64,000 nucleotides of DNA. Origin: Methylobacter sp. KS41 (GTDB lineage: Bacteria; Pseudomonadota; Gammaproteobacteria; Methylococcales; Methylomonadaceae). Position 1 is the stretch's first letter. Each line of letters starts with the position of its first letter. The stretch covers positions 1,302,001 to 1,366,000 of the forward strand of contig PHSP01000003.1 in the NCBI GenBank assembly GCA_002862125.1, given 5' to 3'. The notes under the pieces are model-generated. The model had not been told where the DNA came from and did no database searches. It was given only the letters and a program-made list of their open reading frames with translations. The translations under genes were made by a program, and so were the position numbers. This document shows, piece after piece, positions 1 to 64,000 of this stretch.

Positions 1-2
1 AC

Positions 3-890
3 CCAAAAGCCGTAAAGAATCTGCGCGCTGATCTGGAAAAACAGCTTGGCTGCGCGCGAACTGAATGGGAAACGCCATTATTAAGAGCGATGTTTGCCAC
101 ATTGCTGGATGGAGCAAAATATCACCGCCGCTCGGAAAATCATGAAAGAGTCTGGCTGAGCCTTACCGGGTTTTGTTTGCGGCCCGGATTTGGTTATCCG
201 CTGGATGACTGGCGCGTCGAACAACTCTGGAAACTCTACTCCCAAGGCATACAATTTGTTAATGAAACCCAAAACTGGACGGAATGGTGGACGCTGTGGC
301 GGCGAATTGCCGGTGGTTTGACAGTATCTGCTCAAGAACAGATTTTTACCGATATCGCCAAATTTATAAATCCAGCGGCAGCTAGACAACCCGGCGTTGC
401 CAAACAAATCAAAAATCGCGGTTATGATGATATGGTGCGCCTTGCCGCCGTATTGGAACGGCTGCCCGCCGGCAAAAAAATACAACTGGGCGAGTGGCTG
501 TTGAAACGTCTGCAAAAAGCCAGCGAACCCAGCCAAACCTGGTGGGCTGTAGGACGTATCGGCGCACGGATGCCGTTTCATGGCAGCAGCCACAACGTCA
601 TTTCAGCCGGTATTGTCTCTGAATGGCTGACGCGGATTTTGTCCGAAGATTGGAAAAAAACGCCTCATGCCGGATTTGCCGCTACGCTGATTGCACGCAT
701 GAGCGGCGACAGGGCCCGGGATATTGATGAATCCGTCCGTCAGCAAATCATCGCAAAACTAAAGCTGAATAAAGCCCCCGCATCCTGGATAGACATGGTC
801 GAGCAAGTTAAAGAGCTGGATGAAAAGGAAGAAAAACAGATTTTTGGCGAAGCATTGCCGCCAGGATTAAAACTAATTAATAACGCCTGA
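3..890 (+). CDS. Hsp70-family protein, C-terminal part (5' end outside window)
   Basis: The reading frame is open from the first bases of the window, so this is the 3' part of a longer gene. The visible 295 residues are rich in Trp and Arg (LCLRPGFGYPLDDWRVEQLW-like stretch around residues 55-75) and resemble the C-terminal extension found after the ATPase domain in some large DnaK-related proteins (DUF3731 type). No Hsp70 ATPase motif is visible because that half would lie upstream. It would act as a cytoplasmic ATP-dependent chaperone of unknown clients. A short gap of 19 bases separates it from the next small membrane-protein gene, so the two may share a transcript. The assignment is from resemblance only. 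Confidence 0.5.
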   Translation, partial: PKAVKNLRADLEKQLGCARTEWETPLLRAMFATLLDGAKYHRRSENHERVWLSLTGFCLRPGFGYPLDDWRVEQLWKLYSQGIQFVNETQNWTEWWTLWRRIAGGLTVSAQEQIFTDIAKFINPAAARQPGVAKQIKNRGYDDMVRLAAVLERLPAGKKIQLGEWLLKRLQKASEPSQTWWAVGRIGARMPFHGSSHNVISAGIVSEWLTRILSEDWKKTPHAGFAATLIARMSGDRARDIDESVRQQIIAKLKLNKAPASWIDMVEQVKELDEKEEKQIFGEALPPGLKLINNA

Positions 891-909
891 AGCACACGGG
901 AGGGTAATA

Positions 910-1263
910 ATGAAGTTGATCGGTATTGTCACGATTGCAGGCCTTATCCTGCTTTATTTTATGGATGCAGCGTTCAAATTACAGATGATGAACTGGGAAA
1001 TGTTAATTCATAGCGGCCTCAGGTTTTTTACCGGCTTTATCCTCATTGGAGCAGGGGTTTTTTATGCGCATAAAATCAAATTAAAGTATGCCGTTTATGT
1101 TGTCCTGATTATGGTGTTGGCCGATGACATCATGGATTATTTTAGAAATGTAAACGCTTTCAATTTTGAACTTATGTTTCATGGAATTTATATGCTGCTA
1201 TGGGGTTCCGTAATGGGCTATGTATTCATGAGGCAATTGCAAAATAAAGCTGACAAACAATAA
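910..1263 (+). CDS. Small inner-membrane protein, unknown function
   Basis: A 117-residue protein made almost entirely of hydrophobic segments: about four predicted membrane helices (near residues 3-20, 33-52, 58-75 and 88-107) and a short charged C-terminal tail (KADKQ). The start has a good Shine-Dalgarno sequence (GGGAGGG about 6 bases upstream). It follows the Hsp70-like gene closely and may be co-transcribed. I recognise no family motif. The acidic pair near residue 76 (ADDIMDYF) lies at the membrane edge. No function is proposed. Confidence 0.65.
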   Translation: MKLIGIVTIAGLILLYFMDAAFKLQMMNWEMLIHSGLRFFTGFILIGAGVFYAHKIKLKYAVYVVLIMVLADDIMDYFRNVNAFNFELMFHGIYMLLWGSVMGYVFMRQLQNKADKQ

Positions 1264-1308
1264 CAGGCAGTCATCAGGCAAAATGTAACCCAATCATTAA
1301 GGAATGCG

Positions 1309-2679
1309 ATGAAATACGCTGTAGTAGATGCACAAATTACCCCTGAAGGCCGTCTGGATGTTCTGTCCAAGGCCGAAGTCAATAAACTGTATGATAGAAG
1401 TCAGGGAGGACTCTATCGAATATTCCGTAACTGCTCGCTAGCGGTACTTAATTGCGGCAGCGCCATGGATGACGGCAAGGAGTTGCTGGAGCGTTATCCT
1501 GATTTTGATATTCGTGTTGTTCAGGAGCAGCGGGGAATCAAACTGGAGGTTAAAGGCGCGCCTGCCCATGCCTTCGTGGACGGCAAGATGATTAAAGGGA
1601 TCAATGAGCATCTGTTTGCAGTCCTGCGTGACATTATTTACGTCAGCGACGAGATCAACGATAACCCAAAGTTTAATATGGAATCATCCGACGGCATCAG
1701 CAATGCGGTATTCCATATATTGCGCAATGCCAATATCCTCCGTCCGATGACTACTCCAAATATGGTGGTATGCTGGGGCGGGCATTCCATTAGCCGTAAG
1801 GAATATGAATACACCAAGATAGTCGGGCATGAAATGGGGCTGCGCGGTTTGGATATTTGTACCGGATGCGGGCCGGGCGCGATGAAAGGACCCATGAAGG
1901 GAGCAACGATCGGGCATTCCAAACAGCGTATTAAAAACGGCCAATATCTGGGTATCAGCGAGCCTGGCATTATTGCCGCTGAGTCACCCAATCCCATAGT
2001 CAATGATCTGGTTATTTTGCCCGATATTGAAAAACGCCTGGAAGCGTTCGTCCGCACCGGGCATGGCATCGCGGTGTTTCCCGGCGGCGCGGGCACGGCG
2101 GAAGAAATCCTTTATATACTAGGCATACTGTTGCATCCTGATAACAAAGACATGCCATTTCCGCTTATTTTTACAGGGCCTGAAAGTTCCGGGGATTACT
2201 TTTTGGAGATCGATCAGTTTATAGCCGGTACCTTAGGCAAGGATGCGCAGCAGCGGTACCGGATCATTATCGATGACCCGGTACAGGTAGCCCGAGAAAT
2301 GCTGGCGGGAATCAAGCAGGTGCGCGCTTTTCGCAAGGAAAAGGGCGATGCTTATTATTTCAACTGGTTGCTGAAAATCGATCAGGTGTTTCAGCAACCC
2401 TTTGCGCCCACTCATGAAAACATGAGCAATCTGGCTTTGCACAAGAATCAGGAAAATCACCTGCTGGCCGCTAATCTGCGCAGGGCTTTTTCCGGCATCG
2501 TGGCCGGTAATGTCAAGGACGAGGGCATCCGCGCCATAGAGCAATACGGTCATTTCGAAATTCACGGCGATGCCGGTATCATGAAGCTGATGGATTCTTT
2601 ATTGGCCTCTTTTGTCACCCAGCACCGTATGAAGCTGCCGGGAAAAAAATATACGCCCTGTTACCGGATCATTACCTGA
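1309..2679 (+). CDS. ppnN: Pyrimidine/purine nucleotide 5'-monophosphate nucleosidase (LOG family)
   Basis: 456 residues, the usual length for PpnN (YgdH). The LOG/lysine-decarboxylase-like fold is marked by the glycine-rich CTGCGPGAMKGPMKGA stretch (about residues 185-200) and by the signature PGGAGTAEE near residue 260, which holds the catalytic glutamate. The enzyme cleaves nucleoside monophosphates to free base and ribose 5-phosphate; in Escherichia coli it responds to (p)ppGpp and adjusts nucleotide pools. N- and C-terminal extensions beyond the LOG core match the long subfamily. Shine-Dalgarno AAGGAA lies 6 bases before the ATG. It sits before topB, 56 bases away, without an obvious terminator between them. 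Confidence 0.9.
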   Translation: MKYAVVDAQITPEGRLDVLSKAEVNKLYDRSQGGLYRIFRNCSLAVLNCGSAMDDGKELLERYPDFDIRVVQEQRGIKLEVKGAPAHAFVDGKMIKGINEHLFAVLRDIIYVSDEINDNPKFNMESSDGISNAVFHILRNANILRPMTTPNMVVCWGGHSISRKEYEYTKIVGHEMGLRGLDICTGCGPGAMKGPMKGATIGHSKQRIKNGQYLGISEPGIIAAESPNPIVNDLVILPDIEKRLEAFVRTGHGIAVFPGGAGTAEEILYILGILLHPDNKDMPFPLIFTGPESSGDYFLEIDQFIAGTLGKDAQQRYRIIIDDPVQVAREMLAGIKQVRAFRKEKGDAYYFNWLLKIDQVFQQPFAPTHENMSNLALHKNQENHLLAANLRRAFSGIVAGNVKDEGIRAIEQYGHFEIHGDAGIMKLMDSLLASFVTQHRMKLPGKKYTPCYRIIT

Positions 2680-2735
2680 TGCCGGATAAAAACGGTGAAA
2701 GCCGGGTATGCGTCGCATGCAACTAACGCAACATC

Positions 2736-5060
2736 ATGAAAGTCGTTCTGACCGAAAAGCCTTCAGTCGCGCGTGACATAGCCAAATGCCTAAACATAAA
2801 TAACAAACGCGATGGTTATTTTGAGGGCAATGGTTATCAAATTATCTGGGCGTTCGGTCATCTGGTCGAATTAAAAGAGCCCGATGAATACCATTCCGAA
2901 TGGAAACGCTGGTCCCTGGAGTCCCTGCCCATCATTCCGGAACAATTTGGCCTGAAAGCGCGCGGTGATGAGTCAGCGCAAAAACAATTAAATACCATCA
3001 AGCGTTTGTTCAAGACAGCGGACGAAATCATCTGCGCCACCGATGCGGGCAGGGAAGGGGAGCTGATTTTCAGATATATTTTGTCCTGGACCGGGCGCCT
3101 GCAAAAACCGTTTAAACGCCTGTGGATCAGTTCGTTGACCGATGAAGCCATACGCAAGGGTTTTGCCCAATTACAGGATGGCAAGGTCTTTGATGGACTT
3201 TACCGGGCCGCCAAATGCCGCAGCGAATCGGACTGGATAGTCGGCTTGAATGCGACCCGGCTGTATACCCTCAAGTTTGGCAGGCAAGGCGCGTTATGGA
3301 CGATAGGCCGCGTGCAAACGCCCGTGCTTGCGCTGATTGTGCAAAAAGACCTGGACATTGCCCGATTTATTCCCAAGGATTTTTGGGAGCTGCATACATG
3401 CTACAGAGAGGCCGATTTCCAATATGCCGGCGGGCGATTTGATCAAAAATCTGATGCCGAAGCAATGTTAAGCCAAATTGAAGGGCATGATTTTGAGATC
3501 ACTTCCGTTAAGGGTAAGCGTGAACTGGTCAATCCGCCGTTATTGTATGATTTGACCGATTTGCAGAAAGACATGAGCATTCGTTATGGCTTCACCGCCG
3601 ATCAAACGTTAACGTGCGCCCAGCAGTTATACGAGAAAAAACATGTCACTTATCCACGCACGGACAGCCGTTGTTTAACCAACGATATGAAGCCAGGCAT
3701 GAAACCCTTGCTGGAAAAACTGAACCAGCATTTCGCGCCGCAGATAGCAATGCTGGAGCTGGATAAGCTGCAACTGGTCAGCCGCTATTTTAATGACGCC
3801 AAAGTAAGCGACCATCATGCCATCATTCCCACGACGACATTGCCGGGGTCTTTAGCCAATGACGAAGCCAGGGTTTATGAAGCCATAGTCTTGCGATTTA
3901 TTGCGGCTTTTTATCCGCCTTGCGTCAAGCAGATCACCACTGTTTTGGGTGAAACCCGGCAGATAAAATTTAAAACTACCGGCACGATTATCGAAGCGCC
4001 CGGCTGGCAGGTATTGTATAAAAATGATTCATCCGGTCAATCCGGTAACGAAACAAAAATCCTGCCCAATTTTATACAGGGCGAAACAGGGCCGCATCAG
4101 CCCTCTATTAGTCAGGGAAAAACCACGCCGCCGAAAGCGTATAACGAAGCCAGTTTATTGAGCATGATGGAGTCAGCCGGGAAAACCTGTGATGACGAAG
4201 AGCTCAAGGAAGCATTAAAAGAAAAAGGACTCGGGACTCCCGCGACCAGGGCCTCGATTATTGAAGTGCTCATCAAACGCAATTATATCCAAAGGCAAAA
4301 GAAGTTGTTGCTCAGCACTGAATCAGGGCGGCATCTCATCTCAATAATCGCCGATGAGCGCTTGAAGTCGGCGGCAATGACCGGCGAATGGGAGGCCAAG
4401 CTCAAAAAAATAGAGCGCAACGCTTATGATCCCGATCAGTTTATGGCCGAGATTATTGAATTTACCCAAAAAATAACAGAGGTATCGGGCAAGCCGCTTT
4501 ATGACGGCGGCAAGTTAGGCGGCTGCCCCGTTTGCGGACAGTCCATTATTGAGGGAAAGAAAGGTTACGGTTGCAGCGCCTGGAAAACCGGCTGCAAATT
4601 CGTGTTATGGAAGCAGGTTTATGGCGTAAAAATCAGCCGGGAAATGGCATGCCAATTATTGCAAAATCACCAAACCCTGAACGCTTATGCCATCAAGGTA
4701 AATGATGAAGTTTTTAATGCGCAACTCACCTTAAACGCACAGGGCGAGTTAGGTTATAACAAACAACCCGCTCAACAAATACCTGAGGCAGCGCATGCCA
4801 TCGCCGGCTGCCCGCTGTGTAACGGCAAGATTATCGAAACGCCCAAAGCCTACAGTTGCAGCGAATGGCGCAACGGCTGTAAAGCGGTCATCTGGAAGAC
4901 TATCGCGCATAAAAAAATTACGCTTGCCATGGCTAGAAAATTATTAAGCAATGGTGAAACCGGCGTGCTGAAAGGTTTTAAATCGGCTAAAGGCGCCGAG
5001 TTTGAAGCCAACCTGAAGCTTGTAGACGGTAAGGTTGAAATGGACTTTGCCGGCCGCTGA
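2736..5060 (+). CDS. topB: DNA topoisomerase III (type IA)
   Basis: 774 residues. The N-terminal Toprim domain begins TEKPSVARDIA and carries TDAGREGELI with the metal-binding acidic residues near residue 100. The catalytic tyrosine lies in the motif TYPRTDS near residue 310. A later conserved block reads GLGTPATRASIIEVL. The C-terminus has two copies of a zinc-ribbon-like domain, each with a CPxC pair followed by further cysteines (about residues 603-640 and 690-730), used for single-strand DNA binding. It relaxes and decatenates DNA. The pairing with ssb immediately downstream is common both in chromosomes and in conjugative elements, so membership of an old integrated element cannot be excluded. 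Confidence 0.95.
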   Translation: MKVVLTEKPSVARDIAKCLNINNKRDGYFEGNGYQIIWAFGHLVELKEPDEYHSEWKRWSLESLPIIPEQFGLKARGDESAQKQLNTIKRLFKTADEIICATDAGREGELIFRYILSWTGRLQKPFKRLWISSLTDEAIRKGFAQLQDGKVFDGLYRAAKCRSESDWIVGLNATRLYTLKFGRQGALWTIGRVQTPVLALIVQKDLDIARFIPKDFWELHTCYREADFQYAGGRFDQKSDAEAMLSQIEGHDFEITSVKGKRELVNPPLLYDLTDLQKDMSIRYGFTADQTLTCAQQLYEKKHVTYPRTDSRCLTNDMKPGMKPLLEKLNQHFAPQIAMLELDKLQLVSRYFNDAKVSDHHAIIPTTTLPGSLANDEARVYEAIVLRFIAAFYPPCVKQITTVLGETRQIKFKTTGTIIEAPGWQVLYKNDSSGQSGNETKILPNFIQGETGPHQPSISQGKTTPPKAYNEASLLSMMESAGKTCDDEELKEALKEKGLGTPATRASIIEVLIKRNYIQRQKKLLLSTESGRHLISIIADERLKSAAMTGEWEAKLKKIERNAYDPDQFMAEIIEFTQKITEVSGKPLYDGGKLGGCPVCGQSIIEGKKGYGCSAWKTGCKFVLWKQVYGVKISREMACQLLQNHQTLNAYAIKVNDEVFNAQLTLNAQGELGYNKQPAQQIPEAAHAIAGCPLCNGKIIETPKAYSCSEWRNGCKAVIWKTIAHKKITLAMARKLLSNGETGVLKGFKSAKGAEFEANLKLVDGKVEMDFAGR

Positions 5061-5129
5061 CTTTTTCTTTGGACGGAAGTCAAAAGCAAACGATAATAGC
5101 AACATTGTTTAACCAACCATGAGATAAAA

Positions 5130-5564
5130 ATGAGCAACGTTTTCAGTTTTACCGGCGCCGTGGGCAGAGATGCCGAAGTCAGATACGCGCCGTCCGGTCT
5201 GGCAGTATTGAGTTTTACCGTAGCCAACAATATCGGTTTCGGCGACAAGCAGCAAACGCTATGGATACAAGTCACGTTATTTGGCAAGCGTGCCGAAGGT
5301 CAGCTGCAAAACTACCTGAAAAAAGGTCAGCAGGTATTTGTATCCGGTGAGTTGACGCAACGCGAATATCAGGCAAAAGACGGCACGACTAAAACCAGCC
5401 TGGATCTTAACGCCAATATCATCGATTTGATCGGCAAGAAAAACGAATCCGGCCAGCCGCAACAAAACTATCAACCTTCCGGAGTGCGAGAACAAAGACC
5501 ATCCCGGCAAGATGCCAGCCACGATAATTTTGATGCGCCCTATGATGACGATATTCCTTTCTGA
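5130..5564 (+). CDS. ssb: Single-stranded DNA-binding protein
   Basis: 144 residues with one OB fold in the first 105 residues (NVFSFTGAVGRDAEVRYAPSG start, later GKRAEGQLQNYLKKGQQVFVSGEL), a Gln/Pro-rich linker, and the acidic tail DDDIPF that recruits partner proteins in the SSB family. It coats single-stranded DNA during replication and repair. It is short compared with the about 180-residue E. coli protein, mostly because the linker is short. It lies 69 bases after topB, in the same direction, and probably shares its transcript; such topB-ssb pairs fit a role with topoisomerase III in resolving DNA. Confidence 0.92.
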   Translation: MSNVFSFTGAVGRDAEVRYAPSGLAVLSFTVANNIGFGDKQQTLWIQVTLFGKRAEGQLQNYLKKGQQVFVSGELTQREYQAKDGTTKTSLDLNANIIDLIGKKNESGQPQQNYQPSGVREQRPSRQDASHDNFDAPYDDDIPF

Positions 5565-5639
5565 AGGACTCCAAATATAAAACGTGGATTCACCTGCGTT
5601 GTTATCGCCTGAACCGGATAAATAAAATAAACGGAATTC

Positions 5640-7742
5640 ATGAATAAAGACCAACTCAAAAAGCTGGAAGCCGATTTATGGAGCGCGGCCGACAAGCTGC
5701 GCGCCAATTCCGACCTGAAGTCCAGCGAATACGCAACGCCAGTGCTGGGGCTGATCTTCCTCAAGTTCGCCGACAACAACTACCGCCGCTTTGAGACCGA
5801 AATTCACGCCGAGTACACGAAACTCAAAGGCACGCGGCGCGAGCAGAAAATCTCCGACATTGCCATCGAGAAGTGCGGGTTTTACTTGCCCGGCCATGCG
5901 CGCTACGAGCATCTGCTGAATCTGCCGGAAGAGAAGAACATCGCCAAGGCGCTCAAGGAGGCGATGAAGGCCATCGAGGAATACAAGCCCGAGCTCGAAG
6001 GCGTGCTGCCCAAGGACGAATATGCCGCGTTGACGCGCACCGACAAGACCATCCCGCAGCAGTTGCTGCGCACCTTCGCCGACATTCCCGCCGATGCCGC
6101 CGGCGATTTGTTCGGGCAGATTTACGAATATTTCTTGTCCGAATTCGCGCGTAGCGAAGGCCAGAAAGGCGGCGAGTTTTTCACGCCGCGTTCCGTGGTG
6201 CGCCTGATGGTCGAGATCATCGAGCCGCACGGCGGCAAGGTGTTCGATCCCGCCTGCGGCTCCGGCGGCATGTTTGTGCAGTCTGCCCAGTTCATCGCGG
6301 AACACCGCAAGGAACTGAAAGGCTCGGAGAGCGGCGTGTACGTCTGCGGCCAGGAAAAAACGCGCGATACCGTCAACCTCGCCAAGATGAACCTCGCGGT
6401 CAACGGCCTGCGCGGCGAAATCAAGCAGGCCAACACCTACTACGAAGACCCGTACCGGAGTTTCGGCGCATTCGATTACGTGCTCGCCAATCCCCCGTTC
6501 AACGTCGACGACGTGAGTCTGTCCAGCGTGGAGAAGGATCAGCGCTTCAACACCTACGGCATCCCGCGCAACAAATCGAAAGTGAAGAAAGCCGACGAAG
6601 GCAAGGAAACCGTGCCCAACGGCAACTACCTGTGGATCAACCTGTTCGCCACCTCGCTCAAAGCGCAAGGCCGCGCCGCGCTGGTCATGGCGAATTCCGC
6701 ATCCGATGCGCGCCACTCCGAAGCCGATATCCGCAAGACGCTGATCGAGCAAAACCTCATCTACGCCATGCTCACGTTGCCCTCGAACATGTTCTATACC
6801 GTCACGCTCCCGGCCACGCTGTGGTTCTTCGACAAGGCCAAGGCAGACGACAACATCCTGTTCATCGACGCGCGCAACATCTACACCCAGATAGACCGCG
6901 CCCACCGCGAATTCAGCGAAGAGCACATCCGGAACATCGCGATCATCAGCCAGTTGCACAAGGGGCGTCGCGACAAATTCGTGCAACTCATAGACCGCTA
7001 TTTCGCGGCGGGCATGGAACGGATGGTCGAGAACAAAACCAGGGTCGAACCCGTCTCCGCGCAATTGCTCGAAGTGCTGGATGACGCGGGCGGCAAACAG
7101 GCCGTCGGCGAACTGGTGCGGCAATGGGCGGGGCTGGCCAAACTCAAAACCCGTTATGCGCAATACCTCGATCAATTCCCCCTCGCCCCCGGCACGGGGG
7201 AGAGGGCCGGGGAGAGGGGGCAAGCCACTATCGAACAGAACAACAAGGCGCAGCAGCAATTGCGCGAGGCGTTCGATCCCTTCTTCGCCGCGCTGCATGA
7301 AGGCTTGAAGCATTTGGACAAGATCGTGCGACAGCACGAGAAGCAACAGGCCGTGCAGGCGCAGGCCGATGGTAAACGTGCCGCGACCGACCGCAAGACC
7401 AATGCGCTCAAAGGCGCGCTGGAGGAATTGCACATGGAAGTGAAGAACGCCGAAATCTTCTACCAGCACATTCACTGGTTGCAGCAGCGTTTCCCCAAGG
7501 CGGAATATGAAGATGTCACCGGCCTGTGCAAACTCGCCAGCCCTGCGGACTTGAAAGAGCAGGACTACTCGCTGAATGCGGGACGTTATGTCGGCGTGGT
7601 GATTGAAGAGGACGGCAAGACGGAGGAAGAATTTGTTGAAGAAATTCTTCAACTCACAGATGAAATCGAAAACTTGAATAAACTTGCACGAACTTTCGAA
7701 AATATCATCCGTGTAAATGTAAATGAGATGGTAGGCGAATGA
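5640..7742 (+). CDS. hsdM: Type I restriction-modification system, methyltransferase subunit M
   Basis: 700 residues, N6-adenine methyltransferase of type I systems. The N-terminal helical domain (HsdM_N) is followed by the SAM-binding motif FDPACGSGGMF (about residue 202) and the catalytic motif NPPF (about residue 283). The C-terminal third is a long charged helical region that contacts the specificity subunit. An oddity is a GC-rich repeat carried in frame within this region (7178-7220; residues reading LAPGTGERAGERG), which looks inserted. The gene overlaps hsdS by four bases (ATGA), so the two are translated together. Base composition is more GC-rich than the flanking genes, consistent with acquisition by transfer. 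Confidence 0.93.
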   Translation: MNKDQLKKLEADLWSAADKLRANSDLKSSEYATPVLGLIFLKFADNNYRRFETEIHAEYTKLKGTRREQKISDIAIEKCGFYLPGHARYEHLLNLPEEKNIAKALKEAMKAIEEYKPELEGVLPKDEYAALTRTDKTIPQQLLRTFADIPADAAGDLFGQIYEYFLSEFARSEGQKGGEFFTPRSVVRLMVEIIEPHGGKVFDPACGSGGMFVQSAQFIAEHRKELKGSESGVYVCGQEKTRDTVNLAKMNLAVNGLRGEIKQANTYYEDPYRSFGAFDYVLANPPFNVDDVSLSSVEKDQRFNTYGIPRNKSKVKKADEGKETVPNGNYLWINLFATSLKAQGRAALVMANSASDARHSEADIRKTLIEQNLIYAMLTLPSNMFYTVTLPATLWFFDKAKADDNILFIDARNIYTQIDRAHREFSEEHIRNIAIISQLHKGRRDKFVQLIDRYFAAGMERMVENKTRVEPVSAQLLEVLDDAGGKQAVGELVRQWAGLAKLKTRYAQYLDQFPLAPGTGERAGERGQATIEQNNKAQQQLREAFDPFFAALHEGLKHLDKIVRQHEKQQAVQAQADGKRAATDRKTNALKGALEELHMEVKNAEIFYQHIHWLQQRFPKAEYEDVTGLCKLASPADLKEQDYSLNAGRYVGVVIEEDGKTEEEFVEEILQLTDEIENLNKLARTFENIIRVNVNEMVGE
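7178..7220 (+). repeat. GC-rich in-frame dispersed repeat inside hsdM
   Basis: About 43 bases of C-rich then G-rich sequence (cccctcgcccccggcacggg at the left end) form an imperfect palindrome and encode a low-complexity Gly/Arg/Glu/Pro stretch. It resembles the short dispersed elements found scattered in many proteobacterial genomes, which sometimes insert in frame in surface-exposed protein loops. Copy number in the genome cannot be seen from this window. Confidence 0.5.
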
Positions 7743-8908
7743 TTTTCCGAGAAGACATCTTCGATAATTTTATTCGATTGAATAGGGGGTTTGATCTTCC
7801 TGATGCAAACCTTGTCGAAGGCCACTATCCCGTTGTCGCAAGTACATCCATCAAGGCGTATCACAAAGAAAGTCGTGTCAAAGGGCCTGGCGTTGTTACT
7901 GGTCGCTCAGGCTCACTTGGTAAGGTTTTGTATGTTTCGGGTGACTATTGGCCGCTCAATACTGCGCTTTATGTGAAAGACTTTAAGGGAAATCATCCAA
8001 AGTTCGTTTTCTATTTTCTTCAGCAGATGCATTTGGAAAATTTCAATTCCGGTGCGGGTGTGCCAACGTTAAATCAGAACCATCTTCACAAACTTAAAAT
8101 TCAAATTCCCGAACTAATCGTTCAAAAGAAAATCGCGGCGGTTCTCTCGGCGTATGACGAGCTGATAGAGAACAACCAGCGGCGCATCTCGCTGCTGGAA
8201 AAGATGGCCGAAGAAATCTACCGCGAATGGTTCGTCCGCCTGCGCTTCCCCGGTCACGAGAAGGTAAAGAAAGTCAAAGGCATACCTAACGGATGGGAGG
8301 TACGAACGCTTGCCAGTTTTGTAAGCGAGATTAAGAAGGGTGTAAAAAAGAAAAATCTGTCTGATGACGAAATATATATTGGTTTAGAGCACATCCCTCG
8401 GCGCTCAATTTCTATTAAGGAATGGGCAACAGCAGATACGGTAGATAGCGACAAGCTGTTGTTTCAAGAAAGGGACATCTTATTCTGCAAAATCCGTCCT
8501 TATTTGCATAAGGTTGCTCTTTCGCATGTTGCGGGCGCATGTTCATCGGACACGATTGTCATTCGACCCAAGAACAAGATTTACGAAGGCTATCTTTTGT
8601 TTACAGTTTTCAGCGATACATTCATTGAGCTTGCGACTGTCGCATCCAAGGGAACGAAGATGCCGCGTGCTGATTGGGGATTCCTCAAGAAGCTTGAACT
8701 AGCCGTTCCAAACGCGCAATTGCTTGAAGCATATCAAGCGCAGTTCGATATTCTGTTTGAACAAATCGTAAACCTACTTCGAGAAAACGAAGTATTAAAA
8801 ACTTCAAGAGAGTTACTTCTCCCCCGCCTCATCTCCGGCAAACTCTCCGTCGAAAATCTCGACATCCAGTTTCCGCCCGGCATGGAGGAATTTGCCCATG
8901 AGCATTGA
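7739..8908 (+). CDS. hsdS: Type I restriction-modification system, specificity subunit S
   Basis: 389 residues with the usual two target-recognition domains. Each is followed by a conserved helical spacer: the central one reads KKIAAVLSAYDELIENNQRR (about residues 130-149) and the distal one ends LLLPRLISGKLSVENL. The subunit selects the bipartite DNA target for both methylation and cleavage. The ATG overlaps the hsdM stop codon. The recognition domains (7740-8110 and 8290-8720) are visibly more AT-rich than the spacers, the usual sign of domain exchange. Target sequence cannot be predicted by eye. Confidence 0.93.
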   Translation: MIFREDIFDNFIRLNRGFDLPDANLVEGHYPVVASTSIKAYHKESRVKGPGVVTGRSGSLGKVLYVSGDYWPLNTALYVKDFKGNHPKFVFYFLQQMHLENFNSGAGVPTLNQNHLHKLKIQIPELIVQKKIAAVLSAYDELIENNQRRISLLEKMAEEIYREWFVRLRFPGHEKVKKVKGIPNGWEVRTLASFVSEIKKGVKKKNLSDDEIYIGLEHIPRRSISIKEWATADTVDSDKLLFQERDILFCKIRPYLHKVALSHVAGACSSDTIVIRPKNKIYEGYLLFTVFSDTFIELATVASKGTKMPRADWGFLKKLELAVPNAQLLEAYQAQFDILFEQIVNLLRENEVLKTSRELLLPRLISGKLSVENLDIQFPPGMEEFAHEH

Positions 8909-8914
8909 TGATAT

Positions 8915-8950
8915 AAAAAGCTACGCACTGCGTAGCCTATGTTTTCCGTC
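8915..8950 (+). terminator. Hairpin after hsdS, possible terminator
   Basis: Arms GCTACGC (8920-8926) and GCGTAGC (8930-8936) with a 3-base loop, followed by TATGTTTT. The stem is strong but the U-tract is poor, so it could be a weak terminator that separates hsdMS from the downstream element and hsdR. Confidence 0.4.
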
Positions 8951-8968
8951 GATCATGGAGGATCGCTC

Positions 8969-9058
8969 ATGAAGTTTGAAACATTCAAAGCCGGTGTGTG
9001 GCGGCAGCGGGGGCGTACTTATGCGTTTGATCGTTACCTACGCTTGTTCTTTAGTTAA
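8969..9058 (+). CDS. Small ORF (29 aa) with strong ribosome binding site, possibly a gene remnant
   Basis: A 29-codon ORF (MKFETFKAGVWRQRG start) lies 60 bases after hsdS and has a consensus Shine-Dalgarno GGAGG 7 bases before its ATG. The stop codon falls on the TAGTTA direct repeat that borders the element at 9058. The start resembles the N-terminus of some Fic-family proteins, which are often carried between type I subunit genes, but this is a weak resemblance. It is most likely the 5' stub of a gene lost from this locus; a small functional peptide is possible. Confidence 0.3.
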   Translation: MKFETFKAGVWRQRGRTYAFDRYLRLFFS

Positions 9059-9159
9059 CTGATGTTACGAACAGATAGTTTTTGTCTTGTTTGTCGCGTT
9101 GCATGGATGGAGTGCGTAAATGCACTCAATTCGCGGCGCAGCGTGCCGTTAACTGCATT

Positions 9160-9323
9160 CCCACGCAGCGCGTCACTGCCATTAAGTTAAGCTTTGTAGG
9201 AGCGGGCCGCGCCCGCGATGATGGCGCTACAACTCTGCAATCGCTGTGCAAATATCGCGGGCGCGGCCCGCTCCTACGGAGTATCGATGTGCTTAACTTA
9301 ATGGCAGTGACGCAGCGCGTGGG
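9160..9323. repeat. Nested long inverted repeat (REP/BIME-like)
   Basis: Outer arms of 33 bases (9160-9192 and 9291-9323, only a few mismatches; both contain CCATTAAGTTAAGC or its complement) enclose perfect inner arms of 24 bases (9196-9219 and 9254-9277; core GGAGCGGGCCGCGCCCGC). The inner arm is the type of GC-rich palindrome known as a REP unit. The transcript would fold into a very stable double stem. It lies inside the MITE-like element. Confidence 0.75.
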
Positions 9324-9447
9324 AACGAGAAAAACGAGGAAAAACGAAGAAAACCGGCTGCTGGTCGGAACCCAATCCCGTATGCCGCGCCGAGTACCGG
9401 AGCTTTCACCGGGAATAGCCCATAGGGGCGCTGCTGGGATGCAGCGC

Positions 9448-9482
9448 GTTGCCAGAGGGCCAGGGATGGCCCTTCTGGCAAC
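9448..9482. repeat. Hairpin, 15-bp arms
   Basis: GTTGCCAGAGGGCCA (9448-9462) pairs with 9467-9482 with a single bulged base and a four-base loop. It is part of the MITE-like element and has no U-tract, so it does not look like a terminator. Confidence 0.6.
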
Positions 9483-9539
9483 CCCCGGCGAAAGCGAGGA
9501 ACGCAGGAAACAAGCGGCAACCGGGTCGCTTTTTCTTTG

Positions 9540-9573
9540 GTTACTTTCTTTTGGCGACGCAAAAGAAAGTAAC
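9540..9573. repeat. Perfect 14-bp inverted repeat near the right end of the element
   Basis: GTTACTTTCTTTTG (9540-9553) and its exact complement (9560-9573) enclose six bases. Sequences of this kind recur as dispersed repeats in several proteobacterial genomes, where they are often mis-annotated as short proteins. No gene is claimed here. Confidence 0.6.
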
Positions 9574-9736
9574 TCGCCTTCGGGTGCGAGAACCCGATTT
9601 AAATAATCGTCGCGTTAGCGACACCTTAGATAAAGACAGCGTAACATCAGTTAGTTAATGAAAACGACTTTCCTTTAACTTAAGTGATGGGTTAGTTAAA
9701 CTTGGTACCCTTTAATTTGTAACTAATTGGATTTGT

Positions 9737-12700
9737 ATGCCTAACTTCATTTCCGAAGATCAGATCGAGCAGGCGCTGGTGCAGAAGCTCCAGCATCTGC
9801 ACGGTTTCGACGCGCTCGACTGTTACACGGAAAATGCGGAGGATTTAAACGACGGCTCGAACCGCGCCAACAAGCGCGATGTGATTCTGGCTGAGCGGGT
9901 GCGGGAAGCCGCGATCCGCCTGAATCCGGCCATCCCGGAAGCGGCCATCGAGAGCGCGCTGGAAAAGTTGCTCGACCGGCGGCAGGCGATGACGCTGATC
10001 GCCGCAAACCGGGAAATCTATGGCCTGCTGCGCGACGGCATCCCGGTACAATTCGACGACGCTAAGGGCGCGCGGCAGCAGGAGCTGGTGCGGCTGCTGG
10101 ATTTCAACGCGGCGGACAATAACCGCTATCTGGCCGTAACCCAGCTGTGGATCAAGGGCGAGCGCGGCTTCCGCCGCCCGGATGTGTTGCTCTACGTCAA
10201 CGGTATTCCGCTGGTGTTCATCGAGCTGAAAAACTCGAACGTGAAGTTGCGCAATGCCTACGACAACAACCTGACGGCTTACAAGGCGGAGATTCCGCAG
10301 CTTTTCCTGACCAATGCCTTTTGCGTGCTGTCCAACGCCATCGAGACCAAGGTAGGCAGCATCACGGCGGAGTGGGAGCATTTCTTCAACTGGCTGCGCG
10401 CGGATGACGAGAAGCAGAAGATAGACCGTGCCGCGATCCGTGAGCAAGGTATCAGCCTGGAAGGCGTGATCGAAGGCTTGCTGCCAAGGCAGAGGCTGCT
10501 GGACTATGTGGAAAATTTCATTCTCTATTACAAGGACAGTTCGAAGATCATCGCGCAGAACCACCAGTTCATCGGCGTGAACCGGGCTTATATAGCCTTC
10601 CTCCGGCGCGAGGAGCTGGCGGGCAAGCTGGGCGTGTTCTGGCACACGCAGGGCTCGGGCAAGAGCTTCTCGATGATTTTTTATGCGCGCAAAATCTTCC
10701 GCAAACAGACCGGCAATTTCACTTTTGTGGTGGTGGCCGACCGCGACGATCTGGATGGGCAGATTTACCGCAACTTCCTGAACACCCGCACGGTCAGCGA
10801 GGCGGAAGCCGCGCAGCCCAAGAACAGCGAGGAGATGCGTCGTTTCCTCGGGCAGAACAAGCGGCTGGTGTTCACCCTGATCCAGAAATTCCGCTGGGAC
10901 AAGGGCCGCGAGTATCCCGAGCTATCCGGGCGCAACGACATCATCGTGATCGTGGATGAGGCGCATCGCACGCAATACAAGTCGCTGGCGGAAAACATGC
11001 GCAAGGGTTTGCCCAAGGCAAACTATCTGGCGTTCACCGGCACGCCGCTGTTGGGGCGCGAGCGCAAGACCAATGCCTGGTTCGGCGGTTATGTTTCGGA
11101 ATACAACTTCCAGCAGTCGATGGACGACGGCGCGACGGCGCCGCTGTTTTACGAGAAGCGCGTGCCGGAGGTGCTGATCCAGAACGAGGGCTTGAGCGAG
11201 GAGTTTTACCGGATTCTGGAGGACGAGAATCTGGACGAGGCGCAGCAGGCCAAGCTGGAGAAGCGCTTCGCCAAGGAGGTCGAAGTCATCAAGCGCGACG
11301 ACAGGCTGGAGAAAATCGCGCGGGACATCGTCTATCACTTCCCGCGGCGCGGCTATCTGGGCAAGGGGCTGGTGGTGTCGGTGGACAAATTCACCGCCGT
11401 GAAGATGTACGACAAGGTGCAGCGCTTGTGGAAGGAAGAGCTTAAAGAGTTGCGGGGACGCATCAGTAAATCGGCCAACGACGTTGAGAAGAGGCGGCTG
11501 AAGCAGATCGTTGAGTACATGCGCAAGGTGGAAATGGCGGTGGTGATCAGCGAAGACGCTGACGAGGAAAAAAAGTTTGCGGATCAAAAGCTGGAAATCA
11601 AGCCGCACCGCGAGCGCATGAACAGGTTGGACAAGCAAGGCCACGACATCGAATTCAACTTCAAGGATGAGAATGATCCGCTGCAACTGGTGTTTGTGTG
11701 CGCGATGTGGCTGACCGGCTTTGACGCGCCCACGCTTTCGACGCTGTATCTCGACAAGCCGATGCAGGGGCATACGCTGATGCAGACCATCGCCCGCGCC
11801 AACCGCGTCACGTCGTGGAAGATCAACGGAGTGGAGAAGCGCAACGGCGAGATCGTGGATTATTACAACGTGTTCCGCAACATGAAGCTGGCGCTGAAGG
11901 ATTACGCGCAAGGCGGCGATGAGATTGATCCGCCGGTTAAGGAAAAGGCGGAGCTGTTCCGCCTGCTGGACGATGCGATTGAGCAGGGTTTGGCGTTTTG
12001 CCACGAGAAAGAGGTTGCGTTGCGCGAGGTGCTGGGCGGCGACGATGTGTTTGAAAAACTTGGCCGCTTTAATGCCTTTGCCAATGCCTTGCTGGCAAAT
12101 GACGAATGGCGCAAGGGTTTCAACGTGTACGAGAACACCATCACGTCATTGTATGAAGCGTGCAAGCCGGAAGCGCTGGGCGCCGGCAAGGGGCGCGAAG
12201 TCGCAGTGTTCCAGTATTTGCGCGGGGTGATAGACAGCCTCGTCGAGCAGACAGATATCGACAAGATCACTTTGAAGATTGCCGAGCTGCTGGACGAGAG
12301 CGTGGTGGTGAACGACTCGGATGCGTTTAAGGTGCGTCAATACAGCGCGGAATACCAGGTCATCCAGAAGGGTAAGACCTGGGACCTCAGCAAGATTAAC
12401 TTTGATAAGCTGCGCGAGGAGTTCAGGCAGGCGGCCTATAAGAACATTGAAATCGCCGATCTGCGCGCTTTCCTGCAACGCAAGCTGGAGCTGATGCTGC
12501 AACAGAATGCGACGCGCACTGACTTTGCGCAGCGCTTGCAAGAGATTATCGACACTTACAATTCAGGCGGCTCGGCCACTGAAAATTCTTTCGAGGACTT
12601 GGTGAAATTCGCCGAGGAGTTGCGTGCGGAGGAAGAACGGCATATCCGCGAAGGGCTGACGGAAGACGAGTTGGAGCTGTTCGATCTGTTGAAGAAAGAC

Positions 12701-12964
12701 AGGATGACGCATGAGGAAACCAAGGCGGTGAGGCTGGCGGCCAAGTCGTTACTGCACCGTTTGCTGGAAGAGCATCCCAAGGTGCTAGTGCAGGATTGGT
12801 ATAAGGATACGCAGACCCAAAAGCAGGTGCGCTCTGCGGTCGAGAAGGTGCTGGACACCAATCTGCCGGAAAGCTACGACCGCATATTATTCCGGGAGAA
12901 GTGCGACAATGTGTTCTACCTGATGCTCGACTATGCTAGCCACGGTAGGAAGTGGGTGGCTTAG
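9737..12964 (+). CDS. hsdR: Type I restriction-modification system, restriction subunit R
   Basis: 1075 residues. The N-terminal PD-(D/E)xK nuclease domain shows DVLLYVNGIPLVFIELKN (about residues 150-170), which gives the D...ExK catalytic set. Superfamily 2 translocase motifs follow: Walker A TQGSGKS (near residue 300), DEAHR, the FTGTPL motif, then VFVCAMWLTGFDAPTLSTLY and the arginine-finger block TIARANRV. The C-terminal helical part docks on the M2S core. The enzyme translocates DNA and cuts unmethylated DNA far from the target. It is separated from hsdS by 828 bases of repeat element, so it needs its own promoter (likely in 9658-9736) or readthrough. Confidence 0.95.
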   Translation: MPNFISEDQIEQALVQKLQHLHGFDALDCYTENAEDLNDGSNRANKRDVILAERVREAAIRLNPAIPEAAIESALEKLLDRRQAMTLIAANREIYGLLRDGIPVQFDDAKGARQQELVRLLDFNAADNNRYLAVTQLWIKGERGFRRPDVLLYVNGIPLVFIELKNSNVKLRNAYDNNLTAYKAEIPQLFLTNAFCVLSNAIETKVGSITAEWEHFFNWLRADDEKQKIDRAAIREQGISLEGVIEGLLPRQRLLDYVENFILYYKDSSKIIAQNHQFIGVNRAYIAFLRREELAGKLGVFWHTQGSGKSFSMIFYARKIFRKQTGNFTFVVVADRDDLDGQIYRNFLNTRTVSEAEAAQPKNSEEMRRFLGQNKRLVFTLIQKFRWDKGREYPELSGRNDIIVIVDEAHRTQYKSLAENMRKGLPKANYLAFTGTPLLGRERKTNAWFGGYVSEYNFQQSMDDGATAPLFYEKRVPEVLIQNEGLSEEFYRILEDENLDEAQQAKLEKRFAKEVEVIKRDDRLEKIARDIVYHFPRRGYLGKGLVVSVDKFTAVKMYDKVQRLWKEELKELRGRISKSANDVEKRRLKQIVEYMRKVEMAVVISEDADEEKKFADQKLEIKPHRERMNRLDKQGHDIEFNFKDENDPLQLVFVCAMWLTGFDAPTLSTLYLDKPMQGHTLMQTIARANRVTSWKINGVEKRNGEIVDYYNVFRNMKLALKDYAQGGDEIDPPVKEKAELFRLLDDAIEQGLAFCHEKEVALREVLGGDDVFEKLGRFNAFANALLANDEWRKGFNVYENTITSLYEACKPEALGAGKGREVAVFQYLRGVIDSLVEQTDIDKITLKIAELLDESVVVNDSDAFKVRQYSAEYQVIQKGKTWDLSKINFDKLREEFRQAAYKNIEIADLRAFLQRKLELMLQQNATRTDFAQRLQEIIDTYNSGGSATENSFEDLVKFAEELRAEEERHIREGLTEDELELFDLLKKDRMTHEETKAVRLAAKSLLHRLLEEHPKVLVQDWYKDTQTQKQVRSAVEKVLDTNLPESYDRILFREKCDNVFYLMLDYASHGRKWVA

Positions 12965-13090
12965 TTAATGATATTTTTGTAAGGCTGATGAACGATGGAG
13001 CCTTTCGAAAATATCGCATCCGGCTAAAAACTCAACATTATTAATGCAGTTTATTATCCGGCGTGGATTCAACTCACAGGGTCAACTGTC

Positions 13091-14413
13091 TTAAAATCCT
13101 TCGGGCTTAGTATTCATCATTTTTTTATCTAATGCACTAATGTCCGGCAACGATAAAACGGTTGCCCGGTTTACAAGGTCATGTAAGGTATTTGTCCGGA
13201 AGCGATAACCTTTCGGAACGATGGTAATGCCGGATTCCGAGACAGTGAAGCGGGCGGCATCGGCGGCCGGATCAAATCCAATGCGCTCGTGGGGCGGAAT
13301 TTGCACGTTTTTGTCGATGATGCAGCGTTTCAGGCATGCTCCGGTTCCAACATGCACCCCGTCAAACAAGATCGAATCTTCGACCAGGGCATTTTCATCC
13401 ACCTGAACTTGAGAGAACAGGATGGAATGCCTGACCATGCCGCCGGAGACGAGCGTCCCGCTGCCGAGCAGTGAATTGGCGAGTTGCCCTTCGTTTCCAA
13501 GCGGTCCGGGAGCCATGCGAGCCGGCGGGTTTTGTCCGTGGTACGTGCGTATCGGCCAGTCGGGCTGATACAGGTTCAGGGGCGGAGTCTGCGCGAGCAG
13601 ATCCATGTTCGCCGTGTAGTACGAATCTATGGTGCCGACATCGCGCCAGTAACGATCCGGTGTGACGCGTCCGGTTTCTCCGCCGAACCGGTATGCGCAT
13701 ACGCGATGCGTATCGATGAGTGGCGGAATAATGTCATTGCCGAAATCATGGCCTGATCCGGCAGGAAGGCGGCCGGATTGTAATTCACGGCAAAGCAGGT
13801 CCATGTTGAAAATGTAGATGCCCATGGATGCCAACGCCCGGTGGGGGGCGTCCGGCAGGGATTTTGGGTTTTTAGGCTTCTCGTGGAACTCGCGAATTCG
13901 CTGTGAGTTATCCACGGACATGATGCCAAAAGAGCTGGCGCTGGCCAGCGGCACCGGCATGCAGGCAATGGTCAGCTCCGCTTCCTGGTCACGGTGAAAA
14001 TGGAGCATCGCGGCATAATCCATACGGTAGATATGATCTCCCGACAGAATCAGCACATACCTGGCATTGCTGCGCTCCAGCAGGTACAGGTTTTGACGGA
14101 TGGCGTCTGCTGTTCCTGAGTACCAGGACTCGCCGGTTCGCATCTGCGGCGGCACGGGCGTAATGTATTCGGATATTTCCGGGTTGAAGATAGACCAGCC
14201 ATCTCGCAGATGCTTTTGCAGTGAGTGCGACTTGTATTGAGTCAGCACCAGCACGCGTCGCAATCCGGAATGAAGACAATTTGTCAGCGTGAAGTCGATA
14301 ATCCGGTAATTGCCGCCGAATGGTACAGCAGGCTTGGCGCGGTCAGCCGTCAACGGATGCAAGCGGGAACCAACGCCGCCAGCCAACAGGATAGTCAGGG
14401 TTTTATCGAGCAT
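13091..14413 (-). CDS. glgC: Glucose-1-phosphate adenylyltransferase (ADP-glucose pyrophosphorylase)
   Basis: 440 residues, close to the usual 420-430. The N-terminal nucleotidyltransferase motif LAGGVGSRLHPLTADRAKP and FGGNYRIIDF are intact, the catalytic region around SGDHIYRMDY is present near residue 125, and the C-terminal left-handed beta-helix follows. It makes ADP-glucose for glycogen synthesis, the committed step, and is normally activated by glycolytic intermediates. It stands alone here: type I restriction genes lie on one side and the nitrogen-fixation accessory block on the other, and no glgA or glgB is in the window. Confidence 0.95.
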   Translation of the reverse strand: MLDKTLTILLAGGVGSRLHPLTADRAKPAVPFGGNYRIIDFTLTNCLHSGLRRVLVLTQYKSHSLQKHLRDGWSIFNPEISEYITPVPPQMRTGESWYSGTADAIRQNLYLLERSNARYVLILSGDHIYRMDYAAMLHFHRDQEAELTIACMPVPLASASSFGIMSVDNSQRIREFHEKPKNPKSLPDAPHRALASMGIYIFNMDLLCRELQSGRLPAGSGHDFGNDIIPPLIDTHRVCAYRFGGETGRVTPDRYWRDVGTIDSYYTANMDLLAQTPPLNLYQPDWPIRTYHGQNPPARMAPGPLGNEGQLANSLLGSGTLVSGGMVRHSILFSQVQVDENALVEDSILFDGVHVGTGACLKRCIIDKNVQIPPHERIGFDPAADAARFTVSESGITIVPKGYRFRTNTLHDLVNRATVLSLPDISALDKKMMNTKPEGF

Positions 14414-15009
14414 CCGTCAGTTACCTCGTCGATTCTACCGGCAAATTAGCAGGTTGCCCCTTTTGTAGCGAGGCAGCCGGCCGTTTAATTTACTCGCATC
14501 CTGCGTTTCGTGTTGAACTTCTCAATTCCCTGGATGGGGAGACTTGAAATCCTGTCCGCCATGGTTTTTTTAAAGACATCCAGTATTTTGAAGCGCTTGC
14601 AAATAGCATGTTCGCGGGTTGACGGACTCTTCACAAAGGAAAAAAGTCAATACAAACACCGTTTGCTCCGAGACCCTCGAAGGGTATTTACATAACATTT
14701 TGCAAGCGCCTCTGATATTCAAGCGATGCGGTTTTATTTAACCGCGCTTCAAGTAAATGAATTTCCAAGGCAAAAATATTTAAGCATTATTTACGCCAAT
14801 AGTTGGCTGCAATGCTTGTTATGGCTATCCCGCGTTAGCCGCGTGATTGCAGCCATTAACCAATAGCCGCAGGTCCGCCTGATCCAAAAAATTGAACTAA
14901 AGTAGTGATTTAGATTGCAATGCGCACCATGCTTGTGCAAAATGAAATGGAGCTGGCTAATAACCCGGATCAACTTGGCTATCTATAACATCCCTGTCAC
15001 TTTGGTGTT
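14414..15009. other. 596-base gene-free stretch
   Basis: AT-rich sequence between glgC and the YunG-like gene, both on the minus strand. It must hold the glgC promoter near its left end. Short ORFs exist in several frames but none has a ribosome binding site or recognisable composition. A loose inverted repeat (CAATAGTTGGCTGCAAT-like arm near 14800 and ATTGCAGCC near 14846) is the only structure noticed. Confidence 0.4.
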
Positions 15010-15426
15010 TCAGCGCGCTTGATCTTCGGAACCTTTTATTTCCTCGAGGAATTGGGTGACCCAGAGTTCGACTCTTGGCAGGCAGCCATTTAGCGAGGCC
15101 TGCTTTTCCGGTATAGCGAAGAAGCCGGGTTCATGAAGGTAGGGATTTGTGATTCTGCCAACATCAATCGCATCGTGACTGAGATCAACTATTCGCCCCC
15201 CGATGATATTATATTGATGTTCATAGTGGCCGCAGATCGACCCGCCGAAAACCTGATTCATGAACAGGCTTCCAAATTTGCATGATCCGGAAAGATCAGT
15301 TGGCGGCGGCGCTCGCCGCTCGGCTGCTTTCTCGCACCATTTGCGAAATACAAAGACTTTGGCTTTTGCGAAATGTTTGTAGGAATAGGCAAGCTGCGCC
15401 TTCCGTTCCACTGTCCAATCTATCAT
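15010..15426 (-). CDS. YunG-like protein, possible Cys/His papain-type fold
   Basis: 138 residues from the first ATG. The frame stays open to a TTG at 15498, but that codon lies in a hairpin and has no ribosome binding site, so the ATG is preferred with low certainty. The core GSCKFGSLFMNQVFGG, followed by YEHQYNIIGGRIVDLSHDA, matches the pattern of the small YunG family: a Cys at the start of a helix, then His, then an Asp before Leu-Ser/Thr, as in transglutaminase- or papain-like folds. The substrate is unknown. It follows nafY on the same strand with about 120 bases between them and could be read through from that operon or be independent. Confidence 0.45.
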   Translation of the reverse strand: MIDWTVERKAQLAYSYKHFAKAKVFVFRKWCEKAAERRAPPPTDLSGSCKFGSLFMNQVFGGSICGHYEHQYNIIGGRIVDLSHDAIDVGRITNPYLHEPGFFAIPEKQASLNGCLPRVELWVTQFLEEIKGSEDQAR

Positions 15427-15491
15427 TTTTGGGCCTATGCGAAGCACATATCCGCCCTCCACGATGGATAGAAGGGATGTGAGTATTAGTG

Positions 15492-15511
15492 CGGGCAAGT
15501 TTTTTTGCCCG
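15492..15511. terminator. Hairpin downstream of nafY
   Basis: Arms CGGGCAA (15492-15498) and TTGCCCG (15505-15511) form a 7-bp stem. On the minus strand the loop is A-rich and no U-tract follows, so it is a weak terminator or a transcript-end stabiliser for the nafY operon rather than a classic intrinsic terminator. Confidence 0.4.
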
Positions 15512-15547
15512 TCGGCTACATTAGTTGTTTTGTTATATCAGCGCATC

Positions 15548-16261
15548 TTAGCAGCCCTCATCATGCGCGAATCTTACTCTTTCCTCTGCTGAACGCCCCA
15601 GGGCTTTGGCAAACCATGGCGGCGGCGCATCAAATACTTTCTGGAATTCCTTTAGCTGAGTCACCGCTTCGGTTACATCCGGAATTTTAATCGGGTATAT
15701 ATCGGCGCGTATGACTTTTGCCGCGGCAGGCCCTCCGATTGATTGCACGAACAGGACATGACAATCTTTAATCAAATTGGCGCGAAACAGGTTTCTATCA
15801 TCGCTGCTGTCGGCTTCAATAGTGGAGCGTATATCAACCAGTCTGTAATCATCCTGTGATAACTGATAAACCAGAAAGCGTATGCAGGAACCAAAATGCC
15901 CGTTTATCAACGCGCCGCTGTTTGAACCGATTGCAACACGGATAGAGTCCGGCATATCGCCGTCTTTATACGGTAGTATTTCCGGCAGGTCTTCGTCTTC
16001 AGCCTCGTCTCCCCACAGGTAACGCACGGCTAATTTGATGTTTGCAAGGCCAATGCCTATGTCTTCGCCGTCTTCTTCACCGTCAAGGCTACCCAAGCCG
16101 GTTTTAAGATTGGTGACAGTGATGGTTTTTAATTTTTCATCGTCCAGGGGCGAGCCCAGTTTCTCATGTAATATTTCCAGCAGCCTGGGCACGTCGATAC
16201 CTGGCAGGATGCGCGTTGCTAGGGCGATACGTAGGGCTAGTTCACGGGGCAATGCTTCCAT
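15548..16261 (-). CDS. nafY: Nitrogenase accessory protein NafY/NifX-type (FeMo-cofactor binding)
   Basis: 237 residues. The start is the ATG at 16261: AGGAG lies 6-7 bases upstream and the ATG follows the ankyrin stop codon directly. An N-terminal helical domain (about residues 1-90) precedes a dinitrogenase iron-molybdenum cofactor-binding domain that starts SIRVAIGSNSGALINGHFGS. The His and Cys of GHFGSC sit where NafY carries its cofactor-ligating histidine. NafY binds FeMo-co and apo-dinitrogenase and assists cofactor insertion. It is the last gene of the rhodanese-ankyrin-nafY operon, which starts at a sigma-54-type promoter. The two-domain length (NafY is about 230-240 aa) argues against NifX or NifY alone. 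Confidence 0.75.
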   Translation of the reverse strand: MEALPRELALRIALATRILPGIDVPRLLEILHEKLGSPLDDEKLKTITVTNLKTGLGSLDGEEDGEDIGIGLANIKLAVRYLWGDEAEDEDLPEILPYKDGDMPDSIRVAIGSNSGALINGHFGSCIRFLVYQLSQDDYRLVDIRSTIEADSSDDRNLFRANLIKDCHVLFVQSIGGPAAAKVIRADIYPIKIPDVTEAVTQLKEFQKVFDAPPPWFAKALGRSAEERVRFAHDEGC

Positions 16262-16262
16262 T

Positions 16263-16718
16263 TCAATCTCCTGATTTAACAAGTTTGGATAATAGTTTGA
16301 GTATGTTTCTGGTAGAGGCTAAATCCAACGCAGTGAAATCGTCGTGTGTTTTAAGAGCCTGATCAGCGCCAGCCGCCAATAGTTGTTCGACGACATTTTC
16401 TCTGCCGCTGGATGCCGCAAAGATCAACGCTGTCGCGCCAGATGCGGAATTTTGGTGATTAATATCTATTCCTGCTTGAATCAGCGCATTAATACAATCG
16501 CTATTTTCCGCGTAACAAGCAGCCCATAATGCGTTATTACCGTATTGATCAAGCACATCAAGCTCTGCATGTTCTTCGATCAAAAAGTTGAGCACATCGC
16601 TGCGGCCTTGCTGACTAGCCAAAATTAATGGGTATATGCCATCATGATTTTGTAATCCGGGACGGGTTACCGAGAAATAATTGTTTTGTAACCAATCCCA
16701 TATTTCCGGATTCATCAA
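16263..16718 (-). CDS. Ankyrin-repeat protein
   Basis: 151 residues with about three to four ankyrin repeats. Repeats are visible from GIYPLILASQQGRSDVLNFL (about residue 27), DQYGNNALWAACYAENSDCI (about 58) and GATALIFAASSGRENVVEQL (about 93). No signal peptide is present, so a cytoplasmic protein-protein interaction adaptor is expected. The start ATG overlaps the rhodanese stop (ATGA) and its stop abuts the nafY start, so all three are translationally coupled. The context suggests a partner in nitrogenase assembly or in regulation of the process, but the target is unknown. Confidence 0.85.
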   Translation of the reverse strand: MMNPEIWDWLQNNYFSVTRPGLQNHDGIYPLILASQQGRSDVLNFLIEEHAELDVLDQYGNNALWAACYAENSDCINALIQAGIDINHQNSASGATALIFAASSGRENVVEQLLAAGADQALKTHDDFTALDLASTRNILKLLSKLVKSGD

Positions 16719-17023
16719 GCTTCCTGATGTTTGTCTTTCCAGCTGGAATAGCCTCCTTCCAGACTGTAAACATTCTTAAAACCGAAATCGCTGAAAAACT
16801 CGGCGAGATGCTGGCTGGCATGACCGTAATAACAATAAATCAGTAAACTACGCTGTTTATCGCCGCTTTTGACTAAAGAATCTTTTAAGCCTTCATGAAC
16901 ATGCAGGGCTTCTTCTAAATGCCCGGCCCGGTAATCTTTCAAATCCCGGCAATCCAAGATCATTGGCTTGGCTTCTTCAATCAATTTTTCAGAATCGGCA
17001 ATTGAGATGGTTTTATATTTCAT
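16715..17023 (-). CDS. Single-domain rhodanese (GlpE-like)
   Basis: 102 residues, one rhodanese domain. The active-site loop reads CYYGHAS (about residue 64), close to the GlpE loop CYHGNSS, with the persulfide-forming cysteine first. A sulfurtransferase of this type moves sulfane sulfur. Rhodanese genes near nif clusters (for example rhdN of Azotobacter) are thought to help iron-sulfur or cofactor supply. It is the first gene of the rhodanese-ankyrin-nafY operon, about 150 bases downstream of a sigma-54-type promoter. Confidence 0.85.
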   Translation of the reverse strand: MKYKTISIADSEKLIEEAKPMILDCRDLKDYRAGHLEEALHVHEGLKDSLVKSGDKQRSLLIYCYYGHASQHLAEFFSDFGFKNVYSLEGGYSSWKDKHQEA

Positions 17024-17172
17024 CGTGTTATTAATGACTCTGGTAAGTCATCCCTTAGGAATGGGAAAATTGTTGTAAAACTGACAATAAAATTGATTTT
17101 GTTGCTTCGTGTTTAGTAATCAGCTGTTGAGTTACGCTTTCATGGGCTTAAGACTGTAACTTTGAATTAACT

Positions 17173-17189
17173 AGCAAATCATTTGCCAA
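17173..17189 (-). promoter_or_regulatory. Sigma-54 promoter for rhodanese-ankyrin-nafY operon
   Basis: On the minus strand the sequence reads TTGGCAAATGATTTGCT, giving GG and GC elements exactly 10 bases apart and close to the consensus TTGGCAC-N5-TTGCT. The expected transcript start is near 17160, leaving a leader of about 135 bases before the rhodanese ATG. I found no TGT-N10-ACA site in the 250 bases upstream, so the activator is uncertain. Confidence 0.6.
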
Positions 17190-17235
17190 AATCTTGTATG
17201 CCCGTTGTTTAGCGGGGCCGGCAAGATTTCCAGGC

Positions 17236-17269
17236 AAAAAAAAGCGCCCTAGCCGAGAAAGTAGGACGC
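17236..17269 (-). terminator. Intrinsic terminator of the AAA ATPase transcript
   Basis: On the minus strand, arm GCGTCCTA (17262-17269) pairs with TAGGGCGC (17244-17251, one G-U pair), followed directly by eight U residues (17236-17243). It lies 170 bases after the ATPase stop and upstream of the next sigma-54-type promoter, so the two transcription units are separate. Confidence 0.85.
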
Positions 17270-17442
17270 CAAAGGTACCATGCCCAGGAGAGAGCAACAC
17301 AAATTAAGGAGAAATACATAATTGCTGTAGCATTATAAATGCCAAAAAACTATTCCATTATTTTTTAGTTACTTACGGGTTTTTATTGTTTAATTGCTTT
17401 AGAAAATGCCCCAAAAACAAGCATAGTTGCTTTTTAGGTGTA

Positions 17443-19161
17443 TTAATCTGGAGCGTTTTCAACAGATTTCTCCAGCTCCATTCCCCGGAAAATTGAGCAA
17501 CGCTGGAATACATCCAAGGTCGGCGCTACTTTTTTGTACTGACAAAACTTTGCGACGAGTTTGGAAAGTCCTTTGATGTCGCGGCCTGTCGCTTCCGGGA
17601 AGCATTCCACTAATTGATTGATCAATACGGCGTCGACGTCCAAAGCGAACTGGCCGATCATTACCTGCCAAATCCGGCAGCGCGCTTCAGTGTCCGGCGG
17701 ATAATACTTAATCAAGGCGATGCAGCGGGAAACAATTGCCTCGTCAATATCATCCACGCGATTGGTTGTTAAAAACAGCAAGCCATTAAAATATTCGAGC
17801 ACTCTTAAAAATACCCCGACGACGGCGTTCATGGCGATGTTATTATCGCGGCGCTTGATGTAAACATCGGCCTCGTCTATCAGCATCACGGCGCCCCACC
17901 GTTGAGCTCGTGTTAATACGTCTTTTAAGGCTTTTTCCATTTCGCCTACATTAAGCCCAAGTTGTCCGGAATGGACGCGGTACAAAGGGCGCTTGATGAT
18001 TTCGGAATAGACTTCGGCGGTTAAGGTTTTGCCGACCCCTGCGGGTCCTGCACACAAAACAGTAGTTCCGCCTGATTTACCTTCAACTATATCATCCATC
18101 AAGACATCCATTTCGGCGGTCAGGATGTCAATCAAATCGATTTGTTCTTCGCGCAGGATCAGTTTTTGCTTTAATTCGGGTTGATACCGGTAAGGCTTGA
18201 TATCGTTAACGTGTACCCATAAATGGTGATGCAGTTCCAGATGAAACATCAACAGATAGCAATGAACGGGCAGTTCAGTGAATAAACCCTTGGGGATTTC
18301 CGTTTGCGATGCTTCGACTTCAGTCTCGACTTTACAATCATAGCGATTACTTTTTGCGGCTTTACGCAAATATTTGGCAAGAATATCGCCTTTGGCATCA
18401 GTTGTTAACGCGCGCTCGCTGAGAATGCTTTCATCGCACACCAGCCGGGCCGTTCCGCCTTCTGTGGACAAAACCACGACATCTTTTCGCGACCAGTCGG
18501 TGCTGCGATGCGAAGCAGTGGGATCTTCAGCATAAAAACCGGTGCCTTTTCCGGAAAACTGCGCGCCGGACTGCCCGCACCATTCAAAATAGCGCCCGGC
18601 GGCATCATCGTATGTGCTGATTAGCTCAGGCGTCTCTTTGAGAAAACCTTTAGCGGCAAAAATTTCGGTAACCGTCTTATTGGCGATGTCCCTGGCGCGG
18701 ATAGTGAGGGTTGAGATGGCCACTTTGCCTTTGACATTGGCTTTTAGCTCAAGCGTGACTCGTCCGGTCTCTTCTTCGCCGGAAGGCGTAAAGTCCAGCC
18801 GGGTGACTAAGTATGCCATGGGTTTTCCGGCGACATTGGCCTGGAACAGCCAGCCGCGTATGGCGTTCTGGATAAAATAGCGGGCAATAGCCGGCAGCAG
18901 CATTTCCAGATCGTCCTCTTCAAACTTGACCGTGTCATCGTTCATCGCTTTTTGCAGCGTTGAAAGCTGAGCGGCATGACCCCGCATTTCAGTTCCGGCT
19001 TTTTGGTAAAGAACCTGCAAAAAACTGAGTTCGGTATTGGACAGCTGTTTGAATGGGATTTCGGCTTTATTGCCGAAGCGCAACTGGTCTTTCAATGCAG
19101 CCAGACCGGGGAACTCATTAACCATTGCTTCTACATATTTGCGCTCAATCTGAAGTTTCAT
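17443..19161 (-). CDS. AAA-family ATPase in the nitrogen-fixation accessory block
   Basis: 572 residues. The C-terminal AAA module has Walker A GPAGVGKT (about residue 368), Walker B AVMLIDEAD (about residue 418), a sensor-1 stretch LLFLTTNRVDDID and an arginine-finger region VSRC. The N-terminal about 330 residues are a mixed alpha/beta region of no family I recognise and probably bind the substrate. Such ATPases remodel proteins or complexes. The position between two units with sigma-54-type promoters suggests a role in nitrogenase maturation or protection, but no direct evidence is present. No GG-N10-GC promoter was found directly upstream, so it may use another promoter or readthrough past the terminator at 19518. 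Confidence 0.75.
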   Translation of the reverse strand: MKLQIERKYVEAMVNEFPGLAALKDQLRFGNKAEIPFKQLSNTELSFLQVLYQKAGTEMRGHAAQLSTLQKAMNDDTVKFEEDDLEMLLPAIARYFIQNAIRGWLFQANVAGKPMAYLVTRLDFTPSGEEETGRVTLELKANVKGKVAISTLTIRARDIANKTVTEIFAAKGFLKETPELISTYDDAAGRYFEWCGQSGAQFSGKGTGFYAEDPTASHRSTDWSRKDVVVLSTEGGTARLVCDESILSERALTTDAKGDILAKYLRKAAKSNRYDCKVETEVEASQTEIPKGLFTELPVHCYLLMFHLELHHHLWVHVNDIKPYRYQPELKQKLILREEQIDLIDILTAEMDVLMDDIVEGKSGGTTVLCAGPAGVGKTLTAEVYSEIIKRPLYRVHSGQLGLNVGEMEKALKDVLTRAQRWGAVMLIDEADVYIKRRDNNIAMNAVVGVFLRVLEYFNGLLFLTTNRVDDIDEAIVSRCIALIKYYPPDTEARCRIWQVMIGQFALDVDAVLINQLVECFPEATGRDIKGLSKLVAKFCQYKKVAPTLDVFQRCSIFRGMELEKSVENAPD

Positions 19162-19517
19162 AGATTCTCTTATTCAATGAATTGACAATAAAGCAAAGGG
19201 TGTGAGTGTAACTACTCTTTGTCAGATTGGAAGGAAGCCCGTTGTACACGCAGGGAAACAGACGCCCGGTCATGGAGGGTGGGTTCAAACCCTCCATGGG
19301 CCCTGAATTGCTTTTCGCCATAACGGCTACTGCGATTAGTGCCGTAAGACGATGCCGGATAGTTTGATCATGATATCCGGCAAACTAGCATTGCTTAAAC
19401 AACACTGACAGGCAGTTAAACAGTCCTCAGTCTTGAAGGCGAATACTTTTATGGAGTTCCAAGATTAAATTGATTTCATCAGTTCCTCCGGCTTCGCCCG
19501 GAGGTCGCTAGACAGGT
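19162..19517. other. Leader region between the 189-aa gene and the AAA ATPase gene
   Basis: About 350 bases with no credible ORF. It contains a perfect 10-bp inverted repeat (CATGGAGGGT at 19271-19280 and its complement at 19289-19298) and a smaller GC hairpin (CCTCCGG...CCGGAGG near 19485-19504). Neither has a U-tract. The stretch should carry a promoter for the ATPase gene. It could also hold a regulatory leader. Confidence 0.45.
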
Positions 19518-19541
19518 AAAAAAAGCTTGGAACCGAAGCTT
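19518..19541 (-). terminator. Intrinsic terminator after the 189-aa gene
   Basis: On the minus strand AAGCTT (19536-19541) and AAGCTT (19523-19528) pair around a 7-base loop and continue into a run of seven U residues (19518-19524 overlap the stem end). It lies 12 bases after the stop codon of the 189-aa gene. Confidence 0.75.
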
Positions 19542-19552
19542 GCCATGAGATA

Positions 19553-20122
19553 TTAGATTGCGCCTACGGCAGCTTCCTTAACCACGACGATGGTATTTTC
19601 TTCAGCTTCTGCAAATGACACTAACGGTGTTTTCGGGTTATACGATTTGGCTGCATCATAAGCGATGGCGACTTTGTCTTCAGCCGATTTATTTTTTAAC
19701 TCGCTTTTTTCTATATACAGTTCTTCAAGTAATTCATTCCATACCAGTCCTTCTTTAAAAGGAATCAATTTGTAGGTCACGCCTTCGAGCTCAACCTGCA
19801 TTCCTTTACCGATATTTTCTACATAAAACAGAGCTATACAATCCGGAGCCAGATCGTCTTTATATTTTTCAACAAATACGGGTAGTAAATCCAGAGTAGG
19901 CAGCAGGCCGTTAACGAATTTGATCATGTCATTTTCAACAATCAAAGCTGAATGAATCAACAGGGCTTCCGGCGGTCTACGGTCAGTTGTTGAGCCTTCG
20001 CGTAGTGAACCTTCTTTTAAAACCAGGTCGCCGCGATAAGCGTAAACACCGGCATCGCTGGTTTGACCATTAACCAGAGTGACAGTCAGTAAGCCTTTGG
20101 CTTGATAGGTTTCGAGTAGCAT
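19553..20122 (-). CDS. Unknown protein, second gene of a putative NifA/sigma-54 operon
   Basis: 189 residues, soluble, acidic, with no signal peptide or membrane helix. The N-terminal half is beta-rich (LLTVTLVNGQTSDAGVYAYR) and the C-terminal part is helical and Glu/Lys-rich (residues 130-150), ending in hydrophobic VVVKEAAVGAI. I recognise no family. It lies 40 bases after the 140-aa gene and before an intrinsic terminator, so the two make one transcript. By context it is probably expressed during nitrogen fixation and may work with the neighbouring AAA ATPase. Confidence 0.75.
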   Translation of the reverse strand: MLLETYQAKGLLTVTLVNGQTSDAGVYAYRGDLVLKEGSLREGSTTDRRPPEALLIHSALIVENDMIKFVNGLLPTLDLLPVFVEKYKDDLAPDCIALFYVENIGKGMQVELEGVTYKLIPFKEGLVWNELLEELYIEKSELKNKSAEDKVAIAYDAAKSYNPKTPLVSFAEAEENTIVVVKEAAVGAI

Positions 20123-20162
20123 TGTTTGTTTCTCCAGATGAGTTTAAGTAAAAAATTGTTGA

Positions 20163-20585
20163 TCAGTTTATTGCGAATCGTTCTTTTGGGATGACTGATT
20201 CCACCAATGCCAAATGTTCAAGCGCATCAAATAATATTTGTTGTTCGCTAAAGAATACAGCGGCGGCATCAATAGCATCCTGCATAATGGCTATGACGAA
20301 ACGCTCGGCATGAATGGATGTCACCATCTTATCCGGCACGGCGGATTCGATTCTCAGAATCCGCCCCGCAGTATTAAATGAGTGCAAGCGTAACCCTGTA
20401 AAATCCGCCTTTTCCCGCTGGCTCGGCAATAAAAATACAATGTCCAGGATAGGCGTCTTCTTTTGTGCGGGTTGATCGCGCAATCTTGCCAAATCCGTAG
20501 CAACTTTTGTAATGGCTTTAATTAACACGCTCTCTTCAAGTGAGCGATCCGGCATCATGGCGCCAATGTGTAATGTCATATTCAC
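20163..20585 (-). CDS. Unknown protein, first gene of a putative NifA/sigma-54 operon
   Basis: 140 residues, soluble, no signal peptide. The pattern of alternating helices and strands (ILDIVFLLPSQREKADFTGL; later HAERFVIAIMQDAIDAAAVFF) suggests a small alpha/beta domain. No catalytic motif is recognised. The ATG has a Shine-Dalgarno GAGAGG 6 bases upstream. A sigma-54-type promoter lies 25 bases upstream and two TGT-N10-ACA sites lie 200-250 bases upstream, the arrangement of NifA-activated nif operons. Function is unknown; nitrogenase maturation, protection or regulation are the natural candidates. Confidence 0.8.
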   Translation of the reverse strand: MNMTLHIGAMMPDRSLEESVLIKAITKVATDLARLRDQPAQKKTPILDIVFLLPSQREKADFTGLRLHSFNTAGRILRIESAVPDKMVTSIHAERFVIAIMQDAIDAAAVFFSEQQILFDALEHLALVESVIPKERFAIN

Positions 20586-20609
20586 CTCTCTTTTTTTAAA
20601 AAAAGATAA

Positions 20610-20626
20610 AGCAAAACACTTGCCAA
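20610..20626 (-). promoter_or_regulatory. Sigma-54 promoter of the 140-aa/189-aa operon
   Basis: On the minus strand the sequence is TTGGCAAGTGTTTTGCT: GG and GC elements 10 bases apart, close to the sigma-54 consensus. The predicted transcript start is about 20599, giving a very short leader that still includes the ribosome binding site. Confidence 0.75.
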
Positions 20627-20665
20627 TATTTTTTTTAGTTGGTAAGAAGGCAAAGTTGAGAAAAT

Positions 20666-20710
20666 AAACAGCCGTGTTTAACTTTACTCTATGAATTTAC
20701 GGCTGTTTTT
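20666..20710. terminator. Hairpin with U-rich flanks, possible bidirectional terminator
   Basis: ACAGCCGT (20668-20675) and ACGGCTGT (20699-20706) form an 8-bp stem around a long AT-rich loop, followed by TTTTT on the plus strand and TTTATTTT on the minus strand. It sits between the putative NifA sites and the sigma-54 promoter, where it could stop readthrough from outside, or the AT-rich loop could be a bend site. Confidence 0.45.
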
Positions 20711-20784
20711 ATGATGAACTGCGGATGGTGGAGCGCTTAGAAATTGCACAAAGTGCAATGAAATGAAGTCCAAAGGCAAGTGAT

Positions 20785-20800
20785 TGTTGCAAACCTTACA
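20785..20800. promoter_or_regulatory. Putative NifA upstream activator sequence (proximal)
   Basis: TGT-N10-ACA exact match (TGTTGCAAACCTTACA), centred about 175 bases upstream of the sigma-54 promoter of the 140-aa gene. This matches the palindromic NifA site described for nif promoters. Confidence 0.65.
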
Positions 20801-20817
20801 AAGCTGTTGAAATGAAC

Positions 20818-20833
20818 TGTGCTATAAGCAACA
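20818..20833. promoter_or_regulatory. Putative NifA upstream activator sequence (distal)
   Basis: A second exact TGT-N10-ACA match (TGTGCTATAAGCAACA), 33 bases from the first, so both sites lie on about the same face of the helix. Tandem sites of this type are usual for strong nif promoters. Confidence 0.65.
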
Positions 20834-20884
20834 AATAACGGATTTAAGATCCGGTAAGCTTATTAAGCGCTTTAGGAATGGAAA

Positions 20885-20910
20885 AGCCTATTCTGTGCAG
20901 TAAATAGGCT
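20885..20910. repeat. Perfect 8-bp inverted repeat
   Basis: AGCCTATT (20885-20892) and AATAGGCT (20903-20910) enclose 10 bases, followed on the minus strand by TTTTCC. It may be part of the transcript end of the threonine synthase operon, downstream of the stronger terminator at 20920-20949. Confidence 0.4.
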
Positions 20911-20919
20911 CGAGTGAGG

Positions 20920-20949
20920 AAAAATAAAAAAAGACAGAAGTTTTCTGCC
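20920..20949 (-). terminator. Intrinsic terminator of the hom-thrC transcript
   Basis: On the minus strand GGCAGAA (20943-20949) pairs with TTCTGTC (20933-20939, one G-U pair) around a 3-base loop, followed by UUUUUUUAUUUU. It lies about 140 bases after the thrC stop codon. Confidence 0.7.
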
Positions 20950-21091
20950 GATCCCCTCATCCGGAAGAGGACCAAGCCGTTAAACTATATGCTGGTTGAA
21001 AGAAGCTTTTCGAACCTCGATATTTACGATTCACTCCTGAAATGAGCGCTTATATTGAGGTTTTTCAATTATCCCAGTCTAAAACCATTGA

Positions 21092-22171
21092 TCACAAACA
21101 ATCCAGAATAGCTCTTTTAACCGCATCCAGACTGGCGTCAATCGTCACAGGATGCGCGGCTTCACATTGTTTTATTGCGCTATCGGGATCTTTTAAACCC
21201 GCGCCGGTCAGGGTGCAGACAACTTTGCTGCCCTCGGGGATTTTACCGGAGGCTATGTCGCGCATGGCGCCGGCTAACGAAGTCGCGGAGGCTGGTTCGC
21301 AAAATATGCCCTCGGATTGCGACAGCATTTTTTGCGCGGACAGAATCTGTTCATCGGTGAACTTGTCGAACCAGCCGCCGGATTCTTTTTGAGCAGCCCA
21401 GGCGAAATCCCAGGATTGCGGATGACCGATACGGATGGCGGTGGCGATGGTTTCAGGATTATCAATCATTTTGCCCGCCACGAAAGGCGCGGCTCCGGCG
21501 GCCTGATAGCCGCACATGACAGGGCGGTTAGCGCATACGCGATCGGTGGCATATTCCTTGTAGCCTTTCCAGTAAGCGGTAATATTGCCGGCATTGCCAA
21601 CCGGTAAACAGTGGAAATCCGGTGCAAAACCCAAATCGTCAATAATTTCAAAGGCGGCGGTTTTTTGGCCATCAATTCTGTAGGGATTAATGGAGTTGAC
21701 AATGGTGACGGGGGCGTGGTCCGCCACTTCTTTAACCAGTTCCATGCCTTTATCAAAATTGCCGTTAATCTGAATAATGGTGGCGTCGTACATTAAGGTT
21801 TGCGCCAGTTTACCCAGGGCGATTTTGCCTTCGGGTATCAAAACAAAGGCTTTAATGCCTGCCCGTGCTGCGTAGGCAGCGGCTGACGCCGAGGTGTTGC
21901 CTGTCGAAGCGCAGATAATCGCCCGGCTGCCTTCTTCAACCGCTTTGGTCACGGCCATGGTCATGCCGCGGTCTTTAAATGATCCGGTCGGATTTAAACC
22001 TTCAAACTTGACATAAATGTCGACGTCCTTGCCTATCAAGCGGGGAATGTTTTGCAGTTGGATGAGCGGCGTATTGCCTTCGTTCAAGCTGATAATTCGA
22101 GTCGTTGCGCTGATAGGCAGACGGTTTCTATAGCGCTCAATTAAGCCGGTGTAGTGTTTATGTGTTGACAT
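21092..22171 (-). CDS. thrC: Threonine synthase
   Basis: 359 residues, the short class of threonine synthase. The PLP-binding lysine is in GSFKDRGM (about residue 60), and the phosphate-binding loop GNAGNITAYWKGY is near residue 190. It converts O-phosphohomoserine to threonine in the cytoplasm. It starts 9 bases after the homoserine dehydrogenase stop, so hom-thrC form an operon for threonine synthesis as in Pseudomonas. No separate homoserine kinase gene is in the window. Confidence 0.95.
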   Translation of the reverse strand: MSTHKHYTGLIERYRNRLPISATTRIISLNEGNTPLIQLQNIPRLIGKDVDIYVKFEGLNPTGSFKDRGMTMAVTKAVEEGSRAIICASTGNTSASAAAYAARAGIKAFVLIPEGKIALGKLAQTLMYDATIIQINGNFDKGMELVKEVADHAPVTIVNSINPYRIDGQKTAAFEIIDDLGFAPDFHCLPVGNAGNITAYWKGYKEYATDRVCANRPVMCGYQAAGAAPFVAGKMIDNPETIATAIRIGHPQSWDFAWAAQKESGGWFDKFTDEQILSAQKMLSQSEGIFCEPASATSLAGAMRDIASGKIPEGSKVVCTLTGAGLKDPDSAIKQCEAAHPVTIDASLDAVKRAILDCL

Positions 22172-22180
22172 GTTTTTTAT

Positions 22181-23491
22181 TTATTTCAAAGTTTCCAGGC
22201 GGATGCGATTGACTTTTCCGCTAACGGTTTTCAAGGCTTCGATTTCTGCAATCGCAGCATTCATTTCTTTTTCCAGCGTGATTTGCGTCAGCATTATAAT
22301 CGGTATGGCTGTTTCCTCGCCTAAGGGTTCTTTCTGTATGATGGCTTCAATGCTGATGTGATGGTCCGCCAGTATCCGGGTTACGTCGGCCAATACTCCC
22401 GTTTTATCTTCCGCATTCAGGCGTAAATAATACGCTGTTTTAAAATGCTCCGGTGTTAAAACGGGAATGTCAGACAAAGAATCCGCCTGAAAAGCCAAGT
22501 GCGGCACGCGGTTTTCAGGGTCGCTGGTTAAGGCTCGGACAACATCGATAACATCGGCGACGACAGCTGAGGCGGTAGGTTCGGCACCGGCACCGGCGCC
22601 ATAATAGAGGGTAGGACCGACGGCATCGCCTTTTACCACTATGGCATTCATTACGCCGTTGACATTGGCAATCAGCCTGCGTTCGGGGATCAAGGTCGGA
22701 TGCACTCTTAATTCAATGCCTTCGGGGGTTTTTCTGGCAATGCCCAAGTGTTTGATGCGATAACCCAGTTGTTCGGCATACTCGACGTCGAGCCGGGTAA
22801 TCCGGGTAATGCCTTCGGTATAAACCTTGTCAAACTGTAGCGGAATTCCGAAAGCTATTGATGCCAAAATAGTCAACTTATGCGCGGCATCAATGCCTTC
22901 CACGTCAAAGGCCGGATCCGCTTCAGCATAACCCAGGGCTTGCGCTTCAGTCAGGACTTCATCAAAATCCCGGCCTTTGTCACGCATTTCGGTCAGGATA
23001 AAATTGCCGGTGCCGTTGATGATTCCCGCCAGCCATTGAATATGATTGCCGCTTAAACCTTCGCGTATGGCTTTTATGATGGGAATACCCCCGGCAACAG
23101 CGGCTTCAAAAGCAACGATTACGCCTTTTTCACTGGCTTTGGCAAAAATCTCGTTACCGTGCAGCGCAATCAGGGATTTATTGGCAGTGACAACGTGTTT
23201 GCCGGTTTCTATGGCTTTTAAAACCATGTCTTTAACGGGACCCGAGCCACCGATCAATTCCAGAACAATATCGATTTCCGGATCGTTGATAATGTCCATT
23301 GGATCGGCGGTTAAAATGATGCCCTGGGTATCGCAAATCCGTTTCTTATCCAAATCCTTCGCCGAGGCGCGCGTTATAATGATTTCCCTGCCCGCCCTGC
23401 GGGCGATTTCCGCGGCGTTGCGTTTTAAGACATTGACTGTTCCCCCGCCGACAGTGCCCAGTCCTAACACACCTACTTTTACCGGTTTCAA
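22181..23491 (-). CDS. hom: Homoserine dehydrogenase
   Basis: 436 residues. The N-terminal NAD(P)-binding motif GVLGLGTVGGGT opens the protein, the catalytic region includes the lysine in EADPAFDVEGIDAAHKLTIL, and an ACT domain (from about residue 355: YYLRLNAEDKTGVLADVTRI) ends it. It reduces aspartate semialdehyde to homoserine, the branch point to threonine and methionine, with feedback control through ACT. First gene of hom-thrC. The aspartokinase activity is not fused, unlike ThrA. Confidence 0.96.
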   Translation of the reverse strand: MKPVKVGVLGLGTVGGGTVNVLKRNAAEIARRAGREIIITRASAKDLDKKRICDTQGIILTADPMDIINDPEIDIVLELIGGSGPVKDMVLKAIETGKHVVTANKSLIALHGNEIFAKASEKGVIVAFEAAVAGGIPIIKAIREGLSGNHIQWLAGIINGTGNFILTEMRDKGRDFDEVLTEAQALGYAEADPAFDVEGIDAAHKLTILASIAFGIPLQFDKVYTEGITRITRLDVEYAEQLGYRIKHLGIARKTPEGIELRVHPTLIPERRLIANVNGVMNAIVVKGDAVGPTLYYGAGAGAEPTASAVVADVIDVVRALTSDPENRVPHLAFQADSLSDIPVLTPEHFKTAYYLRLNAEDKTGVLADVTRILADHHISIEAIIQKEPLGEETAIPIIMLTQITLEKEMNAAIAEIEALKTVSGKVNRIRLETLK

Positions 23492-23594
23492 ATTAAGCTC
23501 CAGTTAAAAAATTGTTCATATTCTAAACGCGTGGAGGCGGCTTTAATCGCCCTCGAAGTTTTATCCGCCAACTAAAGCCCCCCGGCATAATTTA

Positions 23595-24779
23595 CTATGC
23601 AAGACCGTCTTTTTTCATCATATAGCGAATACCGCGAATAGCCTGACGCGTGCGGTGCTCGTTTTCTATTAACCCGAATCTGACATGATCATCGCCGTAC
23701 TTGCCAAAACCAATGCCAGGAGAGACGGCAACTTTTGCTTCCAACAGCAATTTTTTTGAAAATTCCAGAGAACCCATGGCCTGATAAGCTTCCGGTATTC
23801 TTGCCCAGACAAACATCGTCGCTTTCGGTTTTTCAACAGGCCATCCAACGGAATTCAATCCTTCGCATAAAACATCGCGTCTTCTTTTATACATCTTGGC
23901 GATTTCCTCCACGCAATCCTGCGGACCCTCGAGGGCGGCAATGGCAGCAATCTGAATGGGCGTAAACGTACCATAATCCAGATAGGATTTAATCCGCGCC
24001 AACGCGGAAACCAACTCCTTGTTGCCGCACATAAAACCCACGCGCCAACCCGGCATGTTATAACTTTTGGACATGGAAAAAAATTCCACGGCAATATCTT
24101 TCGCGCCTTTGACCTGAAGTATCGATGGGGCTTTATAACCGTCAAAAACAATATCCGCATAAGCAATATCCTGCACTACCCAGATATTATTTTCCTTAGC
24201 CACGGCGATAATTTTTTCAAAAAAATCCAGCTCCACGCATTGACTGGTCGGATTTCCCGGAAAATTCAGGATCAGCATTTTGGGTTTGGGCCATGAATCA
24301 ATAATGGCTTTTTCCAGCTCATCAAAAAAATCACTTCCTGGAACCATTGGCACATGCCTTAAATCCGCGCCGGCAATCACCACGCCGTAAGGGTGAATAG
24401 GGTAGGCGGGATTTGGCACCAGCACGACATCCCCCGGCCCCAGCGTGGCTAACGCCAAATGCGCCAGACCTTCTTTAGAGCCAATCGTGACAATGGCTTC
24501 GGTTTCAGGGTCCAGGTCGACATCAAAACGGGTTTTATACCAGTTACAGATGGCTTTTCTTAACCGGGGAATGCCTTTTGACATTGAATAGCGATGAGTA
24601 TCGGGCCGCAGTGTCGCTTCAACCATTTTATCGACAATGTGCTTGGGCGTGGGCTGATCGGGGTTTCCCATGCCAAAATCGATAATGTCTTCTCCCGCCG
24701 CACGGGCTTTGGCTTTTAGCTCATTTACAATGTTAAAAACGTAGGGAGGTAAACGACTTATTCTATGAAATTCTTCCAT
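23595..24779 (-). CDS. alaC: Alanine/glutamate-pyruvate aminotransferase (class I)
   Basis: 394 residues, PLP-dependent class I/II aminotransferase. The Schiff-base lysine is in [15 protein letters not shown] (about residue 236), with [11 protein letters not shown] (substrate-binding Asn-Pro) near 165. It matches the AlaC/YfdZ group that lies next to hom in many proteobacteria. It makes alanine from pyruvate with glutamate as donor. It stands upstream of hom on the same strand, 103 bases away, and may be in the same transcription unit. Distinguishing it from closely related LL-diaminopimelate-type aminotransferases rests on overall resemblance. Confidence 0.85.
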
Positions 24780-24992
24780 TAACAGCTCTTGAGCAACCCG
24801 GGTATATGTGAGATTAAAATAACATAGCTTCTCACCAAATCTTCAATGCTTTAGAATCCTCGAAGGCCTAAATTCTGCAAATAATGAGAAAACTGCAAAA
24901 AAAACAGCTTAAAGTACTGGTGTTAACAGTTTCTGTCAAACAATAATAGCAGTACTTGATTTTGTTTAATGGACTGCTTTAAGTCTGTCTGG

Positions 24993-25763
24993 CTAGCGCT
25001 TCAAGGACAATACCTGTTCAACGCGCCTCAAGTCTTCCCAGGTATCCACGCCTGCTTCCGGGGTTGTTTCGACCAGTTTCACCAATACCGCTTCGCCGTG
25101 CCATAGAATCCTGAGTTGTTCCAGTGCTTCAACCGGCTCAAGTGGTGACGGCTCCCAGGAACAATAACGGTTTAAAAAATCGACTGTATAGGCATACAGT
25201 CCGATATGCCGGAGATAAGGGAATGTCCCGGATGGTTTCTTTCCTTGTCGGGCAAAGGCGTCTCTCTCCCAGGGAATTGGCGCGCGGCTAAAATAAAGTG
25301 CATAGCCGTCTTTATTCACTACAACCTTGACTGCATTCGGATTAAATATTTCTTCTGAATCGATGATTTTGGCAGCCAGTGTTGCTATGCCCGCCTGTCT
25401 CTGACCCGCCAGGGCAACAGCCGCATCACGAATAATTGCGGGCGGGATAAGCGGTTCATCACCCTGCAGGTTTACGATGATTTCATTACCTGGCCAAGCG
25501 CATCGGTGCGCGACCTCGGCGATTCTTTCCGTGCCGCTTTGATGGTCTTGACGCGTCATCACTGCTTTAATGCCCAAATCAAAAACGGTTTGAAAAATCC
25601 GCCGATCATCGGTTGCAACGATAACTTCCTCGGCGCCTGCTTCCCGGGCCCGCTCGCAAACATGAACAATCATAGGCTTGCCGGCAATAGCCAATAACGG
25701 TTTGCCAGGCAATCTGCTTGAGGCGTAACGAGCCGGGATAACTACTTTAAAACGCAGACTCAT
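24993..25763 (-). CDS. kdsB: 3-deoxy-manno-octulosonate cytidylyltransferase (CMP-Kdo synthetase)
   Basis: 256 residues with the signature [15 protein letters not shown] at the N-terminus and [11 protein letters not shown] near residue 95, which hold CTP and metal. It activates Kdo for inner-core lipopolysaccharide. It is the last gene of the exbB-exbD-lpxK-trm112-kdsB operon; its ATG overlaps the preceding stop codon. Usual length and no oddities. Confidence 0.96.
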
Positions 25764-25954
25764 TTATATAACGCGTCAGTTTCTTCGCTGCTTAACTCGC
25801 GGGCTTCATCTTCAAGCATGACGGGAATATCATCGCGGATTGGAAAAGCGAGGCGATCCGCTCTGCATATCAATTCTTCCTTGACTTTATCATAGCGCAA
25901 CGGACTCTTGCATAACGGACATGCCAAAATATCGAGTAATTTTTTATCTATCAT
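25760..25954 (-). CDS. Trm112-family small protein (YcaR type)
   Basis: 64 residues. The N-terminal [14 protein letters not shown] carries one CxxC pair; the second pair typical of Trm112 is replaced ([19 protein letters not shown]). It belongs to the YcaR family almost always found between lpxK and kdsB. The function is not settled; eukaryotic Trm112 activates methyltransferases. It overlaps lpxK by 11 bases and kdsB by 4, so expression is coupled to lipid A and Kdo synthesis. Confidence 0.9.
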
Positions 25955-26942
25955 GCTTTTCTCTTAGTAAGTTTAATAATTGTTCAGAAAAAACGGCATC
26001 AGGAACGGCTTTTACCGGAAGATACCAATGCTGAGTTCCTGCAAATTCTGTGCATTTTACCGCATCTTTTTCAGTCATTAACACCGGTTTGTTGTCGCCA
26101 AATTCAATATCGTGACGCTGAAATGGATAATGATCCGGAAAACTATGGGTTGTGCAGATCAATCCAGCACCTTCAAGCAGCTTAAAAAATCGCTCAGGAT
26201 TACCTATGCCGGCTAATGCATGACAGTCAACTGCATTAAATTCTTGCAACGGTTTTTGCTCTCCGGTAGCCAGATTAACCAGCTTTTCACCGGCAAGCTG
26301 CATGGAAAATTCATGCTCTTCGTATTTTTCGCCATTTACGATGACGAAATCGACACTTTGTAATCTTTCTATGGGTTCGCGCAAGGGGCCGGCAGGTAAG
26401 CAGTATCCGTTTCCAAAGCGCCTTTCTCCATCAATGACAGCAATTTCAATATCTCTGTTCAAGGCATAATGTTGTAGACCATCATCGGATAGAATCACAT
26501 CGCAATCGGCCAGTTTGAGCAACATGCTTGCCGAGTCTACCCGCAGTGGGCCGACAGCCATCGGACATCCGCTTTCCTTAGCTATTAACAATGCTTCATC
26601 ACCAACAGTTCCGGCATCACTGTCAGCAGTGACCCATTGCGGCCAAGTTGCTGATCGCCCCCGGTAGCCTCGACTGATGATGCCGGGCTTAAATCCCGCA
26701 TTTTTAAGAAACCCGGCCATCCAGATGATTAACGGTGTTTTACCTGTGCCGCCGACAGTAATGTTGCCTACTACGATAACCGGAACAGGCAAGGTATGTG
26801 TTTTAAGTATGCCCAGGCGATACAGGAACTTTCTAAATTTGGCCGCATCGCTGAATAAAAAGCCCAATGGCATCAGGCAAACACTAAGAAAAGGGTCTTT
26901 ATACCAAATGTCAAGCAGCCAACGGGACAGTGTTTTTTTCAT
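25944..26942 (-). CDS. lpxK: Tetraacyldisaccharide 4'-kinase (lipid A synthesis)
   Basis: 332 residues. An N-terminal hydrophobic helix anchors the protein to the inner membrane, and the Walker A motif is [11 protein letters not shown] (about residue 60). The partner motif [12 protein letters not shown], with the catalytic acidic residues, is near 155. It phosphorylates the 4' position of the lipid A precursor. Its ATG overlaps the exbD stop. msbA, common between exbD and lpxK in relatives, is absent here. Confidence 0.95.
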
Positions 26943-27376
26943 TTTTCACTCGATGGATATTGAGTTGAAAAAGTGATTTGACTGAAGCCCGCTTGACCTG
27001 CGGCATCCAGTGCAGTGATTACCGCTTTGGTAGGGGTATTGTCATCGGCATTAATAACAAAAGGGACATCTTTTGAATGTTCTGCGAGCTTAGCTATCTC
27101 CTGTTTTAAACTTTCTCTGGTCTGAGCAACAAGTTCATGAGGATTATTATTTTCATCTTTAAGAAAATAAGCGCCCTGTTCATCAATAGTCAAAGTGACT
27201 ACTCTAGGATTTTGTTCCGCTTCCGCCCCTACCGCTTCAGGCAGCGTGACTTTGACTTCTGTTTGCCGGTTAAAGGTCGTTGTCACCATAAAGAAAATCA
27301 GCAACAAAAATACCACATCGATCATAGGAGTCATCGAGAGCTCAAGTTTCTCCTTTTTCTTTCTTTGAAATTTCAT
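26939..27376 (-). CDS. exbD: Biopolymer transport protein ExbD/TolR
   Basis: 145 residues with a short cytoplasmic start, one membrane helix (DVVFLLLIFFMVTTTF, about residues 19-34, with the essential aspartate at its beginning) and a periplasmic domain. It works with ExbB as the proton-driven stator that energises outer-membrane transport. The start shares one base with the exbB stop. Placement ahead of lpxK/kdsB is the common arrangement of gammaproteobacterial exbBD-lpx operons. Confidence 0.92.
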   Translation of the reverse strand: MKFQRKKKEKLELSMTPMIDVVFLLLIFFMVTTTFNRQTEVKVTLPEAVGAEAEQNPRVVTLTIDEQGAYFLKDENNNPHELVAQTRESLKQEIAKLAEHSKDVPFVINADDNTPTKAVITALDAAGQAGFSQITFSTQYPSSEK

Positions 27377-27990
27377 CAGGGTTCCTCACGGTCGCCATGC
27401 AATATATCGATCAGCTTTAAAGCTTCCTCTTCCATGTAGACGACATATTCATCCACCAGTCTTTCAAAATAACGATGAAAAATTAGGCTGGGAATGGCCA
27501 CAGTCAGCCCCGCTGCCGTAGTAATCAGTGCGACTGAAATCCCGCCCGCCAAAACTGTCGGGTCGCCAACGCCAACCGTAGTGATCGCGGAAAACACCTG
27601 GATCATGCCAAATACCGTTCCTAATAGACCCAGCAAGGGGGTGATGGCTGCAATAGTGCCCAGGGTATTGAGGTAAAGCTCTAAGTCATGCACGACCTTT
27701 CTACCGGATTCTTCAATACATTCTTTCATGACAGCCCTGCCGTGGTGACTGTTTGCAAGACCGGCCGCTAAAATACAACCTAGAGGCGAGCTGGTTTTTA
27801 AGCGCCGCAAGACAACGTCGTCCAGCTTTTTATCCCGGAATAATTTCCAGACCTGGGGAACCAATTCCGGAGGTAATATTTTCTTTTTTTGTAATGACCA
27901 GAACCGCTCGATGATGATGCCCATGGCTCCAATTGAGCACAAAATGATGGGCAACATCAACCAGCCGCCGCTTTTTATAATTTCAAACAC
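27376..27990 (-). CDS. exbB: MotA/TolQ/ExbB-family proton channel
   Basis: 204 residues with three membrane helices (about residues 10-28, 108-132 and 150-175). The last two include the conserved LGLLGTVFGMIQVFSA and GGISVALITTAAGLTVAIP, which line the proton channel. It pairs with ExbD. It is the first gene of the operon. No tonB is nearby, so the energised partner lies elsewhere. Confidence 0.93.
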   Translation of the reverse strand: MFEIIKSGGWLMLPIILCSIGAMGIIIERFWSLQKKKILPPELVPQVWKLFRDKKLDDVVLRRLKTSSPLGCILAAGLANSHHGRAVMKECIEESGRKVVHDLELYLNTLGTIAAITPLLGLLGTVFGMIQVFSAITTVGVGDPTVLAGGISVALITTAAGLTVAIPSLIFHRYFERLVDEYVVYMEEEALKLIDILHGDREEP

Positions 27991-28089
27991 ATTGTTTCCA
28001 GAAAAAGTAAATTAAGGGTCAAAGGGCATGGAAGCAATTTTAAAACGCTCATGGAGAACGGGTTGCCCATGTAAAGATTTGGCCTTATT

Positions 28090-29244
28090 TTAACCTAATG
28101 CAAGCTTATTTTCCCTGCCTACCCAGATATAAGCAATCACAAAGGCAAAACAGCAACATAATGCCGCCATTGAAAAAACAAACTGCGAGCCCAGCAAGTC
28201 CCAGTAATAGCCGCTGAAAAGACTGCCGCAACCCCCGCCTAAACCAAAGCTGAGGCTGTTGTACAAAGCCTGTCCTTTGCCCTGATGTTGTCCGCCAAAA
28301 TAAAGATGTACCAGGTGTATGGCGACAACATGGGTGCAGCCAAAGGTCGCGGCATGTAATAATTGGGCAAAAATTAACAAGCTCAAGTAATCAGCGCACC
28401 AGCCTATAATTAGCCAGCGGACCGTTGCCAATATCAAGCTGGGCAATAAAATGGCTCTTAACGAAAAGCGGTTTAACAAGCGCCTCATGTAAATAAATAG
28501 GACTATCTCCGCCAAAACGCCAAGCGCCCAGAGTAAGCCTGTAACAGACGTCGAATAATGATTGTGCTTTAAATACATCGAATAAAAAACGTAATAGGGC
28601 GAATGCGCCGCCTGCACGAGAATGTAAACCATAAAAAAGGCTAGGACTTCAGGTTTTTTTATGATTTGCAGCACACCGAGCCGGACTGACTCGTGGCTAA
28701 GGTATTTGGCCTCTGGGGTAATCAAGGTAACCCACCAGTTTAAAATCAGCAAGGCTATAATGACAAATGGAAGCAGTGCAACCGGCTGGCTGTCGAGAAA
28801 CCAGCCGATACCGGTTACCATCACGATAAAACCGATCGACCCCCATATTCTTATTTTACTATAGCGATGAGATTCATTTTTTAGATGGAACAATGTTACC
28901 GCTTCAAATTGCGGCAACACTGCATTCCAAAAAAAACTGAAAGCTATGGTTGTCCAGGCAAACCAGAAATAATGTTGAGCAAATAAAAAACCGGCAAAGA
29001 GTAAGGCGGCAAAAAATGCAGCAATACGGATTATTCGTAAACTTTTTCCGGTATGGTCGGCAATCCAGCCCCATAAATTGGGAGCGATGATTTTTGTGCC
29101 GACCAGCATCGCGGAAAGTTCGCCAATTTCAACGGGGTTAAAACCACTCGCTTTTAAATAGAGGCTCCAGTAAGGTAAAAAAGCGCCTAAGGTGGCAAAA
29201 TAAAAGAAATAGAAACCTGACAGACGCCAGTACGGAACAGACAT
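28090..29244 (-). CDS. MFS transporter (phenylpropionate/nucleoside permease-like)
   Basis: 384 residues with about 12 membrane helices. It starts with the pattern FYFFYFATLGAFLPYWSLYL that marks the MFS_1-like family including HcaT. Such proteins move small organic compounds with protons at the inner membrane. The real substrate is unknown. It stands alone, 99 bases upstream of exbB, with no catabolic genes next to it. Confidence 0.8.
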   Translation of the reverse strand: MSVPYWRLSGFYFFYFATLGAFLPYWSLYLKASGFNPVEIGELSAMLVGTKIIAPNLWGWIADHTGKSLRIIRIAAFFAALLFAGFLFAQHYFWFAWTTIAFSFFWNAVLPQFEAVTLFHLKNESHRYSKIRIWGSIGFIVMVTGIGWFLDSQPVALLPFVIIALLILNWWVTLITPEAKYLSHESVRLGVLQIIKKPEVLAFFMVYILVQAAHSPYYVFYSMYLKHNHYSTSVTGLLWALGVLAEIVLFIYMRRLLNRFSLRAILLPSLILATVRWLIIGWCADYLSLLIFAQLLHAATFGCTHVVAIHLVHLYFGGQHQGKGQALYNSLSFGLGGGCGSLFSGYYWDLLGSQFVFSMAALCCCFAFVIAYIWVGRENKLALG

Positions 29245-29385
29245 TTAAATAACATCAAAAATCAGCACGGATAACGCAAAGCTAACCGGGCACGGCCATG
29301 AAAGCGTCAAATAACCACGCTCCTATTGAGCGTTGGGTTGGGCATTTTACTTTGTGAATTTAACAAATAAAACGTTAAGGCTATA

Positions 29386-30444
29386 TCATTCGATGCGTTC
29401 AACAAGATCTCTTAAGTTTGGCACTTGCCTGTCGAGTTGGCTTTGATTAACGGTTATCGTTACCCCCGCTACTCTTCTTTGACCCGCTGTAAGAATGCCT
29501 ATAGGAATTCCCAAGGAACCTGAAACTACAGAGGCAGTATTTGCATCGTTCACCTCAGCTTGAAACATATTCTTAAAAGATTTTTTATTTGTTGGTCTGG
29601 TCGCTCCAGATGGGTGTATACAAAAAGGGGTGTTACTTGATTGCCATACAGAATAAATTTCATCGCTAATTTCATTAACAACTGTTTTAAATGCCGAAGC
29701 CGATGAATTATTCATTTGTGTCAATCTATTACCTATGTACATATAAATTTCAGGTAATGACATATTATATCTATTAGACTCAAGGTAAAACTCTGATTGC
29801 GTGTCACCTAATTGCCGTCTTTGCCCGTACACGAGCGATAAAACAGCTTTGATAGCTCTTTTTGATGAACCGTCCGCAGAAAATGGGATTAACAATCTTT
29901 CTGCTGCGGTTAATGCCAATTCGGTATAAATTGAAAAACTTGGGTTGCAATCAATAAAAATACAGCAATCTTCATCATTCCATGAACGCTTAATATCTGA
30001 AATTAAGTCTGTTATCCACAAGTGAACTATTCGCCAAGCATCATTAGGGCCTGGATTTGTTGCACTGGACACCCGTGATGATTGAAGCTCTAGCTTTTCA
30101 TCGCCTACGACAAGATATACGTTGGCTGGTACTTTATTGTTATATTGAATAACTTGAGTTATATACCCAGCACCTGAATTTGTTGGTACATAAGGGCTTC
30201 GAATTCTATCGTCAATATACCCAGAGATAGTTTTTCTTGATTGTTGCCCATGAATATTATTCAGATGTTTTTCACCATCCTCCATTCCACCAAGTAACAT
30301 AGATGATGAGTTTGCTTGCGGACACAAATCAACCACCAGCACTTTTTTATTTGGGTGTTGGCGGGCATATTCAGATGCCAATTGGAAGGTTAAGTAACTT
30401 TTACCGACCCCCCCTTTGTTGTTCCAGATTGCGTAGATAGCCAT
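29386..30444 (-). CDS. ParA/MinD-like ATPase, orphan
   Basis: 352 residues. The deviant Walker A motif NNKGGVGKSYLTF is at residue 8, followed by VLVVDLCPQAN and a Walker B-like stretch DEDCCIFIDCNPS near 160. ParA proteins segregate plasmids or position complexes, but no parB or replication gene is adjacent. Its codon use and AT content are higher than in aroC or the MFS gene, suggesting it was acquired. It has a good ribosome binding site (GAGGAA). A degenerate palindromic repeat lies just upstream of it at 30566-30628. Confidence 0.8.
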   Translation of the reverse strand: MAIYAIWNNKGGVGKSYLTFQLASEYARQHPNKKVLVVDLCPQANSSSMLLGGMEDGEKHLNNIHGQQSRKTISGYIDDRIRSPYVPTNSGAGYITQVIQYNNKVPANVYLVVGDEKLELQSSRVSSATNPGPNDAWRIVHLWITDLISDIKRSWNDEDCCIFIDCNPSFSIYTELALTAAERLLIPFSADGSSKRAIKAVLSLVYGQRRQLGDTQSEFYLESNRYNMSLPEIYMYIGNRLTQMNNSSASAFKTVVNEISDEIYSVWQSSNTPFCIHPSGATRPTNKKSFKNMFQAEVNDANTASVVSGSLGIPIGILTAGQRRVAGVTITVNQSQLDRQVPNLRDLVERIE

Positions 30445-30565
30445 GTTTTAGATTCCTCATACTTTGTTGTAGTTGCGTGTATTGTAGCTAAACATGGCCT
30501 ATTACTGTTAATAATGTATTTATGATTGCGAGAAGTATGAAGTTTTTTACCTAATGTGGATTGGA

Positions 30566-30628
30566 ACGGATTATCACGGATAAGGATATAAATCCGCGTA
30601 AATCTGTTTTATCCGTGTCGTCCGTGTG
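30566..30628. repeat. Dispersed palindromic repeat upstream of the ParA-like gene
   Basis: CACGGATAA (30575-30583) and TTATCCGTG (30609-30617) form inverted arms, with CCGTGT repeated after them. The run of CGGAT/ATCCG units is a type of short dispersed repeat seen between genes in many bacteria. It lies between the aroC stop and the ParA-like start. Confidence 0.5.
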
Positions 30629-30645
30629 CTAACTTACTTTTTTTG

Positions 30646-31734
30646 TCATCTTAAAATAGGTAATCCAGACTGAACGCCAAAGTTTTGCGCACGGTGACGC
30701 AGAAAATGATCCATAAGAACAATTGCCATCATCGCTTCTGCAATCGGGGTGGCGCGTATGCCGACACAAGGATCATGGCGGCCTTCGGTGATCACATCGA
30801 TTGCTTCGCCTTGCTGATTGATGCTTTTACCCGGCAGCCGCAAGCTGGAGGTGGGTTTTAATGCGATGCTGGCAGTAACGTCCTGACCGCTGGAAATGCC
30901 GCCCAATATGCCGCCGGCATGATTACTCAAAAACCCTCCTGGCGTCATTTCATCGCGAAACTGCGTGCCTTTGCTGTCGATGCAAGCAAATCCATCGCCG
31001 ATTTCCACGCCCTTTACGGCATTAATGCTCATCAGAGCGTGGGCCAAATCGGCATCGAGACGGTCAAAGATGGGTTCACCTAACCCCGGCGGGACGTTGG
31101 TCGCCACCACCTCAATTCTCGCGCCGATCGATTCGCCTTCCTTGCGCAAGGCATCCATATAAGCTTCCAATTCCGGGACTTTATCCGGGTCAGGGCAGAA
31201 GAAAGGGTTGCTGTCGATAATGGACCAATCAAGTTTTTCAATTTTAATCGGCCCCAGTTGCGATAAATAGCCGCGGATTTCCATGCCCGCCTGCTCTTTG
31301 AGATATTTTTTGGCTATGCCGCCGGCGGCAACGCGCATAGCTGTTTCACGCGCGGATGAACGTCCGCCGCCGCGATAATCTCTAAAACCGTACTTCTGCT
31401 GGTAAGTATAATCCGCGTGACCGGGTCTGAATGCGCCGGCAATTTTTGAATAATCTTTTGAGCGTTGATCGGTATTTTCAATTATTAGGCCAATCGGCGT
31501 GCCTGTGGTTTTACCTTCAAACACACCCGACAGAATTTTCACTAAATCGGCTTCACGCCGCTGCGTAGTGTGTCTTGAAGTGCCCGGTTTTCTGCGATCA
31601 AGATCCTGCTGTAAATCGGCTTCAGTCAATGCCAATCCCGGAGGACAGCCGTCAACGATACACCCTATGGCAGGGCCATGACTTTCGCCAAACGAAGTGA
31701 CGGTAAATAGTTTTCCTATTGTGTTTCCAGACAT
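30646..31734 (-). CDS. aroC: Chorismate synthase
   Basis: 362 residues with the signature [18 protein letters not shown] near residue 17, the [14 protein letters not shown] block and, further on, [18 protein letters not shown]. It uses reduced FMN to make chorismate, the last step of the shikimate pathway. It begins 2 bases after the prmB stop codon, so the two are co-transcribed. Confidence 0.97.
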
Positions 31735-31736
31735 AT

Positions 31737-32669
31737 TTAAAGTGGAGCCGATAAAAATAATTCGTGATAGAAATGAACCTGTTCAGCAGTCAGCAAAAAA
31801 ACGCCATCTCCGCCCCGTTCAAAGTCCAGCCAGTAAAAAGGCACATCCGGAAAGGTGTTCTGTAGTGTTTGTGCGCTGCTGCCTACTTCAACGATTAAAA
31901 TTCCCTGTTCTGCTAAATAATCATCGGCATCAACAAGAATGCGAAGAACAATATCCAGGCCCGTTTGACCGGCTTTTAACCCAATATCCGGTTCCGCATG
32001 AAATTCCCGCGGCAACTGTTCCCATTCTTCTCGGCACACATACGGCGGATTACTGACGATGACATCGTATAGAACAGCAGGCAATTCTGTAAATAAATCC
32101 GACTGATAGAGTTTTACCTGCTCGGATATTTGATGGTTTTCAATATTGATTGCAGCGACAGCCAGCGCTTCGGCCGACAAATCCACTGCATCTACCAAGG
32201 CATCGGGAAAAGCGTAAGCACAGGCGATAGCAATGCAGCCACTGCCGGTACATAAATCCAGAATGCGCCCCATTTGTTCTTCATCTACCCATGGAGAAAA
32301 GCGTTGTTCGATTAATTCAGCGATGGGCGATCTGGGCACCAATACCCTGTGATCGACATAAAACGATAAGCCGGCAAAAACAGCTTCATTTGTCAAATAA
32401 GAAGCTGGAATAAGTTCATTAATCCGCCTGTCGATAATATCAATGACAGCCCGGCGCTCATCCATCGTTAGAACTGTATTCAGATAAGCCTCCGCCAGAT
32501 TATAAGGCTGATAGACGGTATGCAATATTAGCGCCGCCGCTTCATCAAGCGCGGTAACAGTCCCTTGACCGAAACTGACCCCGGCTTTTGTAAACCGGCT
32601 AGCCGCCCAGCGTATGTAATCGCGCAGGGTTGTTAATGTGCTTAAAACTTCAATGGGGGTTGTTTGCAT
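31737..32669 (-). CDS. prmB: 50S ribosomal protein L3 N5-glutamine methyltransferase
   Basis: 310 residues. The SAM-binding motif [15 protein letters not shown] (about residue 137) and the catalytic NPPYV (about residue 205) define the HemK/PrmB family. An N-terminal helical domain binds the substrate. The pairing with aroC is typical of PrmB rather than PrmC. It modifies ribosomal protein L3 during assembly. No oddities. Confidence 0.93.
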
Positions 32670-33112
32670 TATTTTACAAAGTTATCTGAATACACTGGGC
32701 TCAAATTGAAGAGAGATTTTAAACCAAATGGGCATAAGGGTGTTATGTTAAGTTGCCAATGACAGATGAAATGTCTTCGTTGGCTTAGCCCCCACTTTTC
32801 TTCGTGCCACGGCTAAAGAAAGAAAAATAGCGCACCAAACGATTAAAGTTGCCTATCCGGGAGGATATGCCGTTGTCAGGCCGGACGGCTAAGAGCAATT
32901 GGCCGCACAGTATGATTTCTAACATGATTTTATTTTGGCTAATGCGACAACTTGATTTTTATTAACGCCCCTGGCGAGGGCGGAGTTGTTGCTGCCGATC
33001 TAGAAATTATGAAAACGGCGGATCAAGTCCGCCGTTTGTTTGATGGTTATTCAAATAACGGGTATTTAACTTGAATTGATATACCCATTATCTAAATTGT
33101 ATAAAGCATGGC
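32670..33112. other. 443-base stretch between mucD and prmB
   Basis: No credible gene. A short frame reading KVAYPGGYAVVRPDG then stop (about 32835-32892) may be a fragment of something lost. A GC hairpin (CGCCCCTGGCGAGGGCG near 32966) and the mucD terminator at 33013-33037 are the only structures seen. It must hold the prmB promoter near its right end. Confidence 0.4.
33013..33037 (-). terminator. Terminator of mucD
   Basis: Perfect 10-bp stem (AAACGGCGGA at 33013-33022 and its complement at 33028-33037) with a 5-base loop. It is followed on the minus strand by UUUUC, about 75 bases after the mucD stop. Confidence 0.75.
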
Positions 33113-34522
33113 TTACTTATCAATTTTAAGCGCCAAAAAGGCAGGGCTTCCACGGCGCTGAACTAAAAGAGCGACCGACTTTCCTGCCGGGAGGCTTTTG
33201 GCGATCTTTTCAAAATCAGCGACATTGGCAATAACCACATTACCTATGCGTAAAATCACATCGCCAGATTGGATACCGGCATTCTTGGCCGGACCATTGC
33301 CGACATTCTGAACTAATACACCGCCTTTAACAACCTGCAATGCTTCTCTTTCCTGATCGCTTAAATTGGTAACGTTAACCCCTAGTCTGTTAGTGGGTTT
33401 CTTGGACTTCTCGGTTTTGGTTTCGGCCGCTTTATCAACCTGATCGGGTAAAAGTCCTACGTTGAAAGTTATGGTTTGTTCCTCGCCTTGTCTCAGAATT
33501 TTTAGAGTTGCCTTCTCGTTGATAGGCGTCATGCCTACCATGGGCGGCAAATCACCAGAGTTTTCAATAGGTTGACCGTTAAACTCGGTGATAATATCAC
33601 CAATCTGCAATTGCGCTTTTTCTGCTGGACTGCCGGGAATCACTTTGGAAATTAAGGCGCCCTGTGGTTTTTTCATGCCGAATGATTCAGCCAGTTCCCT
33701 GGTCACATCCTGAATCTGAACGCCCAACCAGCCATGCTGGGCTTTACCGGTCTTTTTAATTTGTTCAACAACATTCATCACTACATCCATTGGAATAGCA
33801 AATGAAAGTCCCATATAGCCTCCGGTACGGCTATAGATCTGGGAATTTATGCCAACAACCTTACCATTCATATTAAACAATGGACCGCCTGAATTGCCCG
33901 GATTGATCGCCACGTCCGTCTGGATAAACGGCACGTAATTGCCCCCAGGCAAGCTGCGTCCTTTAGCGCTGACGATACCTTGCGTCACTGATTCTTCAAA
34001 GCCAAACGGTGAGCCGATAGCCAAGACCCATTCGCCTACCAGTAATTTGTTGGGGTCGCCAATAGTGACTGCCGGTAAATCAGTGGCATCAACTTTTAAT
34101 AGTGCAACATCGGTACGCGCATCGGAGCCTATAAGCTTGGCTGCCAGTTCGCGTCTATCAAAAAATCTAACAATAATTTCATCGGCGTCTTTTACGACAT
34201 GATAATTTGTTAATATATAGCCATCCTTGGAAAGGATAAAACCGGATCCCAATGACTGGGTTTCTCCGCCCCCATAGCCGCCATCAGGATTATTAAAGAA
34301 ATGTTTAAATAATTCCTCCATTTCAGGAGGCATTCCCTCAGGGATGGGAACTTCTTTCTGAGCGTTTTCAGCTACTTCGGGTTTGGCTTTCTGGGTAGTG
34401 CTGATATTGACTACCGCCGCCCGATTGTCTTTTACCAGTTCGGTAAAATCGGGCAATTGCGCTAATACATTTTGATTAAAAAGGAAAACCAGAAAAACAC
34501 ACCAGCCTAGTTTCTTAAACAT
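33113..34522 (-). CDS. mucD: Periplasmic serine protease, Do/DegQ/MucD family
   Basis: 469 residues from the ATG at 34522, chosen because GGAGA lies 5-6 bases upstream and the protein then begins with a signal peptide (KKLGWCVFLVFLFNQNVLAQ). The catalytic triad is visible: His in LTNYHVVKD, Asp in ARTDVALLKV, Ser in NPGNSGGPL. Two PDZ domains follow (about residues 255-355 and 375-465). It degrades or refolds damaged periplasmic proteins and restrains the envelope-stress response. It lies downstream of rpoE-rseA-rseB as in Pseudomonas, with a 187-base gap that could hold its own promoter. Confidence 0.93.
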   Translation of the reverse strand: MFKKLGWCVFLVFLFNQNVLAQLPDFTELVKDNRAAVVNISTTQKAKPEVAENAQKEVPIPEGMPPEMEELFKHFFNNPDGGYGGGETQSLGSGFILSKDGYILTNYHVVKDADEIIVRFFDRRELAAKLIGSDARTDVALLKVDATDLPAVTIGDPNKLLVGEWVLAIGSPFGFEESVTQGIVSAKGRSLPGGNYVPFIQTDVAINPGNSGGPLFNMNGKVVGINSQIYSRTGGYMGLSFAIPMDVVMNVVEQIKKTGKAQHGWLGVQIQDVTRELAESFGMKKPQGALISKVIPGSPAEKAQLQIGDIITEFNGQPIENSGDLPPMVGMTPINEKATLKILRQGEEQTITFNVGLLPDQVDKAAETKTEKSKKPTNRLGVNVTNLSDQEREALQVVKGGVLVQNVGNGPAKNAGIQSGDVILRIGNVVIANVADFEKIAKSLPAGKSVALLVQRRGSPAFLALKIDK

Positions 34523-34708
34523 AAAATCTCCATTCCCTAACATTGATAAAATAGTTGTGTTACGTAAAACCATGAATCTCGCTACCTATATTTGCTGCGC
34601 TGCTATATGACGGAAAAATGCCATCCGGCAAGAAGCTTTCAATATTTCTACCTTCCGTGCCGCATGGATGCCGGAAATGTTGATTGCATCCGGCGCAAAC
34701 ATGATGAT

Positions 34709-35671
34709 TTAATCCTTCGGATCCCGAAGCTTTATACCTTCTGCAATAAATTTGACTGTTTCAGCAGGCACTTCACCCAATACGGTAATCTGATAATTTT
34801 TTATTGTCCGGCTATAGGAATTAATTGCGCCGACTGATTGAAGACCGGGCTGCATTGCCGGACTTTTGTTTTCCATATAAATCGACACGGAAGTAAAGCC
34901 ATCACTTAGCAAAAGGTGATCAACAGGCTGCTCGGAGTTATGCATAGGTCTACGAGAAAAGAAAATTTCACGGAAACCCTTTGGGAGCTTGGTTACAACA
35001 AAGTCTGCCTGATCCGGGGATTGTGTTTGTGACTGATGGATATGCTGGGCCGGATAGACAGAGTCCAGCAACTTGACATCGACAAAAGGCAGTGAGTCTT
35101 TAACTTCAATGTCGGTAAAAACAACCTGCTCCAGGAGATCGCTTGAATTATCATAGACTGCCGCTTTAAGAGGTAAAAATTGTTGTTTTTCTACCCATAT
35201 CTTTCTCGGATACCTTGCGTTATCTTTTGGTTGGATAGCAACAACATAGCTTGGCAGCATGGCGACATCTTCCTCGCCAACGATATCGAACTGATAAATA
35301 TCTCCCATTTCATCCAGATTGTTAGGGACATCAACCAGGAAGGAACGTTCAAAAGGCCGATGATCGACAATTGTCTGGTGCGTTTCCTTAAAGAAACAAC
35401 TTACTTTGCCAGCCCCTCTGATAATTTCGCGCAACGGGGAGTTTAACGACAAAAGACGTTCCTGCTGGACGCCATTTTTAGCCGCGTGGACATATTTCAT
35501 TGGTTCCAGTTTGCCATTTTTAAGAAAAGCAACCGTACCCTCATAGTTCAAGACGTCCATGGCGTGGTTCATTTTCATCAAGATCTGCTGGCCATTAAGA
35601 TCCGGTTCTCTTGCCGAGACAATATCTATTGACAAGAGCAAGACAACGAAAAAACGCTTAACCGGTGTCAT
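34709..35671 (-). CDS. rseB: Sigma-E regulatory protein RseB/MucB
   Basis: 320 residues with an N-terminal signal peptide (KRFFVVLLLSIDIVSA), then the RseB large domain that starts with ILMKMNHAMDVLNYEGTVAF and a C-terminal small domain. RseB binds the periplasmic part of the anti-sigma factor, protects it from cleavage and senses mislocalised lipopolysaccharide. Its ATG overlaps the rseA stop (ATGA). Confidence 0.92.
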   Translation of the reverse strand: MTPVKRFFVVLLLSIDIVSAREPDLNGQQILMKMNHAMDVLNYEGTVAFLKNGKLEPMKYVHAAKNGVQQERLLSLNSPLREIIRGAGKVSCFFKETHQTIVDHRPFERSFLVDVPNNLDEMGDIYQFDIVGEEDVAMLPSYVVAIQPKDNARYPRKIWVEKQQFLPLKAAVYDNSSDLLEQVVFTDIEVKDSLPFVDVKLLDSVYPAQHIHQSQTQSPDQADFVVTKLPKGFREIFFSRRPMHNSEQPVDHLLLSDGFTSVSIYMENKSPAMQPGLQSVGAINSYSRTIKNYQITVLGEVPAETVKFIAEGIKLRDPKD

Positions 35672-36207
35672 TTGCGGCTATATGACGTTACTCTGGCAAA
35701 AGGCTGGAAATTAGCCTCGCCATTCGTATACACACTACTGTTATGCGCCTGAAGATAATCATTAATGCGTTTATTGAGTGGATATTGCTTAGCATCAACG
35801 GGTTTGCCTGATTGATCCGGTAGCTGATTCTGCGCTACCTGGAGTGCTGTTGATACGGCCTTGGGATGCTGAGACGGGTTATTTGCATAACGCCCGGTAA
35901 TTACCGCAACAAGAGCGATAGATGCAGCCATGGCAATTTTTTTATGATTCTGCTGGAATGATTTCTTTTGAGGCAATAAATAAACGGGTTCTTGCTGGAT
36001 TTGTTGACGTATTTTTGTTGAAAAATCGGTTTTGGTTAATAAAAAGGTTTCTGTTTTCATGGCATGACTTATAGCCTGATAACGGCTAAACTTGTCTTGC
36101 AATTCAGGCTGTGATTGCATTTTTTTCAATAAATGCAATGCGTCGTTGTGATCGAGTTCATCATCCAGAAATTGAGATATTTTTTGATTTAAATCTTCAG
36201 GCATCAA
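35668..36207 (-). CDS. rseA: Anti-sigma-E factor RseA/MucA
   Basis: 179 residues. The N-terminal cytoplasmic domain begins KISQFLDDELDHNDALHLL, the typical RseA_N start that wraps the sigma factor. One membrane helix follows (IAMAASIALVAVITGRYA, about residues 89-106), then a periplasmic tail. It holds sigma-E inactive until proteolysis. It overlaps both rpoE (upstream) and rseB (downstream) by four bases. Confidence 0.92.
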   Translation of the reverse strand: MMPEDLNQKISQFLDDELDHNDALHLLKKMQSQPELQDKFSRYQAISHAMKTETFLLTKTDFSTKIRQQIQQEPVYLLPQKKSFQQNHKKIAMAASIALVAVITGRYANNPSQHPKAVSTALQVAQNQLPDQSGKPVDAKQYPLNKRINDYLQAHNSSVYTNGEANFQPFARVTSYSRK

Positions 36208-36806
36208 AAATCACCGTGTTCGAGCAAAGGGTTTAATTTATTATCGATCGCCTCACGCGCTCTAAAAATGCGTGACCGTACCGTACCAACCGGACAATCC
36301 ATTGCTTCAGCAATTTCTTCGTAGCTCATGCCTTCAAACTCACGCAACATAATAGCTGTGCGCATTTCTTCGGGTAGCTTATCAATTGCTGTTTTAATTG
36401 CGTCAATTATTTCATCGTTTAATAACAGTCTCTCGGGCGTTTCCATACCCTGCAACTGTGGTGCATTGCCAAGGGTTTCCGCGTCATGCACATCTACTTC
36501 ATAATCAGAGCTTCTTCTTGAACGTGACACCAGATAGTTTTTTGCTGTATTAATGGCTATACGATACAACCACGTATAAAAAGCAGAATCTCCCCGGAAA
36601 TTGCCCATCGCCCGATAGGCTTTAATAAAAGCTTCCTGAGCTACATCCTGGGCCTCGCTCGGGTCTTTAACGAAGCGATTAACCAGTTGAATTATTTTAT
36701 GCTGATACCTAACCACTAAAAGATCAAATGCGGATTTATCGCCTCGTTGCACTCGCAATACAAGATCTTCGTCTAGTTGTTCGCTGTACTTATTATGATT
36801 GCTCAC
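36204..36806 (-). CDS. rpoE: RNA polymerase sigma factor RpoE/AlgU
   Basis: 200 residues. Region 2 includes DVAQEAFIKAYRAMGNFRG and the -10-recognition helix, and region 4 includes EFEGMSYEEIAEAMDCPVGT, the -35-recognition helix-turn-helix. It directs transcription of envelope-stress genes. It heads rpoE-rseA-rseB-(mucD) and is divergent from nadB, the same order as in Pseudomonas and many gammaproteobacteria. A sigma-E-like promoter lies 24-50 bases upstream, so it likely activates itself. Confidence 0.96.
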   Translation of the reverse strand: MSNHNKYSEQLDEDLVLRVQRGDKSAFDLLVVRYQHKIIQLVNRFVKDPSEAQDVAQEAFIKAYRAMGNFRGDSAFYTWLYRIAINTAKNYLVSRSRRSSDYEVDVHDAETLGNAPQLQGMETPERLLLNDEIIDAIKTAIDKLPEEMRTAIMLREFEGMSYEEIAEAMDCPVGTVRSRIFRAREAIDNKLNPLLEHGDF

Positions 36807-36829
36807 TATTGCTCTTTAAATTCGCTTAA

Positions 36830-36856
36830 ATGGACAAACACAATCGCATAAAGTTC
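36830..36856 (-). promoter_or_regulatory. Sigma-E-type promoter upstream of rpoE
   Basis: On the minus strand GAACTT (36851-36856), a 16-base spacer and TCCAT (36830-36834). GAACTT with a 16-17-base spacer is the consensus -35 element of sigma-E promoters; the -10 element is a partial match to TCTGA/TCAAA. Confidence 0.6.
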
Positions 36857-36995
36857 TATTATTTACAAAAATTGTGCTATCGCTCCAAAAAGCGTTATTA
36901 TCCCTAAAGAATGATCACTAAGCCACAATCTTCCTAATTAGTTAATGAAAATTTTCTTTACTTTGACCCGTGGGTTTTAACAAACTAAATCTTAT

Positions 36996-38597
36996 ATGCC
37001 CAATTCACACAAATATGACGTCCTTATTATTGGCAGTGGCGGTGCAGGTCTAAGTTTAGCACTTAGACTGGCTGATCACCCAACCAGCGTTGCGGTATTG
37101 TCGAAATTCGCACTAACCTCCAGCAGCACCTATTATGCTCAGGGCGGCATCTCTGCAGTATTTGATGCCGAAGATTCCCTTGAGTCTCATATTGAAGATA
37201 CGCTGGATGCCGGTGCAGGACTCTGTAACCCTGAAATTGTCAGACTTACCGTTACTCACGGGAAAAGCTCTATCGACTGGCTCCGCGAACAAGGCGTTGT
37301 TTTTACTGAGGAGCAAAACCAGGCTGGCGAAATGCATCTGCATTTAAACCGCGAAGGAGGGCATTCTCACCGGCGTGTTGTGCATTCCGCGGATGCAACC
37401 GGCAAGGCTGTATCGCTATCGCTTATCGAGCGTGCGCAGGAACATCCCAACATCGAATTATTTGAACATCATAGTGTTGTCGAATTAATCACCGCCCCTG
37501 CATCGGATCAAACCGGGAAACAAGTATTGGGCGCCTATGTCCTGGATACTAAAAAAAGCCGGGTTAAAACGATGTCCGCTCGCGTCGTTGTTCTGGCGAC
37601 AGGCGGCGCAAACATGGCTTACATTTACAGCACCAATCCGCACAGTTCGACTGGCGACGGTATTGCGCTGGCATGGCGCGCCGGCTGCCGCGTCAGTAAC
37701 ATGGAGTTTATGCAGTTCCATCCGACCTGCCTTTATCATCCGCAAGCCCGCTCTTTTCTAATCAGTGAAGCATTAAGAGGCGAAGGCGGCAGGCTGATTT
37801 TGCCGGACGGCTCCGCTTTTATGCAAGATTTTGACCCAAGAGGTGAACTGGCGCCCCGGGATATTGTTGCCAGAGCCATCGATCACGAAATGAAAAAGCG
37901 CGGTATAGACTGCGTTTATCTTGATATCAGCCATAAATCAGAGGACTTCATACGCGAGCATTTTCCTACGATTTACCAGCAATGTCTCGAATTTGGCATT
38001 GATATCACCAAGCAACCGATACCTGTTGTTCCGGCAGCGCATTACACCTGCGGCGGCGTTTTAACGGACAGCTATGCCCGCACCGACATAAAAAACCTTT
38101 ATGCCGTTGGCGAAGTGGCTTGCACCGGCCTGCACGGCGCTAACCGCATGGCCAGCAACTCGTTGCTCGAATGCCTGGTTTTTGCCGAACGGGCCAGTGA
38201 AGATATTTTATTAAAACTTCCCAACATCCCACCTGTTCCAAAACTCCCCGACTGGGATGAATCGAAAGTCAGCGACTCCGATGAAGAAGTAGTTGTTTCA
38301 CACAACTGGAACGAACTGCGCAATTTCATGTGGGACTACGTTGGCATCGTCAGAACCGATAAGCGGCTCAGCCGGGCAATGAATCGAGTAGAACTGCTTA
38401 AAAAAGAAATAGCCGAATATTACGGCAATTTTCGTGTCACCAGTGATTTACTGGAATTGCGCAATCTGGTCATCGTCGCCGAATTAATAATACGTTGCGC
38501 GCAACAACGCAAGGAAAGCCGCGGCCTGCATTACACACTGGATTATCCGGAAACGGATAATAGCAACCCCCCGCAAAACACCGTTCTTAAGCCTTGA
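36996..38597 (+). CDS. nadB: L-aspartate oxidase
   Basis: 533 residues. The FAD-binding motif [18 protein letters not shown] opens the protein, [16 protein letters not shown] and [19 protein letters not shown] follow, and the conserved [17 protein letters not shown] stretch (about residue 385) identifies NadB. It oxidises aspartate to iminoaspartate for NAD synthesis. Divergent from rpoE with 189 bases between them. Confidence 0.96.
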
Positions 38598-38648
38598 GCA
38601 AAAAACCTGGCTATTTATTCACACGGAGTACAAGAAGACAGATTCCTC

Positions 38649-38674
38649 ACCACGAAGACACGAAGAACACGAAG
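38649..38674. repeat. Dispersed repeat of CACGAAGA units
   Basis: A short direct repeat (ACCACGAAGACACGAAGAAC and beyond) with three CACGAAG units, of a type scattered in many bacterial genomes. It lies downstream of nadB. Confidence 0.4.
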
Positions 38675-38738
38675 TTTTTAGCTTGGTTTTTCTGCGTGGT
38701 TTTAAGGTATTAATCCAAAATAAGTATTGTTTCACGCT

Positions 38739-38893
38739 TTAGTGTTCCCATTCATCATGCAGTGTTTCAAGCAGTTGTTCAACATGTTCTAGCCGGCTGA
38801 CACCAAAAAACTGTTCCGGCTTGAAGTCGGTTTTTTTCGGTATCAACTGGCAATACAGGAAAAACAATGATTTACGCTGTTTCAGAACTGAAG
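38739..38893 (-). pseudogene. C-terminal fragment of an unidentified gene
   Basis: The minus-strand frame encodes about 50 residues (ending RLEHVEQLLETLHDEWEH, then stop) with protein-like composition but no start; the upstream sequence is in another frame with a stop. It looks like the surviving 3' end of a gene disrupted by frameshift. The family is not recognised. Confidence 0.35.
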
Positions 38894-38994
38894 TCATCGG
38901 GAGTATCGATTAGCTCTTTCAGTTTTTTGGTTTCGATAACTTGTCTTATAGCTTACATTATTATTTTTCTCTCCCAAGAGTGAAAAATATGTCA

Positions 38995-39020
38995 GATTAC
39001 GCTTCGCTAATCCAACCTAC
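38995..39020. repeat. Short dispersed repeat (GTAGGTTGG type)
   Basis: On the minus strand the sequence GTAGGTTGGATTAGCGAAGC is a widely dispersed intergenic repeat type. It marks the non-coding stretch between the two gene fragments. Confidence 0.4.
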
Positions 39021-39031
39021 GAACATCCGTC

Positions 39032-39265
39032 TTATTGTAAACGGCGGGCTAAAAAGTCTACCAACCCTATCTGGCTAGGCATAATGTACATCATCGCGAA
39101 AAAATCGCAAATATCGACTCCGGCAAATTCACAAGCCGCACCTCGCGGCAATTGACCTGATTGTAACATCAGCAATGCTGCATACAACTTAATCTGCTGG
39201 GCTATTTGGTTTTGATTCTGACCTTGGATGTATTGATCAGGGATTCTAACGTAAGCAGCATGGTG
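39032..39265 (-). pseudogene. UPF0175-like antitoxin gene remnant, start lost
   Basis: The minus-strand frame is open for 77 codons (39265-39032) but has no start codon; a TAA lies just before it. The residues IKLYAALLMLQSGQLPRGAA and CEFAGVD match the helix-turn-helix of UPF0175 proteins, small antitoxin-like DNA-binding proteins that usually pair with a PIN-type toxin. The N-terminal strand VRIPDQY also fits. No toxin gene remains. It lies directly downstream of the TOTE primase-helicase gene. Confidence 0.45.
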
Positions 39266-39362
39266 TTAGCCTTGAATTATGATCTTGATGCTTAATCTTA
39301 CAGAAAAAAAGATGGATACATTAATATTGTCAGATTTGCTTTGGCTTAATAATATGAACAGC

Positions 39363-41801
39363 TCATAATTTTGAATCAATCATTGTGTACCCTAAGCACT
39401 TATAACCAGTTTTTCGTTTCTCGCTCATCTTGTCTAAAATCGGTACGTTGCTATCTACATAGTCGTAAATCCTGACTTCGATTTTTGCATGATGTAGGCG
39501 GTGCAGTCTTCCAACATACTGCGCCAATGTGCCTTTCCAGGAAATCGGCATGACCAGAAATAGTGTGTCCAGTCTGGCATCATCAAATCCTTCACCCAGA
39601 TAGCGTCCTGTAGCAATAATAATCCGCTCTTCATCATCGGGAATACTTTGCAGAGCGTCTTGCAATTGCTTACGTTGCCGAACACTCATACCACCTTGCA
39701 TTACGAAAACATTTTTTGCAAATGCCTTGATCTGCTCGGCCAATAGTAACACATGCTCTTTCCTCTCAGTTAACACAATCGGCGAACGTCCTTCAGCTAA
39801 AGCTTTTTTGATGTCGTCAAGAATAAACTGATTACGCTGTAGATCAACAACCAGTGCTTGATAAATCTCATGAATCGATATATGACCAATGGCGCTTTGA
39901 GGCATTATGAACGTCGTTTTGCGTTGTGTTACATAATGATCAAAAGGTCTTGCTAAAGCCTGCTGTTTAGCGTTGACCTGATAGCGAACGGGTCCGCACT
40001 GCATAAATATAATAGGATGGTGTCCATCTTTTCGAGTTAAGGTTGCCGATAGTCCCAGGACATATTTTGCTTTGCAAGCCTTAGCAACAGATTCAAAGCT
40101 GACTGCGGATAAATGATGGCATTCATCAAAAATGACTAGTCCATAATTAGCTACCAAATCGTTTACAGTATGATTTTTGGTTAAGCTTTGCATAATGGCG
40201 ACATCAATAACACCATTAGGCTTATTTCTGCCACCACCGATTTTGCCCACCTGTTTTTTGGGTACATTCAAAAACATTTCAATACGTTCCAGCCATTGAT
40301 CTAAAAGCTGACGACGATGAACGATAATCAACGTATTGACCTGTCGCTTTGCAAGAACATGGAGCGCAACCACTGTTTTACCGAAAGCCGTCGTGGCAGA
40401 GAGCGTCCCAATATCGTGTTCGAGTAGTTTATTTGCTGCCTGAGTTTGCTCGTCTGTTAACTGCCCCAGAAACTGCAAGTCTGGGATTTTGTTTCCTGAA
40501 AACCGTTCATCCCGAGTCACGGGTTTGATTTTTAGTTCTCCAAGAAGATTTATTAACTCATCCTGACACCCTCTTGGTAAGGCAATATGCTGTGAGTAAT
40601 ACTCGGCACAAGAAATGATTCTAGGCTTATCAAAAGTCGACAAGCGCATGGCTTGATTTTTATAAAACTCCGGATTCTGAAATGCGGCAAGGCGAATAAT
40701 CCTGCTTTGCAGCGCTGTGGGTAAATTGCTTTTATCGATGAAAAGCTGATTGCCCAAAGTAATGGTTACGCGTTTAGGAAGGGATTCATAAAGGCTGATT
40801 TCTTTGATTTTGCGTGAAGGTGGCATTTTCCAGGGTTCACCGTCCTCTTCATTAATGGGAAGTTTCACCCCCAAAATACTATTTTGCTGTTCAGCCATCT
40901 CAATTAACTGATTTAGTTCATTAAGAGTTATCCGCTTGATAGTCGATAAATAAGCCCATTGATCGGCATAACCGACAAAGTTGTCATCTACAAATACACT
41001 GTTGCCCTGTTCACGAGGCTTTTTCTGCAAGGGTAAGGCAATGAGATTACCAAAGCCGCCTTTCGGCAAAGTATCCTGATTGGGAAATAATCGATCATAA
41101 GATTCAAAACCTAATTCTGGATGTTTATCCATGGCTTGAGTTAACAGGTAAGAGCCTAGTTTCCTGGCGTCTATGGCAAAAACTGCATCGCTAAAAAATA
41201 ACCAAACATGTGCGCCTTTGCCAGACCTTGATTTTTCAATGCTATACGGAATATTGTTTTCTTTACAGGCAGAGGCAAACGCACTGACATCCAGCTGCCA
41301 AGTGGCTTTGTCAAAATCAGCTGCCAGAAACCAGCAGCGCTCATCCTGCATCAAGGGGTAAACCCCGATAACAAAATCAGCTTTAGGATTAAGCGGGTTG
41401 TCTGTACCTGCCAAGTGGTTTGCAATTACTTGGTCGCTACGTGGAAGAAATGAACGGAACTGGCAGTCACCACATTTGATGCGCGGCTTTTCACAGACAT
41501 TGGGTTTCCATTCATTCGAACAAGCCGGTGAATAACCAGATTTACCCGTATTACTGTTTTCCCAACGTTTTGGATACACATCATCGCGTCCTTTGAACAG
41601 ATCACGAAACAGGTTGACCTTGTCTTTACTGGATGATTGCTGGGTAACTGTTGCCCTAACTATGAGTTGAGTTAGGCTTTGTTGTTGCTGGTGCTGCTGA
41701 TTTTTTAATTTACTTAACGCATGAAACAGTGATTCACGTTCAGTATCTATCTCTTGAATTTTTTGCTCCAATGCCGCGATTCGTTGCTCAAAATTGCTCA
41801 T
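39363..41801 (-). CDS. TOTE-type conflict-system protein: archaeo-eukaryotic primase fused to superfamily 2 helicase
   Basis: 812 residues. A coiled-coil start (about 1-45) is followed by a Cys-rich segment (CSNEWKPNVCEKPRIKCGDC) and an archaeo-eukaryotic primase domain: WFLAADFDKATW (catalytic acidic residues) and IEKSRSGKGAHVWLFF (the SGxGxH motif) near residues 155-215. The C-terminal half is a superfamily 2 helicase: Walker A ATTAFGKTVVA (about 473), DECHH (about 557), LGLSATLTRKDG and a final QYVGRLHRLHH. This architecture is that of the AEP-helicase protein of TOTE conflict systems. It begins 8 bases after a BsuBI/PstI-type endonuclease gene, so it is the third gene of a defence operon. 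The exact activity is unknown. Confidence 0.8.
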   Translation of the reverse strand: MSNFEQRIAALEQKIQEIDTERESLFHALSKLKNQQHQQQQSLTQLIVRATVTQQSSSKDKVNLFRDLFKGRDDVYPKRWENSNTGKSGYSPACSNEWKPNVCEKPRIKCGDCQFRSFLPRSDQVIANHLAGTDNPLNPKADFVIGVYPLMQDERCWFLAADFDKATWQLDVSAFASACKENNIPYSIEKSRSGKGAHVWLFFSDAVFAIDARKLGSYLLTQAMDKHPELGFESYDRLFPNQDTLPKGGFGNLIALPLQKKPREQGNSVFVDDNFVGYADQWAYLSTIKRITLNELNQLIEMAEQQNSILGVKLPINEEDGEPWKMPPSRKIKEISLYESLPKRVTITLGNQLFIDKSNLPTALQSRIIRLAAFQNPEFYKNQAMRLSTFDKPRIISCAEYYSQHIALPRGCQDELINLLGELKIKPVTRDERFSGNKIPDLQFLGQLTDEQTQAANKLLEHDIGTLSATTAFGKTVVALHVLAKRQVNTLIIVHRRQLLDQWLERIEMFLNVPKKQVGKIGGGRNKPNGVIDVAIMQSLTKNHTVNDLVANYGLVIFDECHHLSAVSFESVAKACKAKYVLGLSATLTRKDGHHPIIFMQCGPVRYQVNAKQQALARPFDHYVTQRKTTFIMPQSAIGHISIHEIYQALVVDLQRNQFILDDIKKALAEGRSPIVLTERKEHVLLLAEQIKAFAKNVFVMQGGMSVRQRKQLQDALQSIPDDEERIIIATGRYLGEGFDDARLDTLFLVMPISWKGTLAQYVGRLHRLHHAKIEVRIYDYVDSNVPILDKMSEKRKTGYKCLGYTMIDSKL

Positions 41802-41809
41802 AAAATTTG

Positions 41810-42766
41810 TTAAGCAGTATTGTACGGCCCAAGAAAACGCACGCCGTTGAAATGAATAAGGTGCGATGGTGCATCAGCCACCCAAACTTCAGTTTCCCAT
41901 GCGATTTCGCCTAGATACCGACTCATAATGGAGCGGTTCGGGAATGCGGTCACATAGACTAATCCGGCTGTTGATCCAGCGAACAGCTTGGTCAGTTCTG
42001 CGTGTCGCTTGCCATCGACAGGGCCATGACTGGTGACAGACTCGATTAGCAACAGCCAATTTTTCTCGACGAAGTGGAGCACCACGTCAGGCATCTTGCC
42101 GTGTGAATCCACATCGACACCGAGCTCGTCCAACAAGACCGCATCGAAGTACCCCCACTTGTCGCCAGTGTCACCGGCATAGACCAGTACGCTACCGGGC
42201 GCGAAGCGCGGACCGAATTCTTCCACGATGGCACGAATCAACTCGCTGTGCTCGCCTGGACTGAGGGTGATTTTCTTGCCCGGTGCAATCTGCATGGGGA
42301 TACGGTTTTGCTCTCGATCCATCGCGTACTTGTTCGCCAACGTCTGACTCCTGGACAGATAAGTCACCAAATTGTCATGCCATTCCGGGGTACCGAAACT
42401 ACGCAGCAGGGTCAACACAGTTGGAGCAACCTGATAAACAGTCTTTGGGCTGTTTATCGGGCGATCCGGTTTGTCCGGGTTATAAAGGGCAATCCCTGCA
42501 TCAACAAACTGATGCATTGTCTGGCGTCGGAACGTCTCTCGTGAGTTTGGAGCGTATGCCTTATCGTAGTAATCCCCGGACCAGTCCATTATCGGTGTGA
42601 TGCCAACAAGTGGATTTTCAGCCTGCACCCATGTCTTGTTAGGGGTAAGATTCAGCAGCGCCAACAGACATAACGCAGATCGGTCATTGTGCTGCGCACG
42701 CGGCAGACCTAAAGAAATGAGGATCTGATGCGCCTCGTCGAGACGATTGTTATTATTCTTTGTCAT
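41810..42766 (-). CDS. BsuBI/PstI-family restriction endonuclease
   Basis: 318 residues. The N-terminal part is a helical winged-helix-like domain (TPIMDWSGDYYDKAYAPNSR, typical of the family), and the C-terminal nuclease domain contains MPDVVLHFVEKNWLLLIESV then SHGPVDGKRHAEL, giving the D...ExV...K/H catalytic set of BsuBI/PstI enzymes. By family it should cut at CTGCAG. Its ATG overlaps the methyltransferase stop (ATGA), and the TOTE gene starts 8 bases after its stop. Confidence 0.9.
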   Translation of the reverse strand: MTKNNNNRLDEAHQILISLGLPRAQHNDRSALCLLALLNLTPNKTWVQAENPLVGITPIMDWSGDYYDKAYAPNSRETFRRQTMHQFVDAGIALYNPDKPDRPINSPKTVYQVAPTVLTLLRSFGTPEWHDNLVTYLSRSQTLANKYAMDREQNRIPMQIAPGKKITLSPGEHSELIRAIVEEFGPRFAPGSVLVYAGDTGDKWGYFDAVLLDELGVDVDSHGKMPDVVLHFVEKNWLLLIESVTSHGPVDGKRHAELTKLFAGSTAGLVYVTAFPNRSIMSRYLGEIAWETEVWVADAPSHLIHFNGVRFLGPYNTA

Positions 42767-44238
42767 GCGATCAGGTTATCAAGTTGTTCGTCAATCATGC
42801 TCTGCGTAGGCTCGCCGCAGCGCTTTGCCCATTCCCCAAGCGCTATCAGCGCCTTCCGGCTCGGATATTTCATCATCTTAAGGTCGGTTGCATTAACTTG
42901 GGTGTGACCACTCGAACGGCGGAAGTTTTCATCCACGGCCATCGTGTTGAGGTATATAGCCAAGCCAAGCGCTAAAGCTTCTGGTAAACCATGCTTGTTC
43001 TCGTGATACACGTTCAGGTGATTCTCTAAGCCCAGCATTTCAGAATCACCAAAGATGTCTGGCTGCACAACGCTGGCAACGATTCGTCGTTTTTCTTCCT
43101 TCGATGAAAAACGACGAACCACACAATAGAAACCATTTGGATAAAGCCACTTTTCTGTCTCAACGTTACGCTGAATAGCATTTGGCTTTTTGATGCCAGG
43201 TTTCGGCCATTCGATGTATTGCCCGGCAAAGTGAGCGGGGTACAGGAGGGGAACGGTTCCCGGTTCGGGCATTTCACGGAGATGCTTTTTGAGTCGAAAA
43301 TCGACAACCGCCCCCGTCGATACCTTTATACCAACATCCTCCAGCGAACAGCGAATCGCAGATGAAAGCTCAATGGTGTTAAGCTCTGATGAAGTCGGCA
43401 CATGAATGAAACGCTCGGAATCATCGGGGAACACGATTCGGTTAAATGGATGCGTATGAGTTACAAGGTCAGCGAAGCTATCATCGGTCGATGTTGTCAC
43501 TATCACGTCACCTTGCTGACCACCACACTCAAGCAATAGAATAATGTTCTCCTGCAGCACATCATCATCCTTGAAGGCCTTGCTGCGTGAGTCAAATAGG
43601 TGCATGTGTCGAATTGCTGCCCGCTCAAGTATAAAGACGCGAAAAGGCCTGTAATACGGTCCATTGCAGAAGCTACGTGGAATGATTGCCACGATTTGCC
43701 CACCCGGCTCCATCATTGCCAGAGCCAAGGCAACAAAAGCGGAATAGAGATTTACTGTTTCAATCCCTGCCTGTCGAAGCAATAAGCGGCAGCGGGAGCT
43801 GCTGCTAATTTTTTTATAGGGCGGATTCAGGATTGCGTGAGTGAATCCTTTTCCAAAATCAAATTGAATTCTATTGACGGCCTGTTCAATAAAGTCGTCA
43901 CCCAGTATCTCGTAAACAATGGGCAGTCTGTTCTGGTAACTGGAAAGCGATTCATTTAATTCTTTGTGGATAAGGCTATCTAACTCGAATGCAGTTACTT
44001 CAATTGTTTTGAATCTCAACTCGCCATCAATACACCGCTCAAGAAAAGCACTTGAAAGTGAGCCAATACCTGCGCCAGCGTCAAGCAAACGACACTCAAG
44101 GTTTCCTGTCGATATAAACAACCCAGCCATGAACTGGGCTGTTCTTGCAGGCGTAAGAAATTGTCCGAATTGCGACTTTCGTTTCGCTTCAGTGTTCTTC
44201 GATACCCTCAATCTTGTTTGTTCAACTGCTGCTAACAA
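42763..44238 (-). CDS. BsuBI/PstI-type adenine-N6 DNA methyltransferase
   Basis: 491 residues. The start is a TTG with a strong ribosome binding site (GAGGAG, 9 bases upstream). The protein opens with KSQFGQFLTPARTAQFMAGL, then the SAM motif LLDAGAGIGSLSSAF (about residue 57) and the catalytic NPPY (about residue 138); the C-terminal half recognises DNA. It should protect CTGCAG by family. First gene of the methyltransferase-endonuclease-TOTE operon, divergent from ettA. Confidence 0.88.
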   Translation of the reverse strand: MLAAVEQTRLRVSKNTEAKRKSQFGQFLTPARTAQFMAGLFISTGNLECRLLDAGAGIGSLSSAFLERCIDGELRFKTIEVTAFELDSLIHKELNESLSSYQNRLPIVYEILGDDFIEQAVNRIQFDFGKGFTHAILNPPYKKISSSSRCRLLLRQAGIETVNLYSAFVALALAMMEPGGQIVAIIPRSFCNGPYYRPFRVFILERAAIRHMHLFDSRSKAFKDDDVLQENIILLLECGGQQGDVIVTTSTDDSFADLVTHTHPFNRIVFPDDSERFIHVPTSSELNTIELSSAIRCSLEDVGIKVSTGAVVDFRLKKHLREMPEPGTVPLLYPAHFAGQYIEWPKPGIKKPNAIQRNVETEKWLYPNGFYCVVRRFSSKEEKRRIVASVVQPDIFGDSEMLGLENHLNVYHENKHGLPEALALGLAIYLNTMAVDENFRRSSGHTQVNATDLKMMKYPSRKALIALGEWAKRCGEPTQSMIDEQLDNLIA

Positions 44239-44654
44239 TGATGCGTCTCCTCTTTGCTGCCTTACACGTTATTATTTTGTTCTGGATAACTTATATCCTA
44301 ACTTCAATTAAGTTTAACAAAAATTATCCCAAAACTGCTTTTTCTTAACCGAATAACATACAAAAACGCATAAAAAAACTATTTCAGGATAATCAATTGA
44401 TTGCACATCTGCCAAAGATATTGAACCCGTTCGGTCCGTTGTTGAAAATTACTATCGAATCATCCCCCTCCATTCAAGCGCAAAGTCCTGCTTAAGCCTT
44501 GGCTTACCCCCCCGCTAATTCATTCATTCTTAACTGAGTCGTGGGTGTACAAAGTTCACCCTGCTACTCAACGCTTAAAAATTGTTAAATAACATGGAAT
44601 AATAACCAGCTTCGCGTTAACCTCTACCAACCTTAATCTGATTTACAAAACACT
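44239..44654. other. Divergent intergenic region, defence operon / ettA
   Basis: 416 AT-rich bases that must hold the promoters of the leftward defence operon and of rightward ettA. No ORF, hairpin or known operator stood out on either strand. Confidence 0.4.
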
Positions 44655-46322
44655 ATGGCGCAATACATCTATTCAATGAACCGGGTCGGCAAAATTGTCC
44701 CGCCCAAAAAATACATACTCAAGGACATTTCGCTGTCGTTTTTTCCCGGCGCAAAAATTGGCGTGCTGGGGTTAAACGGCTCGGGTAAATCAACTTTGCT
44801 GAAAATTATGGCTGGTATCGACAAGGAAATCGAAGGCGAAGCGATTCCGCAGAAAGGCATTAATATCGGTTATCTCCCGCAGGAACCGCAACTGGACCCC
44901 GCAAAAACAGTACGCGGCAATGTTGAAGAAGCGGTCGTTAAAATCAAGTCGGCATTGGAACAGCTTGACGCAGTTTATGCCGCTTACGCCGATCCCGATG
45001 CGGATTTTGATAAATTAGCCGCCGATCAGGCGCGTCTGGAAGACATTATCAATGCCTGTGACGGCCATAATCTGGAGCGGAAACTTGAAGTTGCGGCTGA
45101 TGCGTTGCGCTTGCCCGATTGGGATGCCGATGTCACCAAATTATCAGGGGGCGAAAAACGCCGCGTGGCGTTATGCCGGTTATTGCTATCCAATCCCGAT
45201 ATGCTGCTGCTGGACGAGCCCACCAACCATCTGGACGCGGAATCGGTCGCGTGGCTGGAACGGTTTCTGCACGATTATCCCGGAACTGTGGTTGCGGTAA
45301 CGCATGACCGTTACTTCCTGGATAATGTGGCCGGCTGGATTCTGGAACTGGACAGAGGCGCAGGCATTCCATGGGAAGGTAATTACTCAAGCTGGCTGGA
45401 GCAAAAAAGCAATCGTCTGTTGCAGGAAGAAAAGCAGGAATCTTCCCGCCAAAAAGCCATGAAAGAAGAGCTGGAATGGGTACGCTCCAATCCCAAAGGC
45501 CGTCATGCCAAAAGCAAATCACGGCTTGCACGCTTTGACGAGCTGTCATCATCCGACGTACAAAAACGCAATGAAACCCATGAGATTTATATTCCGCCCG
45601 GCCCTCGCTTGGGCGACGTGGTGATTGAAGCCGATAACATCAGCAAGGCTTTCGGCGACAAGTTATTAGTCAACGGCTTGAGTTTTAAACTGCCGCCCGG
45701 CGGCATCATCGGCATCATCGGTCCCAATGGCGCGGGTAAAACCACATTGTTCCGCATGATGGCGGGTCTTGAGCAGCCGGATTCGGGGACTTTGACACTG
45801 GGGCAAACCGTTCAGCTCGCCTATGTTGACCAATTGCGTGATGATCTTGATCCGAAAAAAACCGTCTTTGATGAAATTTCCGACGGACTGGACTTGATTA
45901 CCGTAGGCAAATATGAAACGCCGTCACGGGCTTATGTCGGACGCTTTAACTTTAAAGGCGCAGACCAGGGAAAACGCATCGGCGATCTTTCCGGCGGTGA
46001 ACGTAACCGTGTGCATCTGGCCAAACTGCTGAAAACCGGCGGCAATGTCTTGTTGCTCGACGAACCGACCAACGATCTGGATGTGGAAACCCTGCGTGCT
46101 TTGGAAGAAGCGTTACTGGCTTTCCCCGGCTGCGCCGTGGTTATCTCGCATGACCGCTGGTTTCTGGACAGAATCGCCACTCACATGCTGGCCTTCGAAG
46201 GCGACAGTCAGGTTGTGTGGTTTGAAGGCAACTACGAAGATTATGAAGCCGATCGCCATCGCCGCCTTGGCAGTGATGCGGATAATCCACATAGGCTCAA
46301 ATATAAAAAACTGGCTGGTTAA
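44655..46322 (+). CDS. ettA: Energy-dependent translational throttle protein EttA (ABC-F)
   Basis: 555 residues, the standard length. Two ABC domains: Walker [10 protein letters not shown] with signature LSGGEKRRV and Walker [12 protein letters not shown], then GPNGAGKTT with LSGGERNRV and [11 protein letters not shown]. The linker includes [12 protein letters not shown], the P-site tRNA interaction motif, between the domains. EttA binds the ribosome E site and gates early elongation according to ATP/ADP ratio. It stands alone and ends with a hairpin at 46330. Confidence 0.96.
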
Positions 46323-46329
46323 ATCGATT

Positions 46330-46352
46330 ATGCCCGCAAGGGAAGCGGGCAT
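46330..46352 (+). terminator. Hairpin downstream of ettA
   Basis: ATGCCCGC (46330-46337) and GCGGGCAT (46345-46352) form an 8-bp stem 7 bases after the ettA stop. There is no U-tract, so termination would be weak or Rho-assisted. Confidence 0.5.
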
Positions 46353-46712
46353 GATTAGGAGGCTCTACGGAAATAGGACTCTCGAACGAGTAACGCTTAA
46401 TCGGTTTTGAAGAAATTTAAGACATAGCCGGGGCTAACTTAAAATTGACCAGAAAATGCCAGCTTTGAAGCCAAGACTCGTTCATGCCGGAATTATCCAG
46501 TGTATTTTTACCTATATTGTCTGGTTTGAAGTGAAATTTGCAAACGTTGTATGGATTAGTCTCCTAACAACGGCTTTGGCAATTTTTTTGAAAATGCGTG
46601 CCGCACAGAGCATTGAAAATTTACCGGCGACTTTTTCTTTAAACTGCAATGTGTTTGGAATCAGACATTGTTAACAGGCGGGAATTTGGCGGCTTGTTGC
46701 TGATGAATAAAG
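46353..46712. other. Stretch between ettA hairpin and GNAT gene
   Basis: About 360 bases between convergent genes. A short plus-strand ORF with some hydrophobic residues exists but has no ribosome binding site and is not called. Nothing else is seen. Confidence 0.4.
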
Positions 46713-47306
46713 CTAATCTGATGTTTGCAGGCCGTCGCTGGCAAGGATCGTTCGGCATTTCGAAGAAAATAAATCGCCTCTAACGGTTAAATCCATTTGA
46801 TAGAGACCATTTTCGTATACGCCAACAGCACCTAGCCTACCCAACCAACTGCGCATAACCGTGTTATCGGCAAGAACGTAACCTCTTAGTATCTCAATGC
46901 CATTTATGCCTGCCATTCGATGTAGCGCTGCAAGTAGAATAGTTCCTAAGCCCCGTTGTTGGTAACTGTCAATAACCACCAGACCGAACTCGGCTATCTC
47001 AGGCTGATTCTGAATGCGGATAAACCGTGCTATGCCAAGTCCACGATCTTCAGGCTCATTATGGGCCAGCGCAATCCACGCTACATGATTCTCTTGATCA
47101 ATTTCTGTGAAATTATACAATTGGGTATCGGATAGTTTCAAAATGGGCGAGAAGAAGCGGAAGTAGCGCGACTTCGAAGACAACGCTAACATGCCTCTCT
47201 GAATAGTTTCCTTGTCGTTTTGCTTAACGGGCCTAACATCGACTAACTCGCCATCATGCAATGGCAAGATAAATCCTTCAAAATTGTGAAAATAGTCACT
47301 ATTCAT
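46713..47306 (-). CDS. GNAT-family N-acetyltransferase
   Basis: 197 residues. The acetyl-CoA-binding motif VIDSYQQRGLGTILLAALHR (about residues 113-132; Q/RxxGxG/A) and the preceding ARFIRIQNQPEIAEFGLVV strand define the GNAT fold. The substrate is unknown; related stand-alone domains acetylate small molecules or proteins. It is followed by decayed transposase sequence, so the boundary between chromosome and mobile region is close to its start at 47306. Confidence 0.85.
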   Translation of the reverse strand: MNSDYFHNFEGFILPLHDGELVDVRPVKQNDKETIQRGMLALSSKSRYFRFFSPILKLSDTQLYNFTEIDQENHVAWIALAHNEPEDRGLGIARFIRIQNQPEIAEFGLVVIDSYQQRGLGTILLAALHRMAGINGIEILRGYVLADNTVMRSWLGRLGAVGVYENGLYQMDLTVRGDLFSSKCRTILASDGLQTSD

Positions 47307-47337
47307 TTTTTGCCTGATTGGTTCTACTTTGTCAGAT

Positions 47338-47922
47338 TCATTCGCCCGCCACTTGAGACCGTCTGGCGTGTGATTCCTTGGCCTTTCGCCGTAGATAGTG
47401 ACGCTTGCTGATAATGTCCGCCAGTTCTTCAGCCGCGAGTTGTCTGCGGGGGAGTGGATGTTCCAGCGCCGGCTTCCCGGCGCACCAAGAGATGCCAGCA
47501 GTGCGCCTGTTGTTCTTCACCATCCCAAACCCAAGCCTGGTCATGCAGGTGATTAGCAACCAAGAAGCTTTTTCGCCCTCACGCAAGGTTAGTCGCTGCC
47601 AAGCATCAGCTGGCTGGGCGGCCGCCCATTGGTCAACGCGTTGCGCGGCGGATTGAGGTTTACGATGGAGTGGCTGTCTGCCGCGATCTGATCACTCGGG
47701 CGCCAGCGGCTCCGGGTCTTGCAGATTAATTGTTTGATCGCAATGGGCATCCGCTCCAAACCGGCAGCCTTGTTCATCGACGCCACGCAGAAACGCCGGT
47801 TCCTTGCAGTAACCGCCGTCCAATGCCGACGTAGCCAGATTGGAATAATCCGCGCATATAGCTTTCAAACATCGCTGTGGCACCGCGAGCGGACGATGCG
47901 AAAAAGATGAAAAAGACGCCAA
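47338..47922 (-). pseudogene. Decayed IS701-type transposase fragment
   Basis: Reading the minus strand from 47922, the frame gives YCKEPAFLRGVDEQGCRFGA then HCDQTINLQDP, the DDE-transposase pattern of IS701-like elements (GYGKEPAFLRAL...DVHxDQxIYLxDP). A stop interrupts it near 47695. Further on, WQRLTLREGEKASWLL is in the main frame but AWVWDGEEQQAHCWHLLVRR is in the next one, so there is a frameshift near 47540. The element is not mobile. The ends of the insertion sequence were not found. Confidence 0.6.
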
Positions 47923-48521
47923 ATGCGCATTAAGCGCTTCTGGAAGCCCTTGAAGGTCATGAACCAGCGATGCTCTAGTATTATTGCATAATTAATCTAT
48001 ATAAAACAATGCCTTATTATACGCAGCCTCGTGTGCCCGTATAGCCCGGTTAATCTGGAAAAGTAGAATTAACAGCCAATCAGATGATGATCTTAGTTAC
48101 CTGAAAACCAGACCGAACGGATATAACAAGTTAAGTTTCTGGAGGATTTGGACGGCTATACTCTGGTTTTTACAAAAACGACAGAATAACTGAGTAAATG
48201 GTCGAATGAAGTACCATCTGCTTAAAAAACCGGCTTATCAGGAGCCATTATTAACTTGTTCCACCTGCAAGTCGATAATTTTGCAAGTGGCTCTAATGTT
48301 TATCGGATCGATTTTTCGGCTTACCCGTCACTGCTTGTGAGGCTAATGCCTAAATCTTTGGCAACGAAAAAGCCATTGCCTACAAGGCCAGAGACAAGTT
48401 AATTAATTTAATTTTCACAAGAGTTATGATAAAGTTCTCATTGTCATGTAACTAATTAAATACACTTAATATTTAGGCGGTTGCATGCCTAATAAAAATA
48501 ACAACAATGAGGTTACATTAC
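47923..48521. other. Gene-free stretch before the secreted protein gene
   Basis: About 600 bases, AT-rich, with no credible ORF. The last 100 bases upstream of 48522 should contain the promoter of the secreted protein gene. A motif GGCGGTTGCATGCCTAATAA lies about 45 bases before its start codon. Confidence 0.35.
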
Positions 48522-49034
48522 ATGAAATTTTTAAAAAGCGCTGTCGTAGCTACTACATTGGCAATTTCTTTAGGATCATTTTCGAGTACAGCCGCCGTCT
48601 GTTTGGGTATGGCATGTATGTATAATAGAATGACTCCAATTGAAGGAATTGACGCAACTTTAGGTCAAGTTACTGAAGCATTGGAAGCTATTCAGTTAAG
48701 AAACAGCGGCGGCGCAGCTGGCACTGACAAAGATAGTGACAATGTCATTATTGGCACTATCAAAAATGCATTAAATTTAAGTAAAGAAATCAATGCAAAT
48801 GACAAACTCGACCGAAATCGTAACCGCGCTAATGATTATTTAAAAAAAGCTAGAAAAGCAGTACAAGATGGCGATTTGGCTAAGGCAACAGAAGACCTGA
48901 AAGAAGCTGAGAAACGTTTTTCAGAACTTAAAGGTATGATCGACTTAACTCAAGCCGATAGAGTTTCACAACAGACCAACCTGCTAAACCGCATTATGGA
49001 CACACCCGATCCCGCAGCCGGCGCACGGAAATAA
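48522..49034 (+). CDS. Exported helical protein of unknown function
   Basis: 170 residues. The ATG at 48522 is preferred to the one at 48507 because it gives a clean signal peptide (MKFLKSAVVATTLAISLGSF, cleavage near AA-VC), with GAGG upstream. The mature part begins with two cysteines (VCLGMACMYNRM) and is otherwise helical and charged, with a Gln/Ala/Glu-rich repeat-like C-terminal half (NDYLKKARKAVQDGDLAKAT). It may be a periplasmic helical-bundle protein. No family is recognised. It lies alone between transposon debris and the conjugation genes. Confidence 0.7.
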   Translation: MKFLKSAVVATTLAISLGSFSSTAAVCLGMACMYNRMTPIEGIDATLGQVTEALEAIQLRNSGGAAGTDKDSDNVIIGTIKNALNLSKEINANDKLDRNRNRANDYLKKARKAVQDGDLAKATEDLKEAEKRFSELKGMIDLTQADRVSQQTNLLNRIMDTPDPAAGARK

Positions 49035-49328
49035 TGCAGTTATCAACTTCGCAATAATGGAACCAACGGGGAGAGAGTAAACTTTCACTCTTTCCCCGGC
49101 TATTTTGAGCTATACGAGAAACCCTGTGGACGGGGCGCGGCGTAAACTGTCCGGCTTTGTGGATAGCAGCATCAAAGGTTCGGGGATGAGAGTGACAAAC
49201 ACCGTCGCCGGAACGTTCCAACAAATTCATACCAACGGCCCTCAAAGTCTTTATAGCGTTAAGGCAAGAACGCCTATCATCCCAAGCTCATCGTTGCAAT
49301 CCTGATCTATGCCAACAGCCAAGGTGTT
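49035..49328. other. Gap between exported protein and transposon debris
   Basis: Stretch with no recognised gene. A GAGAAACCC...CGGGGCG sequence near 49115 is GC-rich but without clear pairing. Confidence 0.3.
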
Positions 49329-49490
49329 TGAAATGGTTTAATTAATCAGGACACTTCTAAAGACAGATTTATAATGTCATTAGAGGTGAAATATGAGCAA
49401 TCAAACTAAACAAAAAAGACCCCAATACACACTTGAATTTTAAAAGGATGCGGCCAAGTGAAATGGTTTAATAAAACGGGACATTTTGGA
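49329..49490 (+). mobile_element. IS3-type insertion-sequence remnant, two abutting ends
   Basis: The start of a transposase orfA (ATG at 49393; SNQTKQKRPQYTLEF then stop, KDAAK) matches the N-terminus of IS3-family OrfA proteins and ends after about 22 codons because AAA is changed to TAA and the rest is lost. Two similar end sequences (GAAATGGTTTAAT at 49330-49342 and at 49460-49472, both followed by GGACA) flank the fragment as direct repeats. It looks like two truncated copies placed head to tail. Confidence 0.5.
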
Positions 49491-49544
49491 TATAAATTTC
49501 ATATCCTTGTTTTTATCCGCTCTGTGATATTGTTCAATAAATGA

Positions 49545-49961
49545 GGAAATCAGGGCCAGATTACCGCCACCGAACAGGCGTTCATGCAAACGGTACCGGA
49601 TGCCATTGGTGGCATGATTCATAACCTGGCCCGTGAAGATGCCGGTATTGCCAAACTCTGGGCCGAAGAAGCCGCGCCGGTGATTGCCCTGGAACTGGCG
49701 CAACTGATTGTCAACGATTTGCTGAGCGCCGTGCAGACTGCCGCGCAGATCAACGACCATGCCTATGCCAAGTTGCTGATGGAGTCTCTGAAAGACGCCC
49801 GTGAACAAATTCAGGACGAATACGTCACCATCGCCGGTCGTTATGGCAATCCCCAAACCCTGATGGCGTTTTATCAGCAGCTGATGAATACCGTCAAACC
49901 GCGTCATTACGGCACTGTCGCTCAATTGCCTGCTACTGGCACGGCCTGGTCGAGTCCTTGA
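49545..49961 (+). pseudogene. TraH-like conjugation protein, C-terminal fragment
   Basis: The frame is open only from 49545, just after a TGA, and encodes about 138 residues (QITATEQAFMQTVPDAIGGM onward) ending in YGTVAQLPATGTAWSSP. The helical C-terminal pattern (LIVNDLLSAVQTAAQ, then LMNTVKPRHYG) resembles the end of F-type TraH and the related conjugative-element proteins that precede TraG. The 5' part has been removed, most likely by the adjacent transposon remnant. The TraG gene follows 69 bases later, in the order expected for a mating-pair assembly operon. Confidence 0.5.
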
Positions 49962-50030
49962 TAACTCTTCAAGGTTTCCGGCTTAAGGTCAATCTACAAC
50001 GACTGATAATCTGTTCAAGGTAGGCATTCT

Positions 50031-53000
50031 ATGTTTGACATCTTTTCCGTGGGCGATTCAGCCTATTTGCAAGCGGTACTCAATGCCGTCGCCATGATTG
50101 CCGGCACCGGCGATTACCGCACCGCCGCCGGCGTAGGCGGCCTGATCGGCGTGATTATCATCATGCTGCGGGCGTTAATGCAGTGGGATGGCCGGGGCAT
50201 TCGCTATCAGGATCTGTTTCTGGCCTATGTGTTGTGGTTAATGCTGTATGCGCCGTCGGTCAAGGTGTTCATTGAAGATGCCTATACCGGTAGCGTAGTG
50301 GCGGTCGATAATGTCCCCCTGGGACCAGCCGTGGTGGGCAGCGTGATGTCGAACATGGGTTATCGCACCACCCGTTTGTTCGAACAGGCTTTTGCCATGC
50401 CGTCGATGACCGGCCATGGTTTTGCCGATAGTCTGCAAACCTTGACGGCGGTGCGCAAGAACCTTTTATCCCGCGTTAGCTTGGGTGCTGCCAATACGCC
50501 CAATGCCGGCAGCGATATGGAAACCTCCTTTGCCAATTACGTCCGGGAATGTACCCTGACCGGGGTGGATTTGAACCTGAAATCGGTCGATGCCATTCTG
50601 CGCGATGCCGAACCCCTCGATGCCCTTCGTTTTGACTCCGACATCTACATGACCGAAATCTACGTCGGCGGCCAGCCACAAACGAAGACCTGTACCGATG
50701 CCTGGACGGATTTGGGGGTAGTGGCGAATGGCGCTTTCAGCACCGCACTGGAAAGTCTGCTGCAGCAAACTCTGGGTGTACAGGCGGCGGCCGATACCGT
50801 GCCGAAAATCCAGGATGCCTTTGATGCCCTGGCGGGGCCGGGTGTTATCAATGCCGCCGATTACATGTTGATGTCGGCGATTATGCCGATGTTTGAAAAA
50901 GGTGTCATTGGCCGTCACGAAGATGCGATGCACTGGACCAAAGCATCGATGATCGAACAAGCCATCCAGCAGCGTAATACCCAATGGGCGGCGGAACAAA
51001 CCCTGTTTGCCAGGATTGTCCGGCCTATGATGGCTTTTATCGAAGGCTTGAGTTATGCGATTGCACCCATCATGGCGTTCGTAGTGCTATTCGGCAGTGT
51101 CGGCTTGCGGATGAACATCGGTTACTTTTCCATGCTGTTATGGATACAGCTATGGATGCCGATTCTGGCCGTGATCAATTTGTTCATCAATATGTCGGCG
51201 GCCGGCAAAATGGCGGCCTTGACCTCAGCCAACTACAATCTGCCGTCGATGATGGGCATTTACCAACTGGATATGGAATTGCAGCAATGGCTGTCGATTG
51301 GCGGTATGTTGGCCGCGTCAACACCGGCCATCACCTTAATGCTGATTTATCGCGGCGCCATTACCGCCACGCATTTTCTGGGACGGATGGATGGCGGCGA
51401 TTATGTCAATGAGAAAATCGCCAGTCCGGATGTCATCAGTCCGGCGCCGGTCTTGAACGCCCAGCCCCTGCATCAATACAGTCCGCTTTCGGCGGTGACA
51501 CTGACCGGCAGCGACAAAGTGCTGCCCAGCTTTACAGCGGGACGGGATATGAGTGCCGCGGTAGCTTCTGCCTACCATGCCTCCGAGCAAGCCACCCGCA
51601 GTTTCATGGACAGCGTGTCGTCAACCGCTGCCAAATCAAGTAGCATTACCAACGATGCCTTTGACAGCCATTCATTGGGTCAGCAGATTGCCAGCAGTAC
51701 CAGTCATACCGACGCCTATAACCGCCAGTTTGGTGAAGCCTTTGCCAAGAAACATGCGGATACGGGCATATCGGCCGATCATTTTTCGGCGCTGGTCGCC
51801 GGTAGCGCCAATGCCGGTGCCAAGCTGTCAGATGACCGCCTGGGTGCCGCCATTTCAGGACGACTACAGAATGATTTTAAAGTCGGCCAGGATAAAGCCG
51901 ACACGGTTGCCGCCGATATTAACCAAACCGTCAATGACAATCAGGGCTATCAGGCAGGCTTGGCCAAAAGTCTGGCGATGGATGCGCAATCCGGGACGCG
52001 CAATGTGGCCTCAATGGGCCTACAAAACCAATCCTTATCGTCGTTACAGCACAGTGCCATGGATGCTATTTCCGCGTCGGAAAGCTATCAAAAAACGCTA
52101 TCGGCACAACAGCGCTTCGGCGCTCAAGCCAGCTTCGGTGCCGCAGAGACCGGCTTGAAACTGGCCAGTGACGGCGCCTTGATGGAACGGCTGGATCACA
52201 CGCTTGATCAATATGGGCTTCGCGGTGATGCCCAGCGTTTGGCCTCGCAGTGGAAAGCAGCCGGATGGATAGCCGACAGTGACCAGGCCTATGCGGCAGC
52301 GGGCATGTCCTTGTTAACGGGCTTTTCCTCACCCAGTTATCGAACTTTGGATAACCAGCAATCACGCAGCGCCGAAATAGCAGGTTACCAGTTGTTGGGC
52401 GATGCGTTTCATGCGCCAACAGCAGATGCAAGCTGGATTCCTGATAAAAACGAGAGTCTTAAAACCCAGGCACCCGCCATGGGCAGTGTTCAGTCCATTG
52501 TTGAACACGCAAACCTTGTTGATCCGCGACAAGAAGCGGAAGGTGCTACACATCGGGCGCAAAGCCAGATCAACAGGACACACGGCCGAATTACGACGGG
52601 TGAGAAAGCCATTGAGGCGGATTATGCTCAGAACCTCAAGGCAATAGATCAGCATTCGAGTGAGGGTTTTGCCGAGATGGGGCAAATCAAGGCCGAGCAT
52701 TTTAGAGCAGCAATAGCTTCAGCGGCGAACAGCACTCCGTCAGCAGCGGAGTTTTCTTACAACACGCTGGGTGGCAGTCTTTATAACACGGCCAAAAATA
52801 TTGAAGCGTTTGGTGCGGCTAGCAATCAAGGTCTTAAAGAATTTGTAACCCATGCTCAGGATGCCTATTCAAAGACAGCTGATTTTTGGGATGCCATCAA
52901 ATACGGCGCCTCACAATCATATTCCGGCTTTAAACAAGCAACGCAAACTTGGGCCGATCAGCGGGTTAATGAGGTGGCCGACAAACTAACGCCGAACCAA

Positions 53001-53228
53001 CAAGCCTATTACCGTGCAGCCATGTTCGAAGCGTTTGCAGGAATCGTCGTTGTCGGAGATTATGGTGGCAGCATGGGTGAGGCAAGACAACGACTACTCG
53101 ATGAAGAAGGTGACGCAGATGGCGACAACATTGCCAAGTTGTTAAGAAGTGCGGCAGGACAAAACAGGCCGGATCTGATTGATCAGATCGGTAACTTTAA
53201 CCGCGCACGCGGTCGGGTTAACTACTAA
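50031..53228 (+). CDS. traG: Conjugative-transfer mating-pair stabilisation protein TraG (N-terminal domain type)
   Basis: 1065 residues. The first about 480 residues contain several hydrophobic helices (RTAAGVGGLIGVIIIML and later IAPIMAFVVLFGSVGLRM, LWIQLWMPILAVINLFINM), and the long soluble C-terminal part is rich in Ala, Ser and Gln. This is the layout of F-type TraG, an inner-membrane protein with a large domain that acts in pilus assembly and mating-pair stabilisation. The gene appears intact, although its partners are not in the window. Confidence 0.8.
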   Translation: MFDIFSVGDSAYLQAVLNAVAMIAGTGDYRTAAGVGGLIGVIIIMLRALMQWDGRGIRYQDLFLAYVLWLMLYAPSVKVFIEDAYTGSVVAVDNVPLGPAVVGSVMSNMGYRTTRLFEQAFAMPSMTGHGFADSLQTLTAVRKNLLSRVSLGAANTPNAGSDMETSFANYVRECTLTGVDLNLKSVDAILRDAEPLDALRFDSDIYMTEIYVGGQPQTKTCTDAWTDLGVVANGAFSTALESLLQQTLGVQAAADTVPKIQDAFDALAGPGVINAADYMLMSAIMPMFEKGVIGRHEDAMHWTKASMIEQAIQQRNTQWAAEQTLFARIVRPMMAFIEGLSYAIAPIMAFVVLFGSVGLRMNIGYFSMLLWIQLWMPILAVINLFINMSAAGKMAALTSANYNLPSMMGIYQLDMELQQWLSIGGMLAASTPAITLMLIYRGAITATHFLGRMDGGDYVNEKIASPDVISPAPVLNAQPLHQYSPLSAVTLTGSDKVLPSFTAGRDMSAAVASAYHASEQATRSFMDSVSSTAAKSSSITNDAFDSHSLGQQIASSTSHTDAYNRQFGEAFAKKHADTGISADHFSALVAGSANAGAKLSDDRLGAAISGRLQNDFKVGQDKADTVAADINQTVNDNQGYQAGLAKSLAMDAQSGTRNVASMGLQNQSLSSLQHSAMDAISASESYQKTLSAQQRFGAQASFGAAETGLKLASDGALMERLDHTLDQYGLRGDAQRLASQWKAAGWIADSDQAYAAAGMSLLTGFSSPSYRTLDNQQSRSAEIAGYQLLGDAFHAPTADASWIPDKNESLKTQAPAMGSVQSIVEHANLVDPRQEAEGATHRAQSQINRTHGRITTGEKAIEADYAQNLKAIDQHSSEGFAEMGQIKAEHFRAAIASAANSTPSAAEFSYNTLGGSLYNTAKNIEAFGAASNQGLKEFVTHAQDAYSKTADFWDAIKYGASQSYSGFKQATQTWADQRVNEVADKLTPNQQAYYRAAMFEAFAGIVVVGDYGGSMGEARQRLLDEEGDADGDNIAKLLRSAAGQNRPDLIDQIGNFNRARGRVNY

Positions 53229-53238
53229 GCAGTCTATT

Positions 53239-53841
53239 TTACCTTGTTGATCTTAGTGCTTGAAATAAGCCGGCGATGACGCCGCGTGCCAACATGACAA
53301 AGGAAAATTGAACAATGTAAGGGATGAGATCATCACGCTCGATAGCTATGACCATTGCAACCAGGACTAATGCAGCCCAATAGTAATTGCTCTCATGGGA
53401 TAGTCTTGCGGCTGTCTGCTCGACACATTGAAAAAGCAGTTCTGCAATCGCAATAGCTGCGAAGATAATGGTTCCGAATGCGGCAAAGAGAGACAGGTTG
53501 CTAGGTAAGATTCCCCAAGGACTCGGAAACCATACTAATCCGAAACATAAAGCCACAATCGCAAGCCATTTAAAAGCAGAAAACGACAATGTGCGGGTGT
53601 GAAAACGCTGCATAAATCGCTGTAAGCCGCTGGGAAACTTCATGAAAGTGGTTCCACAGAAAGGACAAATGGATCGCAAGGGTTGGCCATAATAGCTGAC
53701 CACTCGAGGCACCATGGTCCGGTTGCAGGCGTGGCAATTGACGGTGGCATGCCGGCCGGTATAAAGGGGCTTTACCAGTGTACTTTGCAGAGGCCGGGGG
53801 GATAATTTGAAGCGCTTTGAATGGGGTGTGAATGAGGACAT
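53239..53841 (-). CDS. Zinc-ribbon membrane protein, unknown
   Basis: 200 residues. An N-terminal zinc ribbon (NCHACNRTMVPRVVSYYG and SICPFCGTTF, giving two CxxC pairs) is followed by about four membrane helices. It may be an inner-membrane sensor or entry-exclusion-like protein, but no family is recognised. It is convergent with traG, 10 bases apart, and lies before the FlhC-like gene. Confidence 0.65.
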   Translation of the reverse strand: MSSFTPHSKRFKLSPRPLQSTLVKPLYTGRHATVNCHACNRTMVPRVVSYYGQPLRSICPFCGTTFMKFPSGLQRFMQRFHTRTLSFSAFKWLAIVALCFGLVWFPSPWGILPSNLSLFAAFGTIIFAAIAIAELLFQCVEQTAARLSHESNYYWAALVLVAMVIAIERDDLIPYIVQFSFVMLARGVIAGLFQALRSTR

Positions 53842-53937
53842 TATTGATCTCTGGCAGAACTCAATAAAAGTATGATACTTCGATCAGGATGAGTTGCCAA
53901 GACCCTGTCTGTCCTGCCGGAAACTTAAGCTCTACTG

Positions 53938-54501
53938 TTATATCACCCGTTGAGCGCTTTCTTTTTTGCGCAGATTATCCAGCACGCAAATCTGGCAGGT
54001 TGGCGGAAACTTGCTGTTATAGATAACGAAGGTGTCGCCATGACAGCTTTCACAATACTGCAGAGCGGCTAAACCAATTTTTAGCGCTTGCGCGATGGCC
54101 CAGGCTTCGCTGAAATTGGCAGGGCGCACCTTGTCGTAAGGTCTGCGTTCGCGGCGATGGTTTGGGAATGTTTCACAAAAAAAATCCCAGGCAAAAATAA
54201 TGGCAGGCACATCCATTTCAGTCTTGATGTCGACTTGACTGGCATTGCGATAAAGGGACGCAAATAAGGACATGTACAGCAACGATTCCCGTACTTGAGG
54301 AATGGCATCAATGGCTGGAAGTAAACCCGATCTTGGACTTTCACCTTGGTGGATGGCCCGATGCATATCGCGAATTTCCGGGAGGCTGATGCTTTTAATC
54401 AGTTGGCTGATATACGACGTTCTTAGTTTTCGTTTAAGCAGTTCATAAGCCAGGCGATAGTCTTCGAGTTGCTCCTCATAGGACAAACCTTGAATGATCA
54501 T
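53938..54501 (-). CDS. FlhC-like transcriptional activator of an integrative conjugative element (SetC/AcaC type)
   Basis: 187 residues, FlhC family. The helical core includes GESPRSGLLP, and a C-terminal zinc site is formed by YCESCHGDTF and PTCQICVLDN (two CxxC pairs). In flagellated bacteria FlhDC drives flagellar genes, but SXT/R391 and IncC elements carry homologues (SetCD, AcaCD) that switch on transfer genes. The neighbouring transglycosylase and traG favour that role; no flagellar gene is nearby. It overlaps the FlhD-like gene by four bases. Confidence 0.75.
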   Translation of the reverse strand: MIIQGLSYEEQLEDYRLAYELLKRKLRTSYISQLIKSISLPEIRDMHRAIHQGESPRSGLLPAIDAIPQVRESLLYMSLFASLYRNASQVDIKTEMDVPAIIFAWDFFCETFPNHRRERRPYDKVRPANFSEAWAIAQALKIGLAALQYCESCHGDTFVIYNSKFPPTCQICVLDNLRKKESAQRVI

Positions 54502-54806
54502 GTTTTAAAGCCTGGCTTGCCCAGGAACATTCTCAGCCGGCGGGCTCTTTGTTCAAAGGGTTCATTACCCACCGGATCGTTACGCAAGAAGCTCGGCCAA
54601 GAGCTGACGGGGAACCTGGGCGCAAAACTGAGCACATCACTGCGTGCCAGTGCTTTCAACTGAGCAACCGGCATTGTCGACAAAATGTTAACGGCTTCCG
54701 GTGTTAAACCGAGACTGGCCATGGCTTGTTGAATACGGCCGGATTGGATCAACTCATGAGCCAAGATCAGATAGTCCAGATTCAGGTTGTAGATATTGTC
54801 ATCCAT
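54498..54806 (-). CDS. FlhD-like partner of the FlhC-like activator
   Basis: 102 residues from the ATG at 54806, chosen because it gives the standard FlhD start (YNLNLDYLILAHELI). The frame is open further upstream to 54884, but that would overlap the transglycosylase gene. The MASLGLTPEAVNILSTMPVA block matches the FlhD dimerisation core. It would form a heterohexamer with the FlhC-like protein to bind DNA. FlhD- and FlhC-like genes in this order, preceded by a lytic transglycosylase, recall the SXT/IncC regulatory operon. Confidence 0.7.
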   Translation of the reverse strand: MDDNIYNLNLDYLILAHELIQSGRIQQAMASLGLTPEAVNILSTMPVAQLKALARSDVLSFAPRFPVSSWPSFLRNDPVGNEPFEQRARRLRMFLGKPGFKT

Positions 54807-54819
54807 AGCGCTAACCCGA

Positions 54820-55515
54820 TCAGAGCACTGTCCTGATTTGATCGGCAACGGCCAACACCTTTCGTCCATAAGCGACGGCCGCACTCATATTTTGCCAACT
54901 GTGATAGCGACCTATTCCTAAAACCAGATCGTTGGGTACGGATTGGATAGCTTCCGCCAATACCAAAGCACCGATTTGTAAATTGGTGACGGGGTTAAGC
55001 AGTTGCTCAGGCTTGTCGACCCGGTGACCCTGCCAGTGGACATTGATTTGCATCAGTCCCACATCAATATTCCGGCTGCCCTCGGCAAGGGTGTTATTTA
55101 AAATAGTCCGTGCTTCCTGTTGGGAGGCAGGGATAATTGATTTGCCGGATTTGTTCAGCGCCCAAGGCCATGGGGTTACCTGATTTTTGGTAATGCCTTT
55201 TGCCGATTCAATCAGGGCGACAGCATATAAAACGTAAGGATCCAGTTGATGACGGTTCGCTATTTGCCACCATAGTGTGTTCTGAAGCTTGTTGGTGAAA
55301 CCCTTGGTTTTCTTTGGTGTAGTCGCAACAGTAAAATGTTTTAGCGAAGTATTATTCTCCTGCGCTATGCTGGTTTTGCCGAAAATAAAGCACGACAAAA
55401 TGAGTAAAGCCGAGGTAACGATTTTGGTTGTTTGTTGCCTACTCCGAAAGCGCCAAGGTTCGGCAAGGTTTAGATTCGACGATTGAACGCGGTTATGTAA
55501 ATGAGTGATCAGCAT
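54820..55515 (-). CDS. Lytic transglycosylase (SLT domain) of the conjugative element
   Basis: 231 residues. An N-terminal membrane or signal segment (SALLILSCFIFGKTSIAQ) is followed by an SLT domain: the catalytic glutamate in ALIESAKG (about residue 101), then GLMQINVHWQGH and the C-terminal AAVAYGRKVLAVADQI. Conjugative systems use such enzymes to open peptidoglycan locally for the transfer apparatus. It is the first gene of the slt-flhD-flhC operon (14 bases before the FlhD ATG). Confidence 0.85.
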   Translation of the reverse strand: MLITHLHNRVQSSNLNLAEPWRFRSRQQTTKIVTSALLILSCFIFGKTSIAQENNTSLKHFTVATTPKKTKGFTNKLQNTLWWQIANRHQLDPYVLYAVALIESAKGITKNQVTPWPWALNKSGKSIIPASQQEARTILNNTLAEGSRNIDVGLMQINVHWQGHRVDKPEQLLNPVTNLQIGALVLAEAIQSVPNDLVLGIGRYHSWQNMSAAVAYGRKVLAVADQIRTVL

Positions 55516-55810
55516 ATTAGACAGGCATCATGGGTAATGATGTGAGTCTAATTAATGGCTGCCATTTCTATACGCTAGAAAAACAACCGATTGAGGCCTA
55601 TTTAGATGATTTATTGAGGGTAAGAATCATGCTGTTATTCGGCATTAAAATTGGCCGGCAAGAATTACTCTCGTAGGGTTTTATTATTGGATACGACAAA
55701 AATGAGGGGAAATTGATATGTCTCGATGAAAGGTATTGTTTTAATGGTGGCAAACAACGGTTTTGTATCCTGTTAAAATATAGGCCTTATTAAGTTAAGG
55801 GAGTTAAACA
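55516..55810. other. Divergent region between transglycosylase operon and HU/IHF gene
   Basis: 295 AT-rich bases. A -10-like TTAAAAT (about 55773) lies in front of the HU/IHF gene. Regulatory sites of the FlhDC type could lie here but none could be identified with confidence. Confidence 0.35.
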
Positions 55811-56116
55811 GTGGTTAAGTCAGATCTAGTGAATTCGCTCAATCAGAAATTACCTGAACTTCAGAAACGGGATGTGGAGTTGGCGCTTAATTGCATCTTG
55901 GGGCAGTTGGAGAATGCCTTAGTTCAGGGTGAACGCATTGAGATCAGAGGCTTTGGGAGTTTTGATCTAAGGCATCGGCCTCCCCGGATTGCGCGTAATC
56001 CTAAATCAGGTGAAGCCGTTCATTTACCCGCTAAAGTAGCTATTCATTTTAAGCCGGGCAAAGAGATGCGAGACCGAGTGAATGCTGCGAGTGATACAGT
56101 TGGCATAACGGAATAA
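55811..56116 (+). CDS. HU/IHF-family DNA-bending protein (IHF-beta-like)
   Basis: 101 residues, GTG start with GGGAG seven bases upstream. The family core IEIRGFGSFDLRHRPPRIAR and NPKSGEAVHLPAKVAIHFKP (about residues 44-85) contains the beta-arm with the intercalating proline. It resembles the IHF beta chain more than HU but is not the main chromosomal IHF judging by its surroundings. It may shape DNA for recombination or transcription in the mobile element. Confidence 0.9.
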   Translation: MVKSDLVNSLNQKLPELQKRDVELALNCILGQLENALVQGERIEIRGFGSFDLRHRPPRIARNPKSGEAVHLPAKVAIHFKPGKEMRDRVNAASDTVGITE

Positions 56117-56167
56117 GGGTTTACATTTTCAATTGTTCGCGAAAGACTAAATCGACAGGTGGGTGTC

Positions 56168-56929
56168 ATGAAACCGGAATACACAGCTGAGTTTCGTTTC
56201 TACGCGGAACTAAACGATTTTCTCCCGCCCATGCAGTGCAAGCGGACGGTCCGTTATCGTTTTAGCGGTCATCCGGGAATCAAAGACCCCATCGAAGCTT
56301 TCGGTGTGCCTCACACTGAAGTCGAGCTACTCATCGTCAATGGTGAATCCGTGGGGTTTGATTATCAGTTACAAGTTGGCGATCGTGTCGCCGTCTATCC
56401 GGTTTTCAAAAGCCTGGATACCACCCCCTTGCTCAGGCTGCGCGAAAAAATAGTGCATAAGCCCCGCTTCGTGCTGGACGTGAATCTCGGCAAACTCGCC
56501 AAACTCATGCGTATGTTAGGTTTCGACTGTCTCTATCGCAATGACTTTCATGATAAGGAAGTGGTTAATATCGCGGTTACTGAACACCGCATCGTGCTGA
56601 CCCGTGACCGTCGCCTTTTGTTTGCCAAAAACATCAGCTATGGCTATTGGGTACGAGCAGTTGACGTCGAAAGCCAAATCGTTGAGGTCCTGCGCCGTTT
56701 CGACCTGCGCTGCTCAATTCAGCCCTTTGCCCGGTGCCTGGTTTGCAACGGCGAGCCGGTGCCTGTCGCCAAGGCGGATATTCTGGATCGTCTCGAACCC
56801 AAAACCCGGCTTTACTATGAGGTATTCTATCAATGTGCCGATTGCCGGCGTATTTATTGGGAAGGGTCGCACATGGAAAATATGCGGCGGCGCTTGGCTG
56901 GTTTTCTATTTGCTGTCACAGAAACATGA
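56168..56929 (+). CDS. Mut7-C RNase-domain protein with ubiquitin-like N-terminal domain
   Basis: 253 residues from the ATG at 56168 (a GTG at 56159 is also possible). The N-terminal part (about 1-80; FRFYAELNDFLPP, later VGDRVAVYPVF) is the ubiquitin-like domain of Mut7-C proteins, and the C-terminal part is the PIN-like Mut7-C RNase domain: FVLDVNLGKLAKLMRMLGFD, then VLTRDRRLLFAK, closing with a zinc ribbon (CLVCNGEPVP and CADCRRIYW). It is probably an RNase; substrates are unknown. Its stop overlaps the start of the following M28 peptidase gene. Confidence 0.85.
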   Translation: MKPEYTAEFRFYAELNDFLPPMQCKRTVRYRFSGHPGIKDPIEAFGVPHTEVELLIVNGESVGFDYQLQVGDRVAVYPVFKSLDTTPLLRLREKIVHKPRFVLDVNLGKLAKLMRMLGFDCLYRNDFHDKEVVNIAVTEHRIVLTRDRRLLFAKNISYGYWVRAVDVESQIVEVLRRFDLRCSIQPFARCLVCNGEPVPVAKADILDRLEPKTRLYYEVFYQCADCRRIYWEGSHMENMRRRLAGFLFAVTET

Positions 56930-57613
56930 ACGAAATTTCAACACAACGCTTACGCGCACATGTCTATGAACTTGCCGGAAAAATTGGTGAGCATAATATT
57001 TTTCATCCGGATGCGTTGCATGCTGCGGAGGCATATATTACGGAAGAATGGCAGCAGCAAGGCTACGCCATTCATAAGCAGACCTATACCGTACAAGGCA
57101 TTGACTGCGCCAATCTTGAAATTACTTGCACCGGTAATAGCCGTAACAGCGATGTTATTTTGATAGGCGCCCATTATGATTCGGTCTTGGGTAGTCCGGG
57201 CGCTAATGATAATGGCAGCGGTGTTGCTGCGTTGCTGGAACTATCCCGCTTGTTCAAGGACGTTCCGCCTGAAACCAGTCTGCGCTTTGTCGCTTTTGTG
57301 AATGAAGAGCCGCCTTTTTTCTACTGGGACACTATGGGCAGCATGGTGTATGCAAAAGCGGCCAAGGAACGCGGTGATCCGATCCGTTTTATGATCTCTC
57401 TGGAGACCTCGGCTGTTATCGAAACCAGCAAGGTAGTCAAACGTATCCGCCTTTACTGAAATATTTTTATCCCGATACCGGTAATTTTATTACTTTTGTT
57501 TCCAACTTGGGCTCCCGGCGCAGCATGCGGGACTGTTTTCGGGTATTTTCCTCGGTGACGGATTTTCCGGTGCAATCCATTGCGACTTTGTCAATTGTAC
57601 CGGGGGTATCCTG

Positions 57614-58821
57614 CAGGGTTACCTCATTAAAAAATAGTCACCAAATCAACGGAATTTAGGATAATAACAAAATAAACAACGCTCAAGGAACGGAAGAAAT
57701 GGATTTTTTAGATATTTTTGGACAGCTCGACGATCCTCGTATTGAGCGGAAAAAGCTGCATCCCATGCCCGAAATACTGCTATTGACGTTGTGCGCAGTC
57801 ATTTGTGGGGCAGAAAGCTGGGATGATATAGAAATGTTTGGCAAATCAAAGTTGGCTTTGTTACGCCAGTATCTGCCATATGAGTACGGTGTACCGAGCG
57901 ATGACACCGTACGGCGGTTTTTCCGCGCCATTGATACAGCACAGTTCCAGCGTTTGTTTGTGGAATGGATTCGGGTCTGGTTGAGCCCAGAAGCGGCGGG
58001 TAAAGTGGTGGCAATTGATGGTAAAACGCTACGTGGCAGCCATGATGGCGGGCAATCGCCGATACACTTAGTATCAGCCTTTGCCAGCGAAGCGAGGATC
58101 GTCTTAGGGCAGATTAAAACCAGTGAAAAATCCAATGAGATTACCGCGATTCCTGAGCTATTGGCGTGGTTGGATGTGCGCGGTGCCATCGTGACCATTG
58201 ATGCCATGGGTTGCCAAAAAGCCATCGCCGAGAAAATCATCGATAAAGGTGGCGATTACTTGTTGGCGCTTAAAGGCAACCAAAGCAGCCTGCATGATGA
58301 CGTACGTCTACATTTTGAACAGACCGCCCCTGCGTCGCTCGCCCGGATGACCCGCGCTGAAAGCGTTGATAAAGGCCACGGACGCATCGAAGTTCGGCAG
58401 TGTCGCGTGAGCACAGATATTGACTGGCTTAGGGTGCGTCACCCTGAGTGGAAAAATCTGGGCAGTATTGTTGCGATTGACAGTGAGCGGCTCACCGGCG
58501 ATACGACGGCCAGAGAAACCCGTTACTTTATCAGTAGTTCGCTGATCTCGGCACCGCAAATGCTGGCCGCCGTGCGTTTGCACTGGGGTATCGAAAACCA
58601 GTTACATTGGGTGCTGGATATGTCTTTCGGTGAAGATCAAAGTCGCATACGCAAAGACAATGCCCCAACCAATGTCGCTATTATCCGTCATGCGGCGTTG
58701 AACATGATACGACAGGCCCAAAAGAAACGTGTGTCCATCAAACGTATGCGTAAAGCAGCTGGCTGGGATGATTCTGTCTTAACAGATATCTTGGCTCAGG
58801 TTTTTTAATGAGGTAGCCCTG
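57614..58821 (+). mobile_element. ISAs1-family insertion sequence, complete, with 10-bp target duplication
   Basis: 1208 bp. The ends are near-perfect 21-base inverted repeats (57614-57634 and 58801-58821, one mismatch; both read CAGGG.TACCTCATTAAA inward). The sequence GGGTATCCTG occurs directly on both sides (57604-57613 and 58822-58831), the target-site duplication. It is inserted in the M28 peptidase gene. The transposase gene 57699-58808 is intact, so the element is probably recent and mobile. Confidence 0.9.
57699..58808 (+). CDS. ISAs1-family transposase
   Basis: 369 residues, full length. DDE-type: VVAIDGKTLRGSHDGG with the first Asp, then GAIVTIDAMGCQKAIAEKII with the second, and HWGIENQLHWVLDMSFGEDQ with the catalytic Glu. 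An N-terminal helical domain starts FLDIFGQLDDPRIERKKLHP. It cuts and joins the element ends found at 57614 and 58821. About half its residues match the second copy in the window (62591-63706), so they are distinct ISAs1 members. Confidence 0.93.
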   Translation: MDFLDIFGQLDDPRIERKKLHPMPEILLLTLCAVICGAESWDDIEMFGKSKLALLRQYLPYEYGVPSDDTVRRFFRAIDTAQFQRLFVEWIRVWLSPEAAGKVVAIDGKTLRGSHDGGQSPIHLVSAFASEARIVLGQIKTSEKSNEITAIPELLAWLDVRGAIVTIDAMGCQKAIAEKIIDKGGDYLLALKGNQSSLHDDVRLHFEQTAPASLARMTRAESVDKGHGRIEVRQCRVSTDIDWLRVRHPEWKNLGSIVAIDSERLTGDTTARETRYFISSSLISAPQMLAAVRLHWGIENQLHWVLDMSFGEDQSRIRKDNAPTNVAIIRHAALNMIRQAQKKRVSIKRMRKAAGWDDSVLTDILAQVF

Positions 58822-59027
58822 GGGTATCCTGGAGTGATCATCTGGCGTTTTGGCGGCACGGTTATAAGGCCTTCATGATTACCGATACGGCTTTCTATCG
58901 TTATCCCTATTACCATACGGCTCAGGATACGCCGGATAAGCTCAATTATGTGCCGTTTGCAAAAATGACTAACGGCCTGTTTTTGATGTTATCCCGGCTG
59001 ACGAAAATGGAAAAACACTATCCATAG

Positions 59028-59433
59028 TCAGCTAAGGGTTTACCGTATTGTATTGCAGCTTAAGTTGTGTTTTGAAAATGGCGCAATACACCCCGCTTCA
59101 GTTGACTAAAGACTTGCCTGTTTGTCACCGGATCGTCCAAATGCCATGCTGCTTGAAGCCCTATTAACGCCAACGTTATCACGGCCCAATTTTAATATCC
59201 GACCGGCAACGCCGTTTATTCGTGGCCGCCATTGGTCTTAGGCCTCACCCAGACGTTAGGCATCGGTCGGCTGAAATAGCGTGCTACCCAGCAAAATAGT
59301 GAGGCATAATTGCCAGCATAGGATTGCAAAATTATTTGCAATCGCAAATTTTGGATCAAAACCAATCCATGTTTCTCGGCAATTATTGCGGTTATTGCCG
59401 GCAATCCATTTGCATTTAACTATAAAGTAAGAC
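59028..59433. other. Intergenic stretch before the 308-aa gene
   Basis: About 400 bases with no credible ORF. An imperfect inverted repeat (CAAAATTATTTGCAATCGCAA, then AATTTTG, near 59326-59352) is present and could be an operator or a repeat. No terminator was found. Confidence 0.35.
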
Positions 59434-60360
59434 ATGAGAAAAATAGCCACTAAAGTGTTAAAACAAATCAACAAGGCCTATGCCAGAAAAGTTATTGATC
59501 TCAATGAGTATCGACAGCAGAAAAAAGCAACAGAAGATCTGTTCAAGCAAATAACCACGACAGAAACAGCCATTAAAACCGGACATGATCCTTTACATGC
59601 TGTTTATATCCATACCCAAAACTTATTATCGATACTGGTAGAAGCCTTACAAGCTATTCCCGAACCGGCTTTGAGTCGTTTCTTTAATACCGTTGCAGCG
59701 GCTGATGATGCCTATGTTCCAAGCAGTCCTCCCATGAGCCCCCTCACGAAAAGTTATTTTAATTGCTGGCTATTGTTTGATATTACTGCCGGACTCCATA
59801 AAGAAACTTTCACGACAATTATCATCGATCTGGCAAATCAGTTCGGTTTACACAAAGCGATGTTAGAAGTCATGCAGACGATACAGGACTCTCGCATGGG
59901 CATTTATGAATTGATGGGACGCCAGGGTGACAAAATTTTATTAAGAGAGCTAATGGGCAATGAAGTCATTCCCTGTATCTGCCCAGCGGGTTACCGGGGA
60001 ACACAGCAAGGTGAGCTGTGGTTTGTAAGAATTCTGCCGCCTGTCTTAGCGCCATTTGATTACAGTGTTATCTTCACTACGCCCTATGTATTACTTAGCC
60101 CTGACAAGAATAGCTGGGAAGCGTATCTTAAGCGCACCATTAGCGACAAGAAAACCAAGACCACGGCAAACTCCCTGGAAAATCTGATGAAACAGGGCTT
60201 GTCAGATAACTATTGGAATGAGTATATCTTCCAGGCCTATGTGAATCACAAACCTGAGGTTATTTATCTTAAAGGGTTGCCTGATATCAGTTCATCCAGA
60301 CCCCATCACTCCGATGAGTCAAAGTATGCATTAATATTACCGGATAGCCCTTTCTCATGA
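59434..60360 (+). CDS. Unknown protein, 308 aa
   Basis: 308 residues, soluble, no signal peptide. The N-terminal 50 residues are basic and helical (RKIATKVLKQINKAYARKVI), the middle is helical and hydrophobic, and the C-terminal half has beta-rich stretches (LWFVRILPPVLAPFDYSVIF). I recognise no family. It lies upstream of the truncated RecD2-type gene in the same direction, 24 bases away, so the two were probably in one operon of the mobile element. Composition resembles the neighbouring conjugation genes. Confidence 0.65.
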   Translation: MRKIATKVLKQINKAYARKVIDLNEYRQQKKATEDLFKQITTTETAIKTGHDPLHAVYIHTQNLLSILVEALQAIPEPALSRFFNTVAAADDAYVPSSPPMSPLTKSYFNCWLLFDITAGLHKETFTTIIIDLANQFGLHKAMLEVMQTIQDSRMGIYELMGRQGDKILLRELMGNEVIPCICPAGYRGTQQGELWFVRILPPVLAPFDYSVIFTTPYVLLSPDKNSWEAYLKRTISDKKTKTTANSLENLMKQGLSDNYWNEYIFQAYVNHKPEVIYLKGLPDISSSRPHHSDESKYALILPDSPFS

Positions 60361-60384
60361 GCAAATAGCTGTTACCGGCCGTCA

Positions 60385-61478
60385 ATGAACACTATTACTG
60401 AAGTTTTGACTGGTATTGTCAGCAGAGTGACTTATCACAACCCCGCGACGGGCTGGTCGGTACTGCGTGTGCAACCCTTTCAATCGCCGCAACAACAAGA
60501 AACCGTTACGGTTCATCAAACGAAAGTCTTTGCCGGCGCCACCATGGAATTTCGCGGCGCCTGGACCATTGATCATAAATACGGCCGGCAATTCAAAGCC
60601 ACCGAAGCCATTGAAAAGAAGCCTGCAACGACGGCCTCTATTGAAAAATATCTAGGCTCCGGTCTCATTAAGGGGGTCGGTCCGCAAACGGCAAAAAAGA
60701 TTGTTAAGTATTTCCAGAAAGAGACCTTGGATATCTTTGAGAATGCTATTCACCGCTTAACTGAAGTTCCTGGCATAGCCCAAAAGAAACTGGACATGAT
60801 TGAGCAGGCATGGACCGAACATCGCGCTATCAGAGAAGTGATGATGTTTCTTCAGGGCCATGGCATCAGCACCTTGTTTGCGGTGCGCATTTATAAGGAA
60901 TATGGCGATAAAGCGATCGCGATGGTCACAGAAGATCCCTATCGGCTGGCGAATGATATTTATGGGATTGGCTTTTTCTCTGCGGATAAAGTGGCACTCA
61001 GTATTGGCTTAGCGGAAGACTCCCAACCACGCATGCTGGCTGCTATCAAACATGTGTTGGCAGCCAGTCGTGAGCAAGGCCATTGTTATCTGACCGAGCC
61101 ACAGATCAATACCGGCATCATTGAACTCATTGACATAAACCTGGGTGAACGGCTAAAAGATTACCTGGGCTTAATGCAACAAGCCGGTCTGCTTTGTACC
61201 CGACATCTTAACAAAGATAATGTGGAAACCATCGGCTATTACTCAAAGACCCTTTTTTATGATGAAACCGCTGTGGCTACCATATTACGAGGAATGAAGG
61301 GGTCTGTTGCGAGTGAGCCGGACAGAATTGCCCAGTGGGTCACTGCCTATTGTCAGCATAAACACATCACGTTAAGTGATGAACAGGCCCATGCCGTTAA
61401 CGGGGTAGTCCAACACCGTTTTTCAATACTGACTGGCGGACCGGGCTGCGGTAAAACCACGACGACCTTAGTGATCGT
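60385..61478 (+). pseudogene. RecD2-type helicase, truncated after Walker A by an ISL3-type insertion
   Basis: The N-terminal half of a RecD2-like helicase is present: OB-type start (GIVSRVTYHNPATGWSVLRV), helix-hairpin-helix (ASIEKYLGSGLIKGVGPQTA) and a second HhH at GFFSADKVALSIGL. The Walker A motif GGPGCGKTTTT ends it at about 61470; the later helicase motifs are missing. The sequence changes at 61479 to an ISL3-type end, so the ORF runs into transposon sequence. RecD2-like proteins are SF1 helicases, often in phages and mobile elements. Confidence 0.8.
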
Positions 61479-62160
61479 GGCTCTATGTGAAATACAGTGG
61501 GTAATCAAATTTCAACTTTCCGCAAAGGAAATAAATCATATTAATGAAATTGTTGATATTGCGATAGCCTCTGGCTCGCCGTTTAGCCAGCTGAATCTTA
61601 CTATTGATGCCTTCAAGAATACCGTTAGTAATGAGTGATTCAACGAAATGCACAATTCCCGACCAATGTGCTCGGACCGTGTTGGCGAACTTCATAAACG
61701 CTGGAATCTTGGCGGTGTCTACCTCGTCGCACCATTGCCGCAGAAAAGCTTCCGCAGCTGGTTTGTCGGGCATCGCCCAGAGATCATTGAACAGTACTTT
61801 CAAACGGTAAGCTTCGCCCAGCGTGGGGTAGAGTTTAATCATTTCATCCAGCTCTTTTTCTTTTTTGCCGGATAGGTTTTCGCGGTTCTTTAGAAATGTG
61901 TATTTGTGACCTTTCAGGGCATCATGCTCTTTGCGTTCGGCAATGCGCACCTGATTCATGGCCTCGTTCAATAACTTAACAACATGAAAGCGATCAAAGG
62001 TAATCTGTGCGGCAGGGAACGACTCGGCGGCACCAGCAATAAATGACGGTGACAAATCCATGCTGATTTGCTCCACCTGTTCCTTATTAACGCCTTTATC
62101 TTCAAGGTGTTGTTGAATACTTTGCAATGTTGCCTTACCCTCGGAAAAGAGAGTGCATGC
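61479..62160 (-). mobile_element. ISL3-type insertion sequence, 5'-truncated
   Basis: The right end of the element begins at 61479 with GGCTCTATGTGAAATACA, the terminal sequence expected for ISL3-family inverted repeats. The C-terminal part of the transposase is visible on the minus strand (FDRFHVVKLLNEAMNQVRIA and SGIVHFVESLITNGILEGIN). The start of the element is lost at about 62160, where the sequence becomes a methyltransferase fragment. Confidence 0.65.
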
Positions 62161-62424
62161 CAACGCACCTGACAGCAATTGAAGGACTTGCTGAGTTTTA
62201 GAGGGTTCAGCGCCCGGGCCTATCTGCATCCGCCGTTCCACAAATTCGGGATCCACTTTGAGAAAATACCGTGTGATGAATAGCACGGAGCTACCGAATA
62301 AACCCCAGTACAGCCATGCCTCCCAGAATCGGAATGATCCCGCCGGCAGGAAGAGCAAAATCGCCAGAACCAGTTGGAGTCGAATGAATCCTCGGATAAC
62401 CCGTTGGGAAAGGCTGCTTGTCAT
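61483..62424 (-). CDS. Chimeric ORF: isoprenylcysteine methyltransferase-type N-terminus fused to ISL3 transposase C-terminus
   Basis: 313 residues. Residues 1 to about 85 form two membrane helices (RLQLVLAILLFLPAGSFRFW and LYWGLFGSSVLFITRYFLK) followed by KVDPEFVERRMQIGPGAEPS, which matches the N-terminus of isoprenylcysteine carboxyl-methyltransferase-like membrane proteins. From about residue 88 the sequence is the C-terminal part of an ISL3-family transposase. The join created an open frame but neither protein is complete: catalytic methyltransferase residues and the transposase N-terminal zinc finger are absent. It is probably non-functional. Confidence 0.65.
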   Translation of the reverse strand: MTSSLSQRVIRGFIRLQLVLAILLFLPAGSFRFWEAWLYWGLFGSSVLFITRYFLKVDPEFVERRMQIGPGAEPSKTQQVLQLLSGALACTLFSEGKATLQSIQQHLEDKGVNKEQVEQISMDLSPSFIAGAAESFPAAQITFDRFHVVKLLNEAMNQVRIAERKEHDALKGHKYTFLKNRENLSGKKEKELDEMIKLYPTLGEAYRLKVLFNDLWAMPDKPAAEAFLRQWCDEVDTAKIPAFMKFANTVRAHWSGIVHFVESLITNGILEGINSKIQLAKRRARGYRNINNFINMIYFLCGKLKFDYPLYFT

Positions 62425-62576
62425 AGTGCTACTCTGTTAACGTTGAATTGTCCTGTTTCATTCGCTGGGGAGGTCCGTAATGTAACAAATACGCCGATAT
62501 TTTCCAAGGTTCAGATAGTTGTGAGATTTGCGTTCATCTTTACGATGAAATTTATCAAACAGAATTCATACGTTAG

Positions 62577-63779
62577 CAGGGCAATCGCGCTTAAATTATC
62601 CCCATGACACGAAGTAAATAATTGTTGTCCCATCCGGCCTTTAATCGTTTGATCTTGACGCCGACCTTAGCTGTTTTTTCAGTCTTGATCAGATTCAGAG
62701 CGATATGCCGTATCACCGCCAGGTTCGCAGCGCTATGCCCCTTGCGAGCTCGATTGCTATCTTCATCAAAGGCAATATCAAGAACCCAATGAAGATTGTT
62801 TTCAATTGCCCAATGCGCTCGCACCACACGCTCTAATCGCTTTGGATCATTCGCATTAAGGCTGCTGATAAAATAGCGTGTTTCCTCAGTAACTTTGTCG
62901 CCGATTTCTCTTTTGGCAGTGACGGCGATAATGCTTTGCAGACTGTCCCAATTATGCCGCTCTTGTAACCAGGCTATATCGGCGGTTGCTCGAATCGAAC
63001 GTGTTTCGATTCGGCCATGCTCACCTTCATAGCTAACAGCGGTAACCAGCTGGGATAAAGACGAAGTAAAAAATGTTTTAACATCGTCATGCAGATTACC
63101 CTGATTGCCTTTCAGGCTAAACACATAATCGCCGCCTTGTCGTTTAATCTGTTCGGCTATTTTCTTTTGGCAACCCATCGCATCGATAGTAATCACTGCT
63201 CCCGCTATATCCAGCCGTGACAGTAACTTGGGAATAGCCGTGATTTCATTCGATTTATCGTCAACTTTAACTTGGCCTAAAACCAGGTTATTCTGTTGCG
63301 CCCAGGCACTGACCATGTAGATAGCGGCTTTTTTTGAAGCCTTGTCTATGCTGCGCCTTAAGCACTTGCCATCGATCGCAATCACTTCGCCTTCGGTTAG
63401 CTTGGCTAGGTCAGCAATCCAGCGAGAAAAACAGCTGCTAAAGTGTTCGGTATCAATAGCGGCATAAACTTCACCAAAGGTGTCGTGCGAGGGTATGCCA
63501 TGCTTTAAACCAAGCACTTCAGTAAACCACTCCTCTTTTGCACGCCCAAATTCTTCAATAGCAACCCAGTTATCAGCTCCACAAATCACAGCGCAGATGC
63601 TGATAAAGAAAATATCTTGCAACTGATGCTTCTTTTGTCTGTTTACCCTCGGGTCTTTAATACTCGAAAAGTGATGAATTATAGATGGTGTAGGTTTTGC
63701 AATCATTTAGAATCAAAATGATAGACTTATTACCTCATCTAAATTCTATTTTCAAGTGTTTTTAAGCACGATTGCCATG
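62577..63779 (-). mobile_element. ISAs1-family insertion sequence, complete, no target duplication seen
   Basis: 1203 bp bounded by imperfect 19-base inverted repeats (62577-62595 and 63761-63779; CAGGGCAATCGCGCTTAAA inward from the left, CATGGCAATCGTGCTTAAA inward from the right). The flanking bases do not form a direct repeat. The transposase gene is intact. Lack of a target duplication suggests rearrangement after insertion. Confidence 0.65.
62591..63706 (-). CDS. ISAs1-family transposase (second member)
   Basis: 371 residues, full length, with VIAIDGKCLRRSIDKA, then GAVITIDAMGCQKKIAEQIK and HWAIENNLHWVLDIAFDEDS, the same DDE residues as the first copy. Overall identity to the 57699-58808 protein is moderate, so it is a different member of the family. 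The sequence is open throughout and looks capable of function. Confidence 0.92.
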   Translation of the reverse strand: MIAKPTPSIIHHFSSIKDPRVNRQKKHQLQDIFFISICAVICGADNWVAIEEFGRAKEEWFTEVLGLKHGIPSHDTFGEVYAAIDTEHFSSCFSRWIADLAKLTEGEVIAIDGKCLRRSIDKASKKAAIYMVSAWAQQNNLVLGQVKVDDKSNEITAIPKLLSRLDIAGAVITIDAMGCQKKIAEQIKRQGGDYVFSLKGNQGNLHDDVKTFFTSSLSQLVTAVSYEGEHGRIETRSIRATADIAWLQERHNWDSLQSIIAVTAKREIGDKVTEETRYFISSLNANDPKRLERVVRAHWAIENNLHWVLDIAFDEDSNRARKGHSAANLAVIRHIALNLIKTEKTAKVGVKIKRLKAGWDNNYLLRVMGII

Positions 63780-64000
63780 AAAAATCAATAACTTAGGTAG
63801 ACTGGAGTCACGAAGATGGGTTAAGATAAAAGGATTTTTTCGACATACCGGTACCTCTTGTTTCTTGGTAAACGCGTTATAAAACAGCATTTCGAGTTCA
63901 GAATCAGTCTTCTCGCTAATCCAAAATAATACTGAGGACGATCAATGCGGCTAATCTGTTCTGGATACGCCGTTAGGAATCAAGCCATAAGTAACAATCA
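63780..64000. other. End of window, no gene recognised
   Basis: About 220 bases with no ORF of note. A TGAGGACGATCAATGCGG stretch lies near 63933. The window ends inside this region. Confidence 0.3.

Follow-up and report, generated by a model that had tools for sequence, protein, structure and literature searches.

A BsuBI/PstI-type restriction-modification pair in Methylobacter sp. KS41 with a probably captured AEP primase-helicase tail gene

A three-gene cassette in the window (i.e., the 64,000-nucleotide stretch of Methylobacter sp. KS41 contig PHSP01000003.1 that was analysed here) is best explained as an ordinary type II restriction-modification (R-M) pair of the SdaI/PstI kind that has captured, as a tail gene, an autonomous and mobile gene for an AEP primase fused to an XPB-like helicase; we put the probability of this reading at about 0.7. 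The methyltransferase and endonuclease genes (M and R) and the helicase gene are more likely travelling companions than parts of one machine. The reading frames in the window are intact, the homology is modular, a recombination breakpoint falls inside R in the only other genome found with the trio, and the trio is rare in the surveys.

Table 1. Layout of the cassette and its flanks in the window
Feature	Position	Strand	Remarks
M, adenine-type DNA methyltransferase (Eco57I family)	42763-44238	minus	491 aa, TTG start; ORF and profiles
R, BsuBI/PstI-family type II endonuclease	41810-42766	minus	318 aa; ORF and profiles
AEP primase domain with Cys cluster fused to XPB-like SF2 helicase	39363-41801	minus	812 aa
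M/R overlap	42763-42766	minus	4 bp
Spacer, R stop to helicase ATG	41802-41809	minus	8 bp
About 110 bp upstream of M	44239-44348	minus	aligns with helicase-free genome G176, same site beside ABC-F gene
Place in R matching the recombination breakpoint of G138	42124-42129	minus	sequence comparison
ABC-F ATPase gene (presumed)	44655-46322	plus	divergent, marks the site; host gene, outside cassette
NadB-like gene (presumably NadB)	36996-38597	plus	convergent, other flank; host gene, outside cassette

M, R and the helicase gene are real genes, and the initial annotation had described their identity, order and spacing correctly, to the base for the 4-bp overlap and the 8-bp gap (Table 1). Co-transcription of the three is plausible. 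A scan returned 15 promoter-like and 12 terminator-like sites, as compared to 10.7 and 5.3, respectively, in shuffled sequences; these counts were not used as evidence. Around the cassette, only weak repeat pairs at chance level and no terminal repeats were seen.

R matches PF06616 (E 1.8e-60) and PF17728 (E 1.3e-52), both far above the cut-off, and adjoins a methyltransferase gene whose product matches PF07669 (Eco57I; E 4.7e-10), as expected for a BsuBI/PstI (SdaI) type II R-M system. The closest solved structure to R is SdaI, with a match over residues 9-316 (E 1.8e-82), and the MPD..L.E.V stretch is retained. The TTG start of M and the GGAG that precedes it recur in genomes G138 and G088, and the TTG also in G176; this last genome has M-R at the same site as the window, without the helicase gene, and its M is split across two frames, so that this copy may be broken. 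Two small plasmids carry M-R with the identical 4-bp overlap and no helicase gene in the stretch shown. dN/dS lay between 0.06 and 0.13 in nine pairwise comparisons that covered M, R and the helicase gene; for the last of these, the window copy was compared with relatives that do not adjoin R, and the figure hence does not probe the joint itself.

The site of the M-R pair probably has a CTGCAG core. SdaI, with the site CCTGCAGG, is the only solved relative of R, and the label "CTGCAG-type" used initially is unproved. CTGCAG occurs 691 times in the 4.74-Mb genome that contains the window (146 per Mb) and is not depleted; densities are 112-247 per Mb in six genomes of the same genus without R, whereas G009 and G012, which have a distant R, stand at 16 and 27 per Mb, respectively. 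In another genus, R-bearing G088 and G236 have 45 and 48 per Mb, respectively, and R-free G288 has 45. CCTGCAGG is likewise undepleted (65 copies in the 4.74-Mb genome; among 35 genomes of the genus, only one has a higher density). Site avoidance was set aside as a test of the target; as the M-R pair could be recent, undepleted sites neither prove nor exclude it.

The helicase protein consists of an AEP-TOTE domain (PF22548; E 1.7e-99) followed by a ResIII domain (PF04851; E 1.9e-23), an architecture that is, over its full length, that of stand-alone relatives. Its AEP half resembles the PADLOC PrimPol profile PDLC01465 (E 2e-93) and the solved chains 7nqd and 7nqf (E 3e-9 and 5e-9), and comparison with solved structures relates the helicase half to XPB/RAD25 chains. 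The motifs C94/C103/C110/C113, D162/D164, H198, K475/T476, DECHH (559-563) and R765/R768 are all present in the window copy and are conserved in at least 97% of the members of an 82-protein alignment that includes it. The literature searched yielded no experimental paper on this primase-helicase family, and among the matches listed (one of the queries being a narrow, whole-word one and another listing 15 of 1,136) there was no paper on the M-R-helicase trio or on this helicase in an R-M operon.

Homology divides the cassette into two modules that abut between the R stop codon and the helicase ATG. In one coordinate frame, where R ends at 2891 and the helicase ATG lies at 2900, the trio of G138 matches 444-5342, M-R alone (L119, L120 and L125) spans 437/446 to 2878/2899, and the helicase gene alone, in its closer full-length relatives, runs from 2883-2900 to 5318-5350; the helicase module begins at its ATG or within a few bases of it. 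The spacer, (T/C)AAATTTT, matches the sequence that follows R in helicase-free G236 (L119). G138 shares one M-R locus with its congeners G088 and G236, both of which have M-R alone at this place. Within the R gene of G138, a breakpoint was located with a maximum chi-square of 54, a value reached in none of 5000 permutations, and trees built from R nucleotides 1-638 and 639-954 differ in that G138 shifts from its congeners to the window. The block common to the window and G138 consists of the last ~319 bp of R and then the helicase gene; the two helicase genes are mutually closest (86.4% DNA identity), with low tree support (30) for their grouping. From these comparisons, the G138 helicase gene and the 3'-terminal ~319 bp of R evidently arrived together from a window-like donor, through a recombination event inside R. 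In G138 itself, R and the helicase gene are both interrupted and M is open.

Outside this one case, R and the helicase gene are nearly always apart in the genomes surveyed. Among 301 genomes of the order, R was found in 25 and the helicase gene in 45, with both in 5 and adjacent in 2 (Fisher p=0.31 for association); among 398 genomes of the phylum, 13 have R, 18 the helicase gene and only the window's own genome both. For the best 80 of 363 helicase relatives in the contig set, 70 of which have at least 1 kb of DNA upstream, R or M was found in the flanking DNA of L034 only. Excepting G138, no helicase gene stands 3' of related R genes in the stretches available and no R or M adjoins related helicase genes in the contig surveys, where the ends of metagenome-assembled contigs hide some neighbours. 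R-like genes occur in 61 plasmid records and helicase-like genes in 106; a comparison by eye of the matches listed, 60 for R and 77 for the helicase gene, showed no shared accession. In the order, phylum and contig surveys, M, R and the helicase gene were not seen to come together repeatedly and independently, and co-occurrence was rejected as evidence for the composite defence system proposed initially, which these data do not support. The survey of other genomes that had been suggested as a check found the trio in G138 only, and the third gene comes close to being a stray neighbour confined to this genome, given that the R 3' end and helicase gene of G138 derive from a window-like donor.

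If the tail gene was captured, the M-R pair would act alone, with M methylating and R cutting unmodified sites, while the helicase gene would be read from the M-R transcript, its translation probably coupled to the R stop codon, and its product may act independently as that of a nucleic-acid-handling conflict gene or element-borne gene. The identical junction suggests a probable single joining event that butted the helicase ATG onto the 3' flank of R; sequence comparison shows that the tail (i.e., the R 3' end plus the helicase gene) then moved, by recombination through R, to an M-R pair at a different chromosomal location in another genus. Nevertheless, the three genes are closely packed and uninterrupted in the window, their joint recurs in a second genome, and conflict-gene neighbours would also fit a functional partnership.

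Such partnerships can be envisaged in several forms. That the helicase is the motor subunit of R in a three-part NTP-driven restriction system, like the N/H-protein of CglI and NgoAVII, is in our view distinctly improbable, even though the gene make-up (M, R and an SF2 helicase) is equal, the R 3' end moved jointly with the helicase gene, and cleavage by CglI and NgoAVII is described in PMC4267653 as requiring NTP hydrolysis by the helicase. It is also quite unlikely that the primase-helicase serves as a shared helper in the processing of DNA ends, or in mending accidental cuts in the cell's own DNA, for whichever DNA-damaging system lies upstream, with interchangeable partners in a real partnership; the XPB/RAD25 likeness and the position of relatives directly 3' of McrC (L110 and L102) and of the Wadjet JetD gene (L103), as of R here, fit such a role, but relatives also lie 3' of ParE, AbiEii, Fic, PIN, TacA-GNAT and transposition genes, most of them non-DNA-cutting, and still others lack a nearby upstream gene in the same orientation. 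A broader view, that the AEP-XPB-like helicase is a general plug-in for unrelated conflict (type II R-M, McrBC, Wadjet, AbiE, Fic and toxin-antitoxin) and transposition operons, frequently in terminal position and moving partly by recombination through a host gene, to give a common DNA-handling step, is tentative and on balance unlikely. Relatives do adjoin this variety of unrelated genes, with conflict genes biased to the upstream side in the contig set; however, in 16 annotated plasmid stretches conflict genes lie on either side, so the bias was rejected and our estimate for this view was lowered slightly.

A decaying passenger without present function is very improbable: while at least 7 of the 45 helicase-bearing genomes of the order have a copy that is split or has internal stops (G209, G155, G222, G187, G113, G138 and G178), and G138 has lost an open R as well with M still open, the copy in the window is complete and retains every motif, and the comparisons indicate purifying selection. 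Least credible is a genuine TOTE conflict system, which a passage of PMC12458937 defines by TPR, OB, TBP and Effector components. The primase domain does carry the AEP-TOTE signature of the effector, and the initial label of TOTE primase-helicase holds as a family name; as a system it fails, since a TBP gene was found neither in the genome itself nor in any of the 36 helicase-bearing genomes scanned (of 45), with four archaeal control genomes positive, and since the genes adjoining at the locus are R and the convergent NadB-like gene rather than a TPR or OB component. Membership was rejected on the absence of TBP.

The captured tail gene, the reading that we prefer, carries the caution that a tight operon need not be a single machine. 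Each of two loci occurs both with the third gene and without it, and this, together with a breakpoint inside R, illustrates how an operon gains a tail; a widespread primase-helicase family that accompanies conflict and transposition genes could moreover be examined at little cost in assays of phage, plasmid transfer and repair.

Among known systems, CRISPR-associated PrimPol resembles the AEP half of the window protein, which differs in being fused to an XPB-like helicase. Helicases of the AEP-TOTE family share both domains and their full-length arrangement; the window copy is set apart by its R-M operon and by a genome without TBP. SdaI and other BsuBI/PstI systems match in R, in the Eco57I-family methylase and, as on the two plasmids, in the M/R overlap, but the window has a third gene 3' of R and a genome that is not depleted in CTGCAG. 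The three-gene systems CglI and NgoAVII likewise combine M and R with a helicase gene, of the DEAD family according to PMC4267653.

The rechecked open reading frames bore out the gene positions, minus strand, 4-bp overlap and 8-bp gap described in the initial annotation. Pfam identified the methyltransferase (M) as an Eco57I-type methylase, the endonuclease (R) by both BsuBI/PstI endonuclease domains, and the third protein (helicase) as AEP-TOTE plus ResIII; PADLOC matched its type II MTase model to M (E 8e-206), its REase model to R (E 3.9e-158) and its PrimPol model at E 2e-93. Chains similar to the helicase half are those of XPBII/RAD25 (best E 1.2e-21), and those similar to the primase half are 7nqd/7nqf. 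Residues of the Cys-cluster, AEP and helicase motifs are present (conservation at least 97% across 82 aligned proteins). This is the one AEP-TOTE gene in the window's genome; Methylobacter and Methylovulum are the named close relatives, which points to a methanotrophic host from this group. R is open in 13 of the 15 order genomes with R at E < 1e-100 (window's genome not counted) and aligns with SdaI over nearly its full length. The window's genome contains 691 CTGCAG and 65 CCTGCAGG, neither depleted relative to the genus; CTGCAG numbers 57 in 3.6 Mb of G009 and 109 in 4.1 Mb of G012, both genus genomes with a distant BsuBI/PstI-type R, a strong reduction versus 493-858 in six others.

Locations of the genes and compared loci
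Feature	Locus	Coordinates	Remark
M gene	window	42763-44238	minus strand
R gene	window	41810-42766	minus strand
Helicase gene	window	39363-41801	minus strand
ABC-F gene	window	44655-46322	divergent neighbour
Distant BsuBI/PstI-type R	L136, L137	G009:C18:2041-2979; G012:C65:14971-15912	in-frame TAA reported in both matches
Similar short sequence, G138 R insertion and G176	L209; L210	~8164 (plus); ~11086-11130	
JetD (Wadjet), then helicase relative	L103	8509-12226	directly behind
McrC, then helicase relative	L110	1970-8235	directly behind
McrC, then helicase relative	L102	8505-12292	directly behind
Helicase relative and type III-like restriction cluster	L022 (G002)	11946-17006	~1 kb apart
Recombinase, helicase relative, Tn3 family transposase	L245	44735-50672	E. 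albertii plasmid NZ_CP070285.2
Transposase, TniB, TniQ, helicase relative	L259	14008-20052	Agrobacterium NZ_CP116695.1; same strand
TniQ, helicase relative	L248	26485-30122	Sinorhizobium CP140946.1; same strand
M-R pair with AAA family ATPase gene	L205	5018-7123	Komagataeibacter plasmid pKNA10

In three genomes of one genus, namely G138 (the only other genome in which the surveys found the three genes together), G088 and G236, both flanks of the M-R locus are common to all, and the helicase stands between R and the downstream flank in G138 only; the 284 bp of G088 between R and that flank are without match. The window's M-R adjoins a gene that we take, from its sequence, to be ABC-F, and G176, from another genus, carries M-R at the same ABC-F site, with ~110 bp of upstream flank in common with the window, M split over two frames and no helicase within the 16 kb compared. 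At both places, therefore, one genome has the helicase behind M-R and at least one other has M-R alone. Two genomes of the window's genus (G014 and G012) have the ABC-F gene and no M-R in the stretches compared. The insertion in the G138 R and a stretch of G176 between the ABC-F gene and M contain a short sequence that is similar in both and may be a dispersed repeat; no such copy was found in the window.

The last 319 bp of R are 87-88.5% identical between the window and G138, and there the identity of the G138 R to its own congeners falls from 88-92% to about 80-82%; the maximum chi-square for a breakpoint in R was 54, reached by 0 of 5000 permutations. For R nucleotides 1-638, G138 groups with G088, G236 and G176 (support 89); for nucleotides 639-954, those three form a clade without it (99) and G138 adjoins the window (75). 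Because of the identity shift, the chi-square and the split R trees, G138 is read as a recombinant whose R 3' end and helicase would have come from a donor resembling the window. The helicase tree groups the window and G138 weakly (support 30). G138 has an open M of 491 aa, an R broken at about residues 28-42 and a helicase with a frame change at about residue 702; the two interruptions may stem from MAG assembly error.

Module edges come from a single blastn search with the region as query and the compared loci as subjects: M-R-alone matches start ~20 bp before M and end about the R stop, helicase-alone matches start 17 to 0 bp before the ATG and end about the helicase stop, and only the G138 match spans both. 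In the 8-bp spacer the sequence resembles that on the M-R side: helicase-free G236 has TAAATTTTT after R. Upstream of the ATG, the other helicase relatives compared show no similarity to the R end except a short AAATTT, present in three (L030, L033 and L035), which may have served as microhomology in the joining. We read the locus, with a probability of about 0.7, as an M-R pair with a captured, separately evolving primase-helicase tail gene and not as one machine; M-R would work by itself as a type II system, and the same transcript would also carry the primase-helicase.

The three genes had been proposed as one composite defence, with CTGCAG-type modification coupled to the TOTE primase-helicase, which the order, phylum, genome_contigs and plasmid surveys did not bear out. 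Among 35 genus genomes, strong helicase relatives occur in the window's genome, G002, G031 and G034; G021 has a partial match where a contig ends, and G010 a remnant. M-R adjoins the helicase in none of these five other genomes in the stretches compared. PF06616 is present in 3 of the 35 (the window's genome, G009 and G012, the R of the last two being 36% identical), and no helicase match lies near R in G009 or G012. Across 301 order genomes, R is found in 25 and the helicase (counted at E up to 1e-40) in 45; five have both (G138, G260, G241, G115 and the window's genome, G000; one-sided Fisher p = 0.31), and the genes are adjacent in G000 and G138. The phylum sample of 398 genomes has R in 13, the helicase in 18 and both only in the window's genome, the flanks compared holding the other gene in 0 of 12 other R genomes and 0 of 17 other helicase genomes. 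Among the best 80 of 363 helicase relatives in genome_contigs, one (L034, agreeing with G138 in place) has R and M, and plasmid records with R (61) and with the helicase (106) have no accession in common among the matches listed (60 and 77, respectively; compared by eye). The third gene stands beside R in G138 also, and the surveys gave no further adjacent trio in the stretches compared. In L205, the third gene, 57 bp behind R, encodes an AAA family ATPase.

Helicase neighbourhoods in contigs (109 loci) gave 70 upstream and 49 downstream codirectional ORFs, of which 52 and 27 were scanned; 18 and 22 were omitted by hand, mostly because they lay more than some 100 bp away, were duplicated, fragmentary or very short, and a few were overlooked. 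Upstream Pfam matches listed (one listing giving 25 of 55 families) include ParE (9, most of which look like one Pseudomonas/Stutzerimonas group), Fic (4), AbiEii (3), McrC, PIN, HTH_3 and GNAT (2 each), and RHH, BsuBI/PstI R, DUF3322 (JetD-type) and DUF3368 (1 each); the seven downstream families include DUF559 (2), RelE (1) and PIN_10 (1). At E up to 1e-5, PADLOC matches included SoFic, AbiEii, JetD and R upstream and none in the downstream ORFs scanned. Conflict-type genes made up 26/52 upstream (GNAT excluded) versus 4/27 downstream ORFs (p = 0.002), a value to be read with caution given the related members, crude ORF calling and selection by hand. The L022 cluster encodes a ResIII protein (896 aa) and an N6/N4 methylase (558 aa).

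The upstream bias was not confirmed in 16 annotated plasmid stretches. Close upstream were a recombinase, a HigB-linked regulator, TniQ (two stretches) and an antitoxin-like gene; downstream were Tn3 transposase, RelE/ParE, AbiEii and HipA (two stretches, one also carrying the antitoxin-like gene). One stretch has a PD-(D/E)XK nuclease two genes upstream, and in three others the adjoining genes are hypothetical or belong to IS elements, or no conflict or mobile gene of these kinds adjoins the helicase. In L245, the recombinase gene lies 28 bp before and the transposase gene 21 bp after the helicase relative, as if it were transposon cargo; TniQ lies 131-143 bp before the helicase relative in L259 and L248, and Pukyongiella (L244) and Dinoroseobacter (L250) plasmids have three successive tyrosine recombinase genes on the opposite strand, ~40 bp from the end of the helicase relative. 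The helicase is clearly associated with conflict genes and mobile genes; a preferred side for its conflict-gene neighbours is not proved.

With such neighbours, the helicase might be a general plug-in for unrelated conflict and transposition operons, performing a common DNA-handling step for the host system, which we consider unlikely, and a little more so since the plasmids do not bear out the upstream excess seen in contigs; a general helper role behind DNA-damaging systems seems slightly less likely still. A role as motor for R, like that in CglI, is the least probable of these three. In the preferred reading of a captured tail gene, what stands out is how that tail came to be acquired and which neighbours the helicase family has; the pair as such is unremarkable.
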